In this document: piece by piece, positions 1 through 50,359 of the stretch
How the letters are laid out: each line of letters begins with the position of its first letter
How positions within the stretch are numbered: the first letter of the stretch is position 1
Origin: Bacteroidota bacterium
Lineage (GTDB): Bacteria > Bacteroidota > Bacteroidia > Palsa-948
Length of the DNA: 50,359 nt
Assembly (NCBI GenBank): GCA_023251625.1
Contig: JAHEYK010000005.1
Coordinates: 1-50,359 of the forward strand
Reading direction: 5' to 3'
Made by a program: the position numbers and the translations under genes
Notes under the pieces: model-generated
Told to the model about the DNA's origin: nothing
Seen by the model: only the letters and a program-made list of their open reading frames with translations
Databases searched by the model: none

Positions 1-1
1 T

Positions 2-2653
2 TTTGCAGTTTGGTTATCCTTTTATGGTTATTCCCAAAACATATCTACCATAGCCGGAAACGGAAGCTCCGGTTTTAACGGAGACGGGGGCCAGGCCACT
101 TCTGCAACACTCAACTATCCCCAGGACATCACACTTGACAGTGTAGGAAATGTGTTCATAGCCGATTGGCAAAATTGCTGTGTCCGGAAAATAACGGCTT
201 CCACCGGCATCATTACCACGGTGGCGGGCTGGGGCCTGTCCTGCGGATCAGGCGGGGACGGTGGCCAGGCTACTTCAGCGGGCTTATCCGGCCCGGGAGC
301 GGTTTGTTTCGATCGTGCAGGTAACTTATACATTGCAGACAGCAACAATAATAAGATACGGAAAGTAACTAAAGCTACAGGCATCATTACAACTGTAGCA
401 GGAAAAAATGGTCCCGGAGGCTATAACGGAGACGGAATATTAGCTACTTCCGCATCACTGTATGGAGCTGCCGGTGTTTGCGTGGATGATTCAGGTAATA
501 TCTACATAGCAGATAACAGCAACCATAGGATCCGCAAAGTAACAGCAGCCACAGGAATTATTTCTACCATAGCAGGAAACGGTACATCCGGGTTCAGCGG
601 AGACGGGGGCCTCGCAACGGCAGCGCAGTTTTACTATCCTTCGGGAGTAACTATGGATACTGCCGGAAATTTCTATATAGGAGATTGGGCCAATCACCGC
701 GTTCGAAAAGTAACAGCATCCACAGGTATTATTACTACCGTGGCAGGAAATGGAATAAATGGATTTGCCGGAGATGGGGGACTTGCAACTTCCGCATCAC
801 TCACATACGTACATGCAGTAGGCCTTGATCCGGCAGGGAACATGTACCTGGCCGATATCACGAATAACCGTATCCGGAAAGTAATGGCTTCAACAGGAAT
901 TATCACAACAGTGGCGGGAATCGGAACCCAGGGATTCAGCGGAGATGGCGGGTCTGCCCTTTCAGCAGAATTGAACCGGCCTTATGCTGCCCGGATTGAT
1001 TCTTTGGGAAATATGTATATCGTGGAGCAGTACAACCAGAGGGTCCGCAAAGTGATAGGTGTGTATCCCGGATCACCGGTCATTATGGGCAACACAACCA
1101 TCTGCAACGGAAAAAGCACCACGCTCACGGCTTCGGGCGGAACAACCTATTCATGGAGTACAGGCGAGTCGGCATCCACGATCACTGTTTCACCTTCGGC
1201 AACGGTTGTTTATACTGTTACGGCAACAACGGGAACTTTCGTTGCAGCCACCACCACCACGGTAACAGTAAATCCTACACCCACTGTAACTGCCGGTGGC
1301 AATGCAAGCATTCTTTGTAAAGGAAAAACTACTGTACTGAATGCTTCAGGTGCAAATACGTATGTGTGGTCGCCTGCAGCGGGCTTGAGCAATCCAAATA
1401 TTTCCAACCCGATTGCAGGCCCTACGACTTCTACAAATTATACAGTAACAGGCACAAATACCTATGGATGCAAAGATACTTCCACCTACAGCATAACAGT
1501 AAATCCAACACCTACGGTGAGTATAAGCGGAATAAAAACAATTTGCAACGGCGAGTCCACCACACTTACCGCCTCGGGAGCAAGTTCATACGTATGGATT
1601 CCCTCGGGGAGTTTAGACAATTCAAGTATTGCAAATCCGGTTGCTACTCCCACCACCTCAACAAATTATTTTGTAACAGGAACCGATGTGAATGGCTGTA
1701 CCGGTACTTCAACTTACAGTGTCACTGTCAAAACAAATCCCGGCATTGGCGTGAGTGGTATCAAAACAATTTGCAACGGAAAAAGTACAACGCTCTCAGC
1801 TTCGGGTGCAAGCAGCTACGTCTGGTCGCCTTCCGGAAGCCTGAGCAATTCTACGATCGCAAATCCGGTTGCAGATCCAACCTCTTCCACCACCTACACC
1901 ATCATAGGAACATACCTGGATGGCTGCACCAAAACATATACTTGTAACATCACCGTAAATCCTACACCTGCCGTGATCATTTCAGGAAACAATACGATCT
2001 GTTCCGGCAGCTGCGTTACGCTCACTGCATCCGGGGCATCAACGTACACCTGGGTTCCGATCGGGCAAACTTTTCCGACCCTGGTGCGCTGTCCCACTAG
2101 CCTTACAACTTATACCGTGGACGGAAAGGATGCCAACGGATGTACCAATACAGCTGCTTCACCCGTTACTGTAAATCCTCTTCCTGTACTGAGCGTAACT
2201 TCTGTAAACGCCACGGCTCCCGGATGCTGCAATGGCAGCGACAGTGTTTCTGCATCGGGCGGTATCTCTCCTTATACGTACAACTGGTCAAATGGCTGTA
2301 CTACCTCTGCGTGTATCGGCCTATGCACAGGCAGCTATTCCATTTCCGTATCAGATTCGGTCGGCTGTATTAAAACCAGCACTTTCACAATTTCATGCCT
2401 CACTGGAATTGAACTTGACATTTCCAAAATAGAATTGGCATCTTACCCTAATCCTACCCATGGATTGCTGCACCTTTCTTATCCCGGAACAATTACCGAC
2501 ATAATCATTATGGATATGATGGGTAAAAAAATGATCGTCCCAGTAAGCATCCGGGAAAGAACTATTGACCTATCGCCTGTACCTGCTGGTATTTACTTGA
2601 TAAATCTCAAAACACCAAATGGCATTGTTGCACATAAAGTGCTTCGGGAATGA
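2..2653 (+). CDS. NHL-repeat beta-propeller, Ig-like repeat, T9SS type A secreted protein (5' partial)
   Basis: The frame is open to the window edge. The first visible residues (AVWLSFYGYSQ) look like the end of a signal peptide, so the start lies only a few codons upstream; 883 residues are visible. Six NHL repeats follow (residues about 15-355), each with a core like GN-[IVLF]-YIAD-x-x-N-x-[RK]-[IV]-RKV, enough for one six-bladed propeller. Then come five Ig-like repeats of about 75 residues starting with [IT]C.GKSTTLTASG and containing a Y.W.P core, and one SprB-like repeat (SGGISPYTYNWSNG). The last 75 residues form a T9SS type A sorting domain (YPNP, then GIYLINL and a terminal basic strand). 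By family knowledge this is a surface or secreted protein exported by T9SS. The ligand is unknown. The Ig-like repeats are similar to each other, which suggests internal duplication. Confidence 0.9.
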   Translation, partial: FAVWLSFYGYSQNISTIAGNGSSGFNGDGGQATSATLNYPQDITLDSVGNVFIADWQNCCVRKITASTGIITTVAGWGLSCGSGGDGGQATSAGLSGPGAVCFDRAGNLYIADSNNNKIRKVTKATGIITTVAGKNGPGGYNGDGILATSASLYGAAGVCVDDSGNIYIADNSNHRIRKVTAATGIISTIAGNGTSGFSGDGGLATAAQFYYPSGVTMDTAGNFYIGDWANHRVRKVTASTGIITTVAGNGINGFAGDGGLATSASLTYVHAVGLDPAGNMYLADITNNRIRKVMASTGIITTVAGIGTQGFSGDGGSALSAELNRPYAARIDSLGNMYIVEQYNQRVRKVIGVYPGSPVIMGNTTICNGKSTTLTASGGTTYSWSTGESASTITVSPSATVVYTVTATTGTFVAATTTTVTVNPTPTVTAGGNASILCKGKTTVLNASGANTYVWSPAAGLSNPNISNPIAGPTTSTNYTVTGTNTYGCKDTSTYSITVNPTPTVSISGIKTICNGESTTLTASGASSYVWIPSGSLDNSSIANPVATPTTSTNYFVTGTDVNGCTGTSTYSVTVKTNPGIGVSGIKTICNGKSTTLSASGASSYVWSPSGSLSNSTIANPVADPTSSTTYTIIGTYLDGCTKTYTCNITVNPTPAVIISGNNTICSGSCVTLTASGASTYTWVPIGQTFPTLVRCPTSLTTYTVDGKDANGCTNTAASPVTVNPLPVLSVTSVNATAPGCCNGSDSVSASGGISPYTYNWSNGCTTSACIGLCTGSYSISVSDSVGCIKTSTFTISCLTGIELDISKIELASYPNPTHGLLHLSYPGTITDIIIMDMMGKKMIVPVSIRERTIDLSPVPAGIYLINLKTPNGIVAHKVLRE

Positions 2654-3074
2654 CAACCCGTTTGACGTAGAATATTCCGTACGATAGACAAAAATCAAAT
2701 AAGGTCGAGCGAATCGGGTGATCCCATCATCTATTATGGTAAAATTAGTGCCCGACAAATTCCAGCGAAGGCCGCTCGATGATTTTGAATACATCGCCTG
2801 GCTGGATAACAAGATCAGAACCGCCCCTTTGCTGAGGTGATGAGGGAAAAGAGAAAAATGTCTGACTCGCTCACCCTTCATAATACCCTTATTCTTATTT
2901 TTAAAGACTCCGGTAATTACAAGCAGATGTTGCATTTTTCATATAGGGAATCTTGCCTTGTCCTACTATTATTATTAAGTTTCAAAACAAGCAATTTTTA
3001 GCCAAAGTGATGAAAGCCGATTATTATTTTGGGACTATCTTTAGGGGCACTATTTTTACAAAGACGGACATAAT
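2654..3074. other. 421-bp intergenic region, no convincing gene
   Basis: No hairpin terminator follows the NHL gene. A 34-codon plus-strand frame (2736-2840, starting MVKLVPDKFQRRPLDDF) has a protein-like composition. It overlaps the start of a 53-codon frame (2840-3001) that looks like low-quality sequence. Neither is recognised, and either could be chance or a decayed gene. The right end carries the promoter of the WG-repeat gene. Confidence 0.5.
3028..3058 (+). promoter_or_regulatory. Bacteroidota-type promoter for the WG-repeat gene
   Basis: TTTG at 3028-3031 is followed by exactly 19 nt and TATTTTTA at 3051-3058. This matches the phylum consensus TTTG-N19-TAnnTTTG except for the last base. 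The predicted transcription start lies about 10 nt before the ATG at 3075. Confidence 0.55.
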
Positions 3075-3776
3075 ATGAAAAGCAAGATCACTATCTTCTT
3101 ACTCTTTACATGTTCTTTATTCGCAGAAGCGCAGTCGCCATATCGTTTTTACGAGAATGGAAAGGTGGGTTATAAAAATGCGGACGGCAGCACCCTCCTA
3201 CCGGCACAATACGAATCAGGCAGTGAGTTTAAAGACGGATTCGCGCTCGTCATCATCGGCAACAAACGTGGTTTCATTAATACCAAAGGAGAGATCACTA
3301 TACCAGTTATTTATGACGATGCGTCACTTTTTTTCAATGGCATGGCTGCGGTTTCACTGAAAGGCAAATACGGATACATAAATAATACAGGCACCTTTGT
3401 CATCGCTCCGCAATACGAAATGGCCAGGGATTTTTCAGAAGGACTTGCCCTTGTTAAACAGGAGGGGTTGTTCGGCTACATTGACCTGAGTGGAAAAACG
3501 GTGATTCCTTTCAAATACTCTAACGCGAATAGTTTTTCTGAAGGATATGCCGCGGTACGCCTCGGCAATAAATGTGGATATATCGACCCTACGGGAAAGG
3601 TGATGATCAATTTCTCCTATGATATGGTAAGCTCTTTCACCAACAACGAGGCACTGGTGATGAACGGAAAAGAGAACATCATCATCAACAAGAAAAATAA
3701 AAAAGTGCGCAGGATAGAGAATGAGGAGGAAGAGGAGCAAAGAGAACAACAAAAAGCAAAAAGAAAAAGCAAGTAG
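3075..3776 (+). CDS. Secreted WG-repeat protein
   Basis: A 233-residue protein with a signal peptide (MKSKITIFLLFTCSLFAEAQ). About five WG repeats (PF14903 type) of roughly 33 residues follow, each with a G-[YF]-I-[ND]-x-x-G-x-x-x-I-P-x-x-Y core and an F.[ED]G.A.V strand. The repeats run from about residue 28 to 205. The last 25 residues are a highly charged tail of Lys, Arg and Glu (EEEEEQREQQKAKRK), perhaps a wall or polyanion contact. The function of WG-repeat proteins is poorly known and they are often secreted. The stop codon overlaps the earliest possible GTG start of the next gene, so the two may be cotranscribed. There is no T9SS tail. Confidence 0.85.
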   Translation: MKSKITIFLLFTCSLFAEAQSPYRFYENGKVGYKNADGSTLLPAQYESGSEFKDGFALVIIGNKRGFINTKGEITIPVIYDDASLFFNGMAAVSLKGKYGYINNTGTFVIAPQYEMARDFSEGLALVKQEGLFGYIDLSGKTVIPFKYSNANSFSEGYAAVRLGNKCGYIDPTGKVMINFSYDMVSSFTNNEALVMNGKENIIINKKNKKVRRIENEEEEEQREQQKAKRKSK

Positions 3777-3799
3777 TGAACAGTTCCGACCCCTCAAAA

Positions 3800-6700
3800 A
3801 TGAAAACCATGACAGCAAAATACAAAAACGTATTTTTTGCTTTTTTCGTTTTATTTACCTGCGGACAATCCTTTGCCCAACAGGGTTGGTGGACATGGAT
3901 GAAAGGCAGCTATCCGGCTGTGGCTTCGCCCACATGGGGGACACAAGGAGTTCCGGCATTGACGAACGAGCCTCCGGGTGAATATTGCTCCTCCACCTGT
4001 TGGACGGATTCAAAAGGAGATTTCTGGCAATTCAGCGGGGGCAACGGATGGGGTTATCCCACCCTATGGAAATATAGTCCTGCTACAAACATGTGGACGT
4101 GGGTAAAAGGAGCAAACGTATTGGCCACCACCAATGGAGGTGTATGGGGCACGCAAGGAGTTCCCAACATAGCGAATTGTCCACCGGCACTCAGCATCGG
4201 GGCAGTTAGCTGGGTAGATGCGAACGATAATCTATGGTTGTTCGGTGGATTTGGATGGGGAACTACCGGCACCTTCCGTAGCAAACTGGCAGCTGTATGG
4301 AAATACGATCCTCTTACCAACATGTGGACCTGGATGAATGGCCCGAGTCTGGGAAACAATCCGGTCGGTGTTTATGGAACTCAGGGAGTGCCTGCTGCCG
4401 CAAATTACCCTCCTGCACGCTACGAGACCAACGCAGCCTGGACCGATAATTCAGGAAACCTGTGGTTGTTTGGAGGCCAAGGGCCGACCGGGGAACTGAA
4501 CGATCTTTGGAAATACAACATGGCAACAAATCAATGGACCTGGATGAAGGGATCCAACACCGCAGGAAGCGCAGGTAATTACGGTACAAAAGGAGTAGCT
4601 TCTGCCACAAATAATCCGCCTGCGCGGCAGGTTCATTCCCGCTGGAAAGATAACAATGGAAATTTTTGGTTTTTCGGAGGAACACATGTTAGCAACACAC
4701 AAGCCATGAACGATATGTGGAAATATGATCCCACCACAAATAACTGGACCTGGATGAGTGGCTCCAATTTGTTTGACCAGATGCCCGCTCTCCCGGTCAA
4801 ATGCGTGCCTTCCACCACCAATTATCCACAGGCAAGGAGAGAAAATAATTCCAACTGGAAAGATGCTTGCGGAAACTTGTGGATGTTCAGCGGAGACTGG
4901 GTTACCGGAACACAGCTGAACGACCTGTGGTGTTACAAGGTCCAAACCAACGAATGGGTGCTTGTTGGCGGAAATATCGCGCCTGCCGCAGGCACCAAAG
5001 GGGTACCGGCTGCCGCAAACATGCCGCCAAAAATGATAGGCTATGCTGCATGGACAGTCAACAATGAATTCTGGCTGTTTGGCGGGCGGGATGGCGGCAC
5101 CGGAAATGAACTGAACACTTTATGGCGTTATTACCCCGATACCTCCTGCGCTCAAAGTACCTGTAGTGTTGCCAATCCGAATGCGGGATTCACAGCGACC
5201 AATCTTTCGGGCTGCGCACCACTCACCGTTACATTTACAAACACGAGTACGAATGCAACTTCGTGGAACTGGAATTTTGGAGATGGAAATTCATCCACCG
5301 CACAAAATCCCCTTCACACCTACACCACTGCCGGAACGTATACTGTTTCTCAAATTGCGCATAACGGGCCCAACAGCGATACGCTCGTGCAGCCAAATTA
5401 TATCACTGTATTTCCATCGGCAGTTGCAGCGTTTACCGCCAATACTGATACCATTTGCCTGGGGCAAAATGCCACATTCACGAACGGATCCACTAACGCA
5501 AGTACCTACAGCTGGACTTTCGGTGACGGAAGCTCTTCTGCCAACCAGGATCCTGTACATTCTTACACAGCAACAGGATCTTACACAGTTACCCTTATAG
5601 CGCACAATGCAAATGGCTGCGATGATACGATCAGCTCAGCGGTTACCGTTTTGTCTTCCACTGTAACAGCATCATTTACTCAAAGTCCGGGAAGTTGCGC
5701 GCCCGTCACTATTAATTTTACGAACGCAAGTTCAGGAGCTACCACGTACACATGGACTTTCGGGAATGGAAGTTCATCCACAAGTCAAAGTCCTTCCACC
5801 ACGTATACAACTGCCGGAACCTATTCTGTTATGCTGATATCATCCACAAACAGCTCCTGCGGAGTGGGCACTGATACTGCTTATTCTATTGTTACACTCG
5901 GCCAGTCTCCGGCCCTAAATGTTGCGACACAAGGAAGCGTTTCGTGTAATGGAGGAGCCAACGGCACTGCATCAGTCACTGCAACCGGAGGCAGTTCGCC
6001 TTACTCCTATTTATGGGCTCCCTCTGCCGCTACTACTGCAACGGCCACGGGATTATCTGCAGGAAATTATTCGTGCGTTGTGACAGACGCATCCGGATGT
6101 TCAGCAACTCAAACTGTTTCCATTTCACAACCAACTGCCATCACCACAAGCATCACAAACACATCTGCTTCCTGCAATACAAATGACGGAACTGCAACAG
6201 CAACCGCTGCAGGAGGAAGTGGCAACTTTACTTACCTATGGAACCCCAGCGTTGCTTCAACTGCCGGAGCTACGGGCCTTTCGGGCGGAAATTATTCATG
6301 CACCGTAACGGATGCGAACGGATGTACACAAATTTCATCGACCACCATCGCAGTAGCGAACGGCCCCACTATCACAGTGAGCGGTAGTGCCATCATTCAA
6401 CCGGGCAGCTCAACCACATTAAATGCTACAGGTGGAATTTCTTATTCATGGTCTCCGGCCACCGGGTTAAATAATTCTTCGATCGCAAACCCAACCGCGT
6501 CCCCTTCCGTTACGACAACCTATTGTGTGTTTGTTTTTGACGCTGGCGGATGCTATGACTCCTCCTGTGTGGTAGTGACAATAGATGTACCGTGCGGAGA
6601 ATTTTATCTCCCCAATGCGTTCTCGCCTAATGAGGACGGAGAGAACGATTTTTTCAAAGCGTACGTAAACCCCGCTTGCGTCACAGATTTTAAACTAATT

Positions 6701-6874
6701 ATTTACAATCGCTGGGGTGAAAAAGTTTTTGAAACAAATGAGGTAAACGAAAGCTGGAACGGATATTTCAGGGGAACTGCTTCCAATTCGGCTGTATATG
6801 CCTGGTATTGCAGGGCTACACTGACCAATGGGCTAGACATTGATAGAAAAGGAAATGTGAGCCTGGTCCGATAG
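3800..6874 (+). CDS. Kelch-repeat, PKD and SprB-repeat protein with T9SS type B (gliding-associated) C-terminus
   Basis: The protein has 1024 residues from the ATG at 3800. A GTG at 3776 and an ATG at 3809 are alternatives; 3800 gives a normal signal peptide ending SFAQQ. Six kelch-like units of about 70 residues (to about residue 455) share W.WM.G, YGT.GVP, N.PPAR, W.D..GN.W.FGG and LWKY, enough for a six-bladed propeller. Three PKD domains follow (about 465-700; YSWTFGDGSSS-type motif), then two SprB-like repeats (GGS.PYSYLW) and an Ig-like unit. The final 90 residues are a CHU_C/TIGR04131 domain (LPNAFSPNEDGENDFF, then YNRWGEKVFE). Type B cargo normally depends on a PorP/SprF-like partner, and none is nearby. 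It probably acts on the cell surface as an adhesin or glycan binder; the substrate is unknown. Confidence 0.9.
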   Translation: MKTMTAKYKNVFFAFFVLFTCGQSFAQQGWWTWMKGSYPAVASPTWGTQGVPALTNEPPGEYCSSTCWTDSKGDFWQFSGGNGWGYPTLWKYSPATNMWTWVKGANVLATTNGGVWGTQGVPNIANCPPALSIGAVSWVDANDNLWLFGGFGWGTTGTFRSKLAAVWKYDPLTNMWTWMNGPSLGNNPVGVYGTQGVPAAANYPPARYETNAAWTDNSGNLWLFGGQGPTGELNDLWKYNMATNQWTWMKGSNTAGSAGNYGTKGVASATNNPPARQVHSRWKDNNGNFWFFGGTHVSNTQAMNDMWKYDPTTNNWTWMSGSNLFDQMPALPVKCVPSTTNYPQARRENNSNWKDACGNLWMFSGDWVTGTQLNDLWCYKVQTNEWVLVGGNIAPAAGTKGVPAAANMPPKMIGYAAWTVNNEFWLFGGRDGGTGNELNTLWRYYPDTSCAQSTCSVANPNAGFTATNLSGCAPLTVTFTNTSTNATSWNWNFGDGNSSTAQNPLHTYTTAGTYTVSQIAHNGPNSDTLVQPNYITVFPSAVAAFTANTDTICLGQNATFTNGSTNASTYSWTFGDGSSSANQDPVHSYTATGSYTVTLIAHNANGCDDTISSAVTVLSSTVTASFTQSPGSCAPVTINFTNASSGATTYTWTFGNGSSSTSQSPSTTYTTAGTYSVMLISSTNSSCGVGTDTAYSIVTLGQSPALNVATQGSVSCNGGANGTASVTATGGSSPYSYLWAPSAATTATATGLSAGNYSCVVTDASGCSATQTVSISQPTAITTSITNTSASCNTNDGTATATAAGGSGNFTYLWNPSVASTAGATGLSGGNYSCTVTDANGCTQISSTTIAVANGPTITVSGSAIIQPGSSTTLNATGGISYSWSPATGLNNSSIANPTASPSVTTTYCVFVFDAGGCYDSSCVVVTIDVPCGEFYLPNAFSPNEDGENDFFKAYVNPACVTDFKLIIYNRWGEKVFETNEVNESWNGYFRGTASNSAVYAWYCRATLTNGLDIDRKGNVSLVR

Positions 6875-7079
6875 TATTATAAAAAAACTGTACTTGCTTT
6901 TTTTTCTGGGACTCTATTTTACTGCTACATTGATATATGAGTTGAAGGAAGATATGGTGGGTACTATATTAATATGGAAGTAGTCTCCATAGACGCAAGG
7001 AAATACATCGAGGCGAGCAATCGGATTTGCTCAATCATTGGGAGGAAAAATGAAAATTCTCTCTTTTTCGGAAGATGTA

Positions 7080-7087
7080 TATATTTG
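7080..7087 (+). promoter_or_regulatory. Possible -7 promoter element for aldolase-mtnA operon
   Basis: TATATTTG matches TAnnTTTG. The -33 position 19 nt upstream reads TTCT, a poor match to TTTG. It would give a leader of about 105 nt. Confidence 0.35.
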
Positions 7088-7093
7088 TGAAAA

Positions 7094-7120
7094 ATCCCCC
7101 TTGCTAATTGCAGGAGGGAT
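7094..7120 (+). other. Stem-loop in the aldolase leader
   Basis: ATCCCCCTTGC (7094-7104) pairs with GCAGGAGGGAT (7110-7120) across a 5-nt loop, with one C-A mismatch and one G-U pair. No T-run follows, so it is not a classical terminator. It may be an RNA leader element or a remnant of a palindromic intergenic repeat. Confidence 0.45.
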
Positions 7121-7201
7121 GGAGTCCTAGAGGGCCCACCCAATTTGCAAGTTAAACGCCCCATCGATCCTGATCGGTAAAAATTTCCTCCACTACAAGA
7201 A

Positions 7202-9172
7202 ATGCAGAGCAAGTGGTCAGATACTGAAGCAAAAAAAAGGGCGGGCGACCCTGTTCAGTTACGGGTGTATTCATCGCAGCTTTTAGGCAAAGAACCCGAC
7301 CTGGTGCTTCACGGAGGAGGAAATACATCCGTTAAGGTCAAAGAAAAAAATGTTTTTAATGAGCCGGAGGATGTCCTTTATATGAAGGGCAGCGGTTACG
7401 ATTTAGCTGTGATCGAAGCATCGGGCTTTGCTCCTGTAAAATTGGATGTGCTGAAGCGCATGATCCGGCTTAAGGGCATCAGCGATCAGCAAATGGTGCA
7501 AATACAGCGCACCGCACTTACCAACCCTTCAGCACCTGACCCCTCCATAGAAACAGTGGTACATGCAATAATTCCATTTACCTATGTAGATCACACGCAC
7601 GCTGATGCGGTGGTTACCATCACCAATACGGAGAATGGTGAAAAGAAAATTAAAGAGATATATGGCAATAAGGTCATTATTATTCCCTACGTAAAACCCG
7701 GGTTTCCCCTCGCTGAAAAAATGTATGAATTGATCAAAGGAAAAGATCTTGAGCAGCTTGACGGGATGATCCTTCTCAACCACGGTGTTTTTACTTTTGA
7801 TCACGAGGCAAAACGCTCGTACGAGAAAATGATAAGCATTGTGACAAAAGCAGAAAAATATTTGGAAAAAAATGCGAAGCCCTTACCCGTTCAAAAAGGG
7901 GAAGGAAAAGAAAATCTACCGGAGCTTGCAAAGATTCGTAAGCAGGTTTCACTCCGCTTCAAAAAACCTGTCATCGCCCTGTCAGATAACAGCCCGACAG
8001 CGTATTCGTTTTCAAAAAATAAGAACATAGAGAAAATTACAGGAAGGGGGCCATTAACTCCCGACCATATCATCCGCACCAAGCGGACTCCAGCGATCCT
8101 TGATGGCGATCCTGACGGGGAAATTGCTGAGTATGAAAAAAATTATTTGAAGTACTTTAAAAGAAATTCAACTCCCGGCCTTATTTGCCTTGATCCTGCC
8201 CCTCGCTGGGCGGTATGGAAAAATTTTGGCACTATTTCCTTTGGATCAACACTAAAAGATGCAAGTATTGTTTCTGATATTGCTCAACAAACTGTAAAAG
8301 CAATTACCACCGCTGAAGCGCTCGGCGGGTGGAAAGCGCTCCCCGAAAAAGATCTTTTTGAAATTGAATACTGGGAGCTGGAGCAGGCCAAACTGAAAAA
8401 GAAAGGAGCCAACCCGGCATTCGCAGGGAAAATTGCCCTCGTAACAGGAGCCGGAAGCGGAATAGGAAAAGCCTGCACTGAAATGCTTGCGGATAGCGGA
8501 GCTGTAGTGGCAGCCCTTGATATCGATCCTTCGGTTAAGGGGTTGTTCAGTAAAAAGGAGATCCTTGAAATAGTTTGCGATGCAACAGATAAAAAGCAGC
8601 TCCAACATGCGATCCAGGAAACAGTACGGAAATTCGGAGGACTCGATATCGTGGTGAGTAATGCCGGCATCTTTACTGGGAACGAGAATATCGAGGATAT
8701 GAGCGATGAAACATGGAACAAAAGCCTGAATGTGAACCTGACAAGCCACATGCAACTGCTGAAAAATTGTATGCCATTTCTAAAAGAAGGAGTTGAGCCT
8801 GCAATTGTAATTATAGGATCTAAAAATGTACCGGCTCCGGGTCCGGGGGCAGGAGCATATTCTGCAGCTAAGGCCGGGCTGACACAGCTGGCGCGTGTGG
8901 CCGCTCTTGAACTTGGCCAATACGGCATTCGTGTAAATGTGGTTCATCCCAACGCTGTGTATGATACAGGAATATGGACTGATAAAGTGCTTAAAGACAG
9001 AGCCCGTCATTATAACATGACAGTAGAAGAGTATAAAACAAACAATGTTCTAAAAACTAACATCACGTCAAAAGATGTAGCACGGATGGTTTGTGCCATG
9101 GCAGGAACCACATTCGGAAAAACCACAGGCGCTCAGGTACCGGTAGACGGAGGCAACGACCGTATCATATAA
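7202..9172 (+). CDS. Bifunctional class II aldolase / short-chain dehydrogenase (RhaD-ADH-like fusion)
   Basis: The protein has 656 residues. Residues about 15-225 are a class II (zinc) aldolase domain: HGGGNTSVK at 37-45, a Glu at 117 in the catalytic position, and zinc ligands H131 and H133 (DHTHAD) and H194 (LNHG). Residues about 405-656 are a classical SDR: TGAGSGIG (415-422), NAG (487-489) and a catalytic set S540, Y553, K557. D440 at the end of strand 2 suggests NAD(H) preference. The architecture matches the rhamnulose-1-phosphate aldolase/alcohol dehydrogenase fusion family (TIGR02632). The stop codon overlaps the mtnA start by one base, so the two are translationally coupled. This context argues for cleavage of 5-deoxyribulose-1-P or 5-methylthioribulose-1-P to DHAP plus an aldehyde, with the SDR processing the aldehyde. 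No rhamnose genes (rhaA, rhaB) are nearby. The fold assignments are firm; the substrate is inferred. Confidence 0.92.
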   Translation: MQSKWSDTEAKKRAGDPVQLRVYSSQLLGKEPDLVLHGGGNTSVKVKEKNVFNEPEDVLYMKGSGYDLAVIEASGFAPVKLDVLKRMIRLKGISDQQMVQIQRTALTNPSAPDPSIETVVHAIIPFTYVDHTHADAVVTITNTENGEKKIKEIYGNKVIIIPYVKPGFPLAEKMYELIKGKDLEQLDGMILLNHGVFTFDHEAKRSYEKMISIVTKAEKYLEKNAKPLPVQKGEGKENLPELAKIRKQVSLRFKKPVIALSDNSPTAYSFSKNKNIEKITGRGPLTPDHIIRTKRTPAILDGDPDGEIAEYEKNYLKYFKRNSTPGLICLDPAPRWAVWKNFGTISFGSTLKDASIVSDIAQQTVKAITTAEALGGWKALPEKDLFEIEYWELEQAKLKKKGANPAFAGKIALVTGAGSGIGKACTEMLADSGAVVAALDIDPSVKGLFSKKEILEIVCDATDKKQLQHAIQETVRKFGGLDIVVSNAGIFTGNENIEDMSDETWNKSLNVNLTSHMQLLKNCMPFLKEGVEPAIVIIGSKNVPAPGPGAGAYSAAKAGLTQLARVAALELGQYGIRVNVVHPNAVYDTGIWTDKVLKDRARHYNMTVEEYKTNNVLKTNITSKDVARMVCAMAGTTFGKTTGAQVPVDGGNDRII

Positions 9173-10206
9173 TGAAAGTTAACGGCAAACATTACAGAAC
9201 CATCTGGATGGAAAATACTTCGGTCTTTATGATCGAGCAGAATTTATTGCCGTTTGAATTTAAAATATTCCGATCCGATAATTACCACGATACCGCTGAG
9301 GCCATTAAGAACATGACTGTAAGAGGGGCCGGTGCGATCGGTGCAGCAGGAGGTTTTGCCATGGCACAGGCATTTATTCAGTATGCAACAAATAAAATTG
9401 AAGTGGAGAAAGCAAAAAAAGAAATTGAATCTACACGCCCCACGGCACAAAACCTTTTTTATGCCATCGACAAAGTTTACAAAGCAGGTAGGGTGTCTGT
9501 TCAGGATGCAGTGCACGAAGCTCAGCGCATTGCCGATGAGGATTCAGAATCATCAAGGGCAATAGGAGAATTCGGAAACACACTTATCAGGGACGGATTC
9601 AGAATTGAAACACATTGCAATGCCGGCTGGCTGGCATTTGTGGATTATGGTACCGCCCTCTCCCCTGTTTATGCCGCACAACGTGCCGGAAAAAATATTT
9701 TTGTTTATGTAGATGAAACCCGCCCTCGAAGTCAGGGTGCCCGACTCACCGCCTGGGAATTAAAAAATGAAAATGTACCGCATGCCATTATTCCTGATAA
9801 TGCCGGAGCCTATTATATGTCACAGGGAAAAGTGGATATGATGATCGTGGGTGCCGACCGGATCGCTCTGAATGGAGATGCCGCGAATAAGATAGGCACT
9901 CTTGAAAAAGCAATTATCGCAAAAGAATACAACATTCCCTTCTACGTTGCTGCACCATTTTCTACCATTGCTTTTGAAACCAGGACCGGAAACGAAATTC
10001 CCATTGAGCAGAGAAGTGAAGAAGAGGTTTTATACCAAACAGGAACCACGAAGGAAGGAAAAATAGAAAAGATCCTTGTCTGCTCTCCGGGCTCATCAGC
10101 CATGAATCCTGCTTTTGATGTAACACCCGCCCGGTACATCACGGGAATTATCACTGAGAAGGGGATCTATACTCCTGATAAGATCCGCACCTTAAAGACA
10201 AGCTAG
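9172..10206 (+). CDS. mtnA: S-methyl-5-thioribose-1-phosphate isomerase (MtnA)
   Basis: The protein has 344 residues from the ATG at 9172, which overlaps the TAA of the aldolase gene (TAATG). The frame stays open upstream, but this start gives the family length and N-terminus. Family motifs are RGAGAIGAAGG (51-61), THCNAGWLA with catalytic Cys149, VDETRPRSQGARLTAWEL, and VGADRIALNGDAANKIGT with catalytic Asp229. Cys149 and Asp229 are both offset by 11 from the known Bacillus MtnA pair (160 and 240). The enzyme isomerises 5-methylthioribose-1-P, and in shunt organisms 5-deoxyribose-1-P, to the ribulose form. The upstream fusion aldolase could then cleave the product. No mtnB, C, D or K is present in the window. 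Confidence 0.95.
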   Translation: MKVNGKHYRTIWMENTSVFMIEQNLLPFEFKIFRSDNYHDTAEAIKNMTVRGAGAIGAAGGFAMAQAFIQYATNKIEVEKAKKEIESTRPTAQNLFYAIDKVYKAGRVSVQDAVHEAQRIADEDSESSRAIGEFGNTLIRDGFRIETHCNAGWLAFVDYGTALSPVYAAQRAGKNIFVYVDETRPRSQGARLTAWELKNENVPHAIIPDNAGAYYMSQGKVDMMIVGADRIALNGDAANKIGTLEKAIIAKEYNIPFYVAAPFSTIAFETRTGNEIPIEQRSEEEVLYQTGTTKEGKIEKILVCSPGSSAMNPAFDVTPARYITGIITEKGIYTPDKIRTLKTS

Positions 10207-10316
10207 CCTCCATTTAAAAATCCTTTTGTTTCTACTGTTCAGTAGGGTAAGATATCGCCATTTACGATTGTATTTTAGTTGCTATTTGTCTTACTATTGT
10301 ATAGCCAAAACCATTT

Positions 10317-12875
10317 GTGTTGAAGAGAGCTTTTACAATATTTCTGTTTGCATTTTTCGTTCATACTGCCAATGCTCAAAACTGGGTATGGGCCAAAAGC
10401 GGTTCTCTGCCAAGCGGGATCGGTGAAGGAATGAGTGTGGCCACAGATGCCTCCGGCAATGTGTTTGTGACCGGATATTTTGGCGCTGCAAGCATTACAT
10501 TCGGAGCCACTTCGCTCACGAGTTCAGGATCTAACTTCGGTTCTTGTTTCCTGGTAAAATATGACCCGAACGGAAATGTATTATGGGCAAAAGGAATTGG
10601 GTTCAATGAGCAGGCGGAGGCTCTCAGCGTAACAACAGATGCTGCAGGAAATGCATATATAACCGGCAATGCCAATTCAGCAACTCTCACGTTTGCTCCC
10701 ATCAGTTTTGCAAGCATAGGCGCTTTTATCGCCAAATATGATCCGAACGGAAATGTACTATGGGCCCAGAATGTTGCCGCATCATCAGTCACTGCCCAAA
10801 GTGTATCGTCTGACGGTGCAAATAACATATACGTAACGGGGCAATTTATTTCTGCCACAGCCTCATTTGGAGCGGGCACTCTCAACAATTCGGGGAACTT
10901 TGATCTGTTCATTGCCAAATACAACGCAGCAACCGGCACTAACCTGTGGGCAAAAAATGCATCCTGCAGCGGGGCTGACGGAGGCTATAGCGTACACGGC
11001 GAAGCTTCGGGAAATGTTTATCTCACCGGATTTTTTGCTTCCTCCATCACTTTCGGAGGAACTACATTGAATAATTCAGGCGGCATGGATTTTTTTCTTA
11101 CCAAATACGATGCAGCAGGAAATGTTACCTGGGCAAAAAAAGCAGGAGGTACATTTGATGACCCCGGATATTCTGTCACTACGGATGCCACGGGAAATGT
11201 ATATGTGACAGGCGCCTTTGCCTCCTCCTCTATTACGTTTGGAGCAACTACGTTGAATAATACCGGAGGCGTTTCCGGAACTAAAGATTTTTTTCTTGCA
11301 AAATATGATGCTGCCGGCAATGTGATCTGGGCAAAAAAGGAAGGAGGTATCATGGATGAAATAGGTTATTCGTTAAGTACAGACCCCACGGGAAACATTT
11401 ACTCGACCGGATCATTTCAATCTTCCAGTTTTAACTTCGGAACGTATACCATGACCTTTCCTCCCGGGGCAAATGACCCATCATTCATTGTCAAGTATGA
11501 TCCAAACGGGAATGTTCTCTGTGCCTCTGCACTGGCAAGCGGTGGGGACGACAATAATGGGGTGGCTGCCGATGCGTCCGGCAATGCATACACAACAGGT
11601 GATTTTTATGTTGTTAATCCTTTCATTGTAGGATCAACCTCTCTACCTCGTACAGGAACCGAAGATGTGTATGTAGCCAAATATACCTGCAACACTGTTC
11701 TTAATGTGGCGGCAACATCCACCAACCCGCTGTGCAACGGGCAGTGCACCGGCACAGCAACTGCAAACCCCTCGTTGGGCACTACTCCTTATACATATAA
11801 CTGGAATGGAGGGCAAACAACACAAACCATTACCGGATTGTGTGCAGGTAATTATACGGTAACCGTAAGCGATGCAGCAAGCAGCACGGCAACCGCAACA
11901 GTTGCTATTACAGAACCCACATCATTGTCAGCAAGTATGAGTTCTACGAACGCTCTGTGCGGAAATAATAACGGCACCGCTACGGCAACAAGCAGCGGAG
12001 GCACTCCGGGATATACCTACAGCTGGAATCCCTCGGGACAAACCACGCAAATCAGTACCGGACTTGCACCCGGTTCTTATACAGCCACGATCACAGATTC
12101 ACATGGCTGCAGCATCACCGATACGGCTTCTGTTGTCGTAGGGAATTTGACCGCTGTTGCTGCTGCCAACAGCACCCTCTGCGAAGGCGATGCTGTAACA
12201 TTCACCGCATCGGGCGGAACAGCGTATGCCTGGAGCAACGGAGCAACCACTACTTCGATCACTGTCTCTCCTACAAGCAGCACAACCTATTCTGTTATTG
12301 TTTCATCCGGAAGTTGTGCGGATACGGCCAGTATATCGGCAGTAGTAAATTCCAATCCACTCGCTACGGTTTCAAGTAACATTACCATTGCTGCCGGAAG
12401 CAGCACCGTACTCACTGCCGGTGGAGGCGGAACTTATATATGGAGCAACGGAGCAAGCGGTGCATCCATCACGGTTTCTCCGGGGGCAGATTCAACATAC
12501 TGCGTATATGTTTCCAATTCTTTTAATTGCACCGATACGAACTGCGTAAGTGTTACGGTAACTACCGAACCGCCGCTGGATTGTTCTACCGCCGGAACAC
12601 TTTTCATCCCCAATGCATTCTCCCCCAATAATGACGGAGAGAACGAAGTGTTTCAGGTCTTCTATGGAAATTATTCATGCATACTGGAATTCAAACTCTC
12701 TATCTATGACCGGTGGGGAGAACATGTTTTCGAAACCAGTGATGCTGCCTTTCAATGGAATGGAAAAAAGGACGGAGCAGTTATGAATACGCAGATACTG
12801 GTATATTATTTAAGCGTGGTGTATATTGACCAAACCAAAGAGGATAAGAAAGGGAATATCAGCCTGGTGAGGTGA
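10317..12875 (+). CDS. SBBP-repeat beta-propeller, SprB-repeat protein with T9SS type B C-terminus
   Basis: The protein has 852 residues. There is no ATG before the signal peptide, so the start is GTG (10317) or the adjacent TTG (10320), giving LKRAFTIFLFAFFVHTANAQ. Seven SBBP-type units follow, with a D-A-x-G-N-x-Y-[VI]-T-G core and K.D..GNV.WAK, from residue about 35 to 460: a full seven-bladed propeller. Next come two SprB-like repeats (CNGQCTGTAT, PYTYNW) and two Ig-like repeats with YAWSNGA.T. The last 90 residues are a CHU_C/TIGR04131 domain (IPNAFSPNNDGENEVF, IYDRWGEHVFE). It is a predicted T9SS type B surface protein. Its stop codon lies 2 bp from the stop of the convergent membrane protein gene. 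Confidence 0.9.
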   Translation: MLKRAFTIFLFAFFVHTANAQNWVWAKSGSLPSGIGEGMSVATDASGNVFVTGYFGAASITFGATSLTSSGSNFGSCFLVKYDPNGNVLWAKGIGFNEQAEALSVTTDAAGNAYITGNANSATLTFAPISFASIGAFIAKYDPNGNVLWAQNVAASSVTAQSVSSDGANNIYVTGQFISATASFGAGTLNNSGNFDLFIAKYNAATGTNLWAKNASCSGADGGYSVHGEASGNVYLTGFFASSITFGGTTLNNSGGMDFFLTKYDAAGNVTWAKKAGGTFDDPGYSVTTDATGNVYVTGAFASSSITFGATTLNNTGGVSGTKDFFLAKYDAAGNVIWAKKEGGIMDEIGYSLSTDPTGNIYSTGSFQSSSFNFGTYTMTFPPGANDPSFIVKYDPNGNVLCASALASGGDDNNGVAADASGNAYTTGDFYVVNPFIVGSTSLPRTGTEDVYVAKYTCNTVLNVAATSTNPLCNGQCTGTATANPSLGTTPYTYNWNGGQTTQTITGLCAGNYTVTVSDAASSTATATVAITEPTSLSASMSSTNALCGNNNGTATATSSGGTPGYTYSWNPSGQTTQISTGLAPGSYTATITDSHGCSITDTASVVVGNLTAVAAANSTLCEGDAVTFTASGGTAYAWSNGATTTSITVSPTSSTTYSVIVSSGSCADTASISAVVNSNPLATVSSNITIAAGSSTVLTAGGGGTYIWSNGASGASITVSPGADSTYCVYVSNSFNCTDTNCVSVTVTTEPPLDCSTAGTLFIPNAFSPNNDGENEVFQVFYGNYSCILEFKLSIYDRWGEHVFETSDAAFQWNGKKDGAVMNTQILVYYLSVVYIDQTKEDKKGNISLVR

Positions 12876-12877
12876 TC

Positions 12878-13489
12878 TCACAAGAACAAAATCATCTGCA
12901 CGGTCACTCCCAGCAAAAACCCCACATACACCTGCCCAGGGTTGTGTGCGCTGAGTTTAAGGCGGGAAAAAGCGACAAACCCTGCAACCAGGAAAAGTGC
13001 AATCAGTAAAAAATGCATATTGATCTGTAGGCGCGATGAAACAGCGATCATCATTCCGCATAGGCCGCCAATGCCTGCCATGTGAGAGCTGATCTTCCAG
13101 AAAAGATTGATGATGAGCACACTGACCACCAAAATAGTTGCGCCCAGTATCATGGCCTGTACCAAAGCAGGCACATCCAGCTTCATCAGCAAATAAGATT
13201 CCATAAAATAAAAAGTAGCTGCTGCGAGGTAGGGAATTTTTCTTTCTTCTTTGGTGGCCATCTCCAGCGAGGCTATATACTTTGTTTTAAGAAGTAAAAA
13301 TGCAATAAACAAAGGCAATAAACAAGTTGCAGTAAGCGTGAGGAGGTAAAGAAATAGCTGCATCGAGGAAGATGGAAGCCAAAGCCCGGCCTCCTCCAAA
13401 TTGAAAATCATAAATAATCCCAGCAGAGGAAGAAAAAGGGGATGGAATAAATAAGAAATTATCCTAGCAATAAGAACGCTCACTTGCAA
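12878..13489 (-). CDS. PAP2-like integral membrane protein
   Basis: About 203 residues with about six membrane segments. There is no ATG at the 5' end; TTG at 13489 or GTG at 13483 is the likely start. The C-terminal half has KISSHMAGIGG (residues about 132-142) and SRLKLSAHNPGQVYVGFLLG near the end. This spacing is typical of the histidine motifs of a diverged PAP2 (phosphatidic acid phosphatase type 2) family found in Bacteroidota. The first PAP2 motif (KxxxxxxRP) is only vaguely present (KEERKIPY). It may dephosphorylate a lipid phosphate such as undecaprenyl pyrophosphate or have lost activity. It lies 13 bp downstream of a lipoprotein gene on the same strand. Confidence 0.65.
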   Translation of the reverse strand: MQVSVLIARIISYLFHPLFLPLLGLFMIFNLEEAGLWLPSSSMQLFLYLLTLTATCLLPLFIAFLLLKTKYIASLEMATKEERKIPYLAAATFYFMESYLLMKLDVPALVQAMILGATILVVSVLIINLFWKISSHMAGIGGLCGMMIAVSSRLQINMHFLLIALFLVAGFVAFSRLKLSAHNPGQVYVGFLLGVTVQMILFL

Positions 13490-13502
13490 AAGTTCAATGC
13501 TA

Positions 13503-13901
13503 TTATTTTGTTGCTGTAGGGCTGCAGCTAATGGAAGCCCCGCCTGAATCCTTCATGGTATAGGAAATGGTCAGTGTATTTCCGCTCAGCGTACCGCTTC
13601 CGGCAAATATATACGGGCCGGCCCCGGTGGCGCTCAGATGCGATTGACTTGGAATGGTCATGGTATTTCCTGATACGGTAGCAGACAAAGTATATTCCGT
13701 ATGAAAATGGGTCAAGGTAAGATTGGAACCGGACGCTGTAATGGTCATTGAATAATTTCCGCAATTACCTGTTACGTTGTAGGTACCCGCATAGTCTGCC
13801 GGAGTTGCTGTAGTACTTGATGTATCATTTTTTTTACAGCCGGTTACAATAGATGCAACTGCGATGGCGATTATAAATATTCCTGTGAACTTCTTTTTCA
13901 T
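13503..13901 (-). CDS. Small lipoprotein
   Basis: The protein has 132 residues with a lipoprotein signal peptide (MKKKFTGIFIIAIAVASIVT-GC, lipidated Cys22) and no hydrophobic segment after it. The mature part is rich in Thr, Ser and Gly, with alternating strands (GTYNVTGNCGNYSMTIT, then SGTLSGNTLTISYTM). It resembles the small beta-barrel lipocalin-like lipoproteins common in Bacteroidota, but no family is certain. Strong promoter evidence upstream (13943-13973) supports it as a real gene. The PAP2-like gene follows closely. Confidence 0.8.
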   Translation of the reverse strand: MKKKFTGIFIIAIAVASIVTGCKKNDTSSTTATPADYAGTYNVTGNCGNYSMTITASGSNLTLTHFHTEYTLSATVSGNTMTIPSQSHLSATGAGPYIFAGSGTLSGNTLTISYTMKDSGGASISCSPTATK

Positions 13902-13942
13902 ACTGGGTTTTTAAGGATTGATTAAAGTATAATAACGTGGAA

Positions 13943-13973
13943 CAAAGGTAAAATTAAATATCAGTTTTCCAAA
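13943..13973 (-). promoter_or_regulatory. Consensus Bacteroidota promoter of the lipoprotein gene
   Basis: On the minus strand TTTG (13973-13970), a 19-nt spacer and TACCTTTG (13950-13943) match TTTG-N19-TAnnTTTG at every defined base. The predicted leader to the ATG at 13901 is about 35 nt. Confidence 0.8.
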
Positions 13974-14073
13974 TCTTCCAAAGGACCGAAGTTGTTATAG
14001 GTTCACTCCACTGAGGTACATTTTTTATTTCATTCCTGCACTTTACCGTCATAAATTCATAAAAGGAAAGGTT

Positions 14074-15570
14074 TTACAATTTCTTCCTCATGCGGGCTAC
14101 CGGGATGTCAAGCATTTCGCGGTATTTGGCTACCGTTCTGCGGGCAATGTTATAACCCTGAGCATTGAGGACCTTGGTGAGCGCGTCATCGGTGAGGGGT
14201 TTCTTTTTTTCTTCTGCTTCTATGCTGTCAAAAATTATTTTCTTCACCATTTTAGATGATACATCTTCCCCTTCATCATTCGTAAGCGCCTCATTGAAAA
14301 GAGACTTGAGCAGGATGGTTCCGAAATTGGTCTGAACGTACTTTGTGCTTGTCACGCGCGAGACTGTGGAAATATCCAGTTTTATCCTGTCTGAAATATC
14401 TTTCAGGATCATAGGCTTGAGCAACAGTTCATCTCCGTTCAAAAAATATTCCTTTTGATACTCCATGATGCAATGCATAATGGCGTAAAGTGTGTTCTGT
14501 CTTTCCTTTATGTTATTAATGAACGATTTTGCTCCTTCGATCTTTTGTTTGACGAACTGTACCGCTTCCTGCCCTGTTTTATCCTTGCGTGAAGAATACT
14601 CATTCAGCATTTGCTGATACAGCTTGCTCACATGCAGATCAGGCGCGTTGCGTGAATTAAGTGTAAGCTCCAGCACTCCGTTATTATTGGACAGAATGAA
14701 ATCCGGGATAATGCTCAGCATATTACGCTGAGCATCTTTTACGGAACCCCCTGGACGTGGGTTCAGTTTCAGAATTTCATCAATAGCCGGTTTGATCTGC
14801 TCTTCGGTAAGATTAAAATGCCTGGCGATCTTGCTGTAATGTTTTTTAGAGAACTCTTCCATCTGTTCGTTCACAATTTGCAAAGCAAGCGCACGTGCTT
14901 CGGTATATTTTTTACGGTCGAGCTGCAAACGCAGACATTCCTGCAAATCCTTGGCCCCAATTCCAACCGGTTCAAATTCATCCCGTATCATTTGAAGAAC
15001 TGCTTCAAGCTCCTCAAGATTGGTTGTGACATTTTGCGAGAAAGCCATATCATCTACAACGGATGATAGTTCCCTGCGGATATATCCATCTTCATCAATA
15101 CACCCCAGTAAATATTCTGCTATGATCTTTTGTTGCTCGGTCAGTTCCAGGTTTTCCAGCTGACTGAAAAGCGTTTCCTGGAAACTTACGGAAGATGCCA
15201 TCGGCATTTCCTTGTCCTCATCCTTGCCCTTGTTGTTTACCTGTAATTTGTAATAAGCAATTTCATCATCATCGTCTAAATAATCTTCGGGCGAAAGTTC
15301 GTCTTTCGCAGCTTTTTCGTTGTCAGCTCCATCCAATGAATCATCCATTTCATCTGCTGCATCATCCGAAGAGTCCTCATCCTGTTCGTCTTTTTCTTCC
15401 GTTGGCATTTCTTCGTCCATACTGGCGTCCTCCAAAGCAGGATTTATTTCCATTTCTTCCTTGATACGTTGTTCGAGCGAAGTAATAGGCAGCTGAAGTA
15501 GTTTCATCAGCTGTATCTGAGCCGGTGATAGCTTTTGAAGAAGCTTTTGTTGGAAGGTCTGCCGTAACAT
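14074..15570 (-). CDS. rpoN: RNA polymerase sigma-54 factor RpoN
   Basis: The protein has 498 residues from the ATG at 15570. The frame continues upstream inside asnS, but [20 protein letters not shown] is the normal sigma-54 N-terminus. Region I, the Gln/Leu-rich activator-responsive part, covers about 1-50 and ends NPALED. An acidic region II follows (Glu/Asp-rich, about 55-125), then the core-binding domain and a helix-turn-helix (about 385-420). The RpoN box ARRTVAKYRE lies at 476-485 and contacts the -24 element. Its ATG overlaps the asnS stop by one base (TGATG), so it is translationally coupled to asnS. The asnS-rpoN order also occurs in other Bacteroidota. Confidence 0.97.
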   Translation of the reverse strand: MLRQTFQQKLLQKLSPAQIQLMKLLQLPITSLEQRIKEEMEINPALEDASMDEEMPTEEKDEQDEDSSDDAADEMDDSLDGADNEKAAKDELSPEDYLDDDDEIAYYKLQVNNKGKDEDKEMPMASSVSFQETLFSQLENLELTEQQKIIAEYLLGCIDEDGYIRRELSSVVDDMAFSQNVTTNLEELEAVLQMIRDEFEPVGIGAKDLQECLRLQLDRKKYTEARALALQIVNEQMEEFSKKHYSKIARHFNLTEEQIKPAIDEILKLNPRPGGSVKDAQRNMLSIIPDFILSNNNGVLELTLNSRNAPDLHVSKLYQQMLNEYSSRKDKTGQEAVQFVKQKIEGAKSFINNIKERQNTLYAIMHCIMEYQKEYFLNGDELLLKPMILKDISDRIKLDISTVSRVTSTKYVQTNFGTILLKSLFNEALTNDEGEDVSSKMVKKIIFDSIEAEEKKKPLTDDALTKVLNAQGYNIARRTVAKYREMLDIPVARMRKKL

Positions 15571-16949
15571 CAGAATTCTGCGTTCTTGGGTGTTCTCGGA
15601 AATGGAATTACATCGCGTACATTCGTCATTCCGGTAATGAATAGCACTAATCGTTCCAAACCTAAACCGAAGCCGCTGTGCGGACAAGTGCCGAATTTGC
15701 GCGTTTCGAGATACCACCACATGTCTTTTTCAGGAATATGCATCTCCTGCATGCGCTTGAGTAATTTGTCATAATTTTCTTCGCGCTGTGATCCACCTAT
15801 TATTTCCCCAACATACGGAAACAGCACATCCATTCCCCTGACTGTTTTTCCATCTTCATTTTGTTTCATGTAAAACGCTTTGATATCCCTCGGATAATCA
15901 GTAACGATGACGGGCAGATTAAAGTGTTCAACCAGAAAATTTTCATGTTCGCGCTGCATGTCAATCCCCCATTTAACAGGGAATTCAAATTTCTTTCCGG
16001 ATTTTTCAAGTACCTCGATTGCTTCGGTGTAGGTCATGCGCTTGAAAGTTTCTTTTGCAACCATGTTCAGGCGGTTCAATAATTCTTTGTCGTAATGTTC
16101 GCAGAGAAAAGCAAGATCATCTTTACAATGGTCGAGCACGTAGCTGATCACAAATTTAAGCATGCCTTCAGCAACATCCATGTTGTCACTGAGATCATGG
16201 AAAGCCATTTCAGGTTCTATCATCCAGAACTCTGCAAGGTGGCGGGGCGTGTTTGAATTTTCTGCACGAAAGGTCGGGCCAAATGTGTAAACGAGCCCAA
16301 CGCCCATGGCTCCAAGCTCTCCTTCAAGTTGCCCGGATACGGTGAGGTTAGTTTCTTTTCCGAAAAAATCTTTTTCAAAATCTATTTTACCTTCTTTCTG
16401 CGGAAGTTTGTTTAGGTCTAATGTGGTCACACGGAACATCTCCCCTGCCCCTTCTGCATCCGAGCCTGTAATAACCGGAGTGTGTAAATAAAAAAATCCC
16501 CGATCGTTAAAAAACTGATGAATGGCGAAAGAAATATGATGCCGCAAACGTAAAATTGCTCCGAATGTATTGGTACGTGGACGAAGATGTGCTATATCGC
16601 GCAAAAATTCGAGCGTGTGTCCTTTTTTCTGCAATGGATATGTTTCATCTGCATTTCCCAGAATAGAAATTTTTTCTGCCTGAATTTCTACGGATTGTCC
16701 TTGACCTTGTGACTGAACTAATTTTCCGGTAACAGATATACAGGCACCTGTGGTAACGCCTTTCAAAACTTCTTCTCCAAATTTTGCTATCTCAGCCACA
16801 CATTGTATTGTATGAATAACACTTCCGTCATTCAACGCAATAAATGCAACACTCTTTGCTCCGCGTCTTGAACGCACCCAGCCCTTTACAGTTACTTCTT
16901 TATTATAATCGGCAGACTTAAGAAGTTCTGAAATTTTTGTGTGTTGCAT
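15570..16949 (-). CDS. asnS: Asparagine--tRNA ligase
   Basis: The protein has 459 residues, the usual length for a class IIb AsnRS. The N-terminal OB-fold anticodon domain covers about 1-105 ([12 protein letters not shown] at 20-31). The catalytic domain has class II motif 2 (FRAE 227-230, [12 protein letters not shown] 236-247) and motif 3 (GLGLER 428-433). The C-terminus [16 protein letters not shown] is characteristic of AsnRS rather than AspRS. A bacterial-type insert lies around residues 182-200. It charges tRNA-Asn with asparagine in the cytoplasm. It is the first gene of the asnS-rpoN unit; a TATTTTTG box lies about 50 nt upstream. Confidence 0.98.
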
Positions 16950-17000
16950 ACAATATGAAGTGTTATGATTCGTCTCCAGTCATATATATAGGAGCATACA

Positions 17001-17008
17001 CAAAAATA
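17001..17008 (-). promoter_or_regulatory. -7 promoter element of asnS-rpoN
   Basis: TATTTTTG on the minus strand matches TAnnTTTG and gives a leader of about 45 nt. The -33 position (TAAC) does not match TTTG. Confidence 0.45.
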
Positions 17009-17071
17009 GTTTTTTAGTTCACACCATGTTATAATGCTGTTTCTATTTGATAATCAATAAGTTAAAATTAA

Positions 17072-17103
17072 ATGGAAACTTCGGGAATGTTAAAAGTTTC
17101 CAT
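17072..17103. promoter_or_regulatory. Inverted-repeat operator, probably bound by the adjacent TetR regulator
   Basis: Two perfect 10-bp arms, ATGGAAACTT (17072-17081) and AAGTTTCCAT (17094-17103), flank a 12-bp centre. The palindrome overlaps the -33 box and the spacer of the promoter at 17080-17110, and its last base is the first base of the -7 box. This is the usual geometry for autorepression by a dimeric TetR protein. The binding partner is inferred from position. Confidence 0.7.
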
Positions 17104-17110
17104 AGTTTTG
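17080..17110 (+). promoter_or_regulatory. Promoter of the TetR-efflux operon
   Basis: TTCG (17080-17083), a 19-nt spacer and TAGTTTTG (17103-17110) match TTTG-N19-TAnnTTTG with one mismatch. Transcription would begin near 17117. That excludes the in-frame ATG at 17072 and supports the ATG at 17138 as the regulator's start. Confidence 0.65.
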
Positions 17111-17137
17111 CCCAGATTTAGCTACAGGCCCCTTGAC

Positions 17138-17746
17138 ATGAAAGACCGGATAATCAACGCAACACAGGAACTTTTCATGAAGTATGGCATTCGTACCATC
17201 TCGATGGACGATATTGCCAAACATCTTTCTATTTCTAAAAAAACCATTTACCAGTCATATAAAGACAAGGATGAATTGGTACACGAGCTGATGAAAGTAA
17301 AACTTAAGGAGGATTCTAAAAAATTTCATGACCTGGAAAAGGAATCGGAAAATGTGATCGATGAGGTATTCAATATTATGAAACACATGGGCAAGGTGAT
17401 CGGACAGGTAAACCCCAGCTTTTTCTATGACCTGCAAAAATATCACCCGGAAACCTGGAAATTATTTAAAGAGTTTAAAGAAGACTTTATCCTGAAAATG
17501 GTAGAGGGTACACTGGTGCGCGGAGTAAAACAGGGATTCATCCGTCCGGAAATAAATGTGAAGATCATATCTAAAATGAGGATGGAACAGATCGAGATGG
17601 GATTCAACCCCGCTGTTTTTCCTCCTGATAAATTCCAGCTCCTGGATGTGCAGCTTGCCATGATCGATCATTTTCTGTATGGGATCTGCACACTGAAAGG
17701 GCATAAGCTTATAAATAAATACAAACAAATTATAGATGAAGAATAG
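17138..17746 (+). CDS. TetR/AcrR family transcriptional regulator
   Basis: The protein has 202 residues from the ATG at 17138 (MKDRIINATQELFMKYG). The frame is open up to an ATG at 17072, but that codon lies inside the operator. The N-terminal helix-turn-helix spans about residues 22-43 (SMDDIAKHLSISKKTIYQSY), followed by KDKDELV, the standard TetR_N pattern. The C-terminal ligand-binding domain is helical and variable; its ligand cannot be read from sequence. The gene overlaps the extended frame of tolC and heads a run of efflux genes. It is a probable autorepressor and repressor of the TolC-MFP-MFS-RND genes downstream. Confidence 0.93.
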   Translation: MKDRIINATQELFMKYGIRTISMDDIAKHLSISKKTIYQSYKDKDELVHELMKVKLKEDSKKFHDLEKESENVIDEVFNIMKHMGKVIGQVNPSFFYDLQKYHPETWKLFKEFKEDFILKMVEGTLVRGVKQGFIRPEINVKIISKMRMEQIEMGFNPAVFPPDKFQLLDVQLAMIDHFLYGICTLKGHKLINKYKQIIDEE

Positions 17747-17747
17747 T

Positions 17748-19154
17748 ATGAAATTACAAATTACAAACTACAAACTACAAATTCTAACAGCCATCCTTTT
17801 GGGTTCGCTGCTAAGAACTGCCTCTGCACAAACTGCAAAAGACACGGGGAAATTTTCTTTTTCGCTCAAGCAGTGTATCGACTATGCGATGCAGAACCAA
17901 ACTTCCATGAAAAATGCAACGCTGGAAGAAGCGATTGCTGCTTCCAAAGTAAAAGAGATAACAGGTATCGGCTTGCCACAGATCAATACAAGCGCTCAGC
18001 TTTCGAACAATGATCCTTTGCGAAGAATGTTCACTGCCGGAGACGGGGTACATCCGAATTTTCTGGCAGGCGGGCAGGTCATCCCTAAAGGCGAGGTGAT
18101 TGCAGTGCCCAACGTGTTTCAGCTGAAAGCAGGAGGCGATGTGGGAGCAACCATTACCCAATTGATCTTCAGCAGTTCTTATTTTATAGGGCTCAAAGCA
18201 GCAAAAACATACAAAGAGCTTTCTGCAAAATCCACGCAACTTACCAAAATCCAGGTAACAGAAGGAGTAACCAAAGCCTATTACCTCGTTCTTATCAACG
18301 AAGAGCGCATCAAACTGTTCGATAAAAATGTTATCCGGATCGACTCCATGCTTAAGCAGACACAGGTAATGCATACGAATGGTTTCGTAGAAAAAATTGA
18401 CGTTGACCGAATTGAAGTTGCATACAACAACCTGCAAACAGAAAGAGAAAAGTTCAACAACCTTCTTGCTATGAGCAAACTATTATTGAAATATCAGATG
18501 TCCATGCCGCTAGGAGCTGATCTGTCATTAACAGAGAAAATGGCCGACTATAAATCGGTTGTTTCTCCACCGGATGCCACCCAAAAGCCAAATTACTCCG
18601 CACGTATTGAATATTCTCTTTTGGAATCACAAAAAAAACTACAACTGCTGGATATAAAAAACCACAAGCTGGCTTGTCTGCCCCGCATTGCTGCTTTTGC
18701 AAATGCCGGATGGTTCTCACAGAGCCCCACCTTCAATTATTTCTCCGAGAAAAACCTATGGTACAACTATGGCATGTACGGCTTAAGCCTGAACCTTCCC
18801 ATTTTTGACGGGCTGCAGAATGCACGTCAAACGCAGCAATCAAAATTAAAACTTCAGGAGCTCGATAACAATATTGCTTCTTTAGAACAATCGATTGAAT
18901 TGCAGATACGCACTTCGGAGATCAGTTTAAAGAACGGGCTTTCATCCTTAGCTGCTCAAAACAAGAACATGGAACTGGCGTCTGAAGTAGCTCAGGTGAC
19001 CAAAGCGAAATACAAACAAGGGGTTGGAACCAGTCTGGAAGTGACCAGTGCGGAAACCTCTTTGCTGGAATCACAAACAAATTATTACAACGCACTCTAC
19101 GATGTGCTGATCTCAAAAGTAGACTATGACAAAGCTACCGGAACTATCAAATAA
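17748..19154 (+). CDS. TolC-family outer membrane efflux protein
   Basis: The protein has 468 residues from the ATG at 17748, one base after the TetR stop; an in-frame ATG at 17736 overlaps the regulator. The signal peptide ends SLLRTASAQ. Two outer-membrane-efflux (OEP) repeats follow, with FSLKQCIDYAMQNQTSMKNA at about residue 41 and long amphipathic helices (residues about 160-230 and 370-460). This is the pattern of the TolC trimeric channel-tunnel. It ends KVDYDKATGTIK, like many Bacteroidota TolC proteins. It is the outer-membrane exit for the RND or MFS pump encoded next. The codons just after the start are five tandem heptamers, which is unusual. Confidence 0.93.
   Translation: MKLQITNYKLQILTAILLGSLLRTASAQTAKDTGKFSFSLKQCIDYAMQNQTSMKNATLEEAIAASKVKEITGIGLPQINTSAQLSNNDPLRRMFTAGDGVHPNFLAGGQVIPKGEVIAVPNVFQLKAGGDVGATITQLIFSSSYFIGLKAAKTYKELSAKSTQLTKIQVTEGVTKAYYLVLINEERIKLFDKNVIRIDSMLKQTQVMHTNGFVEKIDVDRIEVAYNNLQTEREKFNNLLAMSKLLLKYQMSMPLGADLSLTEKMADYKSVVSPPDATQKPNYSARIEYSLLESQKKLQLLDIKNHKLACLPRIAAFANAGWFSQSPTFNYFSEKNLWYNYGMYGLSLNLPIFDGLQNARQTQQSKLKLQELDNNIASLEQSIELQIRTSEISLKNGLSSLAAQNKNMELASEVAQVTKAKYKQGVGTSLEVTSAETSLLESQTNYYNALYDVLISKVDYDKATGTIK
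17751..17785 (+). repeat. Five tandem heptamers at the 5' end of the tolC-like gene
   Basis: Units run AAATTAC twice, AAACTAC twice, then AAATTCT, beginning directly after the ATG at 17748-17750. They encode the start of the signal peptide (KLQITNYKLQI). Because 7 is not a multiple of 3, gain or loss of one unit would shift the frame. Confidence 0.85.
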
Positions 19155-19188
19155 CATAAAGCCAACTATCTAACGAAGAAAACATTTT

Positions 19189-20235
19189 ATGAAAAAACTC
19201 TCCAACCTCGCCTTCCTCGGAATTATTTTTTTCACAGCTGCCTGCGGATCAAAAAGTGGCGACACTAAAAAAACAGAAGCAGTATCTGCCGACTCCACGG
19301 GCAATGACAAAATAAAAACAGTAAGCATTACTTCGCTGGCACCACAGCTGTTTAATAATTATATTGACATACAAGGAAGAGTAGATGCCGATGAGAATGT
19401 AGCTATCAATGCCGAAATGGCGGGCACGGTTTCAAAGGTGCATGTGCAACTGGGCGAAGAAGTAACTCCCGGACAAGTGCTGGCAGAACTGGATGCCAAA
19501 GTGATCCAGCAGGGAATTGCTGAACTGCAAAGTGCGCTTGAACTGGCAACGACTATGTTCGAAAGACAAAAAAATCTTTGGGAGCAAAAAATAGGAACGG
19601 AAGTTCAGTTCCTCTCGTCAAAGAATCAGAAAGAATCTATGGATAAAAGGCTCGCCTCCTTGCAACAGCAACTGGAGATGACCAAAATTAAATCTCCCAT
19701 CAAGGGCATTGTAGATGCCATTGATATCAAACTTGGACAAGCGACCATGCCGGGCCTGCCTGCGATCCGCGTGGTAAATCTCAGCAGCCTGCAAGTAAAA
19801 GGAGAGGTGGCAGAGTCCTACCTGGCAAAAGTGAAAAAAGGGAATGATGTGGAGATTATTTTACCTGATATGCAGGATACTTTGAAAACAAAAATTTCTT
19901 ACGCGGCAAAAGTGATCGCGCCACTTAACAGAACTTTTTTGGTCACTGTAAATCTTGACGGTGCAAAAGACTATCATCCGAACATGATCGCTATCATGAA
20001 GATAGTTGACTATTCAAATCCAAAAGCATTTGTAGTACAAATGAATATGGTACAAAGATCAGAAGAGGGGGATTTTGTTTTCATTGCCCAGAACAACAAG
20101 GCAAAAAAAGCAAGAGTAAAAACAGGAAGGGTTTATAACGGTACCGCAGAGATCCTCCAGGGGTTGAAAGAAGGCGACAAACTCATCACCAAAGGATTTC
20201 AGGAATTGAATGAGGGAGAGACAGTAAAATTTTAA
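19189..20235 (+). CDS. RND efflux periplasmic adaptor (membrane fusion protein), lipoprotein
   Basis: The protein has 348 residues with a lipoprotein signal (LGIIFFTAAC, Cys19). The first half of the biotinyl-lipoyl domain contains GTVSKVHVQLGEEVTPGQVL (about 79-98). A coiled-coil hairpin follows (about 105-165), then the returning lipoyl half (KIKSPIKGIVDAIDIKLGQ) and beta-barrel and membrane-proximal domains up to GDKLITKGFQELNEGE. This is the RND-type MFP layout. It would link the inner-membrane pump to TolC. It lies 34 bp after tolC and 22 bp before the MFS gene. Confidence 0.95.
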   Translation: MKKLSNLAFLGIIFFTAACGSKSGDTKKTEAVSADSTGNDKIKTVSITSLAPQLFNNYIDIQGRVDADENVAINAEMAGTVSKVHVQLGEEVTPGQVLAELDAKVIQQGIAELQSALELATTMFERQKNLWEQKIGTEVQFLSSKNQKESMDKRLASLQQQLEMTKIKSPIKGIVDAIDIKLGQATMPGLPAIRVVNLSSLQVKGEVAESYLAKVKKGNDVEIILPDMQDTLKTKISYAAKVIAPLNRTFLVTVNLDGAKDYHPNMIAIMKIVDYSNPKAFVVQMNMVQRSEEGDFVFIAQNNKAKKARVKTGRVYNGTAEILQGLKEGDKLITKGFQELNEGETVKF

Positions 20236-20257
20236 AATATTTTTTGAAGCTGTTATT

Positions 20258-21484
20258 ATGAAAAATTTCACTCGATATGAAGTATTTGTTATAGCCGTGC
20301 TTGCATTGGGGCAATTCACCGTCATACTTGATTTCATGGTGATGGCTCCGCTCAGCGCTATTCTGCTGCCGATTCTACATATTTCCACTGCGCAGTTTGG
20401 TTTTGCAGTGTCTGCCTATGCAATCAGTGCCGGTATATCCGGAATACTCACGGCTGGATTCGCTGATAAATTTGATCGAAAAAAATTATTGCTTTTTTTC
20501 TACAGCGGGTTTATTCTCGGGACTTTTCTGTGCGGCATCGCCAGCGATTATTATTTTCTGTTGGGAGCAAGGATCGTTACAGGAATGTTCGGAGGCGTTA
20601 TCGGTTCCGTAGGCGGGGCCATCATTACGGATCTTTTTCAAATTGAAAAAAGAGGGCGCGTAATGGGCTTCGTGCAAATGGGTTTTGCCGGCAGCCAGGT
20701 GCTTGGGCTGCCTATTGGTTTGTATCTGGCTAATCATTACGGATGGCATTCTCCATTTCTAATGATCGTTGGATTGAGTACGACTATGGGAATTATCATG
20801 ATGGTTTATCTAAAGCCGGTAGCGGAGCATTTAAAAACAAAAGTGGAACACAATGCGTTCAGGCATTTGTACAAAACAATTACGCACCCCGACTATCTCC
20901 TGGTGTTTTCAACCATGGTACTGATCGCAACAGGTGGCTACATGATGATGCCATTCGGCAGCGCGTTCGCGGTCAATAACATTGGCGTAACCCTTGACCA
21001 GCTTCCTTTATTATATATGGTGACCGGCATATTTTCTTTTGCTGTGGCTCCGCTCGCGGGCAGATTCAGCGACAAGATTGGGAAATACAATGTATTTCTC
21101 ATCGGCTCAGTTCTCACGACGATCATCGTCAGCATCTATTGCAACTTGGGCGTTACTCCTCTTTGGGTTATCATGATCGTCAACGTTTTATTGTTTGCAG
21201 GAATTTTCTCCCGCATCGTGCCTGCGTCCGCGCTCATGACGGCCATTCCCGATACTCATGACCGCGGTGCGTTCATGAGTATCAATGCCTCAATTCCACA
21301 GTTCGCCGGAGGAGCCGCCTCAGCTGCCGCCGGTTTGATAGTGGTGCAGATGCCCGATGGGAAGATTTTACATTATGATACGCTGGGATATGTAGTAATA
21401 GCGGCAATGATTATTACTGCCGTGATGATGTATTTCATCGATCAGCAAGTGAAGAAAAAAATACATTCAACCAAGCCCGTTTAA
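20258..21484 (+). CDS. MFS transporter (DHA1-like drug:H+ antiporter)
   Basis: The protein has 408 residues and about 12 hydrophobic segments. MFS motif A appears as GFADKFDRKKLL (about 68-79). The fourth and fifth helices carry GARIVTGMFGGVIGSVGGA and GFAGSQVLGLPIG, the latter like the antiporter motif C. The second half repeats motif A as GRFSDKIGKYN. The first helix has an acidic residue (TVILDFMVMAPLSA). It is a predicted inner-membrane exporter of a small molecule. It sits between the RND adaptor and the RND pump, which is not the usual RND operon order. Confidence 0.92.
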   Translation: MKNFTRYEVFVIAVLALGQFTVILDFMVMAPLSAILLPILHISTAQFGFAVSAYAISAGISGILTAGFADKFDRKKLLLFFYSGFILGTFLCGIASDYYFLLGARIVTGMFGGVIGSVGGAIITDLFQIEKRGRVMGFVQMGFAGSQVLGLPIGLYLANHYGWHSPFLMIVGLSTTMGIIMMVYLKPVAEHLKTKVEHNAFRHLYKTITHPDYLLVFSTMVLIATGGYMMMPFGSAFAVNNIGVTLDQLPLLYMVTGIFSFAVAPLAGRFSDKIGKYNVFLIGSVLTTIIVSIYCNLGVTPLWVIMIVNVLLFAGIFSRIVPASALMTAIPDTHDRGAFMSINASIPQFAGGAASAAAGLIVVQMPDGKILHYDTLGYVVIAAMIITAVMMYFIDQQVKKKIHSTKPV

Positions 21485-21517
21485 TTTAACAAGAAAATAT
21501 TTTATCAAAGCTGCTCT

Positions 21518-24500
21518 ATGAAAGACTTAAACAAAGAATTCAAACCAAGCACCTGGGCGATCAATAACCGCACAAGTATTTTTGTCCTTACGGTAATTCT
21601 TACCCTGACAGGGCTCGCAGCTTACAACAGCCTGCCGAAAGAAAGTTTTCCGGAAATAGTCCTTCCGAAAATTTATATCAGCACCATTTATCCCGGAACT
21701 TCTCCTGCCAATATGGAGAACCTCGTGACCAAACCGATCGAGAAGCAGATGAAATCTATTGCGGGTGTAAAAAAGATCACAAGCAACTCGTATCAGGATT
21801 ATTCAAATGTGATTGTGGAGTTCAGTACGGATGTGAACATTCCCATTGCCAAACAAAAAGTAAAAGATGGGGTTGACAAGGCAAAAAGCGACCTGCCGGC
21901 CGACCTGCCGCATGATCCGAATGTGATCGACATCAATTTTTCTGAGCTGCCGATCCTGTATGTGAACCTTTCGGGTGATTTTGACCTGAACAAATTGAAA
22001 AAATATGCAGACAGATTGAAAGACCGGATCGAATCGATGAAAGAGATCACCCGCGTGGATGTGATTGGAGCACTTGACCGGGAAATACAGGTGAACATTG
22101 ACATGTACCGTGCACAGGTCTCCCAGATCTCGATCGGCGACATTGAACGCTCTATCGGCTATGAGAACATGACCATTTCGGGCGGGGCAGTGAAAATGGG
22201 AGGTTTGCAAAGAACCATTAACATAAAAAAAGAATTTAAGACTGTTGATGAGTTAAATGATCTCATCATAAAATCTCCCAATGGCGCGCCCATGTATCTG
22301 AAAGATATTGCTGAAGTAAAAGATACCTTCAAAGAACAGGAAAGCTTTGCTCGTTTAGGTGGAAAAAATGTGATCACACTCGCCATCGTGAAACGTGCCG
22401 GCTTCAACCTGATCGAAGCTTCTGATCAGATACAAGCTATTGTAAAAGATATGCAAACAAATGCATTTCCCAAAGACCTGAAGATCGTTCTTACCGGCGA
22501 TCAGTCTGAAAGAACACGTATCACACTTCACGACCTGATCAACACAATTGTTATCGGATTTATCCTGGTCACTATCATACTTATGTTCTTCATGGGAGCC
22601 ACCAACGCGATCTTTGTGGCCATGTCAGTTCCTCTTTCCATGTTCCTCGCATTCCTTCTGATGCCTACGATCGGGTTCACGCTGAACATGATCGTTCTCT
22701 TCGCCTTTTTACTCGCGCTCGGAATTGTGGTGGATGATGCTATCGTAGTGATCGAAAATACACACCGCATTTTTGAAAATGGGAAAAGGAGTATTGCCGA
22801 AGCTGCAAAAATTGCTGCAGGCGAAGTTTTTGTTCCCGTTCTTGCAGGAACACTGACCACACTGGCCCCATTCATACCCCTTGCATTTTGGAAAGGGGTG
22901 ATCGGAAAATTTATGTTCTTCCTCCCAATTACACTGATCATTACGCTCACTGCTTCGTTACTTGTTGCTTATATTATCAGTCCTGTGTTTGCAGTGGCGT
23001 ATATGAAACCTCATCACGAAGATGATGATAAAAAATCCAAATGGACAAAGGGAGCAAAGATTACCGCCATCATTTTTGGATCTCTTGCGCTTTTATTTTA
23101 TCTCGGCAGAAATGTTGGAATGGGAAATTTCTTGCTTCTTCTCCTTGGCCTGAATATGCTCTATCGCTTCGTGATGGAAGGCTGGGTGAAAAATTTTCAA
23201 ACAAAGGTTTGGCCTGCTTTTACAGAAAAATATAAAACGCTTCTCTCCTGGTGCTTGAATCATGCAGGAAGAACTATGCTGATCACTGTCGGAATTTTCA
23301 TTTTCTCGATAGTGCTTATGGGGGTACGGTCTCCTAAAGTTGTTTTCTTCCCAAAGTCTGACCCAAACTTTGTATTTGTGTATCTCAGTCTCCCTATTGG
23401 AACCGATCCTGCATATACAAACAATGTGTTGAAGGATGTGGAGAAGAGGGTGAATAATGTTCTGTATCCCGAAGGAAAAGCCAATCCTCTTATTTCTTCT
23501 GTGATCTCCAATGTTACGATCGGTGTAACAGACCCTCAAGATGAAGATCAGGGACAATATCCCAACAAAGGAAAAGTTCAGATCTCTTTTGTGCCATTCG
23601 CAGAAAGAAATGGTGCTGCAACAACTCCTTATCTCGATAAAGTGCGCGAAGCAGTAAAAGGAATTCCCGGTGCAGAAATTACGGTGGATCAGGAAAAAGC
23701 CGGCCCCCCTACTGCAAAACCCATCAGCATACAAATTACAGGCGATGACCTGGGGGATCTGATGAAGACCTCTAAAGAATTAAAATACTACCTCGATGAA
23801 CAGCACATTGCCGGAGTGGAAGAATTGAAATCCGATTTTCAGGATAACAAGCCCGAAATTGTTTTTGACATCAACCGCGAGCGTGCAAACCGTGAAGGTA
23901 TATCCATGGGGCAAATTGGTTCTGAAGTACGTAAAGCAGTTTTTGGCCTCGACAGAACCTCCAAGTTCCGTGATGTAGAGGATGAATATCCTATACAAGT
24001 GCGCTATCAGAAAGATCAGCGCAATAATATTGATGCACTCAAAAACCTAACATTCGTTTATCGCGATATGGCTATGAACGGAATGATCCGCCAGGTTCCA
24101 CTCTCTGCGTTTGCAGATATCCGTTATGAAAATACATACGGAGGTATTAAACGTAAAAACCAAAAACGCATCATCACACTTTCATCCAACGTACTTACCA
24201 ACTTTAATCCGAACGAGGTAGTTGCCAATGTACAGAAAGAGGTGAATAAATTCAAACAGCCTGAAGGCGTTTCTATTGTGATGGGTGGCGAGCAGGAAGA
24301 ACAAAAAGAAACCGGAGCATTTCTCGGAATGGCGCTCCTTTCTTCGATCGGGCTTATTATCCTGATCCTTGTGGTTCAATTTAATTCTGTAGGGAAACCG
24401 CTCATCATTCTCACCGAAATTCTCTTCAGCATCATAGGGGTTTTTCTGGGTGTTGCCATTTTCAAAATGGATATGTCAATCATCATGACCGGAATTGGAA

Positions 24501-24901
24501 TTGTTGCGCTGGCGGGGATCGTAGTACGGAACGGGATTCTTCTTGTCGAATTTACCGACCTACTGCGCGGACAGGGTATGCCGCTTCGTGAAGCCATTAT
24601 AGAAGCTGGGAAAACAAGAATGACGCCCGTAATTCTCACAGCATCGGCAACTATCCTGGGTCTAATTCCGCTTGCCGTGGGGCTGAACATTGATTTTGTG
24701 ACCCTGTTCACAGAACTGAACCCACATCTTTTCTTTGGGGGCGACAGTGTTGCATTCTGGGGCCCGCTTTCCTGGACTATGATCTTTGGTTTGAGCTTCG
24801 CAACCTTTTTAACATTGATACTTGTTCCTGTAATGTATTTGCTAGGATTCAATATGAAGTGGAAAGTGTTGGGATGGTTTGGGCAGAAAGCTGAAGTTTA
24901 A
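21518..24901 (+). CDS. RND efflux pump, HAE1 family
   Basis: The protein has 1127 residues, longer than AcrB-type pumps (about 1040) because of an extra hydrophobic stretch around residues 510-560 (residues like KITAIIFGSLALLFYLG and FLLLLLGLNML). Two homologous halves each have a large periplasmic loop. TM4 carries the proton-relay Asp pair D406-D407 in LGIVVDDAIVVIEN; the second half has GIVVRNGILLVEF. It begins WAINNRTSIFVLTVILTLTG, close to other Bacteroidota HAE1 pumps. It works with the MFP and TolC encoded upstream as a tripartite efflux complex. It lies 33 bp after the MFS gene and ends just before a hairpin repeat. Confidence 0.95.
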   Translation: MKDLNKEFKPSTWAINNRTSIFVLTVILTLTGLAAYNSLPKESFPEIVLPKIYISTIYPGTSPANMENLVTKPIEKQMKSIAGVKKITSNSYQDYSNVIVEFSTDVNIPIAKQKVKDGVDKAKSDLPADLPHDPNVIDINFSELPILYVNLSGDFDLNKLKKYADRLKDRIESMKEITRVDVIGALDREIQVNIDMYRAQVSQISIGDIERSIGYENMTISGGAVKMGGLQRTINIKKEFKTVDELNDLIIKSPNGAPMYLKDIAEVKDTFKEQESFARLGGKNVITLAIVKRAGFNLIEASDQIQAIVKDMQTNAFPKDLKIVLTGDQSERTRITLHDLINTIVIGFILVTIILMFFMGATNAIFVAMSVPLSMFLAFLLMPTIGFTLNMIVLFAFLLALGIVVDDAIVVIENTHRIFENGKRSIAEAAKIAAGEVFVPVLAGTLTTLAPFIPLAFWKGVIGKFMFFLPITLIITLTASLLVAYIISPVFAVAYMKPHHEDDDKKSKWTKGAKITAIIFGSLALLFYLGRNVGMGNFLLLLLGLNMLYRFVMEGWVKNFQTKVWPAFTEKYKTLLSWCLNHAGRTMLITVGIFIFSIVLMGVRSPKVVFFPKSDPNFVFVYLSLPIGTDPAYTNNVLKDVEKRVNNVLYPEGKANPLISSVISNVTIGVTDPQDEDQGQYPNKGKVQISFVPFAERNGAATTPYLDKVREAVKGIPGAEITVDQEKAGPPTAKPISIQITGDDLGDLMKTSKELKYYLDEQHIAGVEELKSDFQDNKPEIVFDINRERANREGISMGQIGSEVRKAVFGLDRTSKFRDVEDEYPIQVRYQKDQRNNIDALKNLTFVYRDMAMNGMIRQVPLSAFADIRYENTYGGIKRKNQKRIITLSSNVLTNFNPNEVVANVQKEVNKFKQPEGVSIVMGGEQEEQKETGAFLGMALLSSIGLIILILVVQFNSVGKPLIILTEILFSIIGVFLGVAIFKMDMSIIMTGIGIVALAGIVVRNGILLVEFTDLLRGQGMPLREAIIEAGKTRMTPVILTASATILGLIPLAVGLNIDFVTLFTELNPHLFFGGDSVAFWGPLSWTMIFGLSFATFLTLILVPVMYLLGFNMKWKVLGWFGQKAEV

Positions 24902-24915
24902 GATTAAATAAATAG

Positions 24916-25010
24916 TTTTTTGGGCTGAAGCCCGATTTACAGGATCTCAATAGCCGCGTCCTTAAGGACGCGGCTGCTATATATAAATGCCAATTGGCTT
25001 TAGCCAAAAA
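24916..25010. repeat. Triple-hairpin palindromic element (REP/MITE-like)
   Basis: Within 95 bp there are three perfect hairpins: GGGCT-GA-AGCCC (24922-24933), a 24-bp palindrome with arm AGCCGCGTCCTT (24952-24975), and TTGGCT-TT-AGCCAA (24994-25007). The outer ends form imperfect inverted repeats: a T-run plus GGGCTGAAGCC on the left, GGCTTTAGCC plus an A-run on the right. The layout resembles mobile REP-like elements of Bacteroidota. It ends 5 bp before the next start codon, so it replaces the normal upstream region of that gene, and it could also weaken read-through from the RND gene. Confidence 0.8.
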
Positions 25011-25015
25011 GTAAA

Positions 25016-25903
25016 ATGAAAAAATTATTTTTATTTTTTTTCGTTGCTGCGCTTGGTGCCTGCAACAACAACAAGAACACATTTGATGCTTCGGGTTCTT
25101 TTGAAACGGTAGAAACAATAATTTCTGCTGAAGCTGCGGGAGCTATCAAACAATTCAACATTGAAGAAGGGCAAACCCTTAAAGAGAAACAGGTGATCGG
25201 CTACATTGACAGTGTGCAGTTATATTTGAAAAAAGTGCAACTGCAGGAGCAGATCAAGGCGGTACTCAGCGCAAGGCCCGATATTGCAAAACAAGTTGCA
25301 ACCCTGCAGGAACAATTGAAAAATGCAGAGAAGGAGCAAAATCGCTTTTCAAATTTATTACAAGGAGGGGCCGGCACTCAAAAACAAGTGGATGATATCA
25401 ATGCACAAATTGAGGTCATCAAAAAACAAATTGAGGCACAGGAATCCGCTCTGGGTATTTCATCCGGAAGCATTTCTGAACAGGCTTCTCCCCTGCAAAT
25501 CCAAATACAACAGATCAACGATCAGCTGACAAAATCTAGAATTGTAAATCCCATTAATGGAACCGTGCTTGCAAAATACACGCAGGTGAATGAAGTCACC
25601 GCTCCCGGAAAACCTCTTTACAAAATCGCAGACCTCTCCTCCCTCCTGCTCCGTGCTTACATTACCAGCGGACAGCTTTCACAAATAAAACTGGATCAGA
25701 AAGTAAAAGTGCTTGTGGATGACGGGGTTGATAAATACAAAGAACAGGAAGGTATTATTGTATGGATAAGTGACAAAGCAGAGTTCACGCCTAAAACCAT
25801 TCAGACCAAAGAGGAACGTGCAAATCTGGTATACGCAATAAAGATAAAAGTGCCTAATGACGGATCTCTGAAGATCGGGATGTACGGAGAGGTTAAGTTT
25901 TAA
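25016..25903 (+). CDS. HlyD-family adaptor lipoprotein (YbhG-like)
   Basis: The protein has 295 residues with a lipoprotein signal (FFFVAALGAC, Cys16). The lipoyl half contains EAAGAIKQFNIEEGQTLKEK (about 37-56). A long coiled coil (about 70-150, rich in Gln, Lys and Glu) is followed by the second lipoyl half (KSRIVNPINGTVLAKYTQVNE) and a short beta-barrel domain ending KIGMYGEVKF. This is shorter than RND adaptors and matches the YbhG/EmrA-like class that works with ABC exporters. The ABC ATPases and permeases encoded from 29052 to 33031 are its likely partners. Its stop is 3 bp before the TonB receptor start. Confidence 0.9.
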   Translation: MKKLFLFFFVAALGACNNNKNTFDASGSFETVETIISAEAAGAIKQFNIEEGQTLKEKQVIGYIDSVQLYLKKVQLQEQIKAVLSARPDIAKQVATLQEQLKNAEKEQNRFSNLLQGGAGTQKQVDDINAQIEVIKKQIEAQESALGISSGSISEQASPLQIQIQQINDQLTKSRIVNPINGTVLAKYTQVNEVTAPGKPLYKIADLSSLLLRAYITSGQLSQIKLDQKVKVLVDDGVDKYKEQEGIIVWISDKAEFTPKTIQTKEERANLVYAIKIKVPNDGSLKIGMYGEVKF

Positions 25904-25906
25904 TGT

Positions 25907-28255
25907 ATGCAAAAAAAAATCCTGCTTTCACTTTTTATTTTCATTGCCTTATGCTTTGGCGTGTACTCTCAAAATAAACCTGCCTTGCCGGCAAGTAAGT
26001 TTACCATCAGCGGGTATGTAAAAGATGCTAAGAGTGGAGAAGAACTTATTGGTGCTATGGTCACTATCAAAGAAATGAAAGGCACCGGGGCAACTGCCAA
26101 TGCATATGGATTTTTTTCCATCACCATTCCGGAAGGTAATTACACCGTTGTATCACAGTTCATAGGATATGAACCGAAAATTGTGCAGGTAGCTTTAAAA
26201 CAAAATACAAAACTTGACTTTTCCCTCAACGAAAAAGGAAAGGAGCTGGGCGAGGTAGTTGTCACCGGGGAAAAGAAAGACGAAAACATCACTAAAACCC
26301 AAATGGGCGTTGAGCAGCTGGATATTCAGCAGATAAAAAATGTGCCGGTTCTGTTCGGAGAAAAAGATGTATTGAAAACACTTCAGTTGTTGCCGGGGGT
26401 AAAATCGGCAGGAGAAGGGAATAGCGGCTTTTATGTTCGTGGAGGAAATTCAGACCAGAATTTAATTCTGCTCGATGAGGCGACTGTCTACAACGCATCA
26501 CACTTGCTGGGATTTTTTTCCGTGTTCAATTCGGATGCGATCAAAGACGTAACTCTTTATAAAGGCAGCCAGCCGGCTGATTTTGGCGGGCGTCAGTCTT
26601 CTGTATTGGATATTAAAATGAAAGACGGTAACGATAAAAAATTCGGAGTGAACGGGGGGTTGGGATTAATATCGTCACGCCTCACACTTGAAGGGCCAAT
26701 TGTAAAAGAAAAAGGCTCGTTCATAGCTTCAGCACGCAGAACTTATGCAGATCTCTTTTTGAAACTATCACAAGACAGCGCCACCCGGCAAGCAGTATTA
26801 TATTTTTACGATCTGAATATAAAAGCTAATTATTGGTTAAATGATAAGAACAGGATCTTTTTATCGGGATACTTTGGCCAGGATGTACTTGGCTTCGGGA
26901 CCACGTTTGGGATCGATTGGGGAAACGCAACCGGCACCTTCCGGTGGAACCACCTATTCAGTGAAAAACTTTTCTCGAATACTTCTCTGATCTTCACAAA
27001 TTACGATTACAAGATCTTTGTCACGATCGGAGGGAATTCGATCGATATTATTTCGAGAATACAGGACTACGGACTAAAACAGGATTTTCAGTATTTCGCC
27101 AACACAAAGAATAAAATAAAATTCGGGTTCACTTCTACTTTGCATAAAATTATTCCGGGAATCATAACAGCCAGTAGCAGCGCTTCTATAAGTGAACTGC
27201 ATCTTGCCAATAAATATGCACTGGACAACGCCTTGTATGCTTCTCATGAAATAAAAGCATCTGAAAATTTCAGCCTGGAATACGGAGTGCGGCTTAGTGC
27301 TTTCAGTTTGATGGGACCGGGAAAATTTTATAACTATAATTCGAACGGAGAGGTTACTGACTCCGCATCGTACACTTCAAACCAGTTTGTAAAGACCTAT
27401 ATTAACCCCGAACCGCGCATCAGTGCGAATTACATCATCAATGAAAAAAATGCTGTGAAAGCGGCTTATGACCGCAACACACAAAATCTTCATTTGCTTT
27501 CAAACTCTACCTCCGGAAGCCCGACCGACCTATGGATCTCAAGCAGCAATAATGTAAAACCAGAGATCGCTGACCAGATTTCCTTGGGATACTTCCGGAA
27601 TTTCAAAGAAAATATGTTCGAATTTTCGGTGGAAACCTATTACAAGAACTATCAAAATGTGGTGGACTATAAAGACAACGCGCAATTGAATTTCAATGAA
27701 GGCGTTGAATCTCAATTGCTCTACGGAAAAGGAAGAGCCTACGGGGTAGAGTTTTTCCTGAAGAAAAAATTCGGGAAGTTCAACGGATGGGTAGGATATA
27801 CACTCGCAAGAACAGAAAAGATCATTGAGGGAATTAACAGCTACAATTGGTATCCGGCTAGGCAAGACCGTACGCATGATGTTGCCATTGTAGGGATATA
27901 TGAGCTCAATCCTAAATGGACCTTTTCGGCAACATGGGTCTATTACACAGGCAATGCTGTTACTTTTCCCAGCGGAAAATACGAAGTGGCGGGACAGGTC
28001 ATAAATTATTACACCGAAAGAAACGGATATCGTATGCCTGCCTATCATCGCCTGGATATCGGCATCACGTGGCAGCGAAAGAAGACCGAGAAATTTGAAT
28101 CGAGCTGGAACTTCTCTTTATACAACGCCTATGGCAGAGAAAACGCATATCGGATAGATTTCCAGGAAGACCCGAATGATCCAACGAGGACCCAAGCAGT
28201 ACAAACCACCTTGTTCAGGTGGATACCATCCATCACATACAATTTTAAATTCTAA
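25907..28255 (+). CDS. TonB-dependent receptor with carboxypeptidase-regulatory-like N-terminal domain
   Basis: The protein has 782 residues. A signal peptide ends about residue 22 (FGVYSQ). A CarboxypepD_reg-like domain (about 30-112: SGYVKDAKSGEELIGAMVTI, then VSQFIGYEPKIVQV) leads to GEVVVTGEK. The plug domain (about 125-225) has VPVLFGEKDVLKTLQLLPGV and FYVRGGNSDQNLILLDEA. The rest is a 22-strand barrel ending with aromatic SITYNFKF. This is the SusC-like Bacteroidota receptor layout. It is followed after 4 bp by a DUF4249 lipoprotein, its usual neighbour. It probably imports or senses a ligand across the outer membrane with TonB-ExbBD energy; the ligand is unknown. Confidence 0.95.
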   Translation: MQKKILLSLFIFIALCFGVYSQNKPALPASKFTISGYVKDAKSGEELIGAMVTIKEMKGTGATANAYGFFSITIPEGNYTVVSQFIGYEPKIVQVALKQNTKLDFSLNEKGKELGEVVVTGEKKDENITKTQMGVEQLDIQQIKNVPVLFGEKDVLKTLQLLPGVKSAGEGNSGFYVRGGNSDQNLILLDEATVYNASHLLGFFSVFNSDAIKDVTLYKGSQPADFGGRQSSVLDIKMKDGNDKKFGVNGGLGLISSRLTLEGPIVKEKGSFIASARRTYADLFLKLSQDSATRQAVLYFYDLNIKANYWLNDKNRIFLSGYFGQDVLGFGTTFGIDWGNATGTFRWNHLFSEKLFSNTSLIFTNYDYKIFVTIGGNSIDIISRIQDYGLKQDFQYFANTKNKIKFGFTSTLHKIIPGIITASSSASISELHLANKYALDNALYASHEIKASENFSLEYGVRLSAFSLMGPGKFYNYNSNGEVTDSASYTSNQFVKTYINPEPRISANYIINEKNAVKAAYDRNTQNLHLLSNSTSGSPTDLWISSSNNVKPEIADQISLGYFRNFKENMFEFSVETYYKNYQNVVDYKDNAQLNFNEGVESQLLYGKGRAYGVEFFLKKKFGKFNGWVGYTLARTEKIIEGINSYNWYPARQDRTHDVAIVGIYELNPKWTFSATWVYYTGNAVTFPSGKYEVAGQVINYYTERNGYRMPAYHRLDIGITWQRKKTEKFESSWNFSLYNAYGRENAYRIDFQEDPNDPTRTQAVQTTLFRWIPSITYNFKF

Positions 28256-28259
28256 GAAA

Positions 28260-29039
28260 ATGAGAAAATATATTTATATCCTGAGCGCTCTTCTTCCTTT
28301 GATGGCGGTTCAGTCCTGTCAAAAGGTAATTGATATTGATCTCAATTCGGCTGCTCCGCAAATTGTAATTGAAGGGAGTATTTCCGACCAACCGGGGCCT
28401 TACACGGTAAAAATCACCAAAACAGTTAATTTCAGCGAGACAAATATTTTTCCTGCTGTTTCAGGCGCAGCGGTAACTGTAAGTGACGATGCGGGCAATT
28501 CTGAAACACTTGCAGAAACTTCTTCAGGAATTTATACAGGCAACAACCTCCAGGGAATACCAGGAAGAACCTATTATCTCTCGGTCACAGCCGATGGAAA
28601 AAACTATTCGTCCGCATCTACCATGGCTTATCCCACCCGTATTGATACGATGGTTGCTCAAAAATCCTGGTTCGAGCCCAAAAAATTTGCAGCCGTACTT
28701 TTTCAGGATTCTATAGGTTATAAAAATTACTACCGCCTGGTACAGATCAAGAATGGAGTTACTGATAAATCAATTTTTATAATTGATGACAGGCTTCGCG
28801 ATGGTAGCCTAATTCCTTATTTCCTGTTTACGCGAGATGATTCCGTACGCACAGGGGATTCGGTAACCGTGCAGTTACAGGGTATTGATAAAGGAACATA
28901 CGATTACTTCTTTAGCCTTCTTCGCACAATCCGCGGAGGTTCTGCATCGCCTACAAATCCCACTTCGAATATCAGCAACAAGGCGCTGGGTTATTTCAGC
29001 GCTTATGCCGTACGGTCAAAAAGTATTGTTGCCCCATGA
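28260..29039 (+). CDS. DUF4249 family lipoprotein
   Basis: The protein has 259 residues from the ATG at 28260, 4 bp after the receptor stop; the open frame begins inside the receptor gene but lacks a signal there. The signal peptide is lipoprotein type (ALLPLMAVQSC, Cys20). The family signature follows: CQKVIDIDLN, PQIVIEGSISDQPGPYTVKI, then an Ig-like strand pattern with AVTVSDDAGN and GRTYYLSV. DUF4249 proteins commonly lie next to TonB receptors in Bacteroidota and are thought to be surface-exposed partners. The C-terminus ends GYFSAYAVRSKS, the usual end of the family. An ABC ATPase gene starts 12 bp later. Confidence 0.9.
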   Translation: MRKYIYILSALLPLMAVQSCQKVIDIDLNSAAPQIVIEGSISDQPGPYTVKITKTVNFSETNIFPAVSGAAVTVSDDAGNSETLAETSSGIYTGNNLQGIPGRTYYLSVTADGKNYSSASTMAYPTRIDTMVAQKSWFEPKKFAAVLFQDSIGYKNYYRLVQIKNGVTDKSIFIIDDRLRDGSLIPYFLFTRDDSVRTGDSVTVQLQGIDKGTYDYFFSLLRTIRGGSASPTNPTSNISNKALGYFSAYAVRSKSIVAP

Positions 29040-29051
29040 TTAAAACGTAAA

Positions 29052-29969
29052 ATGGTTGCCGTACAATTAAATAATCTCAGCAAGAAATACGACAAAGGAA
29101 AAATTGTTGCAGTAGATTCTATTTCCTTTTCGGTCGATAAAGGAGAACTGTTTGGGCTGATCGGTCCCGACGGTGCGGGCAAGACAAGTATTTTCAGGAT
29201 GTTGACCACCCTGTTGCTCCCCGATGGAGGTTCAGCTGTTGTTGACGGATATGATGCAGTAAAAGATTACAAGGCCATCCGTGGCCGTGTAGGCTATATG
29301 CCCGGAAAATTTTCACTCTATCAGGATCTCACCGTGGAAGAGAACCTGAACTTCTTCGCAACGGTATTCGGCACAACCATTCGGGAAAATTATGAGTTGG
29401 TTAAAGATATTTATGTTCAGATAGAGCCTTTCAAAACACGCAGAGCGGGAAAACTTTCAGGGGGTATGAAGCAAAAGCTTGCCTTGTGCTGTGCGCTTAT
29501 CCATAAACCATCGGTTTTATTTTTGGACGAGCCCACTACAGGCGTAGATGCAGTATCGAGGAAAGAATTCTGGGAAATGTTGAAACGTTTGAAACAACAG
29601 GGCATTACCATTTTGGTTTCTACTCCTTATATGGACGAGGCAACCATCTGCGACCGCATCGCACTCATTCAATCCGGAAAAATATTATCTATTGATACGC
29701 CTGATGCTATTGTGAGGTCGTATGAAGGGTCTCTATTTGCGATCAAATCAGAAGGCATGTACAAATTACTGAACGACCTGCGCAGCTATGAGAACACACT
29801 CAGCTGTTTTGCTTTCGGAGAATACCATCATATTGCTTTTAGGGATAAAATGAAAAATTATTCTGAAGAACTATTAAAGTACCTGGAAAATAAAGGGCAT
29901 AAAGAAGTAGAAATGATGCCTGTGATACCAACTATTGAAGATTGTTTTATTAAACTGTTAAAGAATTAA
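29052..29969 (+). CDS. ABC exporter ATPase 1 (YbhF N-half-like)
   Basis: The protein has 305 residues. The Walker A is GPDGAGKTS (38-46), the ABC signature LSGGM (135-139) and Walker B VLFLDE (155-160) with catalytic Glu160. The H-loop has Pro192 (STPYMDE) instead of the usual His. This pattern, and the long C-terminal part after residue 215, resemble the N-terminal half of the fused E. coli ATPase YbhF. The stop codon overlaps the next gene's start by one base. It is predicted to pair with ATPase 2 and drive export through the two ABC-2 permeases downstream. Confidence 0.94.
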   Translation: MVAVQLNNLSKKYDKGKIVAVDSISFSVDKGELFGLIGPDGAGKTSIFRMLTTLLLPDGGSAVVDGYDAVKDYKAIRGRVGYMPGKFSLYQDLTVEENLNFFATVFGTTIRENYELVKDIYVQIEPFKTRRAGKLSGGMKQKLALCCALIHKPSVLFLDEPTTGVDAVSRKEFWEMLKRLKQQGITILVSTPYMDEATICDRIALIQSGKILSIDTPDAIVRSYEGSLFAIKSEGMYKLLNDLRSYENTLSCFAFGEYHHIAFRDKMKNYSEELLKYLENKGHKEVEMMPVIPTIEDCFIKLLKN

Positions 29970-30712
29970 TGGCCGAATCAGTTATAAAAACAGAAAAGCT
30001 CACCAAACGCTTTGGAGATTTTATCGCTGCCAATGAACTTACGTTTGATGTAAAGGCCGGTGAGATATTTGGATTTCTAGGAGCGAACGGAGCCGGAAAA
30101 ACAACAGCCATGCGCATGCTCTGCGGTCTTTCGATCCCCTCATCCGGAAAAGCAACCGTTGCGGGGTTCGATGTTTACAAACACACCGATGAGATCAAAA
30201 GAAATATCGGTTATATGAGCCAGAAGTTTTCATTGTACGAGGATCTTACCGTTGCAGAGAACATCCGGTTTTATGCCGGTATTTACGGTTTATCCAACAA
30301 AGAGATTAAAGATAAAAGCGAAGAACTTGTTCATCAATTGGGTCTTGAGGGAGAAACAAAAAAATTAGTACGTGAACTTCCCCTGGGCTGGAAACAAAAA
30401 TTATCTTTTTCAGTCGCCATCGTTCACCAGCCTAAAATTGTTTTTATGGATGAACCTACCAGCGGGGTGGATCCTGTTACACGCAGGCAGTTCTGGGACC
30501 TTATTTATGCAGCTGCCGATAAAGGCATGACCATATTTGTTACTACCCATTATATGGATGAATCAGAATACTGTAACCGTATTTCCATCATGGTGGATGG
30601 AGTGATCAGGGCATTGGATACGCCCTATAATTTGAAAAAACAATTCTCTGCGAACTCCATGGACGAAGTATTTTACGGACTGGCTAGGGAAGCAAAAAGA
30701 ACAGGAGATTAA
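29969..30712 (+). CDS. ABC exporter ATPase 2 (YbhF C-half-like)
   Basis: The protein has 247 residues. Walker A is GANGAGKTT (38-46) and Walker B IVFMDE (157-162) with Glu162, followed by PTSGVDP. The H-loop His194 is present (TTHYMDES). The signature motif LSGGQ is replaced by LPLGW (137-141), as I recall for the second half of YbhF. It therefore has the feature that ATPase 1 lacks, and lacks the one that ATPase 1 has. The two would form a heterodimer with one canonical and one degenerate ATP site. Coupled to ATPase 1 by a one-base overlap. Confidence 0.94.
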   Translation: MAESVIKTEKLTKRFGDFIAANELTFDVKAGEIFGFLGANGAGKTTAMRMLCGLSIPSSGKATVAGFDVYKHTDEIKRNIGYMSQKFSLYEDLTVAENIRFYAGIYGLSNKEIKDKSEELVHQLGLEGETKKLVRELPLGWKQKLSFSVAIVHQPKIVFMDEPTSGVDPVTRRQFWDLIYAAADKGMTIFVTTHYMDESEYCNRISIMVDGVIRALDTPYNLKKQFSANSMDEVFYGLAREAKRTGD

Positions 30713-30716
30713 TAAG

Positions 30717-30798
30717 GTACGGATAACGAATGAATACGAATCTACGAATAGAAAATCCGATCTGTGATTTGCAGATTCGTAGAGATTGGTATCCGTAC
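30717..30798. repeat. Intergenic inverted repeat between ATPase 2 and permease 1
   Basis: Perfect outer arms GTACGGATA (30717-30725) and TATCCGTAC (30790-30798) enclose inner arms CGAATCTACGAAT (30737-30749) and ATTCGTAGAGATT (30775-30787), the latter with a 2-nt bulge. Short CGAAT units recur in the left half. It fills nearly the whole 97-bp gap inside an otherwise tightly packed operon. It could be a mobile palindrome, or an RNA hairpin that sets permease expression relative to the ATPases. Confidence 0.75.
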
Positions 30799-30809
30799 AA
30801 CAAGAAACT

Positions 30810-31916
30810 ATGAAACAATTATTTACATTCATAAAAAAAGAATTCTTCCACGTGTTCCGCGACCGGAAAACACTGCTTATGCTGTTCGGACTTCCCATCG
30901 TGCAGATCGTACTGTTTGGTTTTGCACTGACCAATGAAGTTAAAAATGCAAAAATTGTAATTGCAGATTATTCCAAGGACGTAACCACCAAAAAGATCAT
31001 TGATAAAATTGAAGCAAGTAAATACTTTGAAGTGGAAAAATCCCTAAAAAGCCACAACGAAATTGAAGCCGCATTCCGGGAGGGAAAAATTAAGTTAGCG
31101 GTTATCTTCCCCGAAAATTTCAATGAAGACCTGATGCACCTGAACAAAGCACAGATGCAGGTCATTGCAGATGCCTCGGACATAAACACAGCCAACACGT
31201 TGACCAATTATATTTCATCTATCGTAATGGATTATCAAAGGGAGCTGATGCAAAACGTTGCTATCTCGCTCAGCATCACTCCGGAGATACGGATGCTTTA
31301 CAACCCGGAGCTGAAAGGAGAACATATTTTTATTCCCGGGATCATGGCTATGATCATGATGCTGGTGTGCGTAATGATGACCTCGATTTCTATTGTGAAA
31401 GAAAAAGAACTGGGTACGATGGAGATACTGCTTGTCTCTCCTTTCAAACCTCTGATGGTGATCTTTGCAAAGTTCATTCCCTATCTTATTATTTCATTTT
31501 TCAATATCACGTCCATATTACTACTGAGTGTTTACGCCCTTGATCTTCCGATAAAGGGAAATATTTTTTTACTGTATGGAGAAGCCTTGCTTTTCATCAT
31601 GACCTCCCTTTCTATCGGACTGCTGATCTCTATCAACGCACAATCTCAGCAAACGGCCATGTTCGGTTCCCTGATGGCAACTATGCTGCCTACCCTTTTG
31701 CTCAGCGGATTTATGTTCCCTATTGAAAATATGCCTGTTCCTCTTCAGGTTATTTCCAATGTTGTGCCGAGCAAATGGTTTTTCCAGATCGTGAAAGCGA
31801 TCATGATAAAAGGAGCAGGGTTTTCTGCCATATGGAAAGAAACGGTGATACTCATAGGGATGACTATATTTTTGATGGCAGTAAGTCTGAAAAAATTTAA
31901 AATACGTTTGGAATGA
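30810..31916 (+). CDS. ABC-2 type permease 1 (YbhS/YbhR-like)
   Basis: The protein has 368 residues from the ATG at 30810 (MKQLFTFIKKEFFHVFRDRKTLL), right after an inverted repeat; the frame is open slightly upstream but that sequence is the repeat. There is one N-terminal membrane helix (about 24-45), a periplasmic domain of about 130 residues, then five helices (about 175-365). This is the ABC2_membrane_3 (PF12698) layout. Between helices is the conserved KEKELGTMEILLVSPF, the cytoplasmic coupling segment. It overlaps permease 2 by 4 bp (ATGA). The pair would form the heterodimeric membrane channel of the exporter. Confidence 0.93.
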   Translation: MKQLFTFIKKEFFHVFRDRKTLLMLFGLPIVQIVLFGFALTNEVKNAKIVIADYSKDVTTKKIIDKIEASKYFEVEKSLKSHNEIEAAFREGKIKLAVIFPENFNEDLMHLNKAQMQVIADASDINTANTLTNYISSIVMDYQRELMQNVAISLSITPEIRMLYNPELKGEHIFIPGIMAMIMMLVCVMMTSISIVKEKELGTMEILLVSPFKPLMVIFAKFIPYLIISFFNITSILLLSVYALDLPIKGNIFLLYGEALLFIMTSLSIGLLISINAQSQQTAMFGSLMATMLPTLLLSGFMFPIENMPVPLQVISNVVPSKWFFQIVKAIMIKGAGFSAIWKETVILIGMTIFLMAVSLKKFKIRLE

Positions 31917-33031
31917 GAACGCTTTTGTTTTTGCTTCAAAAAGAGTTTCTCCAGATCTTCCGCGACAAAAATTTGCTGCGCCAGATCCTGATGGCCCCTA
32001 TCATCCAGCTGATGATTTTGCCCTGGGCTGCAAACTATGAAGTGAAAAATATTTCTCTTGCCATCGTAGATCATGATCATTCTACGTATTCCCAAAAACT
32101 GGAATCTAAGATCTTCTCTTCAGGATATTTCAAACTTGCTGACTATTGCGCCTCGTTTAATGACGGGTATAAGCTCATTGAAGGCGACAAAGCAGATATT
32201 GTGATGGAGATCCCGGCCAACTTTGAAAAGAACCTGGTGCGCGAGAACAAACAAAAGATCTTTCTGGCCGTGAATGCTATCAACGGAGTGAAAGCGCTCG
32301 TGGGAACGGGTTACCTCGGCAATATTCTGAACGATTACAATGGTGAGCTGCGTTTGCAATGGGTTCAACCCTCTAAGATCTCTCCTATCCCGTCTATAGA
32401 GATCACTTCCATGAACTGGTTCAACCCCGGACTCAACTACAAAATTTTTATGGTGCCGGGAATTCTTGTGTTCCTCGTCACCATGCTTGGCAGCATGATG
32501 TGCGCCTTGAATATTGTGAGAGAAAAAGAGATCGGCACCATCGAACAGATCAATGTGACCCCGATAAAAAAACACCATTTCATCCTCGGGAAACTTATTC
32601 CGTTCTGGGTCATCGGCATTTTTGTATTCACGATCGGGCTGACAATCTCCAGGTTTGTGTACGGAATAATACCAGTAGGGAGTATCGGTGTGCTGTATGT
32701 ATTTTTATCCATCTACATGCTGGCTGTGTTAGGCCTTGGCTTGCTGATCTCCACCTATTCTGACACGCAGCAGCAGGCTATGTCGCTTTCGTTCTTTTTT
32801 ATTATGATCTTTAATTTACTGAGCGGGCTTTATACTTCGGTTGACAGTATGCCCGGCTGGGCACAGATAATTACGGATCTGAACCCGCTCCGGTATTTCA
32901 TTGAAGTGATGCGTATGGTGGTTCTCAAAGGCAGCGGTTTCCATGACATACAACACCAGCTTATATTCGTAATTATTTTTGCCATCGTGTTTAATGGATG
33001 GGCCATTTTAAATTACAGGAAGACGACCTAA
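31913..33031 (+). CDS. ABC-2 type permease 2 (YbhR/YbhS-like)
   Basis: The protein has 372 residues. It starts MRTLLFLLQKEFLQIFRDKNLL, a paralogue of permease 1. The layout is one N-terminal helix, a periplasmic domain and five C-terminal helices. The coupling segment reads REKEIGTIEQINVTPIKK, and the terminal helices include LNPLRYFIEVMRMVVLKGSGF. It is coupled by a 4-bp overlap to permease 1. No further gene of the exporter follows, because the next start is 95 bp away and has its own possible promoter. Confidence 0.93.
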   Translation: MRTLLFLLQKEFLQIFRDKNLLRQILMAPIIQLMILPWAANYEVKNISLAIVDHDHSTYSQKLESKIFSSGYFKLADYCASFNDGYKLIEGDKADIVMEIPANFEKNLVRENKQKIFLAVNAINGVKALVGTGYLGNILNDYNGELRLQWVQPSKISPIPSIEITSMNWFNPGLNYKIFMVPGILVFLVTMLGSMMCALNIVREKEIGTIEQINVTPIKKHHFILGKLIPFWVIGIFVFTIGLTISRFVYGIIPVGSIGVLYVFLSIYMLAVLGLGLLISTYSDTQQQAMSLSFFFIMIFNLLSGLYTSVDSMPGWAQIITDLNPLRYFIEVMRMVVLKGSGFHDIQHQLIFVIIFAIVFNGWAILNYRKTT

Positions 33032-33080
33032 TACTATAACACTTTTAAACTTTTCATTGTTTATTTCCTATTCTATTATC

Positions 33081-33112
33081 TTCGGACCATTGGACTATAA
33101 TTCTTAATTTTG
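33081..33112 (+). promoter_or_regulatory. Possible promoter of the second TonB receptor
   Basis: TTCG (33081-33084), a 20-nt spacer and TAATTTTG (33105-33112). The -7 box fits fully and the -33 box has one mismatch. It would leave a very short leader of about 8-10 nt. Confidence 0.4.
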
Positions 33113-33126
33113 AGTTCTTATTTTCT

Positions 33127-35193
33127 ATGAAGCGCATACTGCCCATATTTTTTTTCTCTCTCTCCATTATAGAATGGGGAATGGCGCAGAGCACTGTAAA
33201 CCGGAAAGATTCGATCGATTATTATGACATGTCCATTGAGCAGCTGCTCAGTATGAAAGCGCACGGAGTTCCTTCTGAACTCGAAGAACTAATCAACTCC
33301 CTGATACTTGCCGCATCCAAACGCCCGCTCACGGCCAGGGAATCTCCGGGCATTGTAACGCTCATCACGCAGGAAGAAATAAGAAACTCAGGCGCCAGAG
33401 ACCTGATCGATGTGCTGCGCCTTGTGCCCGGAATTGACTTTGGTATGGATGTAGAGGGCGTGGTGGGTATAGGTACCCGTGGATTGTGGGCTCATGAAGG
33501 GAAAATGCTGGTGCTGCTTGACGGGCAGGAAATGAATGAACTCCTTTTTGGCACCAATCAATTCGGAAATCATTTTCCGGTTGACCAGATCAAAAAAATT
33601 GAAGTGGTACGCGGGCCGGGCTCAGCTACCTACGGTGGTTTTGCTGAATACGGTGTTATTAATATCATCACCCGAACTGCTGCCGATATAGATGGCGTAT
33701 CACTGGCAGGCACCTACGGGCAAATGCAGACCACTACGGGCAGAAGCAATTTTAACCTCTCGGCCGGAAAGGTGAAAAAAGATTTTGAGTTCAGTCTGGG
33801 TGCATTCCTGGGCAGTGCAACACGCAGCGATAAGAATTATACCGATTACGCAGGGCAAACATATAACATGGCGGGGAACTCCGATCTTAATTCTACCCTG
33901 CTGAATTTAGGGATGTCTTACAAGGGATTCAGCGTGCGCGGCATTATGGACCTTTACCAGACCACCGTGCGTGATGCCTATGATTCAAGCAAGGTAACAC
34001 CCTATCCGATGGCATTTAATTCCTATTTCCTGGAATTAAAATATTCGGGCACACTGGGTAAACAGAAAAAACTTACTATCGTTCCTAAATTAAATTTCAA
34101 ATCGCAGTCGCCCTGGCAAACACTCCCGGGCCAGGATACCACCTCTCCACCCTACTTTAAAGACGTGCAGCGTTACACAGGCGGCATTATGGCTTCGTAT
34201 AACCTGACACGAAAAATAAACTTTTTGGCCGGTGCTGAAGCCTATCTTGACAGGTCGCAGGATAATATTGACAGCAGTTTTTTTAAAGACGGCAAGAAAG
34301 AGGTCGGATACAGCAACCAGGCCTATTATTTTCAGGGCCTTGCGAAAACCCGCTTCGTAAATTTTGTGGTGGGTGCCCGATATGATATGCACAGCAACTA
34401 CGGTTCTGCTTTTGTTCCCCGTCTTGGGTTAACGAAAAAGATTAAAAAGTTCCATTTCAAAATACTGTACAGCAATTCATTCCGCTCTCCGAGTGTTGAA
34501 AATATTAACCTGAGCAGTTCCATCAAACCTGAGCTTACCACCGTGCTTGAATTTGAGGCTGGTTATCAGATCACACGCGCATCCATTTTAACTGCAAACA
34601 TTTTTGATATCAGCACGAAATCGCCTATCGTATATTATGATTCTGCCGGCACTGACAATTACAAAAATTTTGGAGCAGGCGGAAGCCGTGGCATCGAAGT
34701 GGAATACCGGATACGAAGCAAATGGGGCTATGTGATCGCTAACTACTCGTATTATTCTGTTGAACACAAAGATAAAATTGCTGATTATGAAATTCCGGGC
34801 GTGTCATCCATGCTTCTTGCTTTCCCAAATCACAAAGCGAATTTAAATGCCTTGTTCAAGGCGGGAAAATATGTTGGCATTAGTCCTTCGCTTTCATTCA
34901 TGGGGGAACGATACGGTTATACCCAGCTCGATACGGCAGGAAATTCTATGTGCGAAAAATTCAAGCCTGTTGTTCTTGCAAACCTGTTTATCACCGTAAG
35001 TGGTTTTGCAAAAGGATTAACGATCGGTGTCGGATGTTACGATATCCTGGGTTCAAAATACGCATTTATACAGCCTTATAAACCTTTGTACGGCAACCAC
35101 GCACCGCTCCCGGGGCCATCAAGAGAGCTGCTGGTAAAAATTACTTACGATCTGAAAGCCGTTAAAAAGAGAAGAGAAAAAAGCGAAGAATGA
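33127..35193 (+). CDS. TonB-dependent receptor (no regulatory N-terminal domain)
   Basis: The protein has 688 residues with a signal peptide ending EWGMAQ. It lacks the CarboxypepD_reg-like domain. A short segment MSIEQLLSMK precedes the plug domain (about 55-185; ASKRPLTARESPGIVTLIT, SGARDLIDVLRLVPGIDF, then VEVVRGPGSATYGG and GVINIITRT). The barrel follows (about 200-688). The plug resembles those of receptors often paired with YfiR-like (DUF4154) proteins, which is the case here: the next start overlaps this stop by 4 bp. The ligand is unknown. It could be a small molecule or a catechol-like or vitamin-like ligand. Confidence 0.93.
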   Translation: MKRILPIFFFSLSIIEWGMAQSTVNRKDSIDYYDMSIEQLLSMKAHGVPSELEELINSLILAASKRPLTARESPGIVTLITQEEIRNSGARDLIDVLRLVPGIDFGMDVEGVVGIGTRGLWAHEGKMLVLLDGQEMNELLFGTNQFGNHFPVDQIKKIEVVRGPGSATYGGFAEYGVINIITRTAADIDGVSLAGTYGQMQTTTGRSNFNLSAGKVKKDFEFSLGAFLGSATRSDKNYTDYAGQTYNMAGNSDLNSTLLNLGMSYKGFSVRGIMDLYQTTVRDAYDSSKVTPYPMAFNSYFLELKYSGTLGKQKKLTIVPKLNFKSQSPWQTLPGQDTTSPPYFKDVQRYTGGIMASYNLTRKINFLAGAEAYLDRSQDNIDSSFFKDGKKEVGYSNQAYYFQGLAKTRFVNFVVGARYDMHSNYGSAFVPRLGLTKKIKKFHFKILYSNSFRSPSVENINLSSSIKPELTTVLEFEAGYQITRASILTANIFDISTKSPIVYYDSAGTDNYKNFGAGGSRGIEVEYRIRSKWGYVIANYSYYSVEHKDKIADYEIPGVSSMLLAFPNHKANLNALFKAGKYVGISPSLSFMGERYGYTQLDTAGNSMCEKFKPVVLANLFITVSGFAKGLTIGVGCYDILGSKYAFIQPYKPLYGNHAPLPGPSRELLVKITYDLKAVKKRREKSEE

Positions 35194-35720
35194 AGCATTT
35201 GGGAAAATATATTGTACTGTCCGCAGTTTTTCTTATGACTTTCATAGGAAAAACCGAAAAGGCTTTTGCCCAGGATGTGGATTACAAAACCTACACGCTG
35301 TTCCTGTACAATTTTATGAAGTATGTGGAATGGCCTACCACCGAAGGTGATTTTGTGATAGGCGTGGTGGGCGAATCGCCTGTTAAAAAAGAACTCGAGC
35401 AGCTGGCAAAAAATAAAAAAGCAAAAGGCAGGCAGATCGTGGTGATCAATGTTGCCAATCCCAACGATGCGGCAATGTGCAATATGATATACATTCCATC
35501 CTCGAAAAGTGCCGAGCTGAAGCCGATCTATGAAAAAGTGAAAGGCAAATCGGTACTCATCGTTGCCGAACGAGAAGGGCTTGCCCGAAAAGGTGCCAGC
35601 ATAAGTTTTGCTATCGATGATGACGATGCTTTGAAATTCGATATCAACAAATCCACCCTTGACTCGCAAAATCTCAAGATCGCCAACATGCTCATGCAGC
35701 TGGGTATCCTGGTTGGGTGA
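35190..35720 (+). CDS. YfiR family (DUF4154) periplasmic protein
   Basis: The protein has 176 residues with a signal peptide ending KAFAQDVDYK. The family core is visible: FLYNFMKYVEWP (about 39-50), FVIGVVGESPVKKELEQLA, RQIVVINVANP, MIYIPSSKS, KSVLIVAEREGLARKGASISFAIDDD, and the terminal FDINKSTLDSQNLKIANMLMQL. In Pseudomonas YfiR is a periplasmic repressor of the YfiN diguanylate cyclase. No GGDEF gene or histidine kinase follows here. Translational coupling to the TonB receptor suggests that it works with receptor signalling. The exact role is inferred. Confidence 0.9.
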   Translation: MKHLGKYIVLSAVFLMTFIGKTEKAFAQDVDYKTYTLFLYNFMKYVEWPTTEGDFVIGVVGESPVKKELEQLAKNKKAKGRQIVVINVANPNDAAMCNMIYIPSSKSAELKPIYEKVKGKSVLIVAEREGLARKGASISFAIDDDDALKFDINKSTLDSQNLKIANMLMQLGILVG

Positions 35721-35727
35721 GTTTCAT

Positions 35728-35758
35728 TTTCTAAGTTTGCTCTTTTTTTGTATTTTTG
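35728..35758 (+). promoter_or_regulatory. Promoter of the CotH-like gene
   Basis: TTTC (35728-35731), a 19-nt spacer and TATTTTTG (35751-35758): one mismatch to TTTG-N19-TAnnTTTG. Transcription would start about 15 nt before the GTG at 35780. Confidence 0.55.
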
Positions 35759-35779
35759 CTCAACTAACGATTGAGGCAC

Positions 35780-37360
35780 GTGAAAAAGAATTCAGTCCTT
35801 CTGCTCCTATCTTGCATCTCCTCCCTCGTGTCTGCTTTCGCTCAAAATCCGGGCGATACACTTTTCAATTCTTCGCACATCCATAACATCAATATCACGT
35901 TCACACAGCCCGGATTTTGGGATTCGCTCATGCACTACAAACAGCATGCGGATTCGTTCAATCTCAATACACAAACGATGATGGGAAATTTTTATCTGGA
36001 CGGGGCACTGATCGATTCAGTGGGTGTTCAGCTGAAAGGAAATTCCAGTTTTGGTTTCCCCGGGAGGAAAAAGCCCATTAAAATTTCTCTCAATCAGTAT
36101 GTATCGGGAAAAAAATTGGAGGGACTCACGGCTATTGACCTAAACAACAATGTGCTTGACCCGACTATGATGCGAGAAAAACTCATGCTTGATTTCATGC
36201 ATAAAAAGGGATTGGCCGCTCCGAGATGTACCTACGCAAAAGTGTCTTACAACGGGCAGTACGTGGGCTTATATAAGATCATCGAGCAGGTGAATAAGGA
36301 ATTTATCAAGACACATTTCAGTACCTGGGGAGGAAATCTTTTCAAAGGCGATCCTCAGGGAAGTTTATATTGGGTAGATAACAATCCCACCAGTTATTAC
36401 CCGTATTATGAGCTTCATTCGAATAAAACAGCAAACAACTGGGGTGATCTCGTTAGCTTTATCGACCATATTAATCATATTCCATCTACCGGCTTCTACG
36501 ATACCCTGGAAACAGATCTGAACACAACCCCTATGATCCAACAGTGGGCAGCACGAAATCTTTTTGTGGATCTGGACGGATATTTTCATGCTCCGCATAA
36601 TTATTATTTATATCACGACTCCCTCACAAATAAATTTGAATGGTGCAGCTGGGATCTGAGCCAGACCTTTGGATCTTATTTTATGACGGAAGATTCTACA
36701 GAGCATATCAGCCTTCTGTCGGCAAACGGCCTGCTCACGCAAAAAATGCTTGCCAACAGCACTTACAAAACAACTTATCTCAATACCATCTGCGATTATT
36801 TAGATTACCTCGATACCACCGTGATGAACCCGATCATTGACAGTCTTGCAGCAAAAATATATCCTGCCTTTTGTGCAGAGCCGGATTCCAACCAGATGTT
36901 TCCGGAACAGATGTTTTACTGGACCATCGATACCATGTCACTTCACCTCCAACCGGGCCCGAACATGAAATTTGATATTCCGGGGCTGAAAAAGTTTATA
37001 ACGAAACGCAGAAACAATGTGCTGGCTGAACTTGCCTCACTTCCTTTCACCTGTACGACCGGGATAAATGAGAATGAAAACACAGATGAGATACTCGTTT
37101 ATCCAAATCCTTCTAATGGGCAGTTCGTCATTGCGAGCCCCGATTTTATCGGGGCGAAGCAATCTCATATAGAAATATATAATGTACTTGGAGAAAAAAT
37201 TTACTCCTTGTCCCCCTCTGGAGGCCTGCCTGCCGGTCAGGCAGGGGGCGCAGGGGGAGGGCTATCCATTGATCTCTCTGAAAAGCCAAATAACATTTAC
37301 TTCCTCCACATCAAAACCTCCCAGGGACTGCTATCAAAAAAGATTATTATTAGCAAGTGA
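35780..37360 (+). CDS. CotH kinase-family protein with T9SS type A sorting domain
   Basis: The protein has 526 residues from GTG 35780 (MKKNSVLLLLSCISSLVSAFAQ); TTG 35771 is an alternative and there is no ATG. The CotH core is visible: VGVQLKGNSSFG, KKPIKISLNQYV, AIDLNNNVLDPTMMREKLML, APRCTYAKVSYNGQYVGLY, GNLFKGD, then NLFVDLDGYFHAPHNYYLYHD and EWCSWDLSQTFG, which carries the acidic and WD-type residues of the CotH active site. The C-terminus is a T9SS type A domain (VYPNPSNGQF, YNVLGEKIY, IIISK). Two palindromic repeats sit in frame inside this domain (SPDFIGAK and about 16 Gly/Pro-rich residues), lengthening loops. It is a predicted secreted protein kinase-like enzyme. The substrate is unknown. 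Confidence 0.88.
   Translation: MKKNSVLLLLSCISSLVSAFAQNPGDTLFNSSHIHNINITFTQPGFWDSLMHYKQHADSFNLNTQTMMGNFYLDGALIDSVGVQLKGNSSFGFPGRKKPIKISLNQYVSGKKLEGLTAIDLNNNVLDPTMMREKLMLDFMHKKGLAAPRCTYAKVSYNGQYVGLYKIIEQVNKEFIKTHFSTWGGNLFKGDPQGSLYWVDNNPTSYYPYYELHSNKTANNWGDLVSFIDHINHIPSTGFYDTLETDLNTTPMIQQWAARNLFVDLDGYFHAPHNYYLYHDSLTNKFEWCSWDLSQTFGSYFMTEDSTEHISLLSANGLLTQKMLANSTYKTTYLNTICDYLDYLDTTVMNPIIDSLAAKIYPAFCAEPDSNQMFPEQMFYWTIDTMSLHLQPGPNMKFDIPGLKKFITKRRNNVLAELASLPFTCTTGINENENTDEILVYPNPSNGQFVIASPDFIGAKQSHIEIYNVLGEKIYSLSPSGGLPAGQAGGAGGGLSIDLSEKPNNIYFLHIKTSQGLLSKKIIISK
37137..37155. repeat. Palindrome inserted in frame in the CotH T9SS domain (1)
   Basis: GCCCCGATTTTATCGGGGC has perfect 8-bp arms and a 3-nt loop. 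Flanks TTGC and GAAGCAA extend the symmetry imperfectly. It encodes SPDFIG between the YPNP strand and the HIEIYN strand. Confidence 0.75.
37211..37260. repeat. Nested palindrome inserted in frame in the CotH T9SS domain (2)
   Basis: The core CCTGCCTGCCGGTCAGGCAGG-type palindrome (about 37224-37245) is flanked by TCCCCCT on the left and AGGGGGA on the right, forming outer inverted arms. It encodes a Pro/Gly/Ala-rich insert (PSGGLPAGQAGG) between two conserved strands of the sorting domain. Confidence 0.75.
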
Positions 37361-37403
37361 GCAGATAGAACAAATTTCACTTACAGATTACAAGAATTTT
37401 CGT

Positions 37404-37411
37404 TAAATTTG
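37404..37411 (+). promoter_or_regulatory. Possible -7 element of the RCC1-repeat gene
   Basis: TAAATTTG matches TAnnTTTG and lies 18 nt before the ATG at 37430. The -33 position (TTAC) is a poor match. Confidence 0.35.
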
Positions 37412-37429
37412 TCACCTAAATTTATTCAA

Positions 37430-40400
37430 ATGCAAATTATTACCCCCCGCTATGTTCGGCAAACAATTTCAGCACTTGCCGTTATATTTTTAGCCGCAGG
37501 TACTTTCAATATATCTATCGCCCAAAAAATATCAGCCGGCAGCGATCATTCGCTTTTACTGTGTACAGACGGAACGGTAAAAGCCTGGGGGGATAATTAT
37601 TATTACCAGCTTGGAAACAGTACGATGTCCGCCAGCAGTTTACCTGTTGTAGTAAATGGCTTAACAGGAACTATTACCGCCGTGAGTGCAGGAGGAAGTC
37701 ATAGTATGGCACTGAAAAGTGACGGAACCGTTTGGGCCTGGGGATATAACTACGATGGCCAGCTAGGAGTTGTAGGAATACCAAGTTCAGATGTGCCGGT
37801 ACAGGTAACAGGTCTTACAGGGGTAATTGCGATTGCTGCCGGCTATTCTCACAGCATAGCGTTAAAAAATGATGGAACCGTTTGGGCCTGGGGAAACAAC
37901 GGCTACGGGCAGTTGGGCGACAGCACCAATAATGGAACCTCAATTCCTGTACAGGCAAAATTCCTGACAAATATTACTGCTATCAGTGCAGGAAATTATC
38001 ACAGCATGGCGCTTAAAAATGATTCTACCGTTTGGACCTGGGGAAGCAACAACTACGGGCAATTAGGCCTGGGATCAAATTCCGACAGCATCTCAGCGCA
38101 TAAGGTTCCGGGGCTTTCCAAAATAATTTCAATCGATTGCGGAGGAAGTTTTTCGCTCGCTTTGAAAAACACAGGAACTATCATGTCATGGGGAGAAAAT
38201 TATTACGGACAATTAGGGGATGGTACACAAATTTCAAATAATGTGCCTATACCCGTGCTGGGGGTCGCAAACGTGATGGCCATCTGCGCAGGCACCAATC
38301 ACAGCATGGCATTGAAAACCGATTCTACCGTTTGGAAATGGGGTGCTACTCTTCCTTTTCCGCTAAGAACACATCGTACCAATGATCTTCAGAATACCAG
38401 CCCTATGCAGATATCCGGCCTTTCCGGGATTTTTGCCATCAGTGCAGGCCAGTATCATCAACTCGCTTATAAAAACAATCAAACAGCATGGGGGTGGGGA
38501 AATAATATGAACGGCCAAATCGGGTGCGGAAATAATTCTGATCAGGTCAATCCTGTGCAGGCGCATTGCATTTGCGGAAGTCTTTACCCCACCGTATCTG
38601 CTTCTGCCGATGTAACTATTTGTCCGGGCACAAACACCACCGTAACCGGACTTGCTTCGGGCGGAAATGGAGCACCGTTCTCGTATGTATGGTCTCCCAC
38701 TGTAAATATTAATTGTACCAGCTGCGCAAATGCTGTGATCAATCCTTTTGTTCCTACTACTTATTTTATTACCGGCTATGACTGGAAAATGTGTTCGGCA
38801 CTTGATTCGGTAAAAGTGGATACGCTCGCTCACCCTTCCGCCCCTATCATTACCCCTTCTCCCTTTCCAACGGTTTGTAACGGCAACCCTGTTTCGCTTA
38901 CTGCGAGTAATCTGAGCCTTACATTTTCCTGGATGCCCGGAGGAAGTACGGCTACTACGATTGTAGTGACTCCGACCGCTAACACCTATTACAAATTAAC
39001 TACCACAGCCGGCAATAACTGCTCTACTACCGATTCGCTGGAGGTAAAACTGTTGAATGCAGGCATCAGTAAATACGATGTGACCACTTGCGGCGGTTGT
39101 AACGGAGCTGCTTACACAAGTGTAACAGGAGGAACAGGGCCTTACACGTATGCCTGGTCAGCAGGAGGCAGTACTACAAACTCTTATGAAAATTCTTTAT
39201 GTACCGGAACATATTCTGTTACCATCACGGATTATAATAGTTGCTCAGTAACCGACAGCGCCAAGATCATTAACCCGGGGCCACTCACTCTGCCTGCACC
39301 CACAGTAACTAATGTTACCTGTAATGGGGCTGACAACGGAACCGCAACTGCGAATCCAACTGGCGGAACACCCTCCTATTACTATACCTGGAACGATGGA
39401 GGTCAGCCTCAATATACGCAGACGGCTACCGGCCTTACCCCCGGAGTAACGTATACAGTGATCGTGACCGATGCGGCGGGTTGCAGTGCTGCTGATACTG
39501 CTTATGTAACTGTAACCGAACCCACAGCGCTTACTACGTCCATTTCAGCGAACGTAAATGTTTCTTGCAATGGAGCCAATAATGGAAGTGCTACTGTTGC
39601 TGCAAACGGGGGAACCGGTTCGTATACTTATTTGTGGATGCCCGGAAGTAAAACAACACAAACTGCAAACAATCTTTCTCCAGGAAATTATTCTGTAACT
39701 GTTACAGATAACAACGGATGTACTGCTTCTCCCCCAAGCATTACGATCACACAACCTGCTATACTGTCTCTTGCTCTTTCTTCCAGCAATCCGACCTGTA
39801 ACGGCCTGTGCAACGGAAGTGCAACGGCAACACCTGGCGGAGGAACAACCCCGTATACTTATGTATGGAGTCCCGGAGGAGAAACCACCTCTGCTGCAAC
39901 CGCTTTATGTGCCGGAACATACACTCTTTCGCTTACGGATGTAAACGGATGTAATGCTACTCAAACTCTTACACTCACGCAGCCAACAGCGGTTACGACC
40001 ACCATTACCCCTACCAATGCTTCCTGCAATGGGATGTGTGATGGATCTGTAATTGCAGGGGCATCCGGTGGAACAGGGACCTATTCCTACACCTGGACTC
40101 CGGGCGGAAATACAACATCTTCTGTTGGTAGTCTTTGTTCCAATACATATTCTCTTGCTGTGAGCGATATGAACGGATGTATGAGTAATAAAACCGTAAC
40201 CATCACCGAGCCTACTGCACTTACCGCAACGGTTTCTAAAACAGATGCCAACTGCAACGGAACCTGTACTGGAACCGCTAGTGCAACCCCAGCTGGCGGA
40301 ACAGGCGCTTATACCTACTTGTGGTTTCCAACTTCACAAACAACACAAGGCGCGTCATTCCTGTGTGCCGGAACCCACAGTGTAATTATTGCTGACAATA

Positions 40401-42211
40401 ATGGTTGTATAAAATCTGATACGATCACAGTGGGCGAACCTTTGGGCGTACCCATCACTGTTACCGTAACTCCAACTTCGTGCGGATCGTTTAGCGGAAC
40501 CGCAAGCGCGTCGGTTTCAGGGCCCGGAGCAGTGCCTCCGTTCGCTTATTTGTGGACAACAGGAAGTACAGCAACTTCTATCAATGGACTTGATGCCGGA
40601 GTTTATCGTGCCAACGTCACCGACGGAAACGGGTGTTTTGGATTTGCTGATGCAAATGTTTCTTCATCTAATGGGCCTGCGGTTACTATTAATACAGTCA
40701 CGCCTGTTTCTTGTTCAGGATTATCGAATGGGGCCATTGACATTTCTGTCACAGGAGGCACTCCCCCTTACACCTTTTCGTGGAGCAACGGACAAACCAG
40801 CGAGGACGCATCGGGCCTTTCCAACGGCCCTTACGAAGTGAATGTAAGCGATGCAACCGGATGTATTGTCGTGAAAAGTATATATATAAATGAGCCTGCT
40901 CCGTTAGCTCTTACCTATTCCGTGATCAATTCAGGATGTTCTGCAACAAACGGTTCTGCATCTGTTCTCGTAAGCGGAGGAACATCCCCTTACAACTATA
41001 TGTGGACAGCAGGCGGAAGCACTTCCGTTAAATCAGCTATAGGCGCGGGCATTTACGGAGTTACTATTACCGATGTAAAAGGATGTGCTGACTCCACACT
41101 CATTGCCGTGCAGGACAGCGGAGGCCCCGTTGTTTTTGTTGACACGATAGCAGCTGCAAACTGCGGAAGCAGCGGGTATGTATTGCTCGTACCCATGGAT
41201 TCTGCTTCCATCTCCGGATATAATTGGTCCACCGGCAACACCACTCAAAATATTTCAGGCCTTAATCCCGGAAATTACGGAGTGGTAGTTACAGATACTG
41301 CCGGATGTAAGAGCGTACTCATCGCTCCTGTCAATCCTGTGCTTCCTCCTATAAAACCGATCTGCCTGGTTACGGTAGATACACTTAGCAATGAAAATAT
41401 TGTGGTGTGGGAAAAACCCGTGAGCACCTTCATTGCCGGATTTAATATTTACCGGGAATCTTCGCAGCAGGGAACGTACCAGAAGATCGCTTACTCTCCT
41501 TACAGCAATGTGAGCACCTATTACGATCCGATCGCACAGCCGGATATTAAATGGGCGCGCTACCGAATCTCCATGGTGGATGTATGCGGCACTGAAGGCC
41601 CTATGAGTCCGGATCATAAAACAATGCACCTCTCCATTCAATCCGTGAGCGCAAGCAGTATAGATATGATCTGGGATGCGTACGAAGGCTATTCATTTTC
41701 TTACTATCGCATTTTCCGAAAAGACAGCATCGGTGCGAGCTGGCACTTTATTGATTCGGTAGCTGCGCCCAAGCACACGTATTCAGACACTACCTTAACG
41801 TATACAGGCGATTCTGTTTCGTATCACATTGATGTAGATGCTCCGAACGATTGCAATGCAACCATCATCAAGAACCCGAATGCAATGGCCACCTCGGTGA
41901 AGTCATCCAAATCAAATGGTTCCGACAGAATTGCCTCTCCCAATTCAGCGGTGCATGAAAACGACAACAGCAAAAATATTTTGGTTTATCCGAACCCAAG
42001 CCATGGACTCTTTACCATTAAAGACTTGCAGCACAACCTGCAAACTGCAACGGTAAAAGTTTACAACGTACTTGGGGAGGGAATTTACCAATTACCTAAT
42101 CAACCAGTCAACCAATTAACTATCGACCTTCGCGGAAACGCTAAAGGAGTTTATCATTTGCAGTTGATCTCCGGAAACAGCGTTATCAATAAGAAAATAA
42201 TTGTTGAATAA
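37430..42211 (+). CDS. RCC1-repeat propeller, SprB-repeat, T9SS type A giant surface protein
   Basis: The protein has 1593 residues from the ATG at 37430 (TTG 37409 is possible). The signal peptide ends FNISIAQ. Seven RCC1 repeats (about 35-385) each have a core like ISAG.xHSMALK.DGTVWAWG.N.YGQLG, a full seven-bladed propeller like eukaryotic RCC1. About ten SprB/Ig-like repeats follow (about 390-1270; CNG.C.G.A.., GGT.PYTY.W, G.Y.V.VTD..GC), one after another. Then a fibronectin-III-like domain (PICLVTVDT, VVWEKPVS, FNIYRESS), a second such domain and a T9SS type A tail (VYPNPSHGLF, YNVLGEGIY, IDLRGNAKGVY). The last about 590 residues are homologous to the C-terminal region of the protein encoded at 46244-50311. 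It is a probable adhesin; the ligand is unknown. Confidence 0.9.
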   Translation: MQIITPRYVRQTISALAVIFLAAGTFNISIAQKISAGSDHSLLLCTDGTVKAWGDNYYYQLGNSTMSASSLPVVVNGLTGTITAVSAGGSHSMALKSDGTVWAWGYNYDGQLGVVGIPSSDVPVQVTGLTGVIAIAAGYSHSIALKNDGTVWAWGNNGYGQLGDSTNNGTSIPVQAKFLTNITAISAGNYHSMALKNDSTVWTWGSNNYGQLGLGSNSDSISAHKVPGLSKIISIDCGGSFSLALKNTGTIMSWGENYYGQLGDGTQISNNVPIPVLGVANVMAICAGTNHSMALKTDSTVWKWGATLPFPLRTHRTNDLQNTSPMQISGLSGIFAISAGQYHQLAYKNNQTAWGWGNNMNGQIGCGNNSDQVNPVQAHCICGSLYPTVSASADVTICPGTNTTVTGLASGGNGAPFSYVWSPTVNINCTSCANAVINPFVPTTYFITGYDWKMCSALDSVKVDTLAHPSAPIITPSPFPTVCNGNPVSLTASNLSLTFSWMPGGSTATTIVVTPTANTYYKLTTTAGNNCSTTDSLEVKLLNAGISKYDVTTCGGCNGAAYTSVTGGTGPYTYAWSAGGSTTNSYENSLCTGTYSVTITDYNSCSVTDSAKIINPGPLTLPAPTVTNVTCNGADNGTATANPTGGTPSYYYTWNDGGQPQYTQTATGLTPGVTYTVIVTDAAGCSAADTAYVTVTEPTALTTSISANVNVSCNGANNGSATVAANGGTGSYTYLWMPGSKTTQTANNLSPGNYSVTVTDNNGCTASPPSITITQPAILSLALSSSNPTCNGLCNGSATATPGGGTTPYTYVWSPGGETTSAATALCAGTYTLSLTDVNGCNATQTLTLTQPTAVTTTITPTNASCNGMCDGSVIAGASGGTGTYSYTWTPGGNTTSSVGSLCSNTYSLAVSDMNGCMSNKTVTITEPTALTATVSKTDANCNGTCTGTASATPAGGTGAYTYLWFPTSQTTQGASFLCAGTHSVIIADNNGCIKSDTITVGEPLGVPITVTVTPTSCGSFSGTASASVSGPGAVPPFAYLWTTGSTATSINGLDAGVYRANVTDGNGCFGFADANVSSSNGPAVTINTVTPVSCSGLSNGAIDISVTGGTPPYTFSWSNGQTSEDASGLSNGPYEVNVSDATGCIVVKSIYINEPAPLALTYSVINSGCSATNGSASVLVSGGTSPYNYMWTAGGSTSVKSAIGAGIYGVTITDVKGCADSTLIAVQDSGGPVVFVDTIAAANCGSSGYVLLVPMDSASISGYNWSTGNTTQNISGLNPGNYGVVVTDTAGCKSVLIAPVNPVLPPIKPICLVTVDTLSNENIVVWEKPVSTFIAGFNIYRESSQQGTYQKIAYSPYSNVSTYYDPIAQPDIKWARYRISMVDVCGTEGPMSPDHKTMHLSIQSVSASSIDMIWDAYEGYSFSYYRIFRKDSIGASWHFIDSVAAPKHTYSDTTLTYTGDSVSYHIDVDAPNDCNATIIKNPNAMATSVKSSKSNGSDRIASPNSAVHENDNSKNILVYPNPSHGLFTIKDLQHNLQTATVKVYNVLGEGIYQLPNQPVNQLTIDLRGNAKGVYHLQLISGNSVINKKIIVE

Positions 42212-42229
42212 GTTATCTAAAAAATATTC

Positions 42230-42270
42230 AAAGCCGCATGTGGTTGCTTTTACCAAAGCGGTTTTATTTT
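42230..42270 (+). terminator. Probable intrinsic terminator after the RCC1-repeat gene
   Basis: AAAGCCGC (42230-42237) pairs with GCGGTTTT (42258-42265) with one G-U pair, and the loop has a TGGT/ACCA inner stem. A T-rich tract (TTTTATTTT) follows. Confidence 0.55.
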
Positions 42271-42281
42271 AATATCACATC

Positions 42282-45200
42282 GTGAAAAAAATTATTTTTT
42301 CTTTTTTAATTACTCTCTCATCCTTAGCTGCTCAATCACAGGTCTGGAACAGCGTTGGGGCGGCTCCCCTCAGCTGGTGGGTTGATGTGGTTTATGCAGA
42401 CTCTGCAAGGAATGCTTTATATATAGGAGGGATGTTTTCTACTCCTTTCAGCCACATTGCCAAGTGGGATGGAACAACGATGTCGGGTTTAGGAACCGGC
42501 ATGAACGGAGAAGTGTTTTCCATGGCCGAATATAATGGCAGCTTATTTGCCGGAGGAACTTTTGCCACAGCCGGTGGAGTCATCGCATCCGGCATTGCCA
42601 AATGGAATGGTTCGGCCTGGTCGGCAGTCGGAACGGGGATGAACTCCGGTTCGAACGTTAATGCGCTATGCGTTTACAACGGTGAGTTATACGCAGGAGG
42701 AACTTTCAACACAGCCGGAGGGGTTCCTGTTACCGGTATCGCAAAATGGAATGGTGTAAGTTGGTCGGCAGTAGGAACCGGAACAAATGGTGTTCTGTAT
42801 ACAATGACCGTCTTTAATAATGAGCTTTACGCAGGAGGCACATTTACCACAGCGGGTGGATCTCCTGCAAATTATATTGCTAAATGGAATGGCAGCACGT
42901 GGTCGGCAGTTGGCACGGGAATGGGCTCCTATGTGCAGGCTTTATATGTATGGAACGGGAATTTATATGCAGGCGGAAGATTCACCACAGCTGGAGGCAG
43001 CCCAGCAAATTATTTAGCAAAGTGGAACGGCAGTGCCTGGTCAGCGGTAGGGACTGGTTTTAATAATTTTGTTTATGCCATTGGGTCATACAACGGTGAA
43101 ATGTACGCTGGGGGTGATTTCACCATAGCAGGGGGTGTTGCGGCCAGCAAGATCGCAAAATGGAACGGATCGGTTTGGGCTGATGTGGCCGGAGGAATGA
43201 ATGGAACTGTTAATACGCTGACAACTTACAAAGGTTCAATTTATGCAGGCGGAACGATGGGATTTCCGGTGAATTATTTGGGAATGCTCGATAATATTCC
43301 TCCCTATACCGAACGTTTTCAAAAAATATATAAGGGAACTGCCAACAACAACGAAACGGTTTATGATATACAGCAATGTGTAGACTGGGGCTATGCAATT
43401 ACGGGGCACACCAACAGTTACGGACCGGGCGGAGGCGATGGATATGTCATAAAAACAGATACCGCCGGAGTTATTTCATGGGCAAAATCATGGGGAGGAA
43501 ATGTTTTTGAGCAGCCCCATGCCCTTACCACCATTTCCGATGGGTCCATTATTTTCACGGGCCTTACCTCAAGTTACGGAGCCGGAAGTAACGACTTGTT
43601 TGCCGTAAGCATGGATAAGAATGGAGCTACAAACTGGGCCCGTGCGTATGGCACCACCGCATCGGAACAAGGATGGGGAATTAAACAAACTACCGGGGGA
43701 GGTTTTGTGATGGCCGGCACTGTAGGGTTGGATGCGTTGGTGATGAGAATTAATTCGGTAGGAAATATTACCTGGACAAAAAAATATGCCACCGCCAGCA
43801 CGGATCTGATCACTTCGCTGGAGCTGACCTCATCCGGAGGGTATCTCATTGCCGGCACAACAGGCACCTCTCCCAACACAAATATGTATGTGCTGAATAT
43901 TGATGCCAGCGGCAACCTGCTTTGGGACAGAACCATTGGGGGAACCAACGATGAAAACGGGTACATCGCAAAACAAACAAATGACGGAGGCTTTATCATC
44001 GGAGGAAGAACTGCAAGTTTCAGCACTGGCCTCTCGTATGACGCATATCTGGTAAAATTAAATTCTGCCGGCAACTTAGTGTGGTCTAAGACCTACGCCA
44101 CCACCCAACACGAAGAAATTCATGATATAAAAGAAACATCTAACGGCAGTTTTGTGCTTTCAGGAAATAGTTTTTACGGAAGTTATTATGATCTGTTGCT
44201 CTTCAAAACAAGTTCTGACGGAAGTTTGATCTCTGCTAAAACATACGGCGCTTCTGAGATGGAGTTCGCGAGCGGACATATGGCCAAATCTACAGACGGT
44301 GGTTTTGCTATGGTTGGGCAAAGCAACAGCGTACCATATTCCGGAGGAGCTGATTACAATATTTATTTGGTAAAGACTGATTCCCTGCTTAACAGCGGTT
44401 CTTGCCATCAAAACAATTTTACGTTAACTGTAAGTTCTCCAGTTTCCACTGTGGCCGCAGCCGGCTCTGCTACTACCAATGCCGGGCTTGCTGAACTTGC
44501 CGTTTCCCCGGTAGAAACAAATGCCCCTTTTACAACCTACGAGCTTACCCTTGCTGTTGCAATTTCTAATACAAATGTTTCATGTTACGGAGGAACGAAC
44601 GGGCAGGCATCGGCCGCTCCTGTTGGCGGAATATCACAGTACACTTATCTTTGGTCGAATAATGCGACTACTACGGCTATCAGTAATTTAACGGCAGGCG
44701 CCTACTCCATTACAATCACAGACAGCACCTTGTGTTCAGTTACACAAACAATTACCATCACTCAGCCTCCTGTGATAGGCGTTTCAAGTGCTATAACAAA
44801 TGTTACCTGCAGCGGAGGAAATAATGGAGCCATTAACATCACCGCTTCGGGCGGAACTCCGCCTTACACCTATTTGTGGAATCCGGGAACTTATACCACC
44901 GAAGATATTTCAAACGTGATGGCCGCCACGTATTCACTTACGATAACAGATGCAAGCGCTTGCAGCAAACAACAATTTATCACAGTAGCCCAGCCCCTTC
45001 CTCTTATTCCAACTATCAATAAAAATGAAACCGCCTGCGGAATGCCCAACTCGATGAATGCAGCAGTGAGCGGTGGAACATTGCCCTACTCTTTTGTTTG
45101 GTCAACCGGTTCAAGTAACGATTCCTTGTACAACCAGCCGGGCGGAACATATTCCTACACGGTGACCGATGCAAACAACTGCAGCAGTTCCGTCACTGCG

Positions 45201-46091
45201 AATTTTGCCATCCTTGTGTGGCAGCCGGTTCCTATCTGCATGGTCACTGTTGATTCTGTTGCCTCTCTTTATAATACCCTTGTTTGGGAAAAACCAATCA
45301 CCGCGGGCATCGACAGTTTTTTCATTTACAGAAATATCTCTTCTTTTATGACGAAGATCGGAGCAGTAAAATATTCCAGCCTGTCTATGTTCAAAGATAC
45401 CACCCCGGGGGTGCTTCCTAAAAACCAGGCACATGAATATGCCATTTCGGTGAAAGACACCTGCGGAAACGAAAGTGCGTTGAGCCCCTCGCACATCACC
45501 ATGCATCAGCTTGCTCCCAACTATACTTCTCCTCCGCCCCGTTTCGATCTGTCCTGGTCTTTTTATCAGGGTTTTTCGTTCAGCGATTACGAAGTTTGGC
45601 GCGATACAGGCAACGGTGGTACCTGGCACAAGATCGGCCTGGTGCCTTATACGCTCCCCACTACGTACAGTGATTTTACTTCTCCGCACGACAGCAGCCA
45701 TTACCGGATACAAGTTACACCCGCGCAGCCCTGCAATGCAACTATTATCAAACATCCCGATCTCAATTCAGCCACCGTGAAGTCATCCAAATCAAATGGA
45801 TCCGACAAGATAATAAACCCAACATCTGTTGCAGGATCACAGGCAGATGCCGGAATACTGATCTTTCCCAATCCAAGTACCGGAATTTTCACCATTAAAG
45901 ATCTGCAGCACAATCTGCAAACTGCATCTGTAAAAGTTTACAATGTACTTGGAGAACTAATTTACCAATCACCTGATCAACCAGTTAACCAATTAACTAT
46001 CGACCTACGAGGAAACGCCAAGGGGGTTTATCAATTACAAATTGTTTCCGGCTCAACCATTGCGAATCGCAAGATTGTGATCTCGAAATAA
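42282..46091 (+). CDS. Double beta-propeller, SprB-repeat, T9SS type A giant surface protein
   Basis: The protein has 1269 residues from a GTG start; no ATG gives the signal peptide (MKKIIFSFLITLSSLAAQSQ). The first propeller (about 20-345) has seven units like LYAGG.FTTAGG..A..IAKWNG..WSAVGTGM, a Rax2-like pattern. The second (about 350-705) has seven units of about 50 residues like GG-[FY]-[IV]-[IVM]-[AG]-G...., D.Y[LV][IV]K.[DN]..G...W.K.Y, resembling delta-60-type repeats. Three SprB-like repeats follow (about 760-980), then two fibronectin-III-like domains (PICMVTVDS, LVWEKPIT) and a T9SS type A tail (FPNPSTGIF, YNVLGELIY, KIVISK). The tail shares long identical stretches with those of the neighbours. 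Probably a surface adhesin. Confidence 0.9.
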   Translation: MKKIIFSFLITLSSLAAQSQVWNSVGAAPLSWWVDVVYADSARNALYIGGMFSTPFSHIAKWDGTTMSGLGTGMNGEVFSMAEYNGSLFAGGTFATAGGVIASGIAKWNGSAWSAVGTGMNSGSNVNALCVYNGELYAGGTFNTAGGVPVTGIAKWNGVSWSAVGTGTNGVLYTMTVFNNELYAGGTFTTAGGSPANYIAKWNGSTWSAVGTGMGSYVQALYVWNGNLYAGGRFTTAGGSPANYLAKWNGSAWSAVGTGFNNFVYAIGSYNGEMYAGGDFTIAGGVAASKIAKWNGSVWADVAGGMNGTVNTLTTYKGSIYAGGTMGFPVNYLGMLDNIPPYTERFQKIYKGTANNNETVYDIQQCVDWGYAITGHTNSYGPGGGDGYVIKTDTAGVISWAKSWGGNVFEQPHALTTISDGSIIFTGLTSSYGAGSNDLFAVSMDKNGATNWARAYGTTASEQGWGIKQTTGGGFVMAGTVGLDALVMRINSVGNITWTKKYATASTDLITSLELTSSGGYLIAGTTGTSPNTNMYVLNIDASGNLLWDRTIGGTNDENGYIAKQTNDGGFIIGGRTASFSTGLSYDAYLVKLNSAGNLVWSKTYATTQHEEIHDIKETSNGSFVLSGNSFYGSYYDLLLFKTSSDGSLISAKTYGASEMEFASGHMAKSTDGGFAMVGQSNSVPYSGGADYNIYLVKTDSLLNSGSCHQNNFTLTVSSPVSTVAAAGSATTNAGLAELAVSPVETNAPFTTYELTLAVAISNTNVSCYGGTNGQASAAPVGGISQYTYLWSNNATTTAISNLTAGAYSITITDSTLCSVTQTITITQPPVIGVSSAITNVTCSGGNNGAINITASGGTPPYTYLWNPGTYTTEDISNVMAATYSLTITDASACSKQQFITVAQPLPLIPTINKNETACGMPNSMNAAVSGGTLPYSFVWSTGSSNDSLYNQPGGTYSYTVTDANNCSSSVTANFAILVWQPVPICMVTVDSVASLYNTLVWEKPITAGIDSFFIYRNISSFMTKIGAVKYSSLSMFKDTTPGVLPKNQAHEYAISVKDTCGNESALSPSHITMHQLAPNYTSPPPRFDLSWSFYQGFSFSDYEVWRDTGNGGTWHKIGLVPYTLPTTYSDFTSPHDSSHYRIQVTPAQPCNATIIKHPDLNSATVKSSKSNGSDKIINPTSVAGSQADAGILIFPNPSTGIFTIKDLQHNLQTASVKVYNVLGELIYQSPDQPVNQLTIDLRGNAKGVYQLQIVSGSTIANRKIVISK

Positions 46092-46143
46092 CACTACGTT
46101 CGAACTATGTCCGGGGTTTAAAAATCTTGATAAAGTTGTTTTA

Positions 46144-46167
46144 AAACCTCTTTCCGAAGAGTTTTTC
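46144..46167 (+). terminator. Possible intrinsic terminator after the double-propeller gene
   Basis: AACCTCTT pairs with AAGAGTT around TCCG with one bulged C, followed by a short T-run (46162-46166) and a T-rich stretch. The stem is short (7 bp). Confidence 0.45.
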
Positions 46168-46183
46168 TATTGAGTTTTTAGGA

Positions 46184-46191
46184 TATATTTG
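46184..46191 (+). promoter_or_regulatory. Possible -7 element of the SBBP-repeat gene
   Basis: TATATTTG matches TAnnTTTG, about 52 nt before the ATG at 46244. The -33 region is T-rich (TTTT at 18-nt spacing) but has no exact TTTG. Confidence 0.35.
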
Positions 46192-46243
46192 CTGGCCATG
46201 ATTTGCGTGATATTTTTATTTTTTCATCCGTAAAATATTTTTT

Positions 46244-49200
46244 ATGAAAAAAATAATCCTGACAATTTTTTGTTTTTTATTGCTGACAACCCTCTTTTCA
46301 CAAGTTCCAGTTGTTCAATGGGCGAAAACAATGGGCAACACTGGAAGCGATGAAGGCTACAGTTTAGCAACCGATCCATCCTCTAACATCTTAATGGCGG
46401 GAAAATTCAATGCAACGGTTGATTTTGATCCCGGTGCAGGCACACTCAATTTGAACTCAATGGGGGGTGATGATATTTTTATTTCCAAATCCGACACCTT
46501 CGGAAATTTGTTATGGGCAAAGTCCATGGGCGCGACAGGGACAGATATCGGCTATAATGTTACTTCTGATGCTGCTGGAAATATTTTTGTTACCGGCACC
46601 TACCAAAACACGGTTGACTTTGACCCAAGTGCAGGAGTTTTCAATTTGACCTCTAATGGGTTGGATGATATGTTTATCTCTAAACTGGATGGTTCAGGAA
46701 ATTTTCTTTGGGCTCGCAGCATGGGAGGAACCTCCAGCGATCTCAGCCAATCCATCGCGGTAGATGCAGCAGGAAATGTTTACACCACCGGTAGTTTTGG
46801 CGGTACGGTCGATTTTGATCCCGGGGGCGGTACATTTAATTTGACTGCTACCTCTTCATCAGACATTTTTATCTCTAAGTTGAACTCTGCCGGTAATTTT
46901 GTATGGGCAAAATCCATTGGCTCAACCGGTTTTAACTTTGGCTTGTCTATAAAAGTTGATAACACCGGAAACCTTCTTATAACCGGACAATTCAATGGAT
47001 CAACAGACTTTGATCCGGGGGCGGGAACAGCGATCCTGAATACCTCCGTGCCGGATATTTACATTTTAAAATTAGACGCTGCCGGAAATTATTTATGGGC
47101 AGATGCCATGGGAGCTTCTGCGGGGCCTAACAGCGGTAATGCACTTGCAACAGATGCCTCCGGAAATACCTATGTAGCCGGGTATTATAATGGCACTATG
47201 GATTTTGATCCAGGAGTTGGCACATACACGTTGACCTCGGCAGGCAACAATGATATTTTTGTTTCCAAAATAGATGGGGCCGGAAATTTTGTTTGGGCCG
47301 TATCGATGGGTGGTAGCGGAGCTGATCAAGCAACAGCTATCGGGTTAGATACTTTAGGAAATATATACGTCACAGGAGATTTTTCGGGAAATGCCAACTT
47401 TGCCTCACATAGTTTATTCTCAGCAGGGTCAAATGATGCTTTCATTTTTGAATTAAATACCTCGGGCAATTTATGGGCGATAACTGCAATAGGCGGATCG
47501 GCATTTGATGAAGGACAATCTTTAGCTGTTACAACTTCCGGAAGCGTATATACATCAGGCTATTTTAACGGATCCAGCAACTTCGATTACTGCGGAACCT
47601 CCTTTAATCTGGCCTCGGCCGGGGCTGAGGATATATTCCTTCATAAAATGAGTCCGGTAGCCCTCTTTTCGGGCAACACAACCATCTGTTCCGGCAGTTC
47701 TGTCTCTCTTAGTGCAGGAGGCGGAACATCGTATAACTGGAATTGCCCCGGAGGAACTCCTGCAACTTCCTCTGCCCAGAATCCGGTAATATTATACACC
47801 ACCGCCGGTACATATACTACTACACTTAGCGTAAATACCTCGTGCTTTGTATATCAATTATCTCCTTTGATCAATGTTCTTCCATACCCCGCTGTTACTG
47901 CTACAGGCAGCGCAACGATCTGTGCCGGTAATTCCACCACGCTCACCGGAGCGGGAGCCAGCTCGTATGTATGGTCGCCTGCATCGGGGTTAAGTTGTAC
48001 ATCGTGTATCAGCCCGGTTGCAAATCCAACAAACTCTACTACTTATACGGTAACCGGAACAAACGCGGGGGGTTGTTCAAATACAAACAGTGTTACTGTT
48101 ACCGTTGATCCTCCTCCGGTCATTACGATTTCAGGCAATACCAACGTCTGCGCAGGTAATTTTACCACGCTCACTGCTTCAGGTGCAGCAACCTATCAGT
48201 GGAGCGGAGGAGCCACCACGGCCATGGTAACTGCGCTCTCAGCCGGCACATATACCGTCATCGGTACAAATGCGCAGGGATGTACTGCCTCGAAGGTTGT
48301 GACCGTTATCTCGAACGCATTGCCCACTGTTTCGATAAGCGCAAGCAGCACTTCTATTTGCTCAGGAAGTTCTTCCACACTTACAGCATCCGGTGCATCA
48401 ACATACAGTTGGAGCACAGGAGAAACCGGAGCAAGTATTTCTGTGAGCCCTACTGCCAGCGTAACATATACAGTAACCGGAACAAATGCTGCAGGCTGCA
48501 CTGCTACCAAAACAATTGTTGTTGCCGGGCATTTACCGATCCCCATTACAACTACGGCCACTCCAACCGCCTGCGGACTTAACTCCGGAACGGTGGCTGC
48601 TTCTGTGTCGGGCCCGGGGGCCATTCCTCCATTCTCCTATTTGTGGACCTGCGGCACTACTGCTTCCGCCCTCTCAGGTTTGGATGCAGGCATTTACCGC
48701 GTTGATGTGATCGATGGCATTGGATGTTTTTCATTTGCCGATGCATTGATTACAAGTTCAAATGGCCCAACTCTTTTAACAAACTCGGTTACGGCTGTTT
48801 CCTGTGCAGGTTTATCGAACGGTGCTGTTGATATCAATGTTACCGGAAGTGCACAGCCTTATACCTTCGCTTGGTCTGATGGAACTACTACCGAAGACAT
48901 CAATAATGTTTCGTTTGGTCCGTACGAAGTAATAGTGACCGATGCGGGGGGATGCTCAGCCGTAAAAAGTATTTTTGTTCCCGAGCCGGCGGTGCTTTCT
49001 CTTTCCTACTCTTCAGCAGTTGCTTCATGTGCAACGTCAAATGGTTCTGCCAATGTGGTGGTCAGCGGAGGAAATATTCCGTATACGTATTTGTGGTCAT
49101 CCGGTTCTTCGGTCACTTCTGCTACAGGATTAGCTGCCGGAGTGTACACCGTTTCTGTAACCGATTCAAAAGGATGTATCGATTCCCTGCTCGTTGGTGT

Positions 49201-50311
49201 GCAGGACAACGGAGGGCCACCGGTGGCGGTGGATACTGTTGCTGCTGTTGATTGCGGAGCCAATGGGTTTGTGCTCATCGTTCCGCAAGACTCCGGCAGG
49301 GTCGCTTCGTATATGTGGACCACCGGAAGCACCACACAAAATCTGATCAATGCCGCTATTGGAAACTATGGGGTTGTGGTCACGGATACAGGCGGATGCA
49401 AGAGCATATTGATAATCCCTGTCAAGCCTGTGCTCCCCCCAGTAAAACCAATTTGCCTGGTTACTGTGGATACCACTACTGCTATGAATATTATAGTGTG
49501 GGAAAAACCAGTGAGCACTATTGTTGCAGGATTCAGGATCTACCGTGAATCTTCCCAGAATGGTATTTATCAATTCATACATTATCAGCCTTACAGCCTG
49601 CTCAGCACTTATCTGGATTCCATTGCACGTCCGGATGACCGTTGGGCCAAGTACCGTATCTCCATGATTGATATCTGTGGAAAAGAAAGCCCTTTCAGCG
49701 ATGAACATAAAACCATACACTTATCCATTCAATCTACTACTGCAGACAGCACCTTCTTGATATGGGATAAATATGTAGGATATCCATTCTCATACTATCA
49801 TATTTTCCGTAAAGACAGTGCTCTTGCTCCCTGGTATCTGCTCGATTCTGTTCCAGCCTCTAATACATTTTATATTGACAAGGCCGTGCCTCATAGCAGC
49901 GATACCACAACCATATTCTATCACGTGGATGTATCGCACAGTGGCGGCGACTGTATTGCTACCATCGCAAAAGGGCCCGACCCTATGAGTGCAACCGTAA
50001 AGTCATCCAAATCGAACGGATCAGACAGAGTTTCAGAGCCAAGTACAGGGATACACGAATACTACAACAGCAAAAACATTTTGGTTTATCCGAATCCAAG
50101 TCATGGCTTGTTTACCATTAAAGATCTGCAGCACAATCTGCAAACTGCATCTGTAAAAGTTTACAATGTACTTGGAGAAGAAATTTACCAATTACCCAGT
50201 CAACCAGTCAACCAATTAACTATCGACCTGCGCGGAAATGCAAAAGGAGTTTATCATTTGCAGTTACTTTCTGGAAATACAATTATTAATAAGAAAATAG
50301 TTATTGAGTAG
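46244..50311 (+). CDS. SBBP-repeat propeller, Ig-like and SprB-repeat, T9SS type A giant surface protein
   Basis: The protein has 1355 residues. The signal peptide ends TTLFSQ. Seven SBBP-type units (about 22-470) have D..GN.[YF].TG.F..TVDFDPG.GT and D[IM]FISK.[DN]..GN..WAKS[MI]G, a full seven-bladed propeller. The DFDPGxGT motif is acidic and may bind calcium. A PKD-like unit and four Ig-like repeats follow (about 480-760; CAGN.TTLTA.GA..Y.WS), then a stalk of SprB-like repeats, two fibronectin-III-like domains and a T9SS type A tail (VYPNPSHGLF). Residues from about 764 to the end align along their whole length with the end of the protein encoded at 37430-42211, although the N-terminal propellers are unrelated. 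It is a predicted surface adhesin; the ligand is unknown. Confidence 0.9.
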   Translation: MKKIILTIFCFLLLTTLFSQVPVVQWAKTMGNTGSDEGYSLATDPSSNILMAGKFNATVDFDPGAGTLNLNSMGGDDIFISKSDTFGNLLWAKSMGATGTDIGYNVTSDAAGNIFVTGTYQNTVDFDPSAGVFNLTSNGLDDMFISKLDGSGNFLWARSMGGTSSDLSQSIAVDAAGNVYTTGSFGGTVDFDPGGGTFNLTATSSSDIFISKLNSAGNFVWAKSIGSTGFNFGLSIKVDNTGNLLITGQFNGSTDFDPGAGTAILNTSVPDIYILKLDAAGNYLWADAMGASAGPNSGNALATDASGNTYVAGYYNGTMDFDPGVGTYTLTSAGNNDIFVSKIDGAGNFVWAVSMGGSGADQATAIGLDTLGNIYVTGDFSGNANFASHSLFSAGSNDAFIFELNTSGNLWAITAIGGSAFDEGQSLAVTTSGSVYTSGYFNGSSNFDYCGTSFNLASAGAEDIFLHKMSPVALFSGNTTICSGSSVSLSAGGGTSYNWNCPGGTPATSSAQNPVILYTTAGTYTTTLSVNTSCFVYQLSPLINVLPYPAVTATGSATICAGNSTTLTGAGASSYVWSPASGLSCTSCISPVANPTNSTTYTVTGTNAGGCSNTNSVTVTVDPPPVITISGNTNVCAGNFTTLTASGAATYQWSGGATTAMVTALSAGTYTVIGTNAQGCTASKVVTVISNALPTVSISASSTSICSGSSSTLTASGASTYSWSTGETGASISVSPTASVTYTVTGTNAAGCTATKTIVVAGHLPIPITTTATPTACGLNSGTVAASVSGPGAIPPFSYLWTCGTTASALSGLDAGIYRVDVIDGIGCFSFADALITSSNGPTLLTNSVTAVSCAGLSNGAVDINVTGSAQPYTFAWSDGTTTEDINNVSFGPYEVIVTDAGGCSAVKSIFVPEPAVLSLSYSSAVASCATSNGSANVVVSGGNIPYTYLWSSGSSVTSATGLAAGVYTVSVTDSKGCIDSLLVGVQDNGGPPVAVDTVAAVDCGANGFVLIVPQDSGRVASYMWTTGSTTQNLINAAIGNYGVVVTDTGGCKSILIIPVKPVLPPVKPICLVTVDTTTAMNIIVWEKPVSTIVAGFRIYRESSQNGIYQFIHYQPYSLLSTYLDSIARPDDRWAKYRISMIDICGKESPFSDEHKTIHLSIQSTTADSTFLIWDKYVGYPFSYYHIFRKDSALAPWYLLDSVPASNTFYIDKAVPHSSDTTTIFYHVDVSHSGGDCIATIAKGPDPMSATVKSSKSNGSDRVSEPSTGIHEYYNSKNILVYPNPSHGLFTIKDLQHNLQTASVKVYNVLGEEIYQLPSQPVNQLTIDLRGNAKGVYHLQLLSGNTIINKKIVIE

Positions 50312-50333
50312 TTGCATCTTACGTTAAGTAAAC

Positions 50334-50359
50334 GCCCTGAGGGATATTTCCTGCAGGGC
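50334..50359 (+). terminator. Hairpin after the last gene, cut by the window end
   Basis: GCCCTG-AGG pairs with CCT-G-CAGGGC (9 bp with one bulged G) around a short AT loop. The T-run of an intrinsic terminator would lie outside the window, so this could also be a palindromic repeat. Confidence 0.4.

Follow-up and report, generated by a model that had tools for sequence, protein, structure and literature searches.

In the window, the whole 50,359-nucleotide stretch of Bacteroidota DNA that was analysed, a gene for a fusion of a class II aldolase with a short-chain dehydrogenase (SDR) overlaps mtnA. From the sequences we infer that MtnA and the fusion protein may run the DHAP shunt in an NAD+-linked form, with translational coupling of the two genes and with the sugar phosphate oxidised before it is cleaved, a reading to which we give a probability of roughly 0.45. 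This pair of enzymes, which several phyla have, is a concrete candidate, and probably serves to recycle the sugar that S-adenosylmethionine chemistry leaves behind, by a route that has drawn little notice.

The pairing of isomerase and aldolase is not new as such, because an earlier paper notes, with reference to its Supplementary Fig. 12, that some organisms have an aldolase gene clustered with those for a kinase or isomerase of methionine salvage. The link between lsrF and the fusion is a new observation. A literature search, with subscription journals mostly outside it, found no paper joining 5-deoxyribulose with lsrF, none on bifunctional aldolase/short-chain dehydrogenase with methylthioribose, and none on methylthioribose-1-phosphate isomerase with rhamnulose-1-phosphate aldolase in Bacteroidetes.

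Gene pair and domains of the fusion protein

The features of the locus, and what each call was based on, are:

7121..7141, + strand: stretch resembling a tRNA 3' end, ahead of the fusion gene; it matches the tRNA-Met that the relative G044 has there at 15 of 21 bases
7202..9172, + strand: gene of the aldolase–SDR fusion, 656 aa, which belongs to NF006196 (ATG start, open ORF, NCBIfam and Pfam)
7202..7876, + strand: catalytic class II aldolase domain, residues 1-225, with H131, H133, H194 and E117 (PF00596, Foldseek, conservation)
7877..8413, + strand: probable second, degenerate class II aldolase-fold domain, residues 226-404 (AF2, Foldseek, hhalign, invariants)
8414..9169, + strand: NAD-type SDR domain, residues 405-656, with D440, N512, S540, Y553 and K557 (Pfam, conservation, Foldseek)
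9170..9174, + strand: TAATG stop/start overlap of fusion and mtnA (sequence)
9172..10206, + strand: mtnA, 344 aa, with C149 and D229 (open ORF, TIGR00512, best PDB sequence match 1t9k)

The last A of the fusion's TAA stop (9170-9172) is the first base of the mtnA ATG (9172-9174), and G044 has TGATG at the same junction. MtnA scored 368 bits against TIGR00512 (cut-off 279), and 1t9k is titled 'probable methylthioribose-1-phosphate isomerase'. A preliminary description of this DNA had reported an aldolase–SDR fusion overlapping mtnA; the open frames and the junction confirm it, and the residues it named (E117, H131, H133, H194, D440, S540, Y553 and K557 in the fusion, C149 and D229 in MtnA) are all where it placed them. 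The tRNA-like stretch is possibly an insertion scar, with a chance match as a candidate alternative; ARAGORN found no tRNA in the window.

Pfam assigned residues 31-220 of the fusion to Aldolase_II (PF00596) and 410-594 to adh_short. The aldolase domain is 39% identical to PDB 3m4r by Foldseek, and 3m4r was also found by sequence search, which gave one PDB match for this domain. The metal-binding His triad and Glu117 are invariant in an alignment of 85 of 85 close relatives, the assignment of E117 resting on this family alignment and on a statement about RhaE and RhaD in PMC3870299. In a small, poor alignment with stand-alone aldolases (five loci, two without a row and the L161 row in the wrong frame), MtnB has Glu and L162 has Asp.

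The preliminary description did not include a third domain, at about residues 226-404. This region is probably a degenerate second aldolase domain, as judged from its predicted fold (mean pLDDT of the AF2 model, 91.6), though common descent with the N domain is likely rather than proven. Its best Foldseek matches were YgbL, DrdA, RhaD and FucA, with TM-scores near 0.5; hhalign aligned it with the N domain at E 7.9e-5 over 31 columns, and a search of the PDB by sequence gave nothing better than E 0.88. H289, K294, Y318, E389 and W391 are invariant in 55 sequences, and a Phe stands at the position matching H194.

Family, recurrence and salvage genes

The fusion scored 916.5 bits against NF006196, above the cut-off of 831. 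Among the close relatives scored, those of G044, G007, four f112 genomes, L038 and L106 also passed, while L098 (815.4) and a Shinella fusion (721.8) did not. The preliminary description had doubted a rhamnose role, seeing no rhamnose genes here and mtnA as the partner, and we reject a rhamnose function on three grounds: model score, residue 117 and locus context. That the protein is a rhamnulose-1-phosphate aldolase/lactaldehyde dehydrogenase (RhaEW) with mtnA as a chance neighbour seems very improbable. It has the same domain layout and scored 438.8 bits against TIGR02632, but that is below the cut-off of 567.75 (this scoring covered the window protein), and its identity to rhamnose-locus fusions is 28-33%. 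Position 117 is Glu in the window and in all 85 close relatives but Asp in all 24 sampled rhamnose-locus-type fusions, so the active-site comparison that had been proposed does separate the two; Asp in place of RhaD Glu117 is a named RhaE feature in PMC3870299. Position 512 is N in the window fusion and Leu or Met in rhamnose-type fusions. RhaI or RhaT occurs at 22 of the 24 rhamnose-type loci, while a flanking-gene search found homologues of RhaI, RhaT or RhaM at none of 80 loci of closer relatives and none in the window.

The pairing with mtnA was expected to recur in relatives, and it does so outside Bacteroidota as well. Among 295 genomes sampled from the class, mtnA occurs in 37 and a fusion above the NF006196 cut-off in three, the window's genome included, and in all three mtnA lies less than 2 kb from the fusion; in either relative, such closeness would arise by chance with a probability of about 0.2%, a rough, post hoc figure that assumes one mtnA per genome. 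Altogether mtnA is within 2 kb of such fusions at eight loci, from Bacteroidota, a cyanobacterium, SAR324 and a betaproteobacterium, downstream of the fusion in the window, G044 and L106 and upstream in L036, L046, L057, L060 and L075. On the tree, mtnA-linkage takes five label changes, at least four of them forced by supported branches. The family as a whole is not bound to mtnA, since no mtnA lay within the flanks at 74 of the 80 fetched loci (2.5 kb were available on both sides in 53 of the 80 only). No fusion passed the cut-off in six other sampled genomes of the window's genus. Fusions on Rhizobium leguminosarum plasmids, about 37% identical to the window's, belong to operons for sugar/glycerol-phosphate use whose annotated genes include neither mtnA nor lsrF (two of 330 matching records, gene table incomplete). 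We dropped the idea that 'NAGWLA' marks a special subfamily of MtnA, the motif being common to ordinary MtnAs of the class.

The window's genome (G000) is 79% complete, and its nearest mtnA-linked relatives, G044 and G007, are 99% and 91% complete. MtnB (TIGR03328) had no match in any of the three, and in these genomes, as in G647 and G648, the fusion is the sole match to the class II aldolase family PF00596 (five of 11 genomes). Together these two results make an MtnA-linked DHAP shunt likely in the window's genome and its two relatives, as read from gene content. For want of an MtnB match, universal methionine salvage is rejected for the three genomes. This does not extend to the cyanobacterium G645, the one genome of 12 with MtnB above the cut-off; its MtnB, and the further PF00596 proteins in G645 (two) and G650 (three), offer other possible outlets for the MtnA product there. 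For the upstream step, neither G000 (79% complete) nor G044 has MtnP, MtnN or MtnK above the cut-off; MtnP passed in G645 and G651 and fell just under in G649 and G650. G044 has three PNP-family matches, and the two inspected by eye look PNP-I-like and futalosine-hydrolase-like. The earlier phrase 'one-polypeptide DHAP shunt' is therefore an overstatement, as the isomerase is a separate protein and these genes were not found in G000 or G044.

Order of oxidation and cleavage

In the proposed route, MtnA would convert 5-deoxyribose-1-phosphate, and probably also 5-methylthioribose-1-phosphate, to the ketose-1-phosphate, from which the fusion would produce DHAP and a two-carbon fragment in oxidised form. 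The SDR would oxidise the C4 hydroxyl to give 3-hydroxy-5-phosphonooxypentane-2,4-dione; where lsrF is present, LsrF with CoA would split this dione into DHAP and acetyl-CoA, and where it is absent the fusion's own metal site would split it into DHAP and acetate. Substrate, order and products are put forward conditionally, as is any role of the degenerate domain.

The neighbourhood of related fusions fits this order. In operons of the SAR324 type the genes are arranged as mtnA–fusion–lsrF, and Verrucomicrobiota, Lentisphaera and Shinella also have lsrF close to the fusion, Shinella on two plasmids. Matches above the cut-off lie less than 2.3 kb from the fusion at L047, L057, L060, L072, L092, L098 and L101, and pieces or sub-cut-off matches at the same distance at L038 (opposite strand, contig end), L075 (contig end) and L083. 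By structural comparison, C4-oxidised 5-deoxyribulose-1-phosphate is identical to the LsrF substrate, so that oxidation of the sugar phosphate by the SDR may precede its cleavage; the LsrF products are DHAP and acetyl-CoA, according to PMC8016206. Breakdown of home-made AI-2 is rejected as the reason for these lsrF genes, since LuxS was found in none of the 11 genomes searched; uptake of foreign AI-2 may be the reason. For the window itself this argument from LsrF has no direct bearing, because five of the eight mtnA-linked genomes (G000, G007, G044, G645 and G650) have no LsrF above the cut-off; G000 has no match at all and G044 one of 19.8 bits.

The reverse order, in which the metal domain splits 5-deoxyribulose-1-phosphate or methylthioribulose-1-phosphate into DHAP and an aldehyde that the SDR then oxidises or reduces, is a somewhat less probable alternative. 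It would fit the invariant His triad and Glu117 and the lack of an LsrF match in the window's genome, but it leaves lsrF near the fusion unexplained. SDRs usually act on secondary alcohols, which speaks against an aldehyde substrate, and the names of the nearest solved SDRs among the matches listed, mostly enzymes of alcohols or hemiacetals, agree. Stand-alone DrdA performs exactly such a retro-aldol cleavage (PMC6079011), and the RhaEW authors proposed an aldolase followed by a lactaldehyde dehydrogenase; against this, Chloroflexus RhaEW made no DHAP or lactate without NAD+ and was inactive with NADH (both from PMC3870299). The preliminary description had the released aldehyde converted on the same protein. 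That is one of the two orders, and the lsrF neighbours and the NAD+ requirement of RhaEW fit oxidation first at least as well; its mtnA pairing and its doubt about rhamnose stand. The intact metal site and Glu117 are just as compatible with a plain retro-aldol cleavage as the first step.

It is unlikely that the family instead acts on several ketose-1-phosphates supplied by nearby isomerases or kinases (MtnA, DhaK/DhaL, an FGGY kinase or a UPF0261/PF09370 pair), with no 5-deoxy or methylthio specificity in the window. Some contexts favour this: DhaK homologues beside seven of 80 loci (the one scored, L091, fell below the DhaK cut-offs), PF09370-cluster genes and UPF0261-cluster genes beside five each (Pfam check on L041), genes next to the f112 fusions that look UPF0261-like by eye, and an ABC transporter with an FGGY kinase in Shinella. 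Where mtnA adjoins, however, the known MtnA/DrdI substrates are 5-substituted ribose-1-phosphates (PMC6079011).

Oxidation first is the order most consistent with all contexts. If it holds, MtnA-type salvage would be linked to LsrF without AI-2, acetyl-CoA or acetate would be produced instead of toxic acetaldehyde, and it would be explained why RhaEW needs NAD+ for cleavage. More tentatively, the route may salvage 5'-deoxyadenosine, a by-product of radical-SAM reactions, in an oxidative and thiolytic way: the SDR would oxidise C4, LsrF or the metal site would cut, and no free acetaldehyde would appear. RhaEW would likewise oxidise and then split, giving DHAP and lactate, which would revise the order that its discoverers proposed.

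Comparison with known systems

The closest known pathway is the DHAP shunt, or 5-deoxyribose disposal (MtnK or MtnP, MtnA/DrdI, Ald2/DrdA), which the window resembles in that MtnA adjoins a class II aldolase whose metal His triad and catalytic Glu are both present, and in the lack of an MtnB match in G000, G044 and G007. It differs in that the window aldolase shares its chain with a degenerate aldolase domain and an SDR, in the kinase or phosphorylase step, not found in G000 or G044, and in the lsrF of SAR324-type operons. LsrF itself, the AI-2 degradation thiolase (NF006081), neighbours related fusions but has no match in G000; LuxS was found in none of the 11 genomes searched. RhaEW/TIGR02632 (B. 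subtilis YuxG, Chloroflexus Caur_2283) shares with the window fusion the aldolase–SDR layout, the metal His triad and the SDR catalytic residues, and its middle domain can also be aligned (six rhamnose-type rows in each of two alignments); it differs in Asp at 117, Leu or Met at 512 and its rha loci, and the window fusion is about 30% identical to it. The window fusion is a member of NF006196 (PRK08324.2-4), whose name, 'bifunctional aldolase/short-chain dehydrogenase', gives no substrate or pathway, and the comparison suggests that proteins so named comprise at least two groups, told apart by Glu or Asp at residue 117 and by gene context.

The fusion gene and its pairing with mtnA

The assembly (genome G000, in which the window is contig C155) is 2.73 Mb, incomplete and 78.9% complete. 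The genes and domains discussed are:

7202-9172: fusion gene, an open reading frame with a 656-aa product
Residues 31-220 of the product: class II aldolase domain (Pfam PF00596)
Residues 410-594 of the product: C-terminal SDR domain (Pfam PF00106)
9172-10206: mtnA, 344 aa, over the TIGR00512 cut-off (368 bits, cut-off 279)

Every residue that the preliminary description had named in the fusion and in MtnA was found at its position, and the fusion stop does overlap the mtnA start as it had claimed, in the form TAATG. The top curated model for the fusion was NF006196, 'bifunctional aldolase/short-chain dehydrogenase' (916.5 bits, cut-off 831).

Among 295 genomes sampled from the class, mtnA was found in 37 and a fusion over the NF006196 cut-off in three: the window and two relatives, G044 and G007. 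All three (3/3) have mtnA within 2 kb of the fusion. It adjoins the fusion in G044, with a TGATG overlap, and lies 1.8 kb upstream in G007, with a single AAA-ATPase-like ORF in between. The six other class-sample genomes of the window's genus include none with a fusion over cut-off and one with mtnA (G128). A phylum sample of 395 genomes held five fusions over cut-off, the window's and those of four genomes from one genus (f112), and no mtnA match was found within 1.5-kb flanks of those four. Scanning named genome contigs gave 185 confirmed relatives, and the best 80 of these 185 (48-60% identical; 2.5-kb flanks on both sides present in only 53) included six loci with mtnA matches: L036 from Pseudanabaenales, L046 from Bacteroidetes (the locus of G007), L060 and L075 from the SAR324 cluster, L106 from Betaproteobacteria, and L057, titled 'uncultured proteobacterium', which clusters with L060 on the tree of fusions (support 100). 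Adding the window and G044 brings the mtnA-linked loci to eight, so the pairing recurs in relatives and also beyond Bacteroidota. mtnA is downstream of the fusion in the window, G044 and L106, and upstream in the others.

A tree built from 85 fusions requires five changes of the mtnA label, at least four of these forced by supported branches (shuffled mean 7.8). The window groups with G044 (support 99) and L036 with the SAR324 type (95); L046 and L106 stand apart, and L046 and G044 were flagged as long branches. Either mtnA and the fusion came together repeatedly, or a single old pairing has been lost many times; both readings suggest a functional tie between the two. The gene pair is real and recurrent.

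Other genes adjoin the fusion elsewhere. Five Saprospiraceae/Lewinella loci (L034, L035, L040, L041, L042) have a PF09370 (PEP hydrolase-like) gene after it, and four of the five also a UPF0261 gene (Pfam checked for L041). Similar genes were seen by eye upstream of the fusion in the f112 loci (L113-L116), and no mtnA was found at any of these loci. Nine Caldilineaceae loci (L043, L049-L053, L061, L076, L084) have a DUF169 protein upstream (PF02596 checked for L052 only), at a gap of 33-34 bases in eight.

In the window, 21 bases (7121-7141) that look like the 3' end of a tRNA lie 60 bases before the fusion, and 15 of them match the tRNA of G044, an intact tRNA-Met immediately before that genome's fusion. 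The stretch could be a scar left by acquisition at a tRNA gene. Several proteins noted by eye at 152-6874, 10317-12875 and 35771-50311 are very large, repeat-rich and secreted-looking, and three at 37409-50311 have near-identical, NILVYPNPSHGLFTIKDLQ-like C-terminal tails, which are probably secretion or gliding-type sorting domains.

Comparison with rhamnose-type fusions and the third domain

The preliminary description doubted a rhamnulose-1-P aldolase label, and model score, residue 117 and gene context all justify that doubt. The fusion scored 438.8 bits against the rhamnose model TIGR02632, below its cut-off of 567.75. Class relatives under the NF006196 cut-off (n=24) are about 30% identical to it, and in 22 of these 24 rhamnose-type loci a homologue of RhaI (20) or RhaT (13) is encoded within 1.5 kb; L023 and L028 have neither in the 1.5 kb searched. 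A representative RhaI-family neighbour scored 510.6 bits against TIGR02629, under the cut-off of 646.75, and representative RhaT and rhamnose mutarotase neighbours were over theirs. Position 117 is Glu in 85/85 close fusions but Asp in 24/24 rhamnose-type ones, and at position 512 the close fusions have Asn (85/85) and the rhamnose-type ones Met (2) or Leu (22); both groups keep the metal histidines and the SDR Ser, Tyr, Lys and Asp440 without exception. According to the paper on RhaEW, Asp in place of Glu117 is a feature of that protein, whose genes are always in rha loci (PMC3870299). On the TIGR02632 score, Glu117 and the lack of any RhaI or RhaT homologue in the window or the 80 closer loci (0/80), this is not a rhamnose locus.

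Residues ~226-404 matched no family in a Pfam search, and comparison by sequence with solved structures gave nothing except one match at E 0.88. AlphaFold2 produced a confident model of the whole fusion (mean pLDDT 91.0, pTM 0.90) and of this third domain alone (91.6, 0.87). Its top Foldseek matches were class II aldolases (YgbL, B. thuringiensis DrdA, RhaD and FucA; E from 1.6e-4, query TM-scores about 0.4-0.55). A profile comparison matched it to the N-terminal domain over 31 columns (E 7.9e-5; SDR control E 0.22), with Phe opposite the metal ligand H194. We read the region as a degenerate second aldolase copy. Nine residues (H289, K294, Y318, P334, G343, F386, E389, Y390, W391) are invariant in 55 sequences, six rhamnose-type among them, so the domain is functionally constrained. 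Since class II aldolase active sites are usually formed at subunit contacts, the third domain may, by analogy, complete the catalytic site. RhaEW is described as a two-domain protein (PMC3870299). The title of the nearest solved structure of the aldolase domain, PDB 3m4r, calls it the N-terminal domain of a Thermoplasma acidophilum protein, so there may be an archaeal relative with additional domains.

Genomic supply, outlets and lsrF

The fusion is the sole PF00596 match in five of 11 genomes: G000, G044 (99% complete), G007 (91%), G647 and G648. Further matches occur in G646 and G649 (one fragment each), G651 (one), G645 and G652 (two each) and G650 (three). MtnB was over cut-off in one of 12 genomes, the cyanobacterium G645, and gave no match in G000, G044, G007 or the four SAR324-type genomes. 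The fusion is therefore the only visible class II aldolase-family outlet in the three Bacteroidota; in G645 and G650 the MtnA product has others. For MtnP, G645 and G651 gave matches over cut-off and G649 and G650 narrowly missed it; G044 had only an 84-bit match, and the 78.9%-complete G000 none. MtnN passed its cut-off in G652 and in the four SAR324-type genomes; the matches in G000 (28.5 bits) and G044 (32.9) fell short of it. MtnK was over cut-off in 0/12. The one PNP-family match in G000 reads as futalosine-hydrolase-like.

lsrF directly follows the fusion in L057 and L060 (NF006081 515 bits, cut-off 297). In L075 a small ORF intervenes and the contig stops after the first 75 lsrF codons; in L072 ('Candidatus Lambdaproteobacteria') a small ORF likewise separates fusion and lsrF, and the upstream side is cut off. 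Outside the SAR324 type, lsrF is over cut-off on the same strand within 2.3 kb in L047, L092, L098 (adjacent) and L101; L083 has a sub-cut-off match nearby and L038 a truncated lsrF on the opposite strand. At L047, L083, L092, L098 and L101 a DhaK homologue is present as well. In the record annotation of Shinella sp. H4-D48, lsrF lies directly upstream of a fusion that has genes for a sugar ABC transporter and an FGGY kinase downstream of it; NF006196 is this fusion's best model, yet at 721.8 bits it is below cut-off. A second Shinella plasmid also carries the pair. The lsrF label (10 loci, pieces counted) changes six times on the fusion tree, at least five of them forced. LuxS was found in 0/11 genomes by a search positive in 5/14 control genomes, E. 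coli included.

Proposed order of oxidation and cleavage

The fusion is best filed as an NF006196 member in an MtnA-linked DHAP shunt with an inferred substrate, and we put the MtnA link itself at roughly 70%. A literature search covering few subscription journals turned up nothing on this fusion together with mtnA, nor on 5-deoxyribulose with LsrF; the clustering of isomerase or kinase genes with an aldolase is already mentioned in PMC6079011.

In 5-deoxyribose disposal the isomerase yields 5-deoxyribulose-1-phosphate (PMC6079011), and LsrF moves the acetyl group from 3-hydroxy-5-phosphonooxypentane-2,4-dione (as hydrate) to CoA, releasing DHAP (PMC8016206). By our own comparison of structures, 5-deoxyribulose-1-phosphate oxidised at C4 is CH3-CO-CHOH-CO-CH2OP, the LsrF substrate, which would make ketose-phosphate oxidation the SDR's natural job in mtnA–fusion–lsrF operons. 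The SDR would oxidise the C4 hydroxyl before cleavage, and in genomes without LsrF the fusion's own metal site would split the dicarbonyl; with no LsrF match in G000, G007, G645 or G650 and only a 19.8-bit one in G044, it would have to do so there. Context and chemistry give this full oxidative mechanism slightly less than an even chance, and on the same grounds strict oxidation first is a more tentative proposal. Aldolase first, with cleavage before the SDR step, is nearly as likely. Chloroflexus RhaEW yielded no DHAP or lactate in the absence of NAD+ and was inactive with NADH; the authors' account is that the aldolase depends on the dehydrogenase (PMC3870299), and oxidation preceding cleavage would also explain these results.
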